Positions 1-64,000 of a stretch of 64,000 nucleotides of DNA are shown here, one piece after another; position 1 is the stretch's first letter; the number at the start of each line of letters is the position of its first letter. This DNA comes from Terebella lapidaria (lineage: Eukaryota > Annelida > Polychaeta > Terebellida > Terebellidae). A program made the position numbers and the translations under genes. The notes beneath the pieces were generated by a model. The model did no database searches and had not been told where the DNA came from. It was given only the letters and a program-made list of their open reading frames with translations. The DNA is taken from assembly GCA_949152475.1 (NCBI GenBank), contig OX424555.1:15890868-15954867 (forward strand). Direction: 5' to 3'.

Positions 1-345
1 AATAGCACTGCTATGAAAGTCAGATGATCGACGACGTTTGCCTGTCCTTTGTGGTGTTGAAACTCCAGCATTGGTGAAGGAATGGCCATCAGGCACATGA
101 GTGGGTAATGCTGTTGGACTTGAGCACATTTCATTCGATATCTCATCCATGAAACAAGTTGAAAACTCAAAGTCCAAAGAAGTTGACGACTGGGGTGAAC
201 AAGATGTCAAAGATGAAGATGGGGAATAATACCAACAAGAAGGATAATAATTATCCTGTGTGTTGTAGTATGCCTGGTTTACAAGGTGTTGTGCTGAGTA
301 CTCATGAAAATAAGTCCATTCAGGGCTGAAGGTAATATTATCCAT
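1..345 (-). CDS. C2H2 zinc-finger protein paralogue, copy 1 (partial, runs off window)
   Basis: Reading the minus strand from the ATG at 345, the frame stays open for 115 codons to the window edge. It gives a protein starting MDNITFSPEW that is nearly identical to residues 1-115 of the complete copy at 6,744-7,361. It ends just before the position where that copy has its first C2H2 finger, so whether the fingers survive here cannot be seen. The region read is rich in Tyr, Ser and Pro. A TATA-like box lies about 85 bp upstream of the ATG at the same spacing as in the complete copy. A DNA-binding transcription factor is inferred only by homology to copy 4. Confidence 0.6.
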   Translation of the reverse strand, partial: MDNITFSPEWTYFHEYSAQHLVNQAYYNTQDNYYPSCWYYSPSSSLTSCSPQSSTSLDFEFSTCFMDEISNEMCSSPTALPTHVPDGHSFTNAGVSTPQRTGKRRRSSDFHSSAI

Positions 346-427
346 ATTGATTGAATAAGTAAATCTTCCAAGAAACTACAGTCAATGTGACAATAGTGAT
401 CAACTTGAGTAGACATGTCTGCCGAGT

Positions 428-437
428 CTTTTATATA
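428..437 (-). promoter_or_regulatory. TATA box of zinc-finger copy 1
   Basis: The minus strand reads TATATAAAAG here. The same box at the same distance from the ATG is present in all four copies of the gene in this window (also near 1,492, 3,079 and 7,443). Confidence 0.5.
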
Positions 438-1226
438 TGACAGAAAGAATTGCTCAACTGATTTGCTCTGTATGAACTGCTTGCACTGAGCACTATGTGC
501 TTTCATTAATGAAATTGCAATGATTCACTTGAGTACATCATGCCTATTGTGCTGTAGCAACTGAGCACATTTTTTTTTATTTGATGTTCAGTCAACAACT
601 CCTAATTTCAATTAGGTTTATGCATGCAAGATTGGCCTCGCATTACTCATAGAGATCAATTTTGAGCAGCTCAAGTTTTGGTGAAACCTGATCTCAATTG
701 CAATCAAAGGGAAGTTTTTGAGTGCATAGGAATATGCAAGAGAACTGAGAAAACGTTGTCCATGGTTTATCAAGCCAGCTGCACTGTTCCGTACACAAAG
801 AACACGCTAATGAAGTTGTCTGGCATTTTTTTGTTCCTCATTAAAAATAAAAAATAAACGCAATATAAACAAAAAGCACGAATATATGGATTTTGAAAAC
901 ATATTGGACTACAAATTAAACAAAAAGTGATATTTTAAAAGCAGATGAGGTGACAAAATCAAAATCATTATCAAGTCATCATCATTTGTATTTTACTCAC
1001 TCACAGACTCAAATTTCAGCATTTCAAGCATTGGTGACTCGCAGTGGCAACAAGAATCAACCATGAACCATTGATCATAGTGTAAAACATAACAGAAGTC
1101 AGAATATTTTCCTGAACGATTTTATATAATAAACTATCAGTAACGAAATACAGAAAAATATTGACTAAAATATACTGCACATGCATTCAGATTCCAGTAT
1201 CTCGATCAACAGCAGCGAAAATTCAA

Positions 1227-1409
1227 TTAATCAAAGTCCAAAGAAGTTGACGACTGGGGTGAACAAGATGTCAAAGATGAAGATGGGGAATAATACCAAC
1301 AAGAAGGATAATAATTATCCTGTGTGTTGTAGTATGCCTGGTTTACAAGGTGTTGTGCTGAGTACTCATGGAAATAAGTCCATTCAGGGCTGACGGCAAT
1401 ATTATCCAT
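1227..1409 (-). pseudogene. Truncated zinc-finger gene, copy 2
   Basis: The frame starts MDNIAVSPEW and follows copy 4 for about 59 residues. It then stops because a deletion has joined the region after codon 59 to sequence that lies downstream of the stop in copy 4 (equivalent to about 6,717-7,186 lost). All three zinc fingers are gone. The TATA box upstream (about 1,492-1,501) is still present, so a 60-residue product is conceivable, but no function can be assigned. Confidence 0.7.
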
Positions 1410-1750
1410 ATTGATTGAAAAAGCAAATCTTCCAAGAAACGACTGTCAATGTGACAAGAGAGATCAACTTGAGTAGACATGTCTGCCGAGTCTTTTATAT
1501 ATGACAGAAGGAATTGCTCAACTGATTTGCTCTGTATGAACTGTTTGCACTGAGCACTGTGCGTTTTCATTAATGAAATTGCAATGATTCACTTGAGTAC
1601 ATCATGCCTATTGTGCTGTAGCAAACTGAGCACATTTTTTTATTTGATGTTCAATCAACAACTCCTAATTTCAATTAGGTTTATGCATGCCAGATTGGCC
1701 TTGCATTACTCATAGAGATCAAATTTGAGCAGCTCAAGTTTTGGTGAAAC

Positions 1751-2266
1751 AGACCTTTTATTGTTGAGGAAGTGTTAAATGTAACCCGTAAATTGAGAAA
1801 TGGGAAAGCATGTGGTGTGGATATGATTATTAATGAATTCCTGAAATACTGTCCTGATAACATGATAATTATTATCACTAGATTATTTAATATAATACTG
1901 GAGACCGGGATAATACCAGAGTGTTGGAGTCTTGGATCCATTAAGCCTATATATAAAGGGAAAGGGGATGTTAATAATCCTGACAACTACAGGGGCATCA
2001 CTATTCTGAGCTGTATGGGTAAACTGTTCACTGCTGTTCTTAATCACAGATTAACCTCATATGTTGAAGCTTATAATATCTTGGGAAATGAACAAGCTGG
2101 ATTTAGGCATAGGTTCTCTACAACTGATCACATATTTCTGTTGCACTGTATTGTGTCCATTTATCTGCATAAACATAAACGTGTGTATTGTGCATTCATT
2201 GATTATAAAAAAAGCCTTTGACTTAATCGATCGAACATCTCTGTGGTTGAAATTCTTGTCTTCTTT
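1751..2266 (+). mobile_element. LINE reverse-transcriptase fragment (unit 1 of the duplication)
   Basis: The reading frame has the RT core motifs of a Jockey/I-type non-LTR element, including NGKACGVD, IKPIYKGKG, NYRGITILS and FIDYKK. The element is 5' truncated at the junction GGTGAAAC/AGACC and is cut at 2,266 by the edge of the tandem duplication. One extra A in an A-run near 2,210 shifts the frame just before the FD of the catalytic A motif. Confidence 0.8.
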
Positions 2267-2813
2267 GGTGAAACCTGATCTCAATTGCAATCAAAGGGAA
2301 GTTTTTGAGTGCATAGGAATATGCAAGAGAACTGAGAAAACGTTGTCCATGGTTTATCAAGCCAGCTGCACTGTTCCGTACACAAAGAACACGCTAATGA
2401 AGTTGTCTGGCATTTTTTTGTTCCTCATTAAAAATAAAAAATAAACGCAATATAAACAAAAAGCACGAATATATGGATTTTGAAAACATATTGGACTACA
2501 AATTAAACAAAAAGTGATATTTTAAAAGCAGATGAGGTGACAAAATCAAAATCATTATCAAGTCATCATCATTTGTATTTTACTCACTCACAGACTCAAA
2601 TTTCAGCATTTCAAGCATTGGTGACTCGCAGTGGCAACAAGAATCAACCATGAACCATTGATCATAGTGTAAAACATAACAGAAGTCAGAATATTTTCCT
2701 GAACGATTTTATATAATAAACTATCAGTAACGAAATACAGAAAAATATTGACTAAAATATACTGCACATGCATTCAGATTCCAGTATCTCGATCAACAGC
2801 AGCGAAAATTCAA

Positions 2814-2996
2814 TTAATCAAAGTCCAAAGAAGTTGACGACTGGGGTGAACAAGATGTCAAAGATGAAGATGGGGAATAATACCAACAAGAAGGATAATA
2901 ATTATCCTGTGTGTTGTAGTATGCCTGGTTTACAAGGTGTTGTGCTGAGTACTCATGGAAATAAGTCCATTCAGGGCTGACGGCAATATTATCCAT
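2814..2996 (-). pseudogene. Truncated zinc-finger gene, copy 3
   Basis: This is identical to copy 2 (1,227-1,409), being its duplicate in the 1,587-bp tandem duplication. It codes for 60 residues without zinc fingers. Its TATA box is near 3,079-3,088. Confidence 0.7.
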
Positions 2997-3337
2997 ATTG
3001 ATTGAAAAAGCAAATCTTCCAAGAAACGACTGTCAATGTGACAAGAGAGATCAACTTGAGTAGACATGTCTGCCGAGTCTTTTATATATGACAGAAGGAA
3101 TTGCTCAACTGATTTGCTCTGTATGAACTGTTTGCACTGAGCACTGTGCGTTTTCATTAATGAAATTGCAATGATTCACTTGAGTACATCATGCCTATTG
3201 TGCTGTAGCAAACTGAGCACATTTTTTTATTTGATGTTCAATCAACAACTCCTAATTTCAATTAGGTTTATGCATGCCAGATTGGCCTTGCATTACTCAT
3301 AGAGATCAAATTTGAGCAGCTCAAGTTTTGGTGAAAC

Positions 3338-5834
3338 AGACCTTTTATTGTTGAGGAAGTGTTAAATGTAACCCGTAAATTGAGAAATGGGAAAGCATGT
3401 GGTGTGGATATGATTATTAATGAATTCCTGAAATACTGTCCTGATAACATGATAATTATTATCACTAGATTATTTAATATAATACTGGAGACCGGGATAA
3501 TACCAGAGTGTTGGAGTCTTGGATCCATTAAGCCTATATATAAAGGGAAAGGGGATGTTAATAATCCTGACAACTACAGGGGCATCACTATTCTGAGCTG
3601 TATGGGTAAACTGTTCACTGCTGTTCTTAATCACAGATTAACCTCATATGTTGAAGCTTATAATATCTTGGGAAATGAACAAGCTGGATTTAGGCATAGG
3701 TTCTCTACAACTGATCACATATTTCTGTTGCACTGTATTGTGTCCATTTATCTGCATAAACATAAACGTGTGTATTGTGCATTCATTGATTATAAAAAAA
3801 GCCTTTGACTTAATCGATCGAACATCTCTGTGGTTGAAATTCTTGTCTTCTGGGATCAATGGTAAAATATTAACTGTGATTCAGAACTTGTATCTGAATG
3901 CTAAGACCTGTATTAAAGGAGCTAACGGAAAACTTTCTGATTATTTTGTATGTAATGTAGGTGTACGACAGGGTGAAAACCTTTCTCCACTACTGTTCGC
4001 TCTTTATCTGAATGATTTCCAGCTGTGTTTACAGGACTGTTATAGTGGTCTGGCTAATTTGTCTTGCGATATAAATAGTTTACTGAGTAATGGTGATATT
4101 GAGATATTTCTGAAACTGGATGTATTACTGTATGCTGATGATACAATTGTAATGGCCGAATCTGAGTCTGAACTACAGAACGCTCTGAATGCAGTACATA
4201 TTTATTGTGATCAGTGGCACCTCACAGTTAATACCAAGAAGACCAAGATTGTAATTTTTTCCAGAGGGAAAGTTCGCAAATTTCCAGTATTTACATTTGG
4301 GTCTGACCCGATTGAGGTTGTCTCTGATTACACATATTTGGGCACTACATTTAATTATAACAACTCCTTCAAGAAGACTATGTCTAAGCAAGTGGCTCAA
4401 GCCAACAGGGCGCTGAACAGTCTTATTGTTAAATGTAAGCAGTTGCATCTACCAATTGACCTTCAGATGAAATTATTTCACCACCTTGTCATGCCAATAT
4501 TACTATATGGTTGTGAAGTATGGGGTTATGGAAACATTGACCAACTCGAAGTATTTTTTCGTAAATTTCTCAAAAGTATCCTACATGTGAAAAAAAAACA
4601 CCCCCACTTGTATGGTTTATGGAGAACTTGGGCAACAGCCTTTATCATTTTATGTTGAAAATAGAATGTTGACTTATTGGAGTAGAATGATCACACGGAA
4701 CCACAATAAATTTTCCTATGTTATGTATAGACTCTTAAAATGTATGCAACTTGTTGGTAGTTATGTATCTAAATGGTTGCTTCATGTTAAATTTTTGCTT
4801 GATTCTCGTGGTTTTGGTAACTTGTGGTCGTCTGACCTAGATATCATTTTTTTCAAATGCATGGTTTAAAAAAAGTATTAAACTCCGTGGAACTGACATA
4901 TTCCTACAAAACTGGATCAGTAGTGTGTGGAACCACAATAGTTGTAATAATAATAATAATAATAATAATATTAATATAATAATAATCAGATTTATTTAAC
5001 GACGGTCCATGATGATAGGCAATTCTGCCTGTCTTCCCCATCCCCCGTCGGGTGACAATTTAGAATTTGGAAAGCACATTCGAATGGAGAAACCTTTGCG
5101 TTGCCAGGATGAAAACTCCACCTACTTTGTGCCGGTGACGGGGATCGAACCCGCGTCACCTACCGCCTCTGAGCTTCGTTGCTTCAAGAGCCACCGGTCC
5201 CATCCACTCGGCCACAGAGGCGGTAAAAATTACAGAATATTTAAGAACGAGCTTATCCTAGAACCTTATTTGTCTATACTTGATCCGAAAGAAGCCTTTT
5301 TATTGACCAGATTTCGTTGTCGGAACTCCAATTTACCAGTTGTAAAGAAAACATATGATACCCAATTCTCTAATATCTGCCATTTATGTAACTTAGAAGA
5401 AACAGGTGATGAATTTCATTATCTCTTTAAATGCCCTGGCTTTCGAGATTCAAGAAAATTGTATTTGTCTGTTTATTATCGACGTCACCCTAACACTGTC
5501 AAAATGAATGAATTATTATCAAGCAGGAATCGTGTAGTATTAAGAAAATTGGCTAGGTTTATCTTTAAGATTAATGATCTTTTGGATGTATAGTTCTTTG
5601 AGGTAATTGTTTAGTTATCATTCGTAACTCGCTTTGCGATTATCTCAATGATACATTTACTGCTATAAGGTAACTACTACTGTGCTCCATGGTGTATTGA
5701 CTGCTTGGTTTATCATGAAATGTCTGCCGTTGTTGTATTTTGTTGTTGTTGTTGTTGTTTCTCATCACCTGTAAAGTTTGTACTTCTCCAATGCCCCTAA
5801 CCAGGGGCGACATGAGAATAAAGCATTACCATTA
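3338..5834 (+). mobile_element. LINE, 5'-truncated, Jockey/I superfamily-like
   Basis: This longer copy of the LINE has the RT motifs in order: NYRGITILS, FIDYKK, GVRQGENLSPLLFALYLNDF (about 3,960-4,020), LLYADDTIV (about 4,125) and a YLGTTF-type motif. The reading frame shifts at two A-runs, near 3,797 and 4,592. After the second the tail region (MVYGELGQQPLS) continues in another frame. The C-terminal segment (YRIFKNELI to about 5,593) includes the usual CHLC-H-C zinc-binding cluster of such LINEs. The 3' end has a (TTG)n run at about 5,741-5,760 and finishes in CATTAC repeats, after which the flank module resumes. A SINE has inserted at about 4,945-5,222. The frameshifts and the truncation make it inactive. 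The clade assignment is uncertain. Confidence 0.8.
4945..5222 (-). mobile_element. tRNA-derived SINE inserted in the LINE
   Basis: The minus strand begins at about 5,222 with a tRNA-like head. It has an A box (TGGCCGAGTGG) and, about 55 nt on, a B box (GGTTCGATCCC), in the style of a Ser or Leu tRNA. A tRNA-unrelated body of about 110 nt follows, then an (ATT)n tail at 4,945-4,985. The A and B boxes are internal RNA polymerase III promoter elements. It interrupts the LINE between its tail region and its zinc-cluster region. The target-site duplication is not clear. Confidence 0.75.
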
Positions 5835-6743
5835 CCGATCTCAATTGCAATCAAAGGGAAGTTTTGGTGAAACCCGATGTCAATTGCAATCAAAGGGAAG
5901 TTTTTGAGTGTATAGGAATATGCAAGAGAACTGAGAAAACGTTTTTTATGGTTTATCAAACCAGCTGTACTGTTCCGTACACAAAGAACATGCCAATGAA
6001 GTTGTCTGGCAACTTTTTGTTCCTCATTAAAAATAAAAAAAATAAAACGCAATATAAAAAAACACAAAGATATGAATTTTAAAACATATTGGACTACAAA
6101 TTAAGCGAAAAAGTGATATTTTAAAAGCAGATGAAGTGAAAAAAATCAACAAACATTCCTCAAGTCAGCATCATTTGTATCTTACTCACTCACAGAGATA
6201 AAATTTCAGCATTTCAAGCATTGGTGACTCGCATTGGCAACAAGAATCAACTATGAGCCATTGATCAGAGTGAAAAACATAACAGAAGTCAGAATATTTT
6301 CCTGAACGATTTTATATAATAAACAATCAGCAACGAAATACAGAAATGCACAAAGATAACAATGAAACCATAATAAACAATAAATAAGATAATGGAATAT
6401 ATCCTTCAAAAGTACACATAAAGTCAAGAATCTCAAAAAACGTGATTGATACGAAAACTATGCTATAAGGTCACTCAGAGTATCTGAAACCCCAAAACAC
6501 ATGTCGGAACTAAAACCCCTAAAGACACATAAAGCCAGAATATAGTGAAACAATCTCAAAGACAATCTCGAATTCTTGAGTATTTGAGTCTTGCCCAATA
6601 AATGTTAAATCTATATATTGGTTTCTGGTATCGCAATAATATTGACTAAAATATACTGCACATGCATTCAGAGTCCAGTAACTCGATCAACAGCAGCGAA
6701 AATTCAATTAATAATGATTTATTACAAACAGCAAAAACAAAAG

Positions 6744-7361
6744 TCAACATGATATACTGTGCACAATACGTTGGTGACGTAACATATTTCCAGACTGACT
6801 GAACCTTCGACCACAAGACTGACATGCATATGGTTTTTCTCCAGGATGTCTTCTGGAATGTTTTCTGAGAGTAGAACGGTCTGTGAAGGTCTTGCTGCAA
6901 ACTGAACACTCGAAAGAACGTTCACCAATGTGTGTTCTTAAATGAGACGAGAAGGTCACATAGAAATGGAAATCTTTTGAACAAAGGTCACAGGTGTAGC
7001 TTTCTTTCCTTCTCTTAATAGCACTGCTATGAAAGTCAGATGATCGACGACACTTGCCTGTCCTCAGTGGTGTTGAAACTTCAGCATTGGTGAAGGAATG
7101 GCCATCAGGCACATGAGTGGGTAATGCTGTTGGACTTGAGCACATTTCATTCGATATCTCACCCATGAACCAAGTTGAAAACTCAAAGTCCAAAGAAGGT
7201 GACGATTTGGGTGAACAAGACGTCAAAGATGAAGATGGGGAAGAATACCAGCAAGAAGGATAGTAATTATCCTGTGTGTTGTAGTATGCATGGTTTACAA
7301 GGTGTTGTGCTGAGTACTCATGGAAATAAGTCCATTCAGGGCTGAAGGTAATATTATCCAT
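6744..7361 (-). CDS. C2H2 zinc-finger protein, copy 4 (complete, single exon)
   Basis: This is a 205-residue protein with no intron. I chose the ATG at 7,361 (MDNITFSPEW) because copies 1-3 start at the same place and a TATA box lies about 85 bp upstream. The frame is open for 19 codons further upstream but has no ATG there. Residues 1-115 are rich in Tyr, Ser and Pro and contain no recognised domain. A basic stretch (KRRK, 116-119) precedes three C2H2 fingers: C124/C127/H140/H144, C152/C155/H168/H172 and C180/C183/H196/H201. The second linker, HPGEKPY, is close to the classic TGEKPY. A nuclear sequence-specific DNA-binding factor is the family expectation; targets are unknown. It is the only copy in the window in which fingers are visible. 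I do not recognise an orthologue. Confidence 0.75.
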   Translation of the reverse strand: MDNITFSPEWTYFHEYSAQHLVNHAYYNTQDNYYPSCWYSSPSSSLTSCSPKSSPSLDFEFSTWFMGEISNEMCSSPTALPTHVPDGHSFTNAEVSTPLRTGKCRRSSDFHSSAIKRRKESYTCDLCSKDFHFYVTFSSHLRTHIGERSFECSVCSKTFTDRSTLRKHSRRHPGEKPYACQSCGRRFSQSGNMLRHQRIVHSISC

Positions 7362-7442
7362 ATTGATGGAATAAGTAAATCTTCCAAGAAATACTGTCAA
7401 TGTGACAAGAGTGATCAACTTGAGTAGACATGTCTGCCGAGT

Positions 7443-7452
7443 CTTTTATATA
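7443..7452 (-). promoter_or_regulatory. TATA box of zinc-finger copy 4
   Basis: TATATAAAAG on the minus strand, about 85 bp upstream of the ATG, placing a start of transcription near 7,415. It is conserved in all four copies, which argues that it matters. Confidence 0.55.
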
Positions 7453-7782
7453 TGACAGGAAGAATTGCTCAACTGATTTGCTCTGTATTAACTGCTTGCA
7501 CTGAACACTATGCGCTTTCATTAATGAAATTGCAATGATTCACTTGAGTACATCATGCCTATTGTGCTGTAGCAAACTGAGCACCTTTTTTTATTTGATA
7601 TTCACTCAACCACTCCTAATTTCAATTAGGTTTATGCATGCAAGATTGGCCTCGCATTACTCGTAGAGATCAAATTTGAGCAGCTCAAGTTTTGGTGAAA
7701 CCCGATCTCAATTGCAATCAATGGGAAGTTTTGAGTGCATAGGAATATGCAAGAGAACTGAGAAAACGTTTTTTTATCAAAC

Positions 7783-9035
7783 TTTAAGCGGTCCATACAC
7801 GATCAATAATATTGTGCAATATTATTGTGTTAATATATTGCACAATATTAATGCCTCCCACACACGGTTCAATAATATTGCGCAATATTTTTCAAATAAA
7901 CGTCATTATTGTACATGTCATCCACCGAGATGGATCTAGATCACGATGACTGCGTGGCATTATTGGCTTTGGGCCTATCATCCACAGGAAATAAAAATTT
8001 TAAACGAAAAAGGCGATTATGGATGAAAAATTGGTTACTGAGGAGAAACGATATCTCTCATGAGAGATTTATTGCAGAATTGCGCTTGAACGAGCGGGAA
8101 AACTACAAGAATTTTTTAAGAATGGACGGTGATTCTTTTTTTTGGGGGGGGGGGGGGGACAAAATAGTATACATGTAATTTCATAAATCCCCGTTCAATC
8201 GAATATTTTCCATATATACATATATAGTCACACGAAGCTGAAATACGACGCTTGATATACTAGTATTTTTTTATATATATTATAATTTATTAGTAATAGT
8301 TGTTTTTTTTAATAGTATATTTCGAGTTACTTCAGGAGCAATTTATGAACACAAGTATGAATAGCAACTCGCATCGTATGGATTGGCTTGGGAAAATACC
8401 TGTCTTTCAATTAGCCTAGTAGAATTGTTCAAAGCAGAGTGAAGGGCCTTTTGTGTGCTCGGTCAATGTTTTTCTGTTCAGATACCGTACAATTACTTTT
8501 TTACATTTTGAAGAAAAAAATGATTATTACATTATATCTAGCAGTAGGCCCCAATTGTAGACCTACATGTACCTCACGAACGTTGCCGTTTGAGTTTTGA
8601 CAACATTTCATCAACAATGTGTTTGAATTGCACTGGACCTCATGAATATCGCACGACAAGCACATCGAGTAAGGTGGAAATTTGGTAGGCATATGCAATC
8701 ATTATGAAATGTTCAAAATTATCATGAGCCTGAAGGATTATGCATCTACAATTGTGGGCGTAAAGCTTATCGAATGATGCACGAGCAAAAATATCATTAG
8801 GTATAGCTTTTCTGAGCATATTTGTGAAAATTTTTCTTGAATTTATGATTTTTATGAATCACAACTTGTATATTACATTATTAGCTTTGAAATATTGCGC
8901 AATATTATTGACGGATTTTGAAATCAACGCAATATTATTGACGTTCCATCAATAAAAATCAAAAGATTTTGATGTCGTCAATATGTTGCGCAAACCATCA
9001 ATATTCAACACACACGATCAATAATATTGCGCGCT
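7783..9035 (+). mobile_element. PIF/Harbinger-like DNA transposon remnant
   Basis: Both ends are made of many short inverted motifs (CAATAATATTG, GCGCAATATT). The block ACACGATCAATAATATTG occurs near each end (about 7,797 and 8,997). Between them an ATG at 7,930 opens a frame whose residues KRRLWMKNWLLRR and NYKNFLRMDGDSF match the N-terminal part of PIF/Harbinger transposases. The frame is lost at a T8G14 run (about 8,134-8,159), and no DDE catalytic region remains. The exact ends and target-site duplication are not certain. Confidence 0.6.
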
Positions 9036-10330
9036 TATAGACACATAAATATTTGTGTATTCACTTCACTAAAATAGTGAAGAAAGTTTAAAAAGCATAG
9101 TGAAAATCAGTCTCTGGTCAAATCACACCAAACTCAATAAACTCAATCAAGGAATGTATTTCTGTAATTAATGGGAATGAACAGATTTTTAAAAAATACT
9201 AGTATTCAGCCGCATCGATATCTGGATTGAGAATGGGATTGAGAACAGTGCCATCTGCCGAATAGACCGCGAACGATAATTTTTTCGGCGCCACTTGTGA
9301 AATATTGATGATTACATACATTCGAAAATACATTACTACTACTAGTAAATGTGTAATTTGGTGAGTCACCAATCGCAAACTACAAATTTTCTTATGTTTT
9401 TTTTTTGTCAGTATGCATTCGGGGCTATGTCTGTTCCACAGCACTGTTCTGCATACATGAACATGATGATGATGGGCGATAATTGGTTCATTCACTCATT
9501 CAAGTCATTTCACCTGCTCTATGATCAGATGACCATACTAGTATCGTGATATCAGATATAAGCCCCTCCACCATGCGCCACCACCACCCTACAGCCAGGA
9601 TTCTCAAACGTGTACATGGTGTAGAAGTTGACTGAAAAATGGTGTTACTTTTTTAACTGAATAAGCGCTAAGCCCCGTCTTCTTGCAGAACTTGTGGGAC
9701 CTATTTCACGAGTCTCAGTCTGACACGTGAATTGGCAGCTGATTAGAATACCATCTAGATATAGTAAAAATCTAGGGAGCACATGTAGAATACAGTGGGC
9801 AATTTTCGGTAGCCATGTTATCTAAACCATGTACCCCTTCAAACCCCGTCAATGTACTCAAACACACCCATAAATTGACCATTTATTCAACGGCTACACA
9901 GATCTACATCTTGTGAGTCAGTGGTAGCCAAATTTAAATCTAGTAGGCCTACTAAGTGTAGATCTACTATAATAATTTTGAAGAGCGAGTTATATCATGT
10001 ATATAAACTGGAAAATATTATGCCTTTCGCCTAACTTATTCTAGGGCTTCAACAAGTACTCAGTTAATCAGTTACGGTTCGGTTACAAATGACTAAAAAT
10101 GACTAATGTCGAGTTTTAGGTGGATTTTGACCCGTTTTTGAACTAATTCCCTGAGCACAGCTATTGAGCCAAGGGAAATCGCCATACATTTTTTCACAAC
10201 GGCAACGGATTGCAGCAAAATTTTCACTGCCACAATATTTCCCTGAAACCTCTTCTGAACGTCGACACAGTTTTAAGAAAGTTCATGTCTTCAATTTGTT
10301 GTCTTATTTCTTCCAGTATGTGGCATGTAC
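9036..10330. other. No gene seen
   Basis: AT-rich sequence without a convincing coding frame, RNA gene or clear repeat. Open frames here are short and have no family resemblance that I recognise. Confidence 0.5.
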
Positions 10331-10336
10331 AGACTT

Positions 10337-10747
10337 CAAGTCGGCGTCATTCAACTCTGACCCACTGTTTTTTTCGCGATAATTTAATTAATTTTGAAGA
10401 TAGCTGCATGAAATTTTCACAGCTTCCATAATCCTTAGCAACTTGATATGGTACAAAATTTCAGAAGGATTGGACAGTAAACAAAAAAATTAGCCCATTT
10501 GGCCTATACATAACGTAATAAGAAAGCATCAAAACGTTATCTATATGAATGATACGGGTTTGGCAGCGGTGCAAGGCCAAATTTCACCAGAAATTTACTA
10601 TAGGCCAAACAGGCCAACTTCAAATGTTATAACAAATTAGACCACAAAGCATGATGAACGCTGTTGAAATTTCAAAAAGGTAACTTAAAAATTGAAGAAA
10701 TTATCGCGAAAAACCAGTTGGTCAGAGTTAAATGATGCCGACTTAAG
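10337..10747. repeat. Fold-back (inverted-repeat) element
   Basis: The block AAGTCGGCGTCATTCAACTC followed by CTGACC and TTTCGCGATAATTT (about 10,337-10,385) recurs inverted at about 10,700-10,747 with a few mismatches. The similarity continues inward more weakly, including a GGCCTAT motif on both sides near 10,510 and 10,600. The layout is that of a short non-autonomous inverted-repeat transposon of about 410 bp. No coding capacity. Confidence 0.65.
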
Positions 10748-11480
10748 AAATCTCATAAAAGTACACAAATACTGGAAATGTGGCGACCGCTGTGTCTGTT
10801 GACAGTTTGAGAGTATTCGTCTGAACACGTGATTCGGTTAGCCAATCAGGGACAGGGTACATAAATGCTGCAAAAAGGCACAAAGTCATGCTAGAAATGC
10901 TTCATTGCTAGAAATGTTTCATTGCTTCATTGTCAAGATTACTGATTGCCCTGCGTCAGGATTATCGGAGTGCAACCTCTTAGGGCTCTGTCTGGACATG
11001 AGGTTACCTTTGGGCAGCTTTCAGGCACGTGGGCGTCGTGGGCATTCCAATATATATTGAATATGTGTTCTGCAATCTGCATATATATAGGAGTGTCACA
11101 CAAATGTGATATTGACAATGTTATAAACAAATACAGTTCAGTGAATGTTAGTTAAACAAATATAACTTGGCATACACAGAGCATTACTAACTATATAAGT
11201 GCTCATATTCTCGATCAATAAACAATGCTTCGATTTCAAGTATCCCATCGATATTCCTGGCAAATTGATGTGCTGATATGTATAAATATTAGATGTAAAA
11301 AAAAGTTAAGTCTTTCAAAATAAATTCTATTCCATTCTATCTATTGCGATCCACCAAAAAATGTTGTGTGCTGCAGGTTGGTGAAGCGCTAAGTACAGGT
11401 GACTAGATTATTTGTGTGATGATACCTCCAATGCTCAGCTGACAATACGACAGGAGTAAGATGTTACTATTTTGGTTATT
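10748..11480. other. No gene seen
   Basis: No coding frame or RNA gene is evident. Short open frames near 10,940-11,155 overlap on opposite strands and show no recognisable domain. Confidence 0.45.
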
Positions 11481-14400
11481 AGGGCATTTCGGCCCGAAAT
11501 GCCCTTATGGTTTTGTCTGGTTTTTTTTTTTTTTTTTTTTTTTTTTTTCTTCTTTTTTTTTTACTTTCCGCCGTTTTGGTTTCCGATCAATAACTCGGGA
11601 ACGCCTGAATGGATCTTGTCCAAATTTACACCACTGGTCAGAAATATTACATGGAAGACCCCTATTGTTTTGGAGGCAGCTCCGGGGTCCGTGAGGTCCG
11701 TGAGGATGAAATCAAGGTTTATTTTGAGACTTGGTTTCCGATCGATAACTCAAAAAGTATTCATGCAATGGCAAGTATTCTATGCATGGGAGTTCATATA
11801 CCACCAGGGAAGAACCCTATTGATTTTGGGATCAATCCGTCGAACGACCTCTGACCTAGAGCTCGGAAGAATTTTTGCTGATTCATCCTTGAGGCTTTCA
11901 TGCATATCTCGGAAACGGTGCGTCGTAGAGCAAAACGGAGCTCAATTTCGGCCTCCTGGCACTTGACAAACTAGTCTAGGGGGTATCTTGGGTCGAAACG
12001 ACCCCTGGTGTCAAATTTTTTTTTGCTGAGTCGGCACTTCCTGTTCGGCCGTATCTCGGAAACGGTGCGTCGTAGAGCGGAACGGAGCTCAATTTCGGCC
12101 TCCTGGCACTAGACAAACTAGTCTAGTGGGTATTTTGGGTCGAGACGACACCTGGTGTCAATTTTTTTTTCGCCGACTCGGAACTTCCTGTTTGGCCGTA
12201 TCTCGGAAACGGTGCGTCGTAGAGCGAAACGGAGCTCAATTCCGGCCTTCTGGTACTAGACAAACAAGTTTAGGGGGTATTTTGGGTCGAGACGACCCCT
12301 GGTGTCGAATTTATTTTCGCCGACTCGGCACTTCCTGTTGGGCCGTATCTCGGAAAGGGTGCATTGTAGAGCGAAACGGAGCTCAATTCCGGCCTTCTGG
12401 CACTAGACAAACTAGTCCAGTGGGTATTTTGGGTCGAGACGACCCCTGGTGTCGAATTTATTTTCGCCGACTCGGCACTTCCTGTTCGGCCGTATCTCGG
12501 AAACGGTGCGTCGTAGAGCGAAACGGAGCTCAATTTCGGCCTCCTGGCACTAGACAACTAGTCTAGGGGGTATTTTGGGTCGAGACGACCCCTGGTGTCG
12601 AATTTATATTTTCGCCGACTCGGCACTTCCTGTTCGACCGTATCTCGGAAACGGTGCGTCGTAGAGCGAAACGGAGCTCAATTTCGGCCTCCTGGCACTA
12701 GACAACTAGTCTAGGGGGTATTTTGGGTCGAGACGACCCCTGGTGTCGAATTTATTTTTTCGCCGACTCGGCACTTCCTGTTCGACCGTATCTCGGAAAC
12801 GGTTCGTCGTAGAGCGAAACGGAGCTCAATTCCGGACTTCTGGCACTAGACAAACTAGTCTAGTGGGTATTATGGGTCGAGACGACCCCTGGTGTCGAAT
12901 TAATTTTCGCCTACTCGGCACTTCCTGTTCGACCGTATCTCGGAGACGGTGCGTCGTAGAGCGAAACGGAGCTCAATTCCGGCCTTCTGGCACTAGACAA
13001 ACTAGTCTAGTGGGTATTTTGGGTCGAGACGACACCTGGTGTCAATTTTTTTTTCGCCGACTCGGAACTTCCTGTTTGGCCGTATCTCGGAAACGGTGCG
13101 TCGTAGAGCGAAACGGAGCTCAATTCCGGACTTCTGGCACTAGACAAACTAGTCTAGTGGGTATTATGGGTCGAGACGACCCCTGGTGTCGAATTTATGT
13201 TCGCCGACTCGTCACTTCCTGTTCGACCGTATCTCGGAAACGGTGCGTCGTAGAGCGAAACGGAGCTCAATTTTGGCCTCCTGGCACTAGACAACTAGTC
13301 TAGGGGGTATTTCGGGTCGAGACGACCCCTGGTGTCGAATTTATTTTCGCCGACTCGGCACTTCCTGTTCGACCGTATCTCGGAAACGGTGCGTCGTACA
13401 GCGAAACGGAGCTCAATTCCGGACTTCTGGCACTAGACAAACTAGTCTAGTGGGTATTATGGGTCGAGACGACCCCTGATGTCGAATTTATTTTCGCCGA
13501 CTCAGCACTTCCTGTTCGACCGTATCTCGGAAACGGTGCGTCGTAGAGCGAAACGGAGCTCAATTCCGGACTTCTGGCACTAGACAAACTAGTCTAGTGG
13601 GTATTATGGGTCGAGACGACACTTGGTGTCGAATTTATTTTCGGCGACTCGGCACTTCCTGTTCGACCGTATCTCGGAAAGGGTGCGTCGTAGAGCGAAA
13701 CGGAACTCAATTCCGGCCTTCTGGCACTAGACAAACTAGTCTAGTGGGTATTATGGGTCGAGACGACACTTGGTGTCGAATTTATTTTCGCCGACTCGGC
13801 ACTTCCTGTTCGACCGTATCTCGGAGACGGTGCGTCGTAGAGCGAAACGGAGCTCAATTTCGGCCTGCTGGCACTAGACAAACTAGTCTAGAGGGTATCT
13901 TGCGTCGAAACGACCCCTGGTGTCGAATTTTTTTTTGCCGACTCGGCACTTCCTGTTCGGCCGTATCTCGGAAACGGAGCTCAATTCCGGACTTCTGGCA
14001 CTAGACAAACTAGTCTAGTGCCAGAAGTGCCACTAGACAAACTAGTCTAGTGGGTATTATGGGTCGAGACGACCCCTGGTGTCGAATTTATTTTCGCCGA
14101 CTCGGCACTTCCTGTTCGACCGTATCTCGGAAACGGTGCGTCGTAGAGCGAAACGGAGCTCAATTCCGGACTTCTGGCACTAGACAAATTAGTCTAGTGG
14201 GTATTATGGGTCGAGACGACACTTGGTGTCGAATTTATTTTCGCCGACTCGGCACTTCCTGTTCGACCGTATCTCGGAGACGGTGCGTCGTAGAGCGAAA
14301 CGGAGCTCAATTCCGGCCTTCTGGCACTAGACAAACTAGTCTAGTGGGTATTTTGGGTCGAGACGACACCTGGTGTCAATTTTTTTTTCGCCGACTCGGA

Positions 14401-15335
14401 ACTTCCTGTTTGGCCGTATCTCAGAAACGGTGCGTCGTAGAGCGAAACGGAGCTCAATTCCGGCCTTCTGGCACTAGACATACAAGTCTAGGGGGTATTT
14501 TGGGTCGAGACGACCCCTGGTGTCGAATTTATTTTCGCCGACTCGGCACTTCCTGTTGGGCCGTATCTCGGAAAGGGTGCGTCGTAGAGCGAAACGGAGC
14601 TCAATTCCGGCCTTCTGGCACTAGAGAAACTAGTCTAGTGGGTATTTTGGGTCGAGACGACACCTGGTGTCAATTTTTTTTCGCCGACTCAGAACTTCCT
14701 GTTCGGCCGTATCTCGGAAACGGTGCGTCGTAGAGCGAAACGGAGCTCAATTTCGGCCTGCTGGCACTAGACAAACTAGTCTAGAGGGTATCTTGCGTCG
14801 AGACGACCCCTGGTGTCGAATTTTTTTTTGCCGACTCGGCACTTCCTGTTCGGCCGTATCTCGGAAACGGTGCATCGTAGAGCGAAGCGGAGCTCAATTT
14901 CGGCCTCCTGGCACTATTCAAACTAGTCTAGGGAGTATCTTGGGCTGAGACGTCTTCTGGTGTCAAATTTGTTTTTTCACCGACTCGGCACTTTCTGTTT
15001 GGTTGTATGTCGGAAACGATGCGTCGTACAGCGAAACGGAGCTTAATTTCAGCCTCCTGGCACTAGACTAACTAGTCTAGAGGGTATCTTGGGTCGAGAC
15101 GACTTCTGGTGTCGAATTTTTTTTCACCGACTCAGCACTTCCTGTTTGCCGTATCTCGGAAACGGTGCGTCGTAGAGCGAAACGCAAAGATGCCTTAGGG
15201 TGGGGTATGTCACTTAAACTTTGACCACGGACAGTTTCAGAGTCATCATGGTTCTAGACACGGTCTCTTAGGTATATGTTAGCTAGGAATAGAACTCACA
15301 CGAAATGCCCCAAGGCATCTTCAGGCCTTGACGTC
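11481..15335. repeat. Compound repeat element with about 22 copies of a 147-bp unit
   Basis: The element opens with a palindrome (GGGCATTTCGG, C, then its complement, at about 11,483-11,505) and a long T-run (11,521-11,549). A unique part of about 330 bp follows, then roughly 22 units of 147 bp from about 11,885 to 15,185. The repeated word GGAAACGGTGCGTCG recurs at exact 147-bp steps (for example 11,911, 12,058, 12,205, 12,352). A unique tail of about 150 bp contains the same CGAAATGCCC word inverted with respect to the head and ends near CTAG at about 15,335. Because 147 is a multiple of three, long open frames appear, but they are by-products. The layout recalls non-autonomous elements with a tandem core, some of which are Helitron-related; that link is inference. 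Confidence 0.75.
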
Positions 15336-15956
15336 TAGTTTATGTTCATGATGTTATCAAAGTGGCTGGAAAGCAATATTTTTTTGTCCCACGTCCTCAC
15401 TGCAAATAAAAGAAAACATGCTAATTCGAACATCAAAGTAATACCAAGTGTTGCGTAAACCTAGAAACATGAAGTAGGCTATTGTTCTATGCTAATTGAT
15501 CTAACCATACTAGTAGTTGAGAGACTGCATCATGACATACCGGTAATCGACAGATCGGCATGAATGCTGACTGATTGATTAGATTAGATTCTTAAACATG
15601 TATAGATTTCCAAAGTTTTTTGTACCAATAAGCACAATGCCAAATCATAGCATGCCCAATGGGGTACCTGCTGATGCCATGTGCTTTTGGGGCTATGAAA
15701 CAGTCTATTATGCCCAAAAAGTACAAAAAGCGTCATGTCCATTGTCTGCATTATACAAAAACAAACATGACAAAATTTTAATGCAACATTAATTACGTTT
15801 TTTCTACGTATATGGCACAGTAGACTGTTCTATGGTTTATCTATACCCGAATTACATGGTGGCGATCCTGGTGGCAAACAGGAACCTCATTGGTACAAAT
15901 TGACCAGGCAATCAGTATTACTGTTTTGTTGTAGAGCAGCCGTTGCTGACAGCGCA
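15336..15956. other. Upstream region of the lipase gene; nothing else seen
   Basis: No coding frame of note. This must contain the promoter and 5' untranslated region of the gene starting at 15,957. I could not place a TATA box with confidence. Confidence 0.4.
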
Positions 15957-18322
15957 ATGAGCCTGAGACGGTGGATGCCGGAGTATGACTCTGTGCGTGA
16001 TGCCTTGTCCAGTGTCCCACGATGGGTGAAGTACTCTGCATTGGGCGTGGGTCTGGGACTCACTGCTGCCGGGATCATGTGGTACAGTGATCCACCTGCT
16101 CTCGTTAGATTGAATATGAGGTAAATACAGTGCACTCTCTAGTAGAAATCACTAACAGAAAGCACAATAAGTAAACACTAACTTCAGCTATTTTGTCATT
16201 TCATATACAGCGTAATAGTTTTCTTCAACTGTTTGAATGTGAATATACATATTGAAGTTTTGGTATCACAGTGTTGCGATGCAGAAGGCAGGGTTCACCA
16301 ACAAACAGCTGGCAGGAAAAGTCCACACCTATCACTATTCAGAGCGTGGGGTTTTGCGGTCAGACCAGCCAAGTATTGTGTGTATTGGAGGCTTCTCTGG
16401 CTGCAAGGAGGATTGGTTGCTCCTGACTCAGGTACATATTCGACAATTATTTGAAGGTGCTTAGTTTTCAGCGTGCACATTCGTGTGGGCTAAAAAACAT
16501 TTTTGATGTAAAAAACATCTTGGTGACCTTAAACTAGACTTGAGCTGCATACATTATATATAATCTGCACAGCATGAATGCAAGAATGAGATCACCCAAC
16601 AAAAATATTTGAAAAAAAAACTTACATGCAAATATAAAAAATATTGTGTTTGTGTTACAGATGATCCAGGATGATTTCCATGTGGTGTTGCTAGATCTGC
16701 CAGGACAAGGTCACTCCAGTCTGCCCCCATCATCTGCAGACACCTCCATCTACGCCTTCCGCGACATGATCAAAGAGGTATCTATCACACTTACCTCATG
16801 GGTTAACCGTCGCCTGCAATACACAGATAAATGATTTTGGAGAATTTCAAGTTTCAAGTCATTGTTCATAATTTTGTCTCAACACAAAAATCTTCGCTAC
16901 TCTACATTACGATGTCTGACCTTTTGATTTTCCAGTTTATGCAGTTGACTGATCTGGAGGTTATACCCATGCACATTGTGGGGATTTCCCTGGGGGCTTC
17001 CCTAGCCGCTCTATATACAGCTCAGTACCCCAGACATGTGGACAGGCTCACTCTAATATGTCCCTCCAGTATGTATGTTACGCGGGTTCTACACGCTTAT
17101 AAACATGATAAATGTGGAACTCACATTTTAATCTGATATAATCCTAGTCTTAAAGCCATGTTCATCTTCGTACATACGTCTCCGGTACGTCTATCACATA
17201 TGTGTTTACATGTATTTTGTTTCTCGTGTAAATGATCGCATTGCGGTTTTATGTTACCATGTCACAGGATAGGAGTCATATAAAACAACCGGAGTCTTAT
17301 TGATGTAAGAGGGTGTTGTATAATTATGTTTTAGTTCAGTGCCCGATAGAGACCGAGGCATGGCAGGAGTTTGCACTTGGTAACAGCACTATGGTCAGAT
17401 CTGGAACCAGTAATCTCAACAATTCATTCTACGACCCTGCCCGGAAACCTCAGACAAACTGGGTATGTTAACAATGTTTCTTTTCTATATCCAAATTTGT
17501 AAAAAAAAAAAAAAAAAGATAACTTTGAGCACCTACAGGATGTGTTACTTCAAAATTAGCTGGAAAGAACTCCGTTGTTCTATAGGTGCACGTAGGTGGT
17601 GTATTCATACAGACTTTTTGCTACTTATATTAGTCTGTTTTCTTCCAGAAATACCGGTGTTTACAAACTAGAGACAAGTCGAGGGAAGAATTTCAAAAGA
17701 AAAGTAAGAAAAATTAAAGAGATGTCGAAAGTACTCAGTAAATTATTTACAGCATGGAAATCTATACAATTAGTATAACTACCATGTATTAATTTTAACA
17801 TTCCAGTGAGAGCAAAGCAGTTCATGGAATTGACAGAAGACTCTAGAAAGTTCGAAGAGCTCTTGGCAACTATAAAAGTGCCCACTCAGATTATATGGGG
17901 AGAAAATGATGAGGTCAGTTTTCTCGTGAATCGCATACATTGCAGAATATGCACCTTATGCCTTTTTGTTTCCACCGAATGGACAAGTCTAATGCCTGTC
18001 AAATCTCTGTTTCTAAATGATGCTGAAATACTATCCATGGCATTAACGTTTATGCTGATCTGGAAAAACTTTTACCGGTATAGATATTTATTAATTTTGT
18101 GCTTAACTACATCTTTCATGGATTGCATAACAAATGATACATGTATAACATTAATGTAAACAGATCCTGCACGTGTCGGGGGCGTCCTTGCTGGAAGAGC
18201 TGATTCCCGGTGTCAAGCGCGTTGATATCCTGGAGGAGTGCGGACACGATGTCCACCTGGAAAAACCTGACCAGACTCGCGGCCTCGTCATGGACTTCCA
18301 CAACACGACGTACTGCTCATAG
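15957..18322 (+). CDS. ABHD6-like alpha/beta hydrolase (monoacylglycerol lipase type), 8 exons
   Basis: Eight exons join in frame to 340 aa: 15,957-16,120, 16,272-16,431, 16,661-16,777, 16,936-17,068, 17,335-17,462, 17,649-17,703, 17,807-17,913 and 18,164-18,322. All have GT-AG borders. From memory human ABHD6 is 337 aa. Residues about 26-43 form one hydrophobic membrane anchor. The oxyanion region is GGFSG, the nucleophile elbow is GISLG (Ser165), the acid is Asp287 in WGENDE after the diagnostic KVPTQIIWG, and the catalytic base is His316 in ECGHDVH. Spacing matches ABHD6 (S148, D278, H306). ABHD6 hydrolyses monoacylglycerols such as 2-arachidonoylglycerol at membranes. The segment between Pro and Lys of exons 4-7 is divergent, so substrate preference is open. 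The start ATG is followed directly by a plausible N-terminus and no upstream exon was sought. Confidence 0.85.
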
Positions 18323-18939
18323 ACCGGTGCTTAACTTGCTTGCTCATGTGTTTGCCGCTTTACGCTGCTGATCGGAGTACAGCGTGAGCTTGCTTGTGAT
18401 TGTGTGTGGCAGAAGTGTGCAAGAATTTATTTGTTTGTTATTGTGAGACAGATTGTTTGCAAATAATTTTGTGTGAATGTAGCTGGTATGACCGTTTTGT
18501 CTGTATACTGAGTGTGTTATATTTGATGACAGTGACAGGATGGTAAACACATTATAATAGGTCGAGCGTCAGTATTTTTTTTTCACTATTTTTTTTTTTC
18601 AGCCAAATCCATCCTGCTGGACACTTTAAAACCTTTCTCAATATGTTTATGTCAATGGAACTAAAATAATGTGCCTGTCATTTTTGTGATGATTTTTTTT
18701 TATATCGTGAGCAATATTGAAAATACAATAATAGTGATGTTGATTGATGCATAGTTAAGAGATCTGCTTGTCAGTGGTGTAATTTTGTTCTAAAAGGTAA
18801 CAGAATGTTTGATTTTGCTGAGCTGTACTTCATAGATGGTCATGCATATATTCTAACCACTGCTTTTGTATATTTGTACCAATATGTAACTGATTTTCCT
18901 TTGGTTGAAGAGCCATGCATGTATGAAAATCTCTCAAAG

Positions 18940-18945
18940 AATAAA
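18940..18945 (+). terminator. Polyadenylation signal of the lipase gene
   Basis: AATAAA about 620 nt after the stop codon. A second AATAAA is near 18,984. Either would give a 3' untranslated region of about 640-680 nt. Confidence 0.5.
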
Positions 18946-18989
18946 ATAACTCTATCTTAAGTTAAACCTTATTGTATCCCCCAATAAAA

Positions 18990-19599
18990 TTGGCAAATAC
19001 TGTCAGTATTTGTGGATACGGAAAGCATTAGTGATGATTTATAGTTAAATCATCGACAAGTTTTACACAAGATGTGGCAATTGGCTTTCAAATTAGAGAA
19101 CAAAAACAATGTACATTAAGGTGAAGACTAGGTGTGTATCTATGTATGTCAAATTTTTTCCTGAACTACAACTTGACCTTGATTGAACAAAGTGAATAGT
19201 ACATACCTTGTAGCAAAGAGCCTAAAATACTAACAGGGGGTACTCAGCCGTGTTTCCAAACTAACCACTCCTCCACTGGCGATTCAACATACAACTTCTA
19301 ATATACTGACCACCAGTGCCGATGAGCAGTTATTGGGTAAGTCACTCCTTCCCTGGCATTGTTGGTCTTCTGTTTTTTCTTTCACCAAATGGAAATGCCC
19401 CTGTTTGGTATTTCAGCCTTAAATCTAAGCACTCAAGTATGCCTAACAAAACATTGAAAATCCCCAATTGATACACATATGATGTCTATAGCCCATGATA
19501 CAAACCTAGACTACATATTCATGTGTTCACTACCAGAACCCATTCCTCTGCCCAAATGGTCGGAAATCTGCTCTGAAACTGGGACAATCGATTCAATAA
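18990..19599. other. No gene seen
   Basis: Noncoding, without a repeat or RNA gene that I can support. Confidence 0.4.
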
Positions 19600-19850
19600 A
19601 CAATTAGCCCAAGGGCTAAGAAAGGTTACAGGACAATTTTGGTTTTAGCATCACAAGTGAGATATGAACTTTAGATCTAGCAATCAAAGTCCACTATGAT
19701 GACTGGATCTTTAGGTGACCTTGAGTAGTGGTCATAATGTGGTCCTCATAGTGGACCTTGACTGACCAATCTCGGTGTCTCATCTCACCTGTGATGCTTA
19801 AAACCACAATTGTCCTGTAACCTTAGCCCTTGGGCTAATTTTTATCTTCA
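19600..19850. repeat. Inverted-repeat element sharing ends with 26,685-28,003
   Basis: TTAGCCCAAGGGCTAAG, then GGTTACAGGACAATT and AGCATCACA (about 19,606-19,660), is repeated inverted at about 19,775-19,845. The arms are about 65 bp. The same end sequences in weaker form occur at about 26,690 and, inverted, at about 27,950-28,000, indicating a dispersed family. Confidence 0.65.
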
Positions 19851-19996
19851 AAGTTTCTGGTTGGATCTTTCTGAAATTTTGCACATAATGCCTAGAAAAT
19901 ATTTCAAGAGGGTGTGTTTTGCAGTTATTGTTTTTGTTTTCAAAATGTCGGCCAACTTTAATGGAAAATGACAAGTTTATTTTATACATCACCAAT

Positions 19997-20164
19997 CTAA
20001 ACTACTACATGCTCCTTTTCGATCCTTTGGATTGTTCTGGATAGAAATTCGCGTACTGAAAGCAAGGCACGATCGTCTGCCTGCATGACTCGAGCGCTCC
20101 TTTTGCCGCCAAAACCGCCGCGCATATGCGCGCGCAGCTGCGCAGAAGCTTCACTTTTCTGTCC
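19997..20164. repeat. Left inverted terminal repeat of the DIRS element
   Basis: 168 bp that match 26,146-26,313 in inverted orientation with about one mismatch. The left end extends outward by 24 bp (to 19,973) that is unique to this side. Confidence 0.9.
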
Positions 20165-23100
20165 ACCGCCATTTTTGCTTGGCAGCTTTGGATTTTGGTT
20201 CCCGGTGAATTCGTAGAATTTAGTCTGCAAACTAGACTTTTGCGATATATTCTTACGGAATTTCACCTGCCACGTTCATAGACATCGTTTTGTGTCTATT
20301 TGGATAAGTATCGGTCGATAGTTTGTTACTTGCTAGATCGTCAGCGATTTGTATAGCCAGTTCACCCTATTATCGTCCATCCGTCGTACTTGATAGTGTA
20401 CTTGTTGTTTACATCTATCAATAGTTCTACGTTAATTTTCTACTGTATATATTGTGTATACGTATACTGTAGTTTATATATTCGTAGTCCTCTTAGGGTT
20501 CTTTTTTCAGCGCGGTCTCAGGTTTGCATATTTTGCCCGCCCTGTTACTGTGTGTGGTTAGTTCCCTTGTGTGATCATGACTTCACAATCCTCCCTTGGT
20601 ACCGGTGCCATGGACGAACGTCCATGCCCGAAGTGTCTGGTCAATACCCTCCGAGGAGGGGAGAAACACAGTGTGTGTTTCGACTGTTTAGACCATGGCC
20701 CGGTATCTATGGAGGATTTGAGGTGTGATCTGTGTCGTTTCTGGCGTCCCTCTTCCTTCGTGCAGGCGACTGCAAAGTATTCCGAAGCCTCGTTGGCTCG
20801 TCGGGATGCTTTGAGGCTTGCGGAAGCTTCGGCTCCGCAAGTCCGCCAGTCGCCCATGGAGGTGGAGACTCCGCCTGTGACGGCACAGATTGCGTCCGGT
20901 GTTAGCCAGCCCCTGGGGCTAACACAGGACATGGTCAACGCGGCTGTGCAATCTTTCTTTGCACAGTCGTTATCGTCCCTTCAGGGTCCCCTCCTGCCGG
21001 GTCTCTCTTCCCTGCTTGGACAGGGAGTCCCGGCCGGTTCTTCGGCTGCCCCTTCGTCGCAGGGAGAGCTTGCTCCCCCTGCTGGCAAGAAGTCGAAATC
21101 TTCTAAGAAGAAGGTTTCAGTTCTTGCCAAGGCGAAAGCAGCCAAGGAACCGCACTCCACCTTCGTCGTCCCTCAGTCGGGGCCGATCGAGGTGGAGGGG
21201 TCCGTAGTCTCTTCCCCGGGGCCTTCCAAGAAGAGGAAGCGTGCTTCCTCTAAGCGCCGTGGTGCTGAGACCACATCGATTTTCGATGTGGCTCAGGCTT
21301 CGTCCGACCTCTCGGTGGGCGACGATCAGGCTTCGGGCTTCGATCGGCGGGGCAGCTTGGATGGCTCATTCGGGTCCTCGGTCTCGAGGTTCGAGGGGGG
21401 AGAGTTCCCTTTGTTTGGGGGTGAGGCTCTCGATCGTTCGTGCGATCGAGAGTCTTCACTTGGCGGTCGTGCTCCTGGTCCTCGATCAGGGCACGATCGG
21501 GCGGGTGGTGCTGGGGTCGTTCCTCAGGGCCACTCAAGTCCTGTGTACGTGGATGTAAGTCGCCGGACGGGCGCGATCGCTGAGCAGGCATTCCCTCGCC
21601 CGTCCTTTGATGTACCCTTGGGGTCATCGAGGTCTTCGATCGGACCTGTGAGGTCCAACGATCGGGGGGGTCGAGTGGAAGCTGATCAGGAGTCGTCCTC
21701 CTCGGAGGATGAGACTTCCGATCAGGCCGGGAGTTCTAACTTCCGGTGGGCTTTGGAGTCGGTTGCAAGGCGTATGGACTTGCCGATCGATGCTCCAGGG
21801 CCCTCACGGGGAACTGGTAGGTTCGCGTCGGCGCCAGTTCGTCGGCCGATCCGGCTCCCTGTGGCTCCCGCGTTGGTCAAGTCCTTCGACAAGATCAACA
21901 AGGGAGTTACGGCTAAGAAGGATGTGGCTCGTACGGAGTCGACATTCCCGACTAGCCGTGTTCGACCTGAGTCGATCGACACCTATCGGACTGTAGAGTC
22001 CCAGGGTGGACATCAGACTTCCGTCCCGGTCGAAGACCCTAACCTTCACCTGCTTTCCCGGAAGCAGGGTACGGTCTGGTCAGCTTATGTGAAAAAGGCT
22101 CCCCTTTCTCACTGGCAGACGCTGTCTCATCAATTGATGGGGCAGCTCTCGTTGACAGATCACCTGACCACTTTGGTTCAGGAGTTTGTGGACGAGGCGG
22201 ATCTGGAGGAGGGGAGTCGCGCCAACATTCATGCAGCACTCGGCGTCTTGGCCGGAGTGGTCCATGCTGCTGAGCGTGACAGTGCGCACCTGGGCGCACA
22301 ATTGGATCTCACCATGCGTGATGCCGATCTCCGTCTGCTTGACGTGTCCGCTATGGACGTCGCTGAGCTACGTGGGAGGCCGCTTTTCTCAGGCTATACC
22401 TACGCCAACCTCTCTCGATCGGATATTTCCGTCATGCGGGAACATCTCCGGGATGAGGCTATGGCCAAGGCTTTGCTTGGGAAGTCGGCGGGGTCTGGGA
22501 CAGGCAAGAAGACCAAGGGTCAGAAGCCTGCCCAACCTCAGGCACCACATGCACCCGCTTCTACGCAGCCGCCCTTTCGTGGGGCGCAGCCTCCCCCTCC
22601 CCAGGGGGATGGCAAGCGCGGAGGCAAAGGGGGTGGTCGCTTCAAGGGCAAAGGGAAAGCTTCTGGTAAGAAGTGACTCGTTGCGGGAAAGCGTAGGCTC
22701 TGTGGAAGGTTCAGTTCTGTCGGAATTCGATCTTCCACAACCTGGTCCAGTCGGGGGACGCCTGGCTCAGTTCGTCCAGAACTGGAGCGATCTGGCGTCG
22801 TCAGACAATTCAGTCGTGGCATGGGTGAAGTTCGGTCTCACCTTCAGATGGGAGGCTGGAAAACCACCGATCAGACCCAAAGCGTGGTTCTTCCCTGTGC
22901 CCGGCGATCGGGAAAAGTTTCAGCTTCTGCAGCACGAGGTGCAGCAGTTGCTAGAGAAACGTGCGATCGAGGTGGTCAAGGACGAGAGAGGATTCTATTC
23001 TCTCATCTTCCTGGTGCCGAAAAAGACAGGCGGGTGGCGTCCCGTTTTCGATCTGTCAAACCTCAACAAATTCCTGATCATACCCAGGTTCAAGATGGAG

Positions 23101-25980
23101 TCGGCGCTTTCCGTCCAGAAAGCTCTGTCCAAGGGGAAGTGGGCAGTCAGTATCGACGTCAAGGACGCGTACTTACATGTGCCAATACACCCAGCCGATC
23201 GGCGATACCTCAAGTTCGCCTTCGAAGGTTCGGTGTATCAGTTCAGGGTACTTCCTTTTGGAGTAGCCACCGCCCCTTACGTGTTCACCCGTATAGTAAG
23301 GACGATGGCAGCCAGGTTTCGATCGGTTGGAATTCAATTCCACCATTATATCGACAATTGGTTAATCATAGTCGACTCCCCGTCTCAGGCTATAGAGCAA
23401 TCCGGGTTCGTCCTCAGGTTGGCGACCAGCCTCGGCTGGATCCCCAATTGGGCGAAGTCTCATCTGTCCCCGACACAGAGGTTCGAGTATGTCGGGGTAG
23501 ATTACGATCTAGAGCGAGGAGTAGCTCTTCCTCCGCGGAAGAGAGTTCTCAAGGCGATTGCGGCGATGGAGGTCGCGCTGACGCAGTCGTCGATCACAGC
23601 TCGACAGTTTCTGTCCATCATCGGTCTGTTGGCGTCGATGGAGAAACAGGTGCCGTTCGGCAGGTGCTTCCTCAGACCCATTCAATGGTGTCTAGCGTTG
23701 CAATGGCGGATCCTCACCGATCGACTAGACCAAGTCGTATCGGTGGACGATCGTGCTCGGGAAGCAATGCATTGGTGGCGGGACCATCGGAATCTTTTCC
23801 GAGGGATGCCACTCGCGGAGTATCTGCCCGATCGGACCTTCTTCACCGATGCGTCAGAATTGGCTTGGGGAGCTCATATGGACGAGCACGAACTCTCTGC
23901 TGTGTGGAACACGAGCGAGAGGGCGTTGCACATCAATGTCCTAGAGCTGCGAGCGGTGAGACGTGCGTTCGAGATCTGGGGGCCTCAGAGTCCCCCAGGG
24001 ACGAAGTGGTTGGTCTTCACAGACAACAGCACAGTAGTGGCGCACATAAACAAACAAGGTGGAACTCGGTCGAGTCAGCTTTGTTTGGAGGCCGAGTGTC
24101 TGATCAGGTTTGCCTTCAAGTACCGTCTGTTTATCAGGGCGAGGCACCTGCCGGGTTACAGGAATGTCCTAGCGGACGCTCTGTCGAGACCGGACAAGAT
24201 CATAGGCACGGAGTGGAGTCTGCATCCGGGGGTGTTTCGGCACGTTTGTCAGGCGTTCGGGACACCGAACATAGACCTGTTCGCAACCTCTCGGAATCAC
24301 AAGCTCTCGGTCTACTTCTCACCTCTGCCAGAGAGCGAGGCACTGGCTGTGGACGCGATGTCTCAGTCGTGGGACGGGATGTTCGGGTATGCGTACCCGC
24401 CAACTCGGTTCCTAACAGAAGTGCTGCACAAAGTAGCCAGGTCTCAGTGCGAGATTCTGTTGGTGGCGCCATGCTGGCCGATGCAGGCGTGGTTCCCCCT
24501 GCTACTGTCCCTCCTGATCGATGTACCACGTGTTCTCCCGATCGAGGACAGGTTGCTGAAGCAACCGGGGCGGGATATATTTCACGATTCCGTCCACGTG
24601 CTCAAATTACACGTCTGGAGGCTATCGAGCGATCCTTCCAGGAGGCAGGATTTTCTCAGCAGGTGTCCGTACATCTCGCGAGAAAGAATAGGAGATCCTC
24701 CTCTAAAACGTATGAGGCTAAATGGAGAGTATTCGTACGTTGGTGTAACGGAAGGCGCATTGATCCGCTCTCTGCCCCTCTGAATGCAGTGCTAGACTTT
24801 CTCTGCTATCTCTTTGATAGGCTTAATTTGAAGCCTACTACGATCGAGGGATACAGGTCCATGCTGGGCCCTGTATTCCGTGCTAGGGGGATCGATTTAA
24901 CTAATAATCGTATCCTTGCTGATCTCTTGGCGTCCTTTAGGACGCAAAGGCCACGCGGAGTTCCTACTCTACCGGATTGGGACATGGCTTTTGTGCTATA
25001 TTGTCTTACTAAAGCACCTTGGGAGCCTCTCAAGGAAGTTTCCTTGCAGAGGTTAACTCTTAAGACTTTCTTGCTAGTTATGCTAGCAAGTGGTCGAAGA
25101 CGCTCAGATGTCGCGGCGATCGACGTATCGCGAGTCGCATTTGGCGCGGATGGGTCCGTTTCCTTATACCCAGTACGTGATTTTATGCCTAAAACACGTG
25201 CTGCAGTTGAGGGCGGGAAAGCGTTCTCCCCTATCGTAATTCCGTCACTGGGCGGTTACGTAGGACGGAATGAGCCGGACGCTCTATTGTGCCCGGTAAG
25301 AGCGCTGAAAATCTACATCGATCGTACCAGATCGATCAGGAAAGATCGCAAGTGATTATTTATTTCCTATCAGCCTACTAGGGCTACGGATATCTCCACA
25401 GCTACACTATCCCGATGGGTGAAGATTGTAGTGAGGACTGTCTATGCGGAATCAGGTGCTGACGATCGAGTCACTTACAAAATATCGTCCCACCAAATCC
25501 GACACATCTCGATGTCTTTGGCGGCCAGGTCGAATATTCGGTTGGAATATATCGTGAGGGCTGGAATGTGGACTAATTCTACGACATTCATCGGGTTCTA
25601 TCTGTCCAATGCTGCCGAACTTCAGGACCAGTCGTCCAGATTTAGACTGGGTCCGCTGGTCGTAGCGCAAGCTGTTGTTTGAACCAGCTGGACAGAAAAG
25701 TCTTGGTTTTAACGTGCACGTGTATATAAGCAACACTTTGTGTTTGTGTTTGAATTCTTTATGTTACGGTCTCAAGTAGAGTTCCGTTTTCCACCGATGG
25801 GTGAAGAAGAAATTCGTGCATGTCGGAGGCAAGCGATCGCACCGCTAGGTGAGTATCTTTATTATATTACTAAAGATATATCGAAAATGTAGCATTTTAG
25901 CGATTCGCTTGAAATCAAGACTATCGTCTGTTTTCATGACTCTCTAGCACTACTGCTCCACCGCCTATCCTTTGATTCTA

Positions 25981-26083
25981 AGGAGCATGTAGTAGTTTAG
26001 ATTGGTGATGTATAAAATAAACTTCCCAAATTTTAATTGTAAATTTGCCGTTTATTGTTATTACTCACCTCTAAACTACTACA
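25981..26083. repeat. Internal complementary region of the DIRS element
   Basis: The first part is the reverse complement of the left end of the element (GATTGGTGATGTATAAAATA). The second is the reverse complement of the right end (TTGCCGTTTATTGTTATTAC). The two are joined at ACTT/CCC. This is the template DIRS elements are known to use to complete a circular intermediate, and it fixes both ends of this element to within a base or two. Confidence 0.85.
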
Positions 26084-26145
26084 GTAAAGGCCCTCCCATC
26101 CATCCCCGCCAGTTGTGTGCTAGGGGCTTCCTTTTGTCGTTTTTT

Positions 26146-26313
26146 GGACAGAAAAGTGAAGCTTCTGCGCAGCTGCGCGCGCATATGCGCGGCGGTTTTG
26201 GCGGCAAAAGGAGCGCTCGAGTCATGCAGGCAGACGATCGTGCCTTGCTTTCAGTACGCGAATTTCTATCCAGAACGATCCAAAGGATCGAAAAGGAGCA
26301 TGTAGTAGTTTAG
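26146..26313. repeat. Right inverted terminal repeat of the DIRS element
   Basis: The inverted partner of 19,997-20,164. The right end extends outward by about 48 bp, which is also copied in the internal complementary region. Confidence 0.9.
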
Positions 26314-27325
26314 AGGTGAGTAATAACAATAAACGGCAAATTTACAATTAAAATTTGGGAATTTTGGGCTTTGATGGCCATTTTCTCAAAAATATGATCA
26401 GTTTTGAAATTTCTGTTTCAAAACGTGCTAATTTAGATCATTGATGTTGTGTATAAAGATGGAATTCCTTGAATCGCTCAGAAACCCCAAAATCTAGGTT
26501 GAAAAAGGCACAAAATACTGTTTCCGGGTATTTTCTTGAGGACTATTTGAACATGCTAATTGGGGGTCTTTGACATTGTGTGCCAAAGTTAGGTTTTTGG
26601 CCATTTCCTCATAAACTATCAGATCAATTTTGAAAATTTGATGTCAAAACATGCTAATTGGGGTTCTTTGTTCTATGTATAAAATTTAGCCAAATGGCTA
26701 AGAAAGGTTAACAGACAATATGCTCTATATTTAAGATATTAGTAATTTTTGTCCCGAGACCTTGAAAATAATAATTCAGTATATCATTTCCTATATGTCC
26801 ACAATTGATTGCTAAGCTGTAAATTCAATAATAAGAGATACAGATACTGTCCTGTGATCTTGAAAATGATGTCAAAGGTGAAATCAAAGGTCCACAAATG
26901 ATTCTCAAGTTGCAAAGTCGATAATAAACGAGACGTTAGCCATTCTGTCTTGTGACCTTGAAAATGAGTCAAATTCAAAGTCATCATAATATTCTGTGTA
27001 TATCATTTCTTATATGTTGGAAGTGCCGTATGAAGCGAAAACGATTGTACAAAGGGATTATGTTTGTATAAGCATATAAGAAGTCATACGGTGCATCTTT
27101 TGTTGACCTTGAGGCTGACCTCAGAAGACCTTGAAGGCTAAATCTCAAGGTCACGGTGATCTGAAATGTGTAAATTGGCCTCTACAGACAAAATGCTTGT
27201 GGATAGAGCTTATGTTTGTGTTATGAGCATAAAGGAAGTATAACACATCCTTTCTTTGACCCCCGCGACCTTGACGGGTGATTCTCGAGATCACAACTGA
27301 CCTGAAATGTGTAAACTGGCCTTTA

Positions 27326-27890
27326 TGCCCCTAATCCACACCGACCACGAATCGCCCCGAATTGATAAATTTTAGGATTCGTGAGGAATCGTGGAATTTC
27401 GCAATTTTTTTATCGTGACGCTCTACGATTCTGTTACGACACACTTACGATAGCATTACGACTATTCGTGGGATTCTGTTGGAGCAACGGAAAATATTTC
27501 AAAGAATCAACTCCGATTCACAAGAATCGATTACGAGTACTGCAAGAACGTTAGGAATAATTTAAGATGTGTTTTCGTGGGATTCGTGACAGTATTCGTA
27601 TCCAATTCGAGGTCTAGCCACGAATTCGCGAACCAAGAATGACTTAAGAATACCTATGAATGTCTACGAATCTATTACGATTCAGTTACGAAGCCTAAGA
27701 AGCCCAAGAATGAACGACGAATTGGTTACGAAGTAACTACGATATTTGGGAATCGGGAGATCGTGGCCAAAATTTTGAACAGCTTAAAACTTTGGCCACG
27801 AATTCCCGATCGCTCAAGAATTGCAAGAACGGAATATGAATAAATACGAATCAGTTAAGTGGGATTCTTGATCGGTGTGGAATAGGGGCA
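27326..27890. mobile_element. MITE with TA target duplication (565 bp)
   Basis: The inverted ends are TGCCCCTAATCCACACCGAC on the left and, on the complement of the right end, TGCCCCTATTCCACACCGAT, extending to about 28 bp. TA flanks both sides. The interior is full of ACGAAT/ATTCGT words and contains a large hairpin (GGGAATCGGGAGATCGTGG and its complement near 27,750-27,810). No coding frame. TA duplication and length suggest a Tc1/mariner-type non-autonomous element. An empty version of the site exists nearby at about 27,185. Confidence 0.8.
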
Positions 27891-27997
27891 TAACAGACAA
27901 AGTTCTTTTAGAATGTAGATTACCTTGGTTGTTAAATGTCACATGCAATGCTTAAAATCAAAATTGTCCGGTAAAATATCTGAGCCATTTAGGCTAA

Positions 27998-28003
27998 TTT
28001 TAT
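27998..28003 (-). terminator. Polyadenylation signal of PGRP gene 1
   Basis: The minus strand reads AATAAA 17 nt past the stop codon. It overlaps the end of the repeat bounded by TTAGCC, so it was probably supplied by that repeat. Confidence 0.45.
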
Positions 28004-28019
28004 TCTCTGTTTTAATCGG

Positions 28020-31000
28020 TTAGACTGGACCGCCGAAGTTGGGCCAAGTAGAGATCTCGTCGTAGAGCATTTGCCCAGGACATTCAGTCGCCATAGCGTC
28101 CCGGTGACCGTGTAGTGAATAAGTCGACACCATGTTACCCTGCAAAAAGAACCATTATGTCTCAGCTGTGTATATGGTGATTCTTGTAATCCAAAACATT
28201 GTTTAAGAATTTCTTAAATGACATTATTTATTTGAAAAAGCTCATTGCCCAACAATACTCCTCCGGCCTTTTTGGACTTTCGCTTACCAGCTGCACGGCA
28301 CAGCCGATGTGGGCCGCGAGGGCGTCCATGGCCGACTGCACGGGTAGCGAGGAGGTGAAGGTCCCGATCATACACACTCCGTAGCCGTCATCGTTCCACT
28401 CGCCAGTATGAGCGCCTAGCGTGTCCCAGCCTCGGCCTTCGTACACATTCCCGTCACCACCAATCAGAAAATTGTACCCGATGTCATTCCATCCTGTTCG
28501 GTGAAACGAGTTATACTAGAAACAGAACTGGTTAATTCAGTTACGGTTGTACATACATAATGCCTAAGCTGAATGACACGGTCTTCTATTGTCTCTTTGA
28601 GAAGGCGCATGCTGTTTTAATACTACTAGTCCATTTGCCATTCGAAGATGCTATTGGAGTACAATGCCTTTTGCTTGATTTGTCATCTCATGAATTCCCT
28701 GGAGATTTCCAATTGAATTGTTATCTGGATAAACATAATCTTAGGTTCACCATAGTCTATGGTAAACATAATTAAAGACAGCAAATGGACTATACTCGAC
28801 CACTGAAAAGCACCACTCCATCCTATCCTGTACTATTTGTTCGTTTGCCTAATATAGTAAAATGAATGTATACGTAGTTGTCGAAGGCACCAGGACACAT
28901 ACCGTTGCTGTCCATATGGTAGTCCTGAATAGATCTGACCTGGGCTGAGCACTCGCTCTGTGTGCTACAGCTTGCTCCTGCCGAGTGGTGCACGAAATAC
29001 TGTCGGGAGATGAAAAGGCGAATATTACTACCTCATCAATTAGCATGTGATTGTCTTGTACAGGGCACACCATTTCATATATGATTTCAAATCCATTTAA
29101 ATATTATTTAACCGCACATGTGGGAGGCTTGCTATCTGTTCGTGTATGTAGACCTAACATCCCTCATGTTAGTAACATCCATGAGTCATGCAGTGGTCAC
29201 TGTACACTAGAACGCATTTCTGATTTGGGACAAAGTTACCTGACTCCACGAAAATTATTAACGGATACAGACCCTAGTATTAAACGGCCATATTTCAATT
29301 ATCTCGTATACATAGGGCTGCATCTTATTGTTGGTGGGCGTTACCATGTCTACGGGTAGGTAGAGAGGGAGTTACTGGTTGGTGGACGTTACCATGTCTA
29401 CGAGTAGGTAGAGAGAGGGGTACTAGTTGGTGGGTTGGTGGACGTTACTATGCCTACGGGTAGGTAGAGAGGGAGGTACTGGTTGGTGGACGTTACCATG
29501 TCTACGGGGAGGTAGAGAGGGAGGTACTGGTTGGTGGACGTTACCATGTCTACGGGTAGGTAGAGAGGGAGGTACTGGTTGGTGGACGTTACCATGTCTA
29601 CGGGGAGGTAGAGAGGGAGGTACTGGTTGGTGGACGTTACCATGTCTATGGGTAGGTAGAGAAGGAGGTACTGGTTGGTGGACGTTACCATGTCTACGGG
29701 TAGGTAGAGAGGGAGGTATTGGTTGGTGGACGTTACCATGTCTATGGGTAGGTAGAGAAGGAGGTACTGGTTGGTGGACGTTACCATGTCTATGGGTAGG
29801 TAGAGAGGGAGGTACTGGTTGGTGGACGTTACCATGTCTACAGGGAGGTAGAGAGGGAGGTACTGGTTGGTGGACGTTACCATGTCTATGGGTAGGTAGA
29901 GAAAAAGGTACTGGTTGGTGGACGTTACCATGTCTACGGGTAGGTAGAGAGGGAGGTACTGGTTGGTGGACGTTACCATGTCTATGGGTAGGTAGAGAGG
30001 GAGGTACTGGTTGGTGGACGTTACCATGTCTACAGGGAGGTAGAGAGGGAGGTACTGGTTGGTGGACGTTACCATGTCTACGGGTAGGTAGAGAAAAAGG
30101 TACTGGTTGGTGGACGTTACCATGTCTACGGGTAGGTAGAGAGGGAGGTACTGGTTGGTGGACGTTACCTTGTCTACGGGTAGGTGGAGAGTGAAGTACC
30201 AGTTGGTGGACGTTACCATGTCTACGGGTACGTAGAGAGTGAAGTACTGGTTGGCGGATGTTACCATGTCTACGTTTAAGTAGAGAGGGAGGTACTGGTT
30301 GGCGATGTTACCATGTTTACTGGTAGGTAGAGAGGGAGGTGCTGGTTGGTGGATGTTACCATGTCTACGGGTAGGTAGAGAGGGAGGTTTTGGTTGGCGG
30401 ACGTTACCATGACTACGGGTAGGTAGAGAGGGAGGTGCTGGTTGGTGGAAGTTACCATGTCTACGAGTAGGTAGAGAGGGAGGTCTCGGTTGGCGGACGT
30501 TACCATGACTATGGGTAGGTAGAGAGGGAGGTACTAGTTGTTGGACATTACCATGTCTACGGGTAGGTAGAGAGGGAGGTTCTGGTGGGTGGACGTTACC
30601 ATGTCTACGGTTAGGTAGAGAGGGAGGTCTTGGTTGGTGGACGTTACCATGGCTATGGGTAGGTAGAGAGGGAGGTACTAGTTGTTGGACATTACCATGT
30701 CTTTGGGGAGGTAGAGAGGGAGGTGCTGGTTGGTGGATGTTGCCATGTCTACGGACAGGTAGAGAGGGAGGTCTTGGTTGACGGACGTTACCATGTCTAT
30801 GGGTAGGTAGAGAGGGAGGTACTAGTTGTTGGTCATTAGAGAGGGAGGTCTTGGTTGGCGGACATTACCTTGACTACAGGTAGGTAGAGAGGGAGGTACT
30901 AGTTGTTGGACATTACCATGTCTTTGGGGAGGTAGAGAGGGAGGTACTGGTTGGTGGACGTTACCATGTCTACGGGTAGGTAGAGAGGGAGGTCTTGGTT

Positions 31001-34000
31001 GGCGGACGTTACCATGTCTACGGGTAGGTAGAGAGGGAGGTACTAGTTGTTGGAAATTACCATGTCTACGGTTAGGTAGAGAGGGAGGTACCGGTTGGTG
31101 GACGTTACCTTGTATACGGGTAGGTAGAGAGAGAAGTACTAGTTGGTGGACGTTACCATGTCTACGGGTAGGTAGAGAGGGAGGTACTGGTTGGTGGACG
31201 TTACCATGTCTACGGGTAGGTAGAGGGAGGTACTGGTTGGTGGACGTTACCATGTCTACGGGTAGGTAGAGAGGGAGGTATTGGTTGGTGGACATTACCA
31301 TGTCTACGGGTAGGTAGAGAGGGAGGTACTGGTTGGTGGACGTTACCATGTCTACGGGTAGGTAGAGAGTGAGGTACTGGTTGGTGGACGTTACCATGTC
31401 TACGGGTAGGTAGAGAGTGAGGTACTGGTTGGCGGATGTTACCATGTCTACGGTTAGGTAGAGAGGGAGGTACTGGTTGCCGATGTTACCATGTTTACTG
31501 GCAGGTAGAGAGGGAGGTACTGGTTGGTGGACGTTACCATGTCTACGAGTAGGTAGAGAGGGAGGTAATGGTTGTTGGATATTACCATGTCTACTGGTAG
31601 GTAGAGAGAGAAGTACTGGTTGGTGGACGTGACCATGTCTACGAGTAGGTAGAGAGGAAGGTACTGATTGGTGAACGTTACCTTGTCTACGGGTAGGTAG
31701 AGAGGGAGGTACTGGTTGATGGACGTTACCATGTCTATGGGTAGGTAGAGAGGGAGGTACCAGTTGGTGGACGTTACCATGTCTACGGGTAGGTAGAGAG
31801 GGAGGTACTGGTTGATGGACGTTACCTTGTCTATGGGTAGGTAGAGAGAGAGGTACTGGTTGGTGGACGTTACCATGTCTATGGGTAGGTAGAGAGGGAG
31901 GTACTGGTTGGTGGACGTTACCATGTCTACTGGGAGGTAGAGAGGGAAGTACTGGTTGGTGGACGTTACCATGTCTACGAGTAGGTAGAGAGGGAGGTAA
32001 TGGTTGGTGGACGTTACCATGTCTACGGGGAGGTAGAGAGGGAGGTACTGGTTGGTGGACGTTACCATGTCTACGGGTAGGTAGAGAAGGAGGTACTGGT
32101 TGGTGGACGTTACCATGTCTACGGGTAGGTAGAGAGGGAGGTACTGGTTGGTGGACGTTACCTTGTCTACGGGTAGGTAGAGAGTGAGGTACTGGTTGGT
32201 GGACGTTACCATGTCTACGGGTACATAGAGAGTGAGGTACTGGTTGTCGGATGTTACCATGTCTACGGTTAGGTAGAGAGGGAGGTACTGGTTGGCGATG
32301 TTACCATGTCTACGGGTAGGTAGAGAGGGAGGTTTTGGTTGGCGAACGTTACCATGACTACGGGTAGGTAGAGAGAGAAGTACTGGTTGGTGGACGTGAC
32401 CATGTCTACGAGTAGGTAGAGAGGAAGGTACTGATTGGTGAACGTTACCTTGTCTACGGGTAGGTAGAGAGGGAGGTACTGGTTGGTGGACGTTACCATG
32501 TCTACGGGTAGGTAGAGAGGGAGGTACCAGTTGGTGGACGTTACCATATCTACGGGTAGGTAGAGAGGGAGGTACTGGTTGATGGACGTTACCTTGTCTA
32601 TGGGTAGGTAGAGAGAGAGGTACTGGTTGGTGGACGTTACCATGTCTATGGGTAGGTAGAGAGGGAGGTACTGGTTGGTGGACGTTACCATGTCTACTGG
32701 GAGGTAGAGAGGGAAGTACTGGTTGGTGGACGTTACCATGTCTACGAGTAGGTAGAGAGGGAGGTAATGGTTGGTGGACGTTACCATGTCTACGGGGAGG
32801 TAGAGAGGGAGGTACTGGTTGGTGGACGTTACCATGTCTACGGGTAGGTAGAGAAGGAGGTACTGGTTGGTGGACGTTACCATGTCTACGGGTAGGTAGA
32901 GAGGGAGGTACTGGTTGGTGGACGTTACCTTGTCTACGGGTAGGTAGAGAGTGAGGTACTGGTTGGTGGACGTTACCATGTCTACGGGTACATAGAGAGT
33001 GAGGTACTGGTTGTCGGATGTTACCATGTCTACGGTTAGGTAGAGAGGGAGGTACTGGTTGGCGATGTTACCATGTCTACGGGTAGGTAGAGAGGGAGGT
33101 TTTGGTTGGCGAACGTTACCATGACTACGGGTAGGTAGAGAGGGAGGTGCTGGTTGGTGGATGTTACCATGTCTACGAGTATGTAGAGAGGGAGGTCTTG
33201 GTTGGTGGACCTTACCATGACTATGGGTAGGTAGAGAGGGAGGTACTAGTTGTTGGACATTACCATGTCTACGGGTAGGTAGAGAGGGAGGTTCTGGTGG
33301 GTGGACGTTACCATGTCTACGGGTACGTAGAGGGAGGTAATGGTCAGGGTACGTTACCATGTCTACGGTTAGGTAGAGAGGGAGGTCTTGGTTGGTGGAA
33401 GTTACCATGGCTACGGGTAGGTAGAGAGGGAAGTACTAGTTGTTGGACATTAAAGAGGGAGGTCTTGGTTGGCGAACGTTACCATGACTACGGGTAGGTA
33501 GAGAGGGAGGTGCTGGTTGGTGGATGTTACCATGTCTACGGACAGGTAGAGGGAAGGTCTTGGTTGGCGGACGTTACCATGTCTACTGGTAGGTAGAGAG
33601 GGAGGTACTAGTTGTTGGACATTAAAGAGGGAGGTCTTGGTTGGCGGACATTACCATGTCTTTCGGGAGGTAGAGAGGGAGGTGCTGGTTGGTGGATGTT
33701 ACCATGTCTACGGGTAGGTAGAGAGGGAGGTACTGGTTGGTGGACGTTACCTTATCTACGGGTAGGTAGAGAGAGAAGTACTGGTTGGTGGACGTTACCA
33801 TGTCTAGGGGTAGGTAGACAGGGAGGTACTAGTTGTTGGACATTACCATGTCTACTGGTAGGTAGAAAGAGAAGTACTGGTTGGTGGACGTTACCATGTC
33901 CACGGGTAGGTAGAGAGGGAGGTACTGGTTAGTGGATGTTACCATGTCTATGGGTAGATAGAGAGGGAGGTACTGGTTGGTGGACATTACCATGTCTACG

Positions 34001-37000
34001 GGTAGGTAGAGAGGGAGGTACTGGTTGGTGGACATTACCATGTCTACGGGTAGGTAGAGAGGGAGGTACTGGTTGGTGAACGTTACGATGTCTACGGGTA
34101 GGTAGAGAGGGAGATACTGGTTGGTGGACGTTACCATGTCTATGGGTAGGTAGAGAGTGAGGTACTGGTTGGTGGACGTTACCATGTCCACGGGTAGGTA
34201 GAGAGGGAGATACTGGTTGGTGGACGTTACCATGTCTGCTGGTAGGTAGAGAGGGAGGTACTGGTTGGTGGACGTTACCATGTCTACGGGTAGATAGAGA
34301 GGGAGGTACTGGCTGGTGGACGTTACCATGTCTACGGGTAGGTAGAGAGTGAGGTACTGGTTGGTGGACGTTACCATGTCCACGCGTAGGTAGAGAGGGA
34401 GATACTGGTTGGTGGACGTTACCATGTCTGCTGGTAGGTAGAGAGGGAGATACTGGTTGGTGGACGTTACCATGTCTGCTGGTAGGTAGAGAGGGAGGTA
34501 CTGCTTGTTGGATGTTACCATGTCTACTGGTAGGTAAGGAGAGAAGTACTGGTTGGTGGACGTTACCATGTCTATGGGTAGGTAGAGAGGGAGGTACCAA
34601 GTGGTGGACGTTACCATGTCTACGGGTAGATAGAGAGTGAGGTACTGGTTGGTGGACGTTACCATGTCTATGGGTAGGTAGAGAGAGAGGTACTGGTTGG
34701 TGGACTTTACCATGTCTACGGGTAGGTAGAGAGTGAGGTACTGGTTGTTGGACGTTACCATGTCTACGAGGAGGTAGAGAGCGAGGTACTGGTTGGTGGA
34801 CGTTACCATGTCTACGTGTAGGTAGAGAGGGAGGTACTGGTTGGTGGACGTTACCATGTCTACGGGGAGGTAGAGAGGGAGGTACTGGTTGGTGGACGTT
34901 ACCATGTCTACGGGTAGGTAGAGAAGGAGGTACTGGTTGGTGGACGTTACCATGTCTACGGGTAGGTAGAGAGGGAGGTACTGGTTGGTGGACGTTACCA
35001 TGTCTACGGGTAGGTAGAGAGGGAGGTACTGGTTGGTGGACGTTACCATGTCTATGGGTAGGTAGAGAAGGAGGTACTGGTTGGTGGACGTTACCATGTC
35101 TACGGGGAGGTAGAGAGGGAGGTACTGGTTGGTGGACGTTACCATGTCTACGGGTAGGTAGAGAGGGAGGTACTGGTTGGTGGACGTTACCATGTCTACG
35201 GGGAGGTAGAGAGGGAGGTACTGGTTGGTGGACGTTACCATGTCTACGGGTAGGTAGAGAAGGAGGTACTGGTTGGTGGACGTTACCATGTCTACGGGTA
35301 GGTAGAGAGGGAGGTACTGGTTGGTGGACGTTACCATGTCTACGGGTAGGTAGGGAGGGAGGTACTGGTTGGTGGACGTTACCATGTCTATGGGTAGGTA
35401 GAGAAGGAGGTACTGGTTGGTGGACGTTACCATGTCTACGGGTAGGTAGAGAGTGAGGTACTGGTTGGTGGACGTTACCATGTCTACGAGGAGGTAGAGA
35501 GGGAGGTACTGGTTGGTGGACGTTACCTTGTCTATGGGTAGGTAGAGAGTGAAGTACCAGTTGGTGGACGTTACCATGTCTACGGGTAGATAGAGAGTGA
35601 GGTACTGGTTGGTGGACGTTACCATGTCTACGGGTAGGTAGAGAGGGAGGTACTGGTTGGTGCACGTTACCATATCTACTGGTAGGTAGAGAGGGAGGTA
35701 CCGGTTGGTGCACGTTACCATGTCTACGGGTAGGTAGAGAGAGAGGTACTGGTTGGTGGACGTTACCGTGTCTATGGGTAGGTAGAGAGGGAGGTACTGG
35801 TTGGTGGACGTTACCGTGTCTATGGGTAGGTAGAGAGGGAGGTACTGGTTGTTGGACGTTACAATGTCTACTGGTAGGTAGAGAGGGAGGTACTGGTTGG
35901 TGGACGTTACAATGTCTACGGGTAGGTAGAGAGGGAGGTACTGGTTGGTGGACGTTATCATGTCTATGGGTAGGTAGAGAGGGAGGTACTGGTTGGTGGA
36001 CATTACCATGTCTACGGGTAGGTAGAGAGGGAGGTACTGGTTGGTGGACGTTACCATGTCTACGGGTAGGTAGAGAGGGAGGTACTGGTTGGTGGACGTT
36101 ACCATGTCTACGAGTAGGTAGAGAGGGAGGTACTGGTTGGTGGACATTACCATGTCTATGGGTAGGTAGAGAGGGAGGTACTGGTTGGTGGACGTTACCA
36201 TGTCTACGAGTAGGTTATAGAGGGAGGTACTGGTTGGTGGACGTTACCATGTCTACGGGTAGGTAGAGAGGGAGGTACTGGTTGGTGGACGTTACCATGT
36301 CTATGGGTAGGTAGAGAGTGAGGTACTGGTTGGTGGACGTTACCATGTCTACGGGTAGGTAGAGAGGGAGGTACTGGTTGGTGGACGTTACCATGTCTAC
36401 CGGTAGGTAGAGAGGGAGGTACTGGTTGGTGGAATTTACCATGTCTACGGGTAGGTAGAGAAGGAGGTACTGGTTGGTGGACGTTACAATGTCTACGGGT
36501 AGGTAGAGAGGGAGGTACTGGTTGGTGGACGTTACCATGTCTATGGGTAGGTAGAGAGGGAGGTACTGGTTGGTGGCATTGCCATGTCTACGGGTAGGTA
36601 GAGAGTGAGGTACTGGTTGGTGGACGTTACCATATCTACGGGTAGGTAGAGAGTGAGGTACTGGTTGGTGGACGTTACCATATCTACGGGTAGGTAGAGA
36701 GTGAGGTACTGGTTGGTGGACGTTACCATGTCTACGGGTAGGTAGAGAGTGAGGTACTGGTTGGTGGACGTTACCATGTCTACGGGTGGGTAGAGAGTGA
36801 GGTACTGGCTGGTGGACATTACCATGTCTACGAGTAGGTAGAGACTGAGGTACTGGTTGGTGGACGTTACCATGTCTACGGGTAGGTAGAGACTGAGGTA
36901 CTGGTTGGCGGAAGTTACCATGTCTACGAGTTGGTAGAGAGGGAGGTACTGGTTGGTGGACGTTACCATGTCTACGGGTAGGTAGAGAGGGAGGTACTGG

Positions 37001-40000
37001 TTGGTGGACGTTACCATGTCTACGGGTAGGTAGAGAGTGAGGTACTGGTTGGTGGACGTTACCATGTCTACGGGTAGGTAGAGAGGGAGGTACTGGTTGG
37101 TGGACGTTACCATGTCTACGGGTAGTTAGAGAGGGAGGTACTGGTTGGTGGACGTTACCATGTCTATGGGTAGGTAGAGAGGGAAGTACTGGTTGGTGGC
37201 ATTACCATGTCTACGGGTAGGTAGAGAGTGAGGTACTGGTTGGTGGACGTTACCATGTGTACGGGTAGGTAGGGAGTGAGGTACTGGTTGGTGGACGTTA
37301 CCATGTCTATGGGTAGGTAGAGAGTGAGGTACTGGTTAGTGGACGTTACCATGTCTACGGGTGGGTAGAGAGTGAGGTACTGGTTGGTGGACGTTACCAT
37401 GTCTACGGGTAGGTAGAGACTGAGGTACTGGTTGGTGGACGTTACCATGTCTATGGGTAGGTAGAGACTGAGGTACTGGTTGGCGGAAGTTACCATGTCT
37501 ACGAGTAGGTAGAGAGGGAGGTACTGGTTGGTGGACGTTACCATGTCTACGGGTAGGTAGAGAGGGAGGTACTGGTTGGTGGACGTTACCATGTCTACGG
37601 GAAGGTAGAGACTGAGGTACTGGTTGGCGGAAGTTACCATGTCTACGAGTAGGTAGAGAGGGAGGTACTGGTTGGTGGACGTTACCATGTCTATGGGTAG
37701 GTAGAGAGGGAGGTACTGGTTGGTGAACGTTACCATGTCTGTGGGTAGGTAGAGAGGGAGGTACTGTTTGGTGGACGTTACCATGTCTACGGGTAGGTAG
37801 AGAGGGAGGTACTGGTTGGTGGACGTTACCATGTCTATGGGTAGGAAGAGAGGGAGGTACTGGTTGGTGGACGTTACCATGTCTATGGGTAGGTAGAGAG
37901 GGAGGTACTGGTTGGTGGACGTTACCATGTCTACGGGTAGGTAGAGAGGGAGGTACTGGTTGGTGGACATTACCATGTCTATGGGTAGGTAGAGAGGGAG
38001 CTACTGGTTGGTACACACGTTACCATGTCTACGGGTAGGTAGAGAGGGAGGTACTGGTTGTTGGACGTTACCGTGTCTACTGGTAGGTAGAGAGGGGAAG
38101 TACTGGTTGGTGGACGTTACCATGTCTATGGGTAGGTAGCGAGGGAGGTACTGGTTGGTGGACGTTACCATGTCTACGGGTAGGTAGAGAGGGAGGTACT
38201 GGTTGTTGGACGTTACCTTGTCTACGGGTAGGTAGAGAAGGAGGTACTGGTTGGTGGACGTTACCATGTCTACGGGTAGGTAGAGAGAGAGGTACTGGTT
38301 GGTGGACGTTACCTTGTCTACGAGTAGGTAGAGAGAGAGGTACTGGTTGGTGGACGTTACCATGTCTACGGGTAGGTAGAGAGGGAGGTACTGGTTGTTG
38401 GACGTTACCTTGTCTACGGGTAGGTAGAGAAGGAGGTACTGGTTGGTACAAACGTTACCATGTCTACGGGTAGATAGAGAGGGAGGTACTGGTTGGTGGA
38501 CGTTACCATGTCTATGGGTAGGTAGAGAGGGGGGTACGGGTTGGTGGACGTTACCATGTCTACGGGTAGGTAGAGAGGGAGGTACTGGTTGTTGGACGTT
38601 ACCCTGTCTACGGGTAGGTAGAGAGGGAGGTACTGGTTGGTGGACGTTACCATATCTACTGGTAGGTAGAGAGGGAGGTACTGGTTGGTGGACATTACCA
38701 TGTCTACGGGTATGTAGAGAGGGAGGTACTGGTTGGTGGATGTTACCGTCTCTACGGGTAGGTAGAGAGAGGAGGTACTGGTTGGTGGACATTACCATGT
38801 CTACGGGTATGTAGAGAGGGAGGTACTGGTTGGTGGATGTTACCGTCTCTACGGGTAGGTAGAGAGAGGAGGTACTGGTTGGTGGACGTTACCATGTCTA
38901 CTGGTAGGTAGAGATGGAGGTACCGGTTGGTGGACGTTACCTTGTCTACGGGTAGGAAGAGAGGGAGGTACTGGTTGGTGGACGTTACCATGTCTACGGG
39001 TAGGAAGAGAGGGAGGTACTGGTTGGTGGACGTTACCATGTCTACGGGTAGGAAGAGAGGGAGGTACTGGTTGGTGGACGTTACCATGTCTATGGGTAGG
39101 TAGAGAGGGAGGTACTGGTTGGTGGACGTTACCATGTCTACGAGTAGGTATAGAGGGAGGTACTGGTTGGTGGATGTTACCTTGTTTACGGGTAGATAGA
39201 GAGGGAGGTACTGGTTGGTGGATGTTACCTTGTTTACGGGTAGGTAGAGAGGGAAGTACTGGTTGGTGGACGTTACCATGTCTACGGGTAGATATAGAAG
39301 GAGGTACTGGTTGGTGGATGTTACCATGTCTACGGGTAGGTAGAGAGGGAGGTACTGGTTGGTGGACGTTACCATGTCTACGGGTAGGTAGAGAGGGAAG
39401 TACTGAATGGTGGACGTTACCATGTCTACGGGTAGATAGAGAGGGAGGTATTGGTTGGTAGACGTTACCATGTCTACGGGTAGGTAGAGAAGGAAGTACT
39501 GGTTGGTGGACGTTACCATGTCTACGGGTAGATAGAGAGGGAGGTACTGGTTGGTGGACGTTACCATGTCTACGGGTAGATATAGAAGGAGGTACTGGTT
39601 GGTGGATGTTACCATGTCTACGGGTAGGTAGAGAGGGAGGTACTGGTTGGTGGACGTTACCATGTCTACGGGTAGGTAGAGAGGGAAGTACTGAATGGTG
39701 GACGTTACCATGTCTACGGGTAGATAGAGAGGGAGGTACTGGTTGGTAGACGTTACCATGTCTATGGGTAGGTAGAGAAGGAAGTACTGGTTGGTGGACG
39801 TTACCATGTCTACGGGTAGATAGAGAGGGAGGTACTGGTTGGTGGACGTTACCATGTCTACGGGTAGGTAGAGGGGGAAGTACTGAATGGTGGACGTTAC
39901 CATGTCTACGGGTAGATAGAGAGAGAGGTACTGGTTGGTAGACGTTACCATGTCTACGGGTAGGTAGAGAGGGAAGTACTGGTTGGTGGACGTTACCATG

Positions 40001-41594
40001 TCTACGGGTAGGTAGAGAGGGAGGTACTGGTTGGTGGACGTTACCATGTCTATGGGTAGGTAGAGAGGGAGGTACTGGTTGGTGGACGTTACCATGTCTA
40101 CGGGTAGGTAGAGAGGGAAGTACTGGTTGGTGGACGTTACCATGTCTACGGGTAGGTAGAGAGGGAGGTGCTGGTTGGTGGACGTTACCATGACTACGGG
40201 TAGGTAGAGAGGGAGGTGCTGGTTGGTGGACGTTACCATGTCTACGGGTAGGAAGAGAGAGAGGTACTGGTTTCGTGGACGTTACCATGTCTATGGGTAG
40301 GTAGAGAGGGAGGTTCTGGTTGCTGGACGTTACCATGTCTATGGGTAGGTAGAGAGGGAGGTACTGGTTGGTGGACGTTACCATGTCTATGGGTAGGTAG
40401 AGAGGGAGGTACTGGTTGGTGGACGTTACAATGTCTATGGGTAGGTAGAGAGGGAAGTACTGGTTGGTGGACGTTACAATGTCTATGGGTAGGTAGAGAG
40501 GGAGGTACTGGTTGGTGGACGTTACCATGTCTACGAGTAGGTAGAGAGGGAGGTACTGGCTGGTACAAACGTTACCATGTCTACGGGTAGGTAGATGGAG
40601 ATACTGTTCGGGATATGTTACCATGTCTACGGGTAGGTAGAGAGGGAGGTACTGGCTGGTACAAACGTTACCATGTCTACGGGTAGGTAGATGGAGATAC
40701 TGTTCGGGATATGTTACCATGTCTACGGGTAGGTAGAGAGGGAGGTACTGGCTGGTACAAACGTTACCATGTCTACGGGTAGGTAGAGAGGGCTGGTACT
40801 GGTTGGTGGACGGGCTCCCCACTCGGCCCTCGATATGATGTTGATATTATCACAGTCTGCGGAAGAAATTTGATCTTCAATATTTTTTCTGCGTTTTGAG
40901 ATCCAAGTCTCAAACAATGTTTTGGAGAAGTTTCAATTGACTTGCTGCGTGTACAATTGGTTGCTCACTTCCGTCCGGGACTTCACAGTCGCTAGCGGGA
41001 GACGATACCAGGTAGTCACTGGCTGACCATCCGTTCTGTGCACGATATAACATATGACTGTAGTCTCTAAACGATAACTCGCAACTGGGAATCTCAAGCA
41101 CCTTTCCAAGCAAGCACCATGCGGCTGTTCGTTACGGGCGGTGCCGCTATAGATACATACAGAGCTAGTGTACTCGAACTCCCAATAGTCATAATTGGTG
41201 CCGCTCAGATCACAGTTGACAGCGCCACCTGTGGCCGTGAAACAGGCTCCCGTGTTGGCAGAACCTATCACATTGCCGCATCCTGCAAATAAGTACGAGC
41301 TTCGATGGTCCAGTTCGATTTTAGCAACAGAATACGAACTCTTTGAATGTCTCTATATCAATCAATATGTATAATATGCCTGAACAAAGTTACAACAACG
41401 TCCATAATGTGTGGCAAGAATTGTCAAAGAATACCAGGGATATGGCCCAAAGTATTAGCATTTGTTTTGATTTGGGTTTGACCTGCATCTCTGATGTTGA
41501 CGCTGTCATCCGAGAAGCAGAGACAGTCCCCGGCTGAAGGCTGAGCCCGTGCCACAGACAACAGGGCCAGAACTCCGAGTAGTGTGTACAGCAT
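28020..41594 (-). CDS. Secreted SH3b + PGRP amidase-type protein, gene 1 (7 exons)
   Basis: Exons (minus strand): 41,594-41,483, 41,282-41,161, 41,035-40,969, 40,856-40,768, 28,999-28,903, 28,493-28,288 and 28,139-28,020. They have GT-AG borders and give 813 nt, 270 aa. A signal peptide ([17 protein letters not shown]) is followed by an SH3b-like domain at about 20-98 ([31 protein letters not shown]), then a PGRP/amidase-2 domain at about 103-270 ([53 protein letters not shown]). The zinc ligands and catalytic residues of T7-lysozyme-type amidases are all present: H134, Y169, H243, T249, C251. Such proteins bind bacterial peptidoglycan and may cleave the MurNAc-L-Ala amide outside the cell; SH3b domains often bind cell walls. 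A second ATG lies 18 nt upstream (41,612), but the signal peptide fits 41,594. Intron 4 is 11.8 kb, almost all minisatellite. The paralogue lies upstream at 56,349-60,233. Confidence 0.9.
29331..40815. repeat. Minisatellite, about 240 x 48 bp, in intron 4 of PGRP gene 1
   Basis: Tandem units of 48 bp fill the intron and run into exon 4. Read on the gene strand, a unit is the last 38 nt of an exon-4-like sequence ending GTAGACATG, then the donor GTAACG and four more intron bases. The exon end at 40,768 is therefore simply the first unit. Because 48 is a multiple of three, open frames of up to 790 codons appear on both strands (repeating MVTSTNQYLPLYLPVD on minus). They do not connect to exon 4 in frame, since a stop appears in the second unit. 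The units nearest the exon are the most divergent. Confidence 0.95.
31441..33050. repeat. Higher-order duplication inside the 48-bp array
   Basis: A block of about 770 bp (16 units) with the same order of variant units occurs twice in a row, about 31,441-32,270 and 32,250-33,050. Variant words such as GGTTGTCGGATGTTACC recur at 32,232 and 33,003. This shows block duplication by unequal exchange or slippage on top of the single-unit repeat. Confidence 0.7.
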
Positions 41595-41612
41595 TCTCGA
41601 GTCTATCGCCAC

Positions 41613-44600
41613 TGGTGGGTACTTCGTTCGATAGTTGCTGACAATGTTATGGTCTGCAAGGCACGTGTATATGTCTGGTATTTAGACTAATGACGTCGTA
41701 TCTTTGCTGTCGTGGAAAATTTCAACATATGGTGCTTGCGTTTATCAGACCAGGCGCTGCAGATAAATTGTGTATTGTTGTACGGGGTGTGCCATTGGGA
41801 AAGCAAATTCATTCATGAATGGATTTCCAATTCCAATCGCAAGGTGACATGGTTATTTGTCTTGTTTCCGGGATTGCTGCTTCCTGTTCTTGTACAGTTG
41901 CAAGCAACTCTGCATGTGCACCTTATTCTGGTCAGAGATGGAAAAGGGTAGGCAATATATGTAGCTACTTTCCTCGATCCGAAACTTTGGTAAACCCCAT
42001 ACTTTTAAAATAGCACGTGTGGACAAACACGTACATGTATATATGTTTTGGAAGCGGCTGTCGATGACATAACGTGATAACGTGCCTCGACCGTTAAGTG
42101 TGAATTGTGATGAGCAATTTGTGAAGGCAGAATTCAGGTTGTCTAAAACCTAAACAAACGGGAAAACGCGACTGGAAATATTAAGAACATCTAATGTACA
42201 TCTAAAAAATTCTGTAAAATGTTTTAGATTACTTTTTACACAGATGAATTTCCATAATAAATAAAATGTGGTATAGCACCAGCTGCATTGATCAGATACT
42301 CCTTTTTAGTTTTGAATTGAACTTCGCCACTTTCGACAATTTCAAATTGACATTAATATACTCGTTGAACGGAAATGATGCCTGAACTCTTTTCTGTGTT
42401 TTGATCCAAATTACTCCCCGTATCCAATAAAAAGCAATAAAATTGGGCTAAACTAGCGATAATTTCGGATTTTTAGGAAGAGCAGGGCTCTTCCTCTATG
42501 ATGTTGGTTTTTTTTGGATTTTTGAATTTTTTCTTTTGTTTACATTCTTGAAAGTGCCACTTGGAACCACAACAGGCTATCCAACTGTGGCTAATTGGGA
42601 GGGCCCGGGGCCCGTTGGGAGGAAAATGACGCCCGTGTACCTAATCATGGTTAATGTAATAAGTTATTAGCGATAATAATCCCAGGAGACGTGTGTTCCG
42701 ACCGTTTTTTTTTTGTATGTCACCGTTTCAAACCCATCACCACTCCCGTTTTGATCTCCACTGGAACAGTGCTTTCTTGCAATCATATGCACTCAAAGTT
42801 TTGGATATACATTCCGCACAATATATAGATACAGTATGGTATTGCAACAATGAAAAACAAGTTGATACGGCAACATAATAATTATGTGTTAGTGGTGGTA
42901 TTCCATATTCCAGTGGGCAAATTCAATTATCGTGTGGCCCCGATAAGCAGTCACGGCAGTCGGCCCGCCAGCCAGAGAGTCACTGAATTGTCCAATCGGG
43001 AAGCTGTCTTGGCGGACACACCCACATGTTTATGAGATACACGTGGATATAATGATATGCAAATGATCACGTGAGCGAGTCCCGCCAATTAGCGTACTGC
43101 CCCAAAAAATTGCTGCAGGGTCAAGGTCAAAATGCCAGCCGCCAAGAGATCGTCCAACTGAGTGCGGTATTTGTGGAAATACTTGTTACGACCCAAATAA
43201 ATGGTCTTTTCTATGACTCTTTCCTACTTCACTGGTAATACTTCATAAAAATATCACCACCGAAAGCTTGTTTATGGGGGAATTTAATTAAAAATGCCAT
43301 TGAAGTGAAACGAGATTTCAACGAGATTTGACTAAAAGGAACAGTCGGAAACAAACAAACAAACAAAACTTGGCAGATTTGCGGAGCTTTTACACGGGAA
43401 AAAACTTAGTTTCCTCCTAAAATAAGCAGAAACAAATGGATACTAGATCTAGCACTTTTATCATGTTTATGATAGTTTCATATTGCCGACGAGAATTGTC
43501 AGTGCTGATTTTGATAGCAGTCACACGGGCGGCGATTCGGGGTGGGGGGTGTGCCTGGGCTACTTCAGTATTTGGCAGCTGACACTACACACTGCACACT
43601 GACACAACATGTACGCTGATCTTCAAACCAACATTTGGGCAAGGAGAAACATGATCGTATTGATGAAAAAAGCTTTCATGCATGTCATGAATTATTGGAA
43701 ATGCAGACAAGTTATGTCTCTGCAGTACAAATCAAAACACTAAAAAAAAAATCCATAAAGAAATTTAAATCTAAGACTAAAGCTCAAAAAACATTGTGCC
43801 TCCTAAATCAGAAAAACATAATCAGAACCTTGAAAATCTTACACATTGGTCCCAAAAATAGTTGGGTGATTTTTAAACGTGTTCAACAAGGTAAAGCTTC
43901 TGACTTGTAGAGATTTCATGGCTGTAACGGAATAAGTAACATTAGTTTTATTGATTAAGTCTTATTGGCCACAATAAAAATAATTATTACAAGAAACATT
44001 TATTATTGGGTTCAACAATGTAAAGGTTCTGGGGCCCAGACGAGTCGACAGGTACCCAAATTCGGGGCGGGTCATACAATTACCTGGATCGGAATTTTGT
44101 TACTCGTATTTGAGAACAAATAAAGATATAGTTTTGAATATTTGTGATAAACACTAGTAAAATCACAAGAATGACAAGGAAATCATCAGGAAAAAAAACG
44201 ATAGTTTCATGAGGTCATGACATTGTGATCTTTCTCAAATTTGAAAATACCGGTAATTACTGACGAAACAAATAATATGTGTCAAAGATCAATGTCTGGC
44301 GTTTACGTGTTACAAATTGCTTCAGTGAGTATCATTCAAATTTTGCTATATATTTGGACGGGTCGGGTCAGACGACACAGGTACCGGGTTCGGAAATTTC
44401 CGACTCACTCGGGCCCTAAAAAGTTCTATCCAGTCATGACTAACCGAATAGGTTATCATTAGTTTTACTAGTTAAGTCTATTATTGACCACAATAAAAAT
44501 AGTTACATGACAAGAAAATAGTTACATGACAAATTTATTGGCCCAACAAGGTATAGATTCTGCCCAGTAGAGTTACAATATGGCCACAACATATATGTAC

Positions 44601-45365
44601 CAAATCAAATACAATATTAAAGGGTTTTCAAATAGTTCTGTGCAAACATTTTCGAAGCTCTTCCTTTGAGGCCAGTGGCCCTTGTTCTCATTCGTGTCTC
44701 GGGTTTTCATTGTAACCAACATATAGTTCCACCGACCAGGAACTCAAAAAGCTAATGCAAGATGACAAAATTACATTTTCCGAACTTCCTCTGAGCTTTT
44801 GCTCAAGCTATTGTTTTTGTTTTCTCCCTTTTCATGCTCATTGTACAGCACAAAAACTTTTAATGGACCACTTTGTCCATACAGCACATGTTACTTTCTC
44901 TTAAAGACAGGCGGGTGATCGTTTGCGAATGTCGCATTCACGAAATCATTAAGCTTCTCAAAAGCTTCTCAATTATGACCATTAGGGACCGTTCGCGAAA
45001 ATAAATCGTAAAGATAAGTAGCCCATGTTCATATTACTCTGTCCCGTGACCTTATACCGGGACCTATTGTCCTGGCACAACCAAGCGTCATATATCAGGG
45101 TTATTGATAACGAGTCTATATCATAACGAGAATATTACCACCTGGTGTATCCATACCACTTAGCATTTTTGACCTGTTTATATACACACATGTATTTGCT
45201 GTTCCCAGTGTATCATCTTGTGAATTGACACACTTCACCTGTCAATCAAACGGCAATTTCCCACCAAGTTTTAGACCTTTAATACCCCCAAAGTTGACTT
45301 CCCGGCTAACATGGGCTCTCACGAATCTGAGAAAACTCGTAAAATTTAGTGCAATGCTTTGATAT
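41613..45365. other. Intergenic region upstream of PGRP gene 1; no gene seen
   Basis: The promoter of gene 1 must lie at the low end. A weak TATA-like CTAAATA lies on the minus strand near 41,680. At about 43,880, 44,010 and 44,540 three degenerate copies of a repeat (CAACAAGGTA, TTCTG, CCACAATAAAAATA) are seen. A lysine-rich open frame at 43,635-43,910 has no resemblance to any family and is probably chance. Confidence 0.45.
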
Positions 45366-46260
45366 TGTGACGTTTGGTAATGACTTGTTTTCGGTGTGGC
45401 CCAAAAAACCTGGTTTCTCTGATCGTATAGACTTTATGTAACTCCCGCTCGTTGTGATTCGAGAGCCGTCACTAAATTGGTGTCCCCCAACGCTGGTGTA
45501 TCATCACTCCGTAGCTTACCGGCTTCACTTAGGCAAGAAGCAACTCAGATGTAAATAAATTGAAGATTTATATACATCAAATCAACTTACAATTGTATGG
45601 CTGGTCACCCACGTGACGTACAAATATGAAGTTCAGACATGGAGCACTGTACGATCACATTTCAAAAATAAATAGTGCACGAGGGCACAACTAAAAAGAG
45701 TTCTTAGCCGGCGGCGTCTCTCTGTCCCTTCCCGTTGAAGTTTCCCGTCCCGTTTAGTCGAATGGTTTCTCCAGGTAGTCGGTCTAATCCCGGTTGACTC
45801 TAAGGCCCTGAAGAAGGAGTCGTCCGCACGGAGTTCGTCGAGTCCCTTGGCTGTGGCGGTGACGATCTCCCCACGGTCGATGTCGCTGTTGCAGTGCTCT
45901 CAGAGCGGCCGTCCGCTCTCCCTTATATAGCCAGGGTGGCTGCGCGCGCATCTTCGTCCGCGAACGTATCTTCCGCACTCTTCTCCACGTGGTGAAGACT
46001 GCGTCCGCGAACGGTTCTTCCGCGAAGGCTCCTCTTCCGCGAACGGTGCTTCCGCGACTGATGCTTCCGCTGACGATGCTTCCGCAATCGTGCTTCCGCG
46101 AACGGTTCTTCCGCGAACGATGCTTCCGCTGATGATGCTTCCGCAATCGTGCTTCCGCGAACGGTTCTTCCGCGAACGGTGTCTTCGCAAGTGGACTTTG
46201 TAGATCACGTGACCGTTCCTAACGAACGTTTCAGCGCGGCAGTTGCATGGTTTTGTTACA
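45366..46260 (-). repeat. 3' LTR of the Gypsy element
   Basis: 895 bp, starting TGT and ending ACA on either strand, matching 55,301-56,195. It contains a cluster of about 15 copies of the word TTCCGCGAACG or close variants (45,955-46,195). Confidence 0.95.
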
Positions 46261-46380
46261 ACTCCACCCTTTCTGGAGATCAACGTCCCCGTTGATCCTT
46301 TCTCTCTCTTCTTTTCTCTTCTTCCTCCTTCTTCGTCTTTTCCTGCCTGTCTGTTGTTTACAGGGCTCTCTCCCTCCACT

Positions 46381-47478
46381 TCACTGGCGATCCACCTCGC
46401 TTTCGGACGTCTCCGCCAGCCTGCCCCGAGTGTCTGTATATGCTCGGAGCTGTTCCCGGAGCAGCTTGGTCTCTCGGACGTGGGCTCGCAGCTCCTTCCG
46501 GTGGCTCTTCTCTCGTTGAGAGGCCTCCCCTCGCAGCTGCAGCACCTCGGCCTCGAGCTGTCTCTGCTCCTCCTTGGCTTGGAGCCGAGCCTCCGCTTGG
46601 GTGAGGTGGCGTCGTCCCATGGCTATCGTGGATGCCAGGTCCTCCAGGGCCTTCTCTCCGGCAGTGACCGCTCTGCCCAGGCCCTCCACATACGGTCGCA
46701 GTTGGTCCTCCTCCTCCGGAACGGGCTTGAGGTACCAACTCAGGTCTAGGGGCTTGTAGGTAGGGGCCGAGTCTCTGGGAACGGGGGGTCCGTCGTCCTC
46801 GGGGGTGGGGGCCTCCGGGGATTCCGCCTCTCTCCGCTCCTGCTGAGACTCCGGTTCCTCTTCGCTATTCGGGGGGTCGTCCTCGGGGTCTGGGGCGTCC
46901 TCTGACCTGGGGGCGTCCTCCCGGGGGCTTGATGGCGTGGAGCTGGTCGTCTCGCTGGCCGCAAAGCTGACAGTCTTCAGCTCAGGGGCAGACACAGTAG
47001 TCGGACCATCTCGGGGGTCGGACACGGGCGTGTCGGTCGTCGTCCTCCTCCGTCCTGGCTTGAGGGTGTTGCCGCTGGCATGCGACGTCTCATGCCGGTC
47101 TCTGTCAGCTCGGCGGGCGAATCGCTGGCTGCACATCTTGCAGAGGTGCCGCCCCTCCTTCTGCGTGTGTTTGGTCGCCACGTGTCGGCTAAAGTTGGAT
47201 GCCGTCACGTGGATCCGGCAGGGGCTGCACCAGCGTCGCCCTCTCTCGGTGGACAACTTCCGGGCAGGGGACCGTCGACCTCCTCGGGGCTCCTCACGAT
47301 GCTCCCGGCTCCTCGAGCGCTCCCGCTTTCGGTCAGGCTTGTCTATCTTGGTAGGTGGGTCGCTCATCTTGTCGACTTCAAGGGGCAGAAAGTCAGCCAA
47401 GTCGAAATCTGGAACGTCCCCGAAATCTTCGTCTGCAAATGCGGGTATCTCAATGATCTGCAGAGTTGGTGTGTTCAT
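46381..47478 (-). CDS. Extra 3' ORF of the Gypsy element: C2H2 and coiled-coil protein
   Basis: This 365-residue frame lies between integrase and the 3' LTR, the place where some Gypsy elements carry env. It is not envelope-like: I see no signal peptide and no membrane segment. It has an acidic N-terminus (ADEDFGDVPDFDLADF), an Arg/Ser-rich stretch (RKRERSRSRE), two C2H2 fingers (CSPC...HVATKH and CKMC...HETSH), a Pro/Glu-rich linker, and a C-terminal Glu/Arg/Leu-rich coiled coil (about 255-360). A nucleic-acid-binding protein of the element is the natural inference. The role is unknown. Confidence 0.7.
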   Translation of the reverse strand: MNTPTLQIIEIPAFADEDFGDVPDFDLADFLPLEVDKMSDPPTKIDKPDRKRERSRSREHREEPRGGRRSPARKLSTERGRRWCSPCRIHVTASNFSRHVATKHTQKEGRHLCKMCSQRFARRADRDRHETSHASGNTLKPGRRRTTTDTPVSDPRDGPTTVSAPELKTVSFAASETTSSTPSSPREDAPRSEDAPDPEDDPPNSEEEPESQQERREAESPEAPTPEDDGPPVPRDSAPTYKPLDLSWYLKPVPEEEDQLRPYVEGLGRAVTAGEKALEDLASTIAMGRRHLTQAEARLQAKEEQRQLEAEVLQLRGEASQREKSHRKELRAHVRETKLLREQLRAYTDTRGRLAETSESEVDRQ

Positions 47479-50400
47479 GGTTGAAGTGATGACGGAATCG
47501 TAGGCCGGCCTGCTTATATAGAAAAGGCGCGGACCAGGGATCTGGGGGAAAAAGCATTGTCGTGGAACGAAATAACGTTTTTCGCTTGCTTCCGCGAACG
47601 GTTCTTCCGCGAACGCTGCTTCCGCGAATGTGCTTCCGCGAACGGTACTTCCGCGAACGCTGCTTCCGCGAACGGTTCTTCCGCGAACGCTCCCGTCGTC
47701 GTTTACATCGTTTGGACTGCATTCCCGCCGTTTTCCACTCGTCCCTCGTCATCACTGGGGGTCCGGACTGGGGTCACATCGTCCGGATTGGGTATCCAGG
47801 CGTCGGTTTCAGGGGTAAACCAGCACCTTTTTATATTGTCAATGTGGACATCTTTAATCTTGCCACCGGGTCGATCTTGTATGGACACCATCCATCCGAG
47901 ATGAGACTTCACAACGAGATAAGGTCCCGTCCACCCTAGTCCTAGTTTTGGTCTAGCCTTTGGAGGGTACCAATACATCACCCAGGTGCCCACCGGAAAA
48001 TGTCGAGCGGCTGATTTTACGTCATGATGGCGCTTTTGTCGCACCGTAGCCGTCTTCAGGCACTCTCGGGCAGTCTCGTGAGCTTGTATGGTGGCTTCCT
48101 TCACCCATTCGACGTATTCGGACGCACACTCGGGGACTGGTCCTCCCAAATCGTCCGGTTTTGTCCGGTACCTCAGGTCCAATGGGGTGGTTGCCTCCCG
48201 TCCCATCATCATTCGAAATGGTGTACACCCGGTGCTTTCGTGTACTGATGTTCTATAAGTCGCCATCACGTAGGGCAGATGGTCGTCCCAGTCGTCATGG
48301 TTCTCGTCCACGACCACGGCCAGAAGGTTCAGCAGGGTCCGGTTGAATCGCTCGACCATCCCGTCTGATTTGGCGTGATAAGGGGTCGTCCGAGTCTTCT
48401 CCCCTCCTAGGATCTTGATCATCTCAAGGAAAAGCTTACTCTCGAACTCTCGTCCCTGGTCGGTGTGTATCTTGGCTGGCATTCCCAGGCGGCACACGAA
48501 CTCAGTCACAAAGACGTCCGCCACCGTCTGAGCCTCATGGTTGGGTAGAGCGTAGGCCTCAGTCCACTTGGTGAAATAATCACCCACGACCAGTATATAC
48601 CGGTTCCCAGAATTGGTGATCGTTCCAGGCTCCAAAATGTCCATGGCCACCCTTTCTAGCCGATCGCCTACCGGTAGATTTCCCATGGGGTGGTACTTGG
48701 GCCCCGGTCGCGGCTTTCTCCCACTACACTTCAGGCACTCCCGGCACCAACGCTCCACGTCCTTCGTCATACCCGGCCAGTACATTCTCGCTTTTAGTCG
48801 GTGGACTGTTTTGGTGACTCCCTGGTGGCTCATCAGCTTGCCGGTGTGGACCTCCTTCATGACGGCGCGTCTCAGGACCTGTGGAACGACCAGTTGATGG
48901 ATTGGTGCGTTCTGGCAAGCCGCTTGGTACCGCCGGTACAGAAGCCCATCACGTAGCTCCAGCTGGTCCCACTGTTGCCACAGAGTCTTCATTTGCTGAC
49001 TTTTTGTTCTGACTTCGGGCCATGCAGGTCTCTCAGTGAAAATATTCTTCCACCCGAGGATGCCTCCAACTTCAGGGTCGGCTCGTTGAAGGGTCACTAG
49101 GTCCTCCTGGGAATAACCATTCAGGACCTGGGCCTCCGGGGCTCCCTCCATCGGATTCCGGCGTCCTCTCGTAGCCATAGCCCGCGTGACAGCTAGCATT
49201 TGTTTGTCTGGATCTCGGATCACAGGGTTGGGGCATGGGTCCAGGAAGGGCTCCTCTCGGCAGCGCATCCACACGTCGGCCGTCGCACCGATCGCTGCTC
49301 CGGCCACAACCTCCGGTCCCAAACCATGCAGTGCGAGGAGCATCATCAGGAGAAACCAAACCCAGGCAGAGGGGCGGAGCTGATGCAGGGTTCTGCAGAC
49401 GCTCCTGGCTCCTTCCTCCGTCTGTGGGGGGCTCCGGTCAGGCAGGCATTCCTCGGTCGGCTGGGTAGTCGTCCTCGGGTCCTCCTGGCAGCGCACCTCC
49501 CAGATCTGGAATATCCCGACTCCATCTCCGCAATAGTAGTCCTCCGTCCAGGGCTCCACAGGGACCTCCCGCAAGATGTTAACTTGAGGTCCTCCGGGGC
49601 TCCATCCTTCTCCGCTGATCGGTGGAAGCAGATCCTCGTCAGAGAGGTCCTCCAGGGGTAGGGGACACTCCTCCTGAGTCGGACAGGCCTCCTCTTCTCC
49701 TTCGGGTCTTGTGGTGTGGCGAGGGGCGGGACAATCCGGTCTCCGGCACTGTCGGCATCTGGACATCCCGTCTGCATTCCCGTGTTGTACTCCCGGTCGG
49801 ACCTCACACCTGAAGGCGTAGCTGGCGATGCGAGCTGCCCATCTAGCGATCATTCCTTCCGCATCCCGAAAGTTCAGTAGCCACTTGAGAGAGGCGTGGT
49901 CGGTTCGTAGTAAGAACGCTCTCCCCCACAAGAAATGTCTGAAATGGTGTATCATACTGACGACGGCCAGGAGCTCCCGCTTGGTGGTGCAGTAATTCCG
50001 CTGGGTGTCCCTCAGGGTTCTGGAAGCATAGGCGATCACCCGCTCTCGTCCGTCCTGCACTTGGGATAAGACGCCTCCCACTCCGTAGCCGCTAGCATCA
50101 GTATCTAAAATAAATTCTTGGTCCATGTCAGGGTACACCAGCAGGGGGTGCTCGGTCAGGGGTTGACGCAGCGCCTCGAACGCCTGCTGATGAGCCTCGC
50201 TCCAATGGTAGTTGACTTCCTTCTTTAACAGGTGGTTGAGGGGTCCCGCTCGGGTGGCAAAGTCAGGGATGAATCTGCGGTAGTACCCCACGAACCCAAG
50301 GAAGCTCCTTAGTTCTGTCAAGGTGGTCGGAGGAACCATTTTCGTACAGCTTCGACCTTGGCAGGGTCGCACTGGATGCCTCGGTCGGACACGACATGGC

Positions 50401-53400
50401 CCAGGAAGTTGACCTGTTGTCGAAACAGCTCACACTTGGCGGGTTTCAGCTTCAGCCCGGCAGCCTGCAGTCTCCGGAACACGTCCTCGAGGTTGTCCAC
50501 GGCTTCTTGGAAAGTCTTTCCAAGACAGACGACATCGTCCAAATAAATTAGACAACGCTTCCATTGGAGTCCCCTCAGTGCCAGCTCCATTAGACGTTCA
50601 AAAGTAGCCGGGGCCGTCGCCAATCCAAACGGCATCACTTTAAATTGATAGAGTCCACTACGGGTAGTGAACGCCGTCTTCTCCTTGTCCCTGTCGTCCA
50701 TCTCGACCTGCCAGTAACCACTAGCCAAGTCTAGCGTCGAAAAATATCGTCCTCCTGACAAGGTATCAAAACTCTCGTCGACTCGAGGCAGGGGGTACGC
50801 ATCCTTCCGGGTGACATCATTTAGACGGCGGTAGTCGACGCAAAATCTCAGTGCACCATCCTTCTTTTTCACTAGCACGATGGGAGACGACCATGGACTG
50901 TCGCTTGGCTCCACAACGTCAGCTTTCAACATCTTGTCGACCTCGTCCTCGATCAGCTCTTGTTGGTAGTACGGGGCTCTCCTCAGAGGCTGCTTGATCG
51001 GGGGGTGATCTCCTGTGTCGATGACGTGTTTCGCCAGGGACGTCCGGCCCAACCTCCCATCTGGTCCCATAAAGACCTGTTGGTGGCGTCGAAGGAGATC
51101 GCTGACGACCTCCACCTCCTTTTCCGTCAAGTCCGGATGCATTCCCTCCAGGAGCGGTTCTAAATGCTCCGGGCACTCTGGTGTCTTCGTCGACGATTCT
51201 GCATGCATGGCGTGCACTCTGGTTTCGGGCTGCTCAGGCGTCCGGTTCCGCCACTTGGTGGAGTTTGGTGTAAGGGGCTCATGCTCCCTCCCGCTCTCCT
51301 CCCGGTACCACTGTTCCCTTTTAGGTTCATTCTGGGTTGTTTTCCCTCCATCGGGACGAAATCCTAGGTCGATCACGGCCTCTATTCCGTGAAGCTCGGC
51401 TAGGATGGTCCCCATCAGCACAGTGCAAGCTCCAGCGCCGGCGTTCAGAAGTACCACCGGTACCAGGCGTCCTCGGGGTCGTACCAGGGCTCGTCCCACT
51501 ACGAGGGGGTCATCCTCCAACGGCTCTCTTGCGGACTGCACGAGGCCGGCCTTCGGAACTCCTCCCTCACTTCCTGTCAGCTTGAGGTCCACCATCATCT
51601 CTGAAAAGGGTGGCAAGACGACCGTCTCCTCCGTCACCAGTGTGTAGACGGCGTCCTCGTGGCCCGAGCTCATCACTACGGTAGTGTCGCCCACCTGCCA
51701 CTCGCCCTTACGCAGATCCAGCTGTCCCCCAATCTGTTGAAGTACATCAAGCCCCAACACTCCCGGGATCCCTAGTTTGGCTACCAGAACATCTGCCGAC
51801 ACGAGTCATGTGCCCAGTAGAAGTTGAACTGTCATCTCTCCTTGAACCTGTAAGTAGTCTCCGGTTGCTGCCCGTAACCTTATTCTCGTCTGCCTTATCA
51901 TTGCTTTATGTTCGTCATCCATTTGGTCGAAGAGACACTCGTCCAGAACGGTGGAAGAGGCACCCGTGTCCACCAACATACGAGTCGCCTTCCCCATAAC
52001 GTGGCACGCCGCATACCACGCCAATGTGCCTCGGGCACCGGCTGACAGCGACACCACCTGGCCATTTCTGTCAATCTTAAGAGAGCTGCCACTCTCCTCA
52101 GGGACGCCGCCCTGGATAAGTACTGAGTCGTTCACCCACAGTGATGCACCACCCTGGTCCTCTCTGTCAGTCTTAAGGGAACCGCCGCTCCGGATAAGTA
52201 ATGAGTCGTCCACCAGCAATAGCTGCTGCGCTGGCCCCTTGGTCATTCCGCTCCACCGGCCCTCCGTCTCCTCTTTCACGGCCGCTTGTGGTTCAGTTGC
52301 ATAGGGGGGTCCCTGCTGTTTCGCAGCCTCCAGCCTCAAGGTTGTAACCTGTTGGTTCTCCTTGCTGCTAGCAGAAACCTCGTTGATGTCTCCGTGGGTC
52401 CCCAGACGCTCCACGGCTCCATCGGTCTGCATTTCGTCGACGTCTCCGCGGGTCATTAGACGCTCCGCGGCTCCATCAGTTTGCTGTACATTGGCACTCC
52501 CGTCTGTGTTGACAGGCTTGCCCTCCAAATAGTCGAGAATTCGATCCTCGAGCTCCTCCTGTGCCCATCCAGTTACTTCGGATGCACACCGGAAAAACCT
52601 ATTAAAAATCTGTGAAACTAAAAATTCCCCCCTGGCAATGTGTTCTTCACGTCTTCGTCGAGCTTCTCGCCTGTGAAGCCGTGCACACACCTGCCAATGG
52701 CCCATACGGCTGGGGGCTGGTATGAGCCCTACTGGTTTTCCGACTCCTCGTCTGTCAAACTGTTCCGCTCACCAATCTCCTCGATTAGTCGACTCAAGCG
52801 CTCCTCCTTGGTCCGAGGTGGCGGCCGATCTGGACACTGGTACTTCCGATGACCCTGCTTCCCACAGTACCAACAGTCATCTGGTCCCGGCCTAGCGCTT
52901 GGTCCCTTGTTCTCAGCAGTGGCGGCCCTCGGCTTGATGGATAGCACCTGCTCACACAGCTCGATTAGTCGATCCAGCTTCCTGTCTTGGCTCTCAAAGA
53001 GCCCCTTGAAGTAGGGAAGTCTGGGTAGACCCGCTACGTTCGGCTGGTTGCTCTGCTGCCCACTGGTGGTAATCTCGCCTCCCTGCTGGTTCTTTAATAG
53101 CTGTAGGACCCGTCCTAGAGCTGGCTCGGAGTCCTCCGACTCTATGGACATCACCGGCTTCCCAGGCTTGGGTTTGACACATTCGTACTGGGTCACGAAC
53201 GCTATGGCCTCCTCCATGGTCTTCATCTTCCTCATGAGCGCCATCACCTTCATGTCCCCATCTGGATGGCCCTTCCAGAAGTGGTCTAAGGCGATAGCCT
53301 CCTGAGCTGCGGAGTTCAGATCCGGATAACCACGGCCGGCCAGTCGCTGCAACTCATAGCCGTACTGCTGGGGTGTCTCTGCCTTCCTGCGGGTTCTCTG

Positions 53401-55300
53401 TCCCAAGGTCGCCTTGTAGGACTCCTCCTGACAGTCAGGGTCGAATCGTAGGGTCAGCTTGTCGGTCAGAACGTCGATGTCCCTCCGGTCTGCAGGACTC
53501 AGGCTGGTCAGCATTCGTCGCGCCTCTCCTGTCAAGCTCCCGGCTAAGTAGACGCCCTGTTCCCGCTTGCTCCATCCGTTGACCTCTGCGATGACGTCAA
53601 AGTGGGCCCGGTACACCGGCCACTCTATGGAAGTCCCATCGAACTTGTCAGGGGTCAGCATCTTCCGGTTCCTTCTGCCGTTCTGATTCCAGGCTGTGCT
53701 GTCCTCGGACGACGAGTCCTCCTGCCTCCGTCTCGGCCTAGGGCTTCGTCGGTGCAGCGGCGGTCCCCGCCTCGGTGGTCTCCTCCCCCGTCCTGGGTAA
53801 CCATGGCTGCTGTCGGTCCCTCCATCAGATGAAGGCCCCTCATCGCCCGATGATGAGAAAGGGTGCTGTCTCCGGCCTCCCTGGGTGACTGAAATAGAAG
53901 CTGGATTTCTCCAGGAGGCTGGCTGTCTCGGTTGTCGACTGGGTGAAGACCTCTCTCTTCCGCGAACGCTGTCTTCCGCGAACCCTTCGCGAGCACTGTC
54001 TTCCGCGAACCTTCCGCGAACGGACTCCTCCGCCAACAGCTCCCGAAGAAGTTCTTCCGCGAACAGGCCTCCTCCGCGAACGCCGTCTTCCGCGAGTCTT
54101 CCGCGAACGGGCTCGTCCGCCAAGATGTCTCGGAGACGTCCCTCCACAAAAGATGCACGTCCGCGAACGCCATCTTCCACGAGTCTTCCGCGAACCGGCT
54201 CATCCGCGAATGGTCTTCCCCGTCTACTCTGAAAAACTGGAAAGGAAGATTGGTCGCCTGGATCACTCCTTTCGTCGAGCCGCCGTCTGGGTGAAGACTC
54301 CTCTCTTCCGCGAACACTCTCTTCTGCGAGTCGTCCTCGTCCGCGAACGTGGTCGTCCGCGAAGGGCCCTCCCCGGTCACAAGCGTCCTCGTCACCAAAG
54401 ACTCCCCCTCGCCCACGAGCCCGTTCATCCACGAAGGATCCCCGGCTGCAAGCGTCCCTGTCGCCGAAGAATGCCTCTCGTCCGCGAATGTTCTCTTCCG
54501 CGAAAAGTCCTCTCCCTCTCGAGCTGCTCTCTTGGGTCGGAGCCCAAGTAACCCGTCCTCCAGTCACTCCCGTTTGTCGACTCGTCACACCAGACCGCTG
54601 CCCTGTTGCACCAGACTGCTGCTGGGACTGGTCCCAAAGCCGTCTCAATGCTGCATTCTCTGGAGGTGCCACACTTGGACTCTGCTCCGGTAGCTGTAGC
54701 CGATCCCTCCTCGCCCAGATTTCGCCGTCCTCCCCGTCCAGATTGACGTACTCCGGTCCCAGCACTCGTCGGAACTCGGGGCCCCTCCTAACGCTCTCAA
54801 GGTAGGTTGACCTCTCCCTGTCTCGATCGTGCTGCCACCCAGAGTCGTGTCTGAAAAGAAAACGGTTGTCGGGTGTCTGGCTCCGGGGTCTCTGTTGACT
54901 AGTCGACTGGCCCATGGAAGGTCTCGACCTCCCTGGTTGCTCCTCACTCGTCGAAACGTCCCGTCTACCCCTGGCTGTGAAGCTGCTCTTCCGCGAACGG
55001 TCGTCTTCCGCGAACGTTGTCTTCCGCGAACGGTCGTCGGCCTCTTCCGCCAAGGTCGTCTTCTGCGAACGGTGGTCGTCCGCGAACGTCTTCCGCGAAC
55101 GGTCGTCTTCCTCTTCCGCAAAGGTTGGCTTCCGCGAACCGCTGTCTTCCTCGTCCGCAAGGGATGGCCGTCCGCGAAGAGTCTTCCTCTTCACCTCCTG
55201 TCTTCCCTGGGGCAGTTTCGTCGTTTTCGCCGGACATGAGTGATGCTGAGGTTCGTTCCCTGGCAGTAGACCCTCGGGGATCCTGGTCACGGCACCAAGT

Positions 55301-56195
55301 TGTGACGTTTGGTAATGACTTGTTTTCGGTGTGGCCCAAAAAACCTGGTTTCTCTGATCGTATAGACTTTATGTAACTCCCGCTCGTTGTGATTCGAGAG
55401 CCGTCACTAAATTGGTGTCCCCCAACGCTGGTGTATCATCACTCCGTAGCTTACCGGCTTCACTTAGGCAAGAAGCAACTCAGATGTAAATAAATTGAAG
55501 ATTTATATACATCAAATCAACTTACAATTGTATGGCTGGTCACCCACGTGACGTACAAATATGAAGTTCAGACATGGAGCACTGTACGATCACATTTCAA
55601 AAATAAATAGTGCACGAGGGCACAACTAAAAAGAGTTCTTAGCCGGCGGCGTCTCTCTGTCCCTTCCCGTTGAAGTTTCCCGTCCCGTTTAGTCGAATGG
55701 TTTCTCCAGGTAGTCGGTCTAATCCCGGTTGACTCTAAGGCCCTGAAGAAGGAGTCGTCCGCACGGAGTTCGTCGAGTCCCTTGGCTGTGGCGGTGACGA
55801 TCTCCCCACGGTCGATGTCGCTGTTGCAGTGCTCTCAGAGCGGCCGTCCGCTCTCCCTTATATAGCCAGGGTGGCTGCGCGCGCATCTTCGTCCGCGAAC
55901 GTATCTTCCGCACTCTTCTCCACGTGGTGAAGACTGCGTCCGCGAACGGTTCTTCCGCGAAGGCTCCTCTTCCGCGAACGGTGCTTCCGCGACTGATGCT
56001 TCCGCTGACGATGCTTCCGCAATCGTGCTTCCGCGAACGGTTCTTCCGCGAACGATGCTTCCGCTGATGATGCTTCCGCAATCGTGCTTCCGCGAACGGT
56101 TCTTCCGCGAACGGTGTCTTCGCAAGTGGACTTTGTAGATCACGTGACCGTTCCTAACGAACGTTTCAGCGCGGCAGTTGCATGGTTTTGTTACA
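55301..56195 (-). repeat. 5' LTR of the Gypsy element
   Basis: Identical in length to the 3' LTR. It carries a TATA box (CTATATAAGG on the minus strand, 55,856-55,865) followed by a GC-rich start region, so this copy would drive transcription of the element. Just inside it (about 55,282-55,299) TTGGTGCCGTGACCAGG is a candidate primer-binding site; I could not assign the tRNA. Confidence 0.95.
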
Positions 56196-56307
56196 ATATC
56201 AATAATGAATAAATATGTCAGACTGGAATAAACCCTTGTATATCCACTCAGTGGCGCGCCATGGTGGAAGAAGAAGACGTAGAAGATGTAATCGATTGCA
56301 CATTATT

Positions 56308-56313
56308 TTTATT
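56308..56313 (-). terminator. Polyadenylation signal of PGRP gene 2
   Basis: AATAAA on the minus strand, 36 nt after the stop codon and about 110 bp before the Gypsy insertion. Confidence 0.5.
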
Positions 56314-56348
56314 ACACATTTGTAGTCATGCTCTACATGGTTTGATAA

Positions 56349-59300
56349 CTACAGTGGCCCGCCAAAGTTTGGCCAGGTGGAGATCTCGTTGTACAGGGCA
56401 TCGCCCGGGCAGTCGGTGGCCGTACCGTCTCGGTGCCCATGCAGTGTGTAGGACGAGACAATGTTACCCTGCAAAACGAACAAAAAATGTCATCGCATCT
56501 ACAGTAATTCTAGTTAGGCGTTCTTGGTGAAGGTTCATATTGTCATGCAATGATTTTCCTCAAAACGTTACTGTTGACTGGTTGATGTTAAAGCGCCGTA
56601 CCAATTGCACGGCACAGCCGATGTGGGCCGAGAGTGTGTCCATGGCCGCCTGGACGGGTAGAGAGGTCATGAAGCTCCCGATCATGCACACTCCGTAAGC
56701 ATCATTGTTCCACTCGCCAGCGTGTGCGCCTTGGTTATCCCAGCCTCGACCTTCGTACACATTCCCGTCCCCGCCGATCAGGAAGTTATACCCGATGTCG
56801 CTCCAGCCTAGGGGGGGGGGGGGGATGGAGGGGGGACAGTTTGCAACAACGGACATGGTGAGCGGCAGGTGGTCGACCTTCCTCAAACACGTAGTGTATT
56901 TAGATCATTTGAGGACGGATCTATCACCATCATTATATGCTGACTTGTTCTCACGATGCTGGCTTGGACTCATTACATAAATTGAGTACTGATTTAGTAG
57001 GTTTGTATGCTGATTCAGTCACGTGTACATTAGAAACAACTATATTTTTACACACTGTCTGGCCCTGATGACCCCAGTATGGGCTTGACTGTAAATATTT
57101 GGTCGGGCATTGTTTTTATTCCAGAAATGTGCCTTTTAGTTTTGCATTTGTCATCATCAAAGACATATTGGTGGCAATAGATTGATACCTGTATGTGTGT
57201 GTTTTCAAATTACAGTGGCTACACACACCGTTGCTGTCCATGTGGTAGTCTTGGATACCTCTGACCACGGACTCACACTCGGCCTGGGTGCTGCAGCTTG
57301 CTCCCTCCGAGTGGTGTACGAAATACTGGTAATGTGAAAAGCGTCACATGAACGTACACGGCAGGTGTATGGGCATTAGTATACATATTACACAATCATA
57401 TTATCGAACCTATACGTCCCCCGAGTATGCGATCCACTGCTAACAGAAGTCGAATGGAACATAACGTGAGGTTGTTGCACCAAGTACTGGTCCTATATCG
57501 GAGCTGGGTCTCACTACACATGCAATATGTTGCAGTCCAAACTTTAGACTTTAAACCAGAAAGTCTTGTCGATATTTCAGCACGATTTGTGATATCTGTA
57601 AAATGTTACCTTAGCTAAGGGTAAGTTAAGAGATGTGGTACTAGTTTGCGCAGGATACCACTGGTTGGGGCGTTACCATGCCGAGGGGTAGGCTAAGAGG
57701 GGTGGTACTAGGATGTTACCATGCCGAGGGGTAGGCTAAGAGGGGTGGTACTAGGATGTTACCATGTCGAGGGGTAGGCTATCAGGGGTGGTACTAGGAT
57801 GTTACCATGCGATGCGGTAGGCTAAGACTCGTGGTACTAGGATGTTACCATGCCTAAGGATAGGCTAAGAGGGGTTGTACTAGGATGTTACCATGCTGAG
57901 GGGTAGGCTAAGAGGGGTGGTACTAGGATGTTACCATGTCGAACGGTAGGCTAAGAGAGGTGGTAATAGGATGTTACCATGCCGAGGGGTAGGCTATGAG
58001 GGGTGGTACTAGGATGTTACCATGCTGAGGGGTAGGCTAAGAGGGGTGGTACTAGGATGTTACCATGTCGGGGGGTAGGCTAAGAGGGGTGGTACTAGGA
58101 TGTTACCATGCCTATGGATAGGCTAAGAGGGGTTGTACTAGGATGTTACCATGCCGAAAGGTAAGCTAAAAGGGGTGGTACGAGGATGTTACCATGCCGA
58201 GGGGTAGGCTAAGAGGGGTGGTACTAGGATGTTACCATGCCGAGGGGTAGGCTAAGAGGGGTGGTACTAGGATGTTACCATGCCGAGGGGTAGGCTAAGA
58301 GGGGTGGTACTAGGATGTTACCATGCCGAGGGGTAGGCTAAGAGGGGTGGTACTAGGATGTTACCATGCCGAGGGGTAGGCTAAGAGGGGTGGTACTAGG
58401 ATGTTACCATGCCGAGGGGTAGGCTAAGAGGAGTGGTACTAGGATGTTACCATGCCGAGGGGTAGGCTATGGGGGGGGGGGGGGGGTGGTACTAGGATGT
58501 TACCATGCCGAGGGGTAGGCTAAGAGGGGTGGTACTAGGATGTTACCATGCCGAGGGGTAGGCTAAGAGGGGTGGTACTAGGATGTTACCATGCCGAGGG
58601 GTAGGCTAAGAGGGGTGGTACTAGGATGTTACCATGCCGAGGGGTAGGCTAAGAGGGGTGGTACTAGGATGTTACCATGCCGAGGGGTAGGCTAAGAGGG
58701 GTGGTACTAGGATGTTACCATGCCGAGGGGTAGGCTAAGAGGAGTGGTACTAGGATGTTACCATGCCGAGGGGTAGGCTAAGAGGGGTGGTTACCATGCC
58801 GAGGGGTAGGCTAAGAGGGGTGGTTACCATGCCTATGGGTAGGCTAAGAGGGGTGGTACTAGGATGTTACCATGCCGAGGGGTATCCTAAGAGGGGTGGT
58901 TACCATGCCGAGGGGTAGGCCAAGAGGGTGATACTAGGATGTTACCATGCCAAGGGGTAGGCTAACAGGGGTGGTACTAGGATGTTACCATGCCGAGGGT
59001 TAGGCTAAGAGGGGTGGTACTAGGATATTACCATGCCGAGGGGTAGGCTAAGAGGGGTGGTACTAGGATGTTACCATGCCGAGGGGTAGGCTAAGAGGGG
59101 TGGTACTGGTCGGCGGACGAGCTCCCCACTCGGCCCTCGATACGATGTTGATGTCTCCACAGTCTGTGAACAATCGATCATATCATTTCATGTCAGCAAC
59201 AAATACAATAAATTTTAATTTGTGTCAATACAGCTTTTGGTTCGCGGTAATTTAGCGACGTTCATGTACTAGTAGTACAAATACACAGGACTAAAAATAC

Positions 59301-60233
59301 ATATTTGAGGCACACTATTGAAATTTCTGCTCACTTCCATCCGGGACCTCACAGTTGCTGGCCGGAGATGAGACCAGGTAATCGTTGGCCGCCCATCCAG
59401 TCTGCGTGTGAAATAGATACGGTGTTAGCGGTTTCATCAAAGACCCTCCAACAGAGGGTCTTTGGTTTCATGATCTACGTAGGCCTATTATTATATATTG
59501 GCATTAGACATTTTTCCAACAAATGCTCAAAGGCGCAAGATATATCGATATACACATGAATATTGCCGATACGTACAGAGCCGATGTAATCGAACTCCCA
59601 ATAGTCATAATTGGTGCCGCTCAGATCACAGTTGACAGCGCCACCTGTGGCCGTGAAACAGGCTCCCGAGCTGGCAGAACCTATCACATTGCCACATCCT
59701 GCAAACAAGTACGAGCTTTGATGGGGTATTAGGTAAACATTAACCTTGTGGTGCAATACAAATTAGTCAAAATTTTGTAGGGTTGGTAGGATTTGCAGTC
59801 GGGCATTACCGCCCTTCGGAGCGCTGGTCTAAACCATGATGTTAGATTCAGTGGTTGGGATGAAAAAAAAAAATCGTTAATTGATGACACCATAAAACTA
59901 ACAAAAACCTGCTCTCAAATATCCTTGCTGTTATGGTTCACTATGATTATCCATTTTCATCGTGCCCGATACTGCTCGTTAAAATATTTGTGATATTATA
60001 TCATTATGTACAAGGCCATAATCAAATTCCATACCCCAAAAAAATGCTAAATATGATAATAATAATAATTCATATCTCATGATAATTCATTAATTATGAC
60101 CAGATCATTAAGGGTTTTGACCTGAATCTCTGATGTTGACGCTGCTCCCGGAGATACAGAGGCAGTCTCCGGCTGAAGGCTGAGCCCGCGCCACGGACAA
60201 CAGGGCCACAACTCCGAGTAGTGTGTACAGCAT
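56349..60233 (-). CDS. Secreted SH3b + PGRP amidase-type protein, gene 2 (7 exons)
   Basis: Exons (minus strand): 60,233-60,122, 59,698-59,577, 59,401-59,335, 59,163-59,075, 57,325-57,229, 56,807-56,602 and 56,468-56,349. Every exon has exactly the length of its counterpart in gene 1 and the total is again 813 nt, 270 aa. A signal peptide ([17 protein letters not shown]) is followed by an SH3b-like domain and a PGRP domain with H134, Y169, H243, T249 and C251 intact ([33 protein letters not shown]). Differences from gene 1 are scattered: for example exon 4 ends LSLPLGM, not LYLPVDM. The acceptor of exon 6 follows a run of 14 C. Intron 4 is 1.75 kb and mostly a 43-bp minisatellite. A tandem duplication of one ancestral gene explains the pair. 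The same innate-immune role as gene 1 is expected. Confidence 0.9.
57650..59115. repeat. Minisatellite, about 34 x 43 bp, in intron 4 of PGRP gene 2
   Basis: On the gene strand a unit is the last 33 nt of exon 4 (ending CCCCTCGGCATG), the donor GTAACA and four more intron bases (TCCT). The first unit is the exon end itself (59,075). The unit is not a multiple of three, and a TAG lies 10 nt into the intron, so no long frame forms. One unit carries a 17-G run (about 58,470-58,487), and several near 58,790-58,930 are shortened. Confidence 0.95.
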
Positions 60234-60356
60234 CCTTGAGTCTCTTGATCGTCACTGGCGGGTACCTTGTGCTACTGTCGTCTTTGGATACTCTGCATCG
60301 TGACCATCGTGAAAACTTAGACATATGGTGGATGTTCTTATCTTACTAGGCGATAG

Positions 60357-60364
60357 TTTTATAT
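60357..60364 (-). promoter_or_regulatory. TATA box of PGRP gene 2
   Basis: ATATAAAA on the minus strand, about 125 bp upstream of the ATG. A GATA-type site (AAGATAAG, 60,337-60,344) lies just downstream of it. GATA sites are common in invertebrate immune promoters, but that role here is inference. Confidence 0.45.
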
Positions 60365-60436
60365 TTTGCCATACAGGGTGTACCAGTAGCTGGACTGCAC
60401 GACAATATTTGTTCTCAAGTCCTTTTATTAGATTTC

Positions 60437-60826
60437 TATGGCGCCCCGTTCGTGCCACCAAAAAGGGAAGTTATTTTTTTATTTATCTCATACGTATGAG
60501 ATAACAAGTCATACGTAGGAGATACTAACACATACGTATGAGATACTAAGTCATACGTAGGAGATACTATGTCATATGTAGGAGATACTATGACATAATC
60601 ATACGTATGAGATACTATCTCATACGTATGACTTATCATCTCATACGTATGACTTAGTATCTCATACGTATGAGATAGTATCTCAAACGTATGACTTTTT
60701 ATCTCATACGTATCACTTTTTATTTCATACGTTTGACTTAGTAATTCATACGTATGAGATACTATCTCATACGTATGAGTTAGAAAAAATAAATTCTCTT
60801 TTTTGTGGCACAAACGGGGCGCCATG
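60437..60826. mobile_element. Inverted-repeat element filled with CATACGTATG satellite
   Basis: The ends match inverted for about 40 bp (TATGGCGCCCCGTTCGTGCC on the left; CATGGCGCCCCGTTTGTGCC on the complement of the right). GATTTC flanks both sides (60,431-60,436 and 60,827-60,832) as a candidate 6-bp target duplication. The interior (about 60,485-60,785) is about 15 degenerate copies of a roughly 20-bp unit built on the palindrome CATACGTATG plus AGATACTAA. No coding capacity is credible. Confidence 0.75.
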
Positions 60827-60839
60827 GATTTCCCAAACG

Positions 60840-62010
60840 TCGTATACATGTATATATTACAGAAATGACTTCTGTAGTTCTCCTAGACTCATTAGCAGCT
60901 AGCATAGCATTCTCCTGCAGCGGCTTCAGCAACGGTTCGGCATTGATGGGCTTGCACTTGAAATCAAAAAACCCTACCTCACCGTCAGACAGCAGTCAGT
61001 GGTGTGGGCTTTGTCGCGACCAATTGAACTCATCAAATCCTACCTCACCGTCAGACAGCAGTCAGTGGTGTGGGCTTTGTCGCGACCAATTGAACTCATC
61101 AAATCCTACCTCACCGTCAGACAGCAGTCAGTGGTGTGGGCTTTGTCGCGACCAATTGAACTCATCAAATCCTACCTCACCGTCAGACAGCAGTCAGTGG
61201 TGTGGGCTTTGTCGCGACCAATTGAACTCATCAAATCCTACCTCACCGTCAGACAGCAGTCAGTGGTGTGGCACCAACAGAGGTCGTCACCTCAGGTGGT
61301 GGACCTTGGAGTACCACAGGGCTCAGTGATGGAACTCATTTTGTTTTCATCATACATAAGTCCTCTGTGTGGCCTGATCAGATATTTGTACATCTTTATG
61401 CCGACGATACACATGTCTGTCTTCGTGCAACAGCCAGCGATAGGACAGTTAGCAAACACCGAATGGAGAACTGTGTTTGTGGCATCCAAACATGGATGGT
61501 TATAGCCTAAAACTGAATGGCGACAAAATTTGTACTGATTGATGAACGTCTCACTGTGTCAGGTGCCATGATATTCAGAAACTGCAAAGAATTCAGAATA
61601 TCGCTGCCCGAATCACAACCCGTCGAATGACATCAGACAGCATCACTTCTATGACGAAAGAACTGCATTGGCTCCCAGTATATCAACGAATTGATTACAA
61701 GGTAGCATGCCGCACAGACAAGTGCTTACATGTAGCTGGTCGTAGTCAACTCTATCTGACTGAGTTGTACGTGCCAGCACGCAGTCTTCGTTCAGGTCAA
61801 GACAACTTTTTGTGCAACCAAAGACCAGACGTGAAACCTATGGTAACCGTTCTTTCAAGTTTGCTGCGCCCAACTATGGAACAATCTGCCATTTGAATTG
61901 AGAAACATTGGTCTTTATGACACTTACAAAAGACATATAAAAACCCACTCATTCCTGTGTACATATATCCCGAATTGTGAATCTTTCAGTCTAGTCACCA
62001 CATGTTTTTT
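60840..62010 (+). mobile_element. CR1/L2-like LINE, 3' part, decayed
   Basis: In several frames the RT and tail motifs of CR1-type LINEs can be read in order: SVVLLDSLAA, LLQRLQQRFGIDGLAL, KSYLTVRQQSV, GVPQGSV, YADDTHVCL, LKLNGDK, IQNIAARI, ELHWLPVYQRIDYKV and GNRSFKFAAP near 61,850. Frame changes between them and a missing segment after the first motif show it is dead. A 66-bp piece of the RT region is amplified (separate entry). The 5' end is truncated close to the neighbouring inverted-repeat element. The 3' end is around 61,960-62,010. Confidence 0.75.
60973..61271 (+). repeat. Tandem repeat, 4.5 x 66 bp, inside the LINE
   Basis: The word CCTACCTCACCGTCAGACAG occurs at 60,973, 61,039, 61,105, 61,171 and 61,237, exactly 66 bp apart, with no visible divergence between units. 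The unit spans the KSYLTVRQQSV region of RT and keeps the reading frame (22 codons). Confidence 0.9.
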
Positions 62011-62921
62011 TTTCTAAATAATAAAATATAATTGTTTTATAATTTTTTTTATATTATATTAGTCTTCATTGTAGGTTTATGTTGTCATTCACCTCATTCC
62101 ACACACATAACTACATGTTCATTATAATGTCAAACATTTTACTAAACCCTGTATCGAAAAAAATGAGCATGTGTAAAAATACAGATAAATTCCCAAATAA
62201 AAATCAAACCGGCCATCGACATAATAGGTTTGGTTGAATACGCGTAGATCTAGTTTATTATTGACTATGCATATGAAAAAAATGAATACGCAAAAAAATA
62301 TTAAATACATGAGTAGGCCTACTTAATTAATACAAGTAACAAATTATTGAATACAGTATAATATACGAAATACGGGTATAAGATTTTAAATACCATAACA
62401 CTTCTAATAAACACAGGGGCGTTTGTTGATTTCGTTCCAGACCTGTGTGTATTAGAAGCCTGCGTTCATTGGAAGCCCTGCGTGCATTGATATAACCCCC
62501 TATCGTCAGTAAATAATTGCAGAAATACAATCAACTTGTGATTACGTGTGCTTGAATTCCCCTTACAACATTGCATAATTATGTGTCTGTCGTCATTACG
62601 TCGCAGTTACCACTTCTTCCACCCCCTGCGTTTATCAGACGCCCTGCGTTTTACGGTATGGGTAACACATTATTGAATATATACATAAATAAATATGCAT
62701 ATAAATAAATATACGTATAGGGCATATTTCAGGCACTTTTGAAGCATGGCCCTATTCATTTCCTATTTTAGCGCTCCTAAGGAAAGTTTAGAAACAAGAT
62801 CAATAGATCCATGGTTATGCCACTCCAAGTGCAATATACTGTATAATAAACTGTTTATCATTACACATCGTTCGTTCCATTTAGTCCAAGTACAACGTCT
62901 CCGTGGCAAAATTCTGAAATA
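62011..62921. other. No gene seen
   Basis: AT-rich noncoding sequence. A short repeated motif (CCCTGCGTTTATCAGA, AGCCCTGCGT, GCCTGCGTTCAT) is seen near 62,455-62,655, but nothing else. Confidence 0.4.
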
Positions 62922-63489
62922 CAGTGTCATCCATTAATTCGGAGCCACCAAAAAGTAGTGACACATTTCAAACTGTTGCCCAGCCAATGGGATATTGATG
63001 GATGATATACTTGTTTCTTATTTTTTCCACATTCTGAGATTCTGGACTACCAATTAATTACATAATATAAATTCTGAAGTGCCATATGACCATACGGGTG
63101 ATCCGGATTTGCGCATCTGGGTCTAGGACTTTTATTCCTGATCTGTGGGCGAGCACGGACCTCAAATTCGCTTCATGAATGTTTCTTATTCAATATCCTC
63201 ATCCACCTTGAAAGATTCTGAGCAGTAAATGTTTTGAAAATGTATATATTCCCAAAGAAAAGGATTCAACGAACGTATTTTCCTTCGAGATTATGTGATA
63301 TATGATCCAGAACAAGTGGAAGATCCAGTCAAATCGTTACGGCTATCACTCTCATTGTAAACCAAATGTAGCCTGTAAGTTTTGTCACTGGGTTTATTGA
63401 GAATATACACTCGTATTCATGTGATTGCAATACCAAATTGTGGTTATCAAGACCTGACTAAAGTGGCTCCAAATTAATGGATGGCACTG
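62922..63489. mobile_element. Inverted-repeat MITE (568 bp)
   Basis: It starts CAGTGTCATCCATTAATTCG and the complement of its right end reads CAGTGCCATCCATTAATTTG, continuing as GGAGCCAC on both. TIRs are about 28 bp. CAGT termini are typical of Tc1/mariner elements, and TA precedes the left end, but the right flank is TT, so the target duplication is imperfect. No transposase remains. Confidence 0.7.
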
Positions 63490-64000
63490 TTACTATTAGG
63501 AGCTATCAGACACTGGGTTCAACGGTTCTGGTGTAGGCAATCAGTAGGCCCTGGTGTCAGTCAGGATTCTCCACCATACGTTGTCAAGAGAGCGATATCG
63601 GCCCAAGTGTAATATCCTGCACTTTCCGGCCCATGTGTCACAGGTTACTATTGTTCTAAATGTAATGAGAATTTGAGTTGTGTCAAACGAATTAAATGGC
63701 ATTATTTTAGTTGGTGAGTAGTGTTAGAAGAGTAGAGCCGCGATATCGAGGGCTAGACTGAACAAAATAGTCATCACGTCCCCATTATAAACACCGCTCG
63801 TATGTGTCACTGGAATAACCAAAGTCAAAATGGAAGAGTTTTCATCTTCAGCCCATAGCACTATAGTTCTACCAGTACACAATATAATAAAATATAACAA
63901 TGCTATAATTTGTGGCATTTATTGTTCTATGCCTCAGCTTCATAGAAAGCTCTGTAGACGATAAATACTTTGCGCAAATACATACATGAATACACTAAAT
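63490..64000. other. No gene seen
   Basis: No coding frame, RNA gene or clear repeat. The window ends in AT-rich sequence. Confidence 0.4.

Follow-up and report, generated by a model that had tools for sequence, protein, structure and literature searches.

Minisatellites resembling amphioxus "mirages" at exon–intron borders of PGRP genes in the annelid Terebella lapidaria

Intron 4 of a PGRP gene of Terebella lapidaria, here g1, opens at its very first base with an 11.4-kb tandem array in which the tail of the preceding exon and the start of its own 5′ splice site are repeated about 240 times, and the same border carries a shorter array of like structure in the tandem paralogue g2. The reading that we consider likely is that of a mirage-type minisatellite, which would have originated by tandem duplication before the separation of g1 and g2, would be tolerated as a passenger and would leave the first donor in use.

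Assignment of both genes to the family is given by PF01510 (PGRP / Amidase_2) scores of 69.5 bits for g1 and 63.7 bits for g2 at a family cut-off of 26, and both are intact and follow a matching seven-exon layout on the minus strand of the window, i.e., of the whole analysed stretch of 64,000 nucleotides. The coding span of g1 (28020..41594, 270 aa) is composed of exons 41594-41483, 41282-41161, 41035-40969, 40856-40768, 28999-28903, 28493-28288, and 28139-28020, and that of g2 (56349..60233, also 270 aa) of exons 60233-60122, 59698-59577, 59401-59335, 59163-59075, 57325-57229, 56807-56602, and 56468-56349. By eye the N-terminal part of the two proteins is SH3b-like; Pfam gives PF01510 alone for both, and PF08239 is additionally present in two abalone relatives among the matches listed (120 of 1231). 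Exon 4 comprises 89 nt in g1 (40768..40856, minus strand, terminal ATG|GTAACG) as well as in g2 (59075..59163, minus strand, terminal ATG|GTAACA), the donor ATG|GTAAC being common to the pair. The end of g1 exon 4 at 40768, from which the preliminary description had proceeded, is borne out by three solved PGRPs (4z8i, 4zxm, and 2f2l), which align with the spliced protein gap-free over the exon 4/5 junction, by the same exon 4/5 spacing in full-length relatives (e.g., PVPRYFVHHSAG in P0016), and by the border shared between the paralogues. Exon 5 (28903..28999, minus strand, acceptor CCCGACAG) starts with TAT TTC GTG CAC CAC, and the gap-free structural alignments likewise uphold the claim that the PGRP fold runs on in phase into this exon, which encodes YFVHHSAG.

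The g1 array (29330..40767, minus strand, delimited by TRF and cyclic alignment) begins at the base directly after exon 4. By cyclic alignment, 29338-40767 resolves into 240 units, 211 of them exactly 48 nt long and the final one only 7 nt, while TRF reports a single array at 29330-40812 with a period of 48 and 238.2 copies, in agreement with the earlier estimate of about 240. Each unit reproduces the terminal 45 nt of exon 4, altered by a single deletion and a single substitution, and adds GTAA, so that 44 of 48 bases are exonic; where array units read TCCC, the exon itself has AGCCC. This exonic seed (40768..40812, minus strand) is identical to the array consensus at 43 of 45 positions, and the array does start from a real exon end with its 5′ splice site, as had been proposed. 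The preliminary description was correct in its 48-bp unit containing the donor but not in dividing it into 38 nt of exon, the donor GTAACG and four intron bases: only GTAA is intronic, and the CG and four bases formerly read as intron are exonic as well (CGTCCACCAACCAGTACC, matching at 18 of 18 positions). Besides the nearly complete exonic nature of the unit, it had overlooked the paralogue of like structure in the same window and the published "mirages" discussed below. Comparison of exon 4 with its own intron revealed a 23/23 match for the last 23 nt, the best of 20 block shuffles reaching 17, whereas the first 33 nt found a best match of 16, with shuffles attaining 20 and hence no excess. 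Because the tail surpasses the shuffles while the beginning of the same exon does not, the match is not a matter of chance. GT is kept in 234 of the 240 cyclically aligned units and ATG|GTAA in 201, and the 9-mer ATGGTAACG occurs 158 times, the authentic donor counted in.

The units of the g1 array proximal to the exon are less typical, with identities to the consensus of 0.94, 0.79, 0.94, 0.79, and 0.92, and 159 distinct sequences are present among 239 units. Inside the array, 300-nt windows separated by a lag of 767 bp are up to 100% identical; recent internal duplications at this lag, seen in one assembly, are compatible with array turnover. Inflation of the array by the assembler, or its misjoining to the exon, appears very improbable: assemblers do struggle with tandem arrays of such length, and the window does hold stretches of 1588 bp and 897 bp repeated at 100% identity, but a like anatomy is found at three separate loci with different units, and two thirds of the g1 units, as counted above, differ from one another in sequence.

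In g2 the array (57672..59074, minus strand) is composed of 34 units, the final one partial, with a 43-bp period combining the exon tail with GTAACATCC(T); GT is retained in 31 of 34, and the intron repeats the final 33 nt of exon 4 without any alteration. Units adjoining the exon are undiverged here (1.00, 0.95, 0.95, and 0.93). The coding exons of g1 and g2 are 73-94% identical, and their introns barely align beyond brief matches, one of which covers the final 26 nt of intron 1. Eight sites distinguish the two exon tails. At all six that could be scored, two near an indel being left unscored, the g1 array carries the base of its own exon, and the g2 array does so at seven of eight; the remaining site falls beyond the copied segment and has neither base. 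Such correspondence would be produced if an array older than the g1/g2 separation had been homogenised in step with the exon tail of each gene, and equally by descent if the two arrays had been gained after the separation at the same splice site. The latter, independent seeding, is possible rather than probable. It is favoured by the likeness of either array to the exon it adjoins, by unit breakpoints differing between g1 (-45/+4) and g2 (-33/+9 or +10), and by the recurrence of seeding within this gene family in the paralogue gB. Against it stand the distal edges. GTAACGC occurs once in each intron 4, at 29338..29344 (minus strand) in g1 and from 57676 in g2, that is, at the distal edge in both cases and nowhere else in either intron, and CAAC is likewise common to the two edges. 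The g2 edge (57610..57681, minus strand) consists of a g1-like GTAACGCCCCAACCAGT and a decayed older unit (57644-57610) unlike the homogenised ones, and two strikes at one donor are less likely than one. Given the shared GTAACGC and CAAC and the deviation of the decayed g2 unit, a single array older than the separation, later homogenised in each gene with the exon tail of that gene, is the probable history, although the common edge amounts to one substitution and a few bases of sequence. Homogenisation in the interior with exclusion of the edges, a feature described for mirages, is seen in the diverged first units of g1 and in the decayed distal unit of g2. Recent exchange between g1 exon 4 and the bulk of its array is not indicated, the exon-adjacent units being diverged.

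As to the origin of the unit, a tandem duplication reaching from 45 nt before the end of exon 4 to the fourth base of intron 4 would generate a copy with an identical donor, which slippage or unequal exchange may then have multiplied into the intron, leaving the array as a tolerated passenger and by-product of tandem duplication. Exon definition and the order of transcription favour the first donor of a short exon. In g1 and g2 the first donor would be used as the one closing a short exon, with the acceptor 89 nt upstream, and as the one transcribed earliest. Estimated U1 pairing of the authentic 9-mer is -5.0 kcal/mol, equal in most units, and 14 decoys of the form AAGGTAACG have a stronger estimate of -6.5 kcal/mol; with decoys equal or superior in estimated pairing, strength cannot select the first donor and position must decide. 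Beyond the first donor and ahead of the second, an in-frame stop is met after 42 nt in g1 and 9 nt in g2, on which ground splicing from a later array donor would be expected to give a truncated message. With some 200 near-identical donors in a single intron, of which only the first appears to be used, the locus is a natural setting in which to ask whether strength, or rather position and exon length, guides the spliceosome to its donor.

A precedent for the use of repeated donors is human IFI6 (6-16, G1P3), in which a minisatellite is reported to supply several splice donors and two downstream units are used as donors and give isoforms (PMC4526556). That array donors in the annelid genes similarly add peptide repeats to the protein is hardly credible. 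The g1 unit length of 48 nt is divisible by three, and in some frames the array stays open over long distances, but neither 43 bp nor 71 bp is so divisible, translation in the exon frame runs into 110 stops across the array region, and the stops preceding donor 2 in both g1 and g2 would, as predicted from sequence alone, preclude coding isoforms of the IFI6 type. Open frames of up to 804 aa in the g1 array are what is expected of a 48-bp unit that is stop-free in the given frame. A coding array was rejected, the reading frame of exon 4 hitting a stop inside the first unit, and recursive splicing by way of the pyrimidine-rich stretch and TAG present in every unit was abandoned as it would insert 5-nt exons.

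The donor core itself varies little. Among all 48 four-base windows of the g1 unit GTAA is the least variable, with five substitutions over 239 units × 4 sites, and comparison with composition-matched sites gave P values of 0.012 to 0.039, which are too small inasmuch as the units share ancestry; in the short g2 array P is about 0.2 and lends no support. The low variation of GTAA hints at a constraint not expected of a pure passenger. Maintenance of the units as U1-binding decoys in a long intron, for instance holding U1 on the transcript, would account for GTAA being lowest in variation, yet such a function seems improbable: the P values are weak and blind to common ancestry, donor positions +5 and +6 show no restraint on variation, the array of g2 is both short and uninformative, and gA and most introns have no array of this kind.

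Intron 4 is present in two of the six PGRP genes found in the genome, while gA, gB, C12, and C7 read through this position; the intron after HMDSNG is common to g1, g2, gA, and gB. In a tree that included 19 relatives from among the matches listed, g1 and g2 form one clade (97/98) and gA and gB another (90/98), C12 and C7 falling far outside. Absence of the intron from four of six genes together with this grouping makes a gain in the g1/g2 ancestor the shorter story, one step against at least two for loss. It may be asked whether intron 4 was born with the mirage in that ancestor, as proposed for amphioxus globin introns. We hold this to be unlikely: the intron does open with the array, but its acceptor and last 330-350 nt bear no sign of array origin and cannot be aligned between g1 and g2. 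More doubtful still is the extended version, in which the intron is mirage-born, the coding end of exon 4 acts as "unit 0", and array and protein segment evolve in concert with the array rewriting the exon end.

Border arrays are not confined to one exon of the family. In the paralogue gB (contig C9) a 71-bp array starts one exon further on, at the donor ...GACAGAG|GTATGG, with 36.5 copies by TRF and 33 occurrences of GAGGTATGG. A second gB array (C9 5891688-5892474; 49 bp, 16 copies) opens with the closing 35 nt of the coding sequence, stop codon included; the border on which it sits is a coding one that has no splice donor. Its neighbour gA has an array of neither the 71-bp nor the 49-bp type. 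For g1 and g2, a self-repeat downstream was found at 2 of 14 exon 3′ ends, both being exon 4, and at none of 14 exon 5′ ends. The same procedure, which recovers the three known cases as positive control, detected no downstream self-repeat at 60 exon ends of trypsin and P450 genes of this genome, and a genome-wide habit was set aside on this result. The sample comprised 40 of 157 trypsin and 20 of 115 P450 matches, hand-picked for ends inside the domain; the point at which the profile match stops served as the exon end, with donors not individually checked, about 900 nt downstream were scanned (locus L050 having 849 bases), and several ends come from one gene or cluster. Thirty kinase loci (L017-L046), mostly long single-exon matches or on ciliate-like contigs, were left out. 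Sixteen donors represent the PGRP family, six each from g1 and g2 and two each (exons 5 and 6) from gA and gB, upstream exons of the latter pair being outside the count and their exon 6 donors judged from TRF and sequence only. Family against sample stands at 3/16 versus 0/60 (P 0.008), at 2/15 versus 0/60 (P 0.04) if g1 and g2 are counted once, and at 1/4 versus 0/60 (P 0.06) if both are omitted as the prompts of the search. Border arrays seem to cluster in this PGRP family, the statistics being modest.

The closest known counterparts are the "mirage" minisatellites of amphioxus, described for Adh3, the globins BflGb6 and BflGb9, and troponin C, with PGBD5 likened to them, and characterized by length instability together with apparently normal splicing (PMC3087553; PMC3902484); they were proposed to be creators of introns in amphioxus (PMC3087553). 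To judge from these descriptions, the likeness consists in exon-intron borders that are repeated in tandem, splice signals included, within the intron and in edges that escape homogenisation, and units spanning such a border together with a splice signal are found in g1, g2, and gB alike. The differences are the annelid host, the same border being affected in two diverged paralogues and other borders in gB, and the scale, the reported BflGb6 haplotypes having six and three units versus 240 in g1. On this comparison we regard the arrays of g1, g2, and gB as mirage-type arrays in another phylum, with a copy number in g1 far above the globin cases covered, and g1 and g2, along with the read-through genes gA and gB, make the proposed creation of introns by mirages testable. 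Whereas IFI6 uses its repeat donors for isoforms, later array donors of g1 and g2 would run into stops. Minisatellites in intron 1 of earthworm metallothionein genes, present in tandem gene copies with a mean monomer of about 180 bp (PMC12783039), are similar in being intronic and in an annelid gene but differ in that copies of a splice border are not described in the portion of that report available. Within the literature covered, outside which lie most subscription papers, splice-border arrays were found for amphioxus only and donor-carrying repeats for human IFI6.

Several further features of the window and the genome deserve mention. On the protein tree the branch of g1, the gene with the longer array, is 0.28 versus 0 for g2, and that of gB, which has arrays, is 0.46 versus 0.07 for gA. 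Positions 45365-46261 and 55300-56196 of the window are identical over 897 bp (100%), one copy lying just downstream of g2, which reflects either a recent duplication or an assembly effect; a tandem duplication of 1588 bp, also at 100% identity, occupies 677-2264 and 2264-3851. A minisatellite of the CTTCCGCGAACGG type is scattered at 46000-46186, 47587-47689, 53956-54207, 54987-55192, and 55935-56121 of the window, and palindromic arrays of the CTCATACGTATGAGATA type are located at 60484-60779, just upstream of g2, and at C9 5908639-5909189, about 16 kb from gB. The mitochondrial COX1 (L087) is closest to that of Pilargis wolfi (88%) and of other Phyllodocida, which marks the host as an annelid rather than a lancelet. 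Many small contigs from C21 upwards (e.g., C363, C235, and C255) encode kinases with in-frame TAA/TAG, and C417 holds a second, divergent COX1; these small kinase contigs and C417 have the look of DNA from a ciliate that inhabits the worm or its surface.
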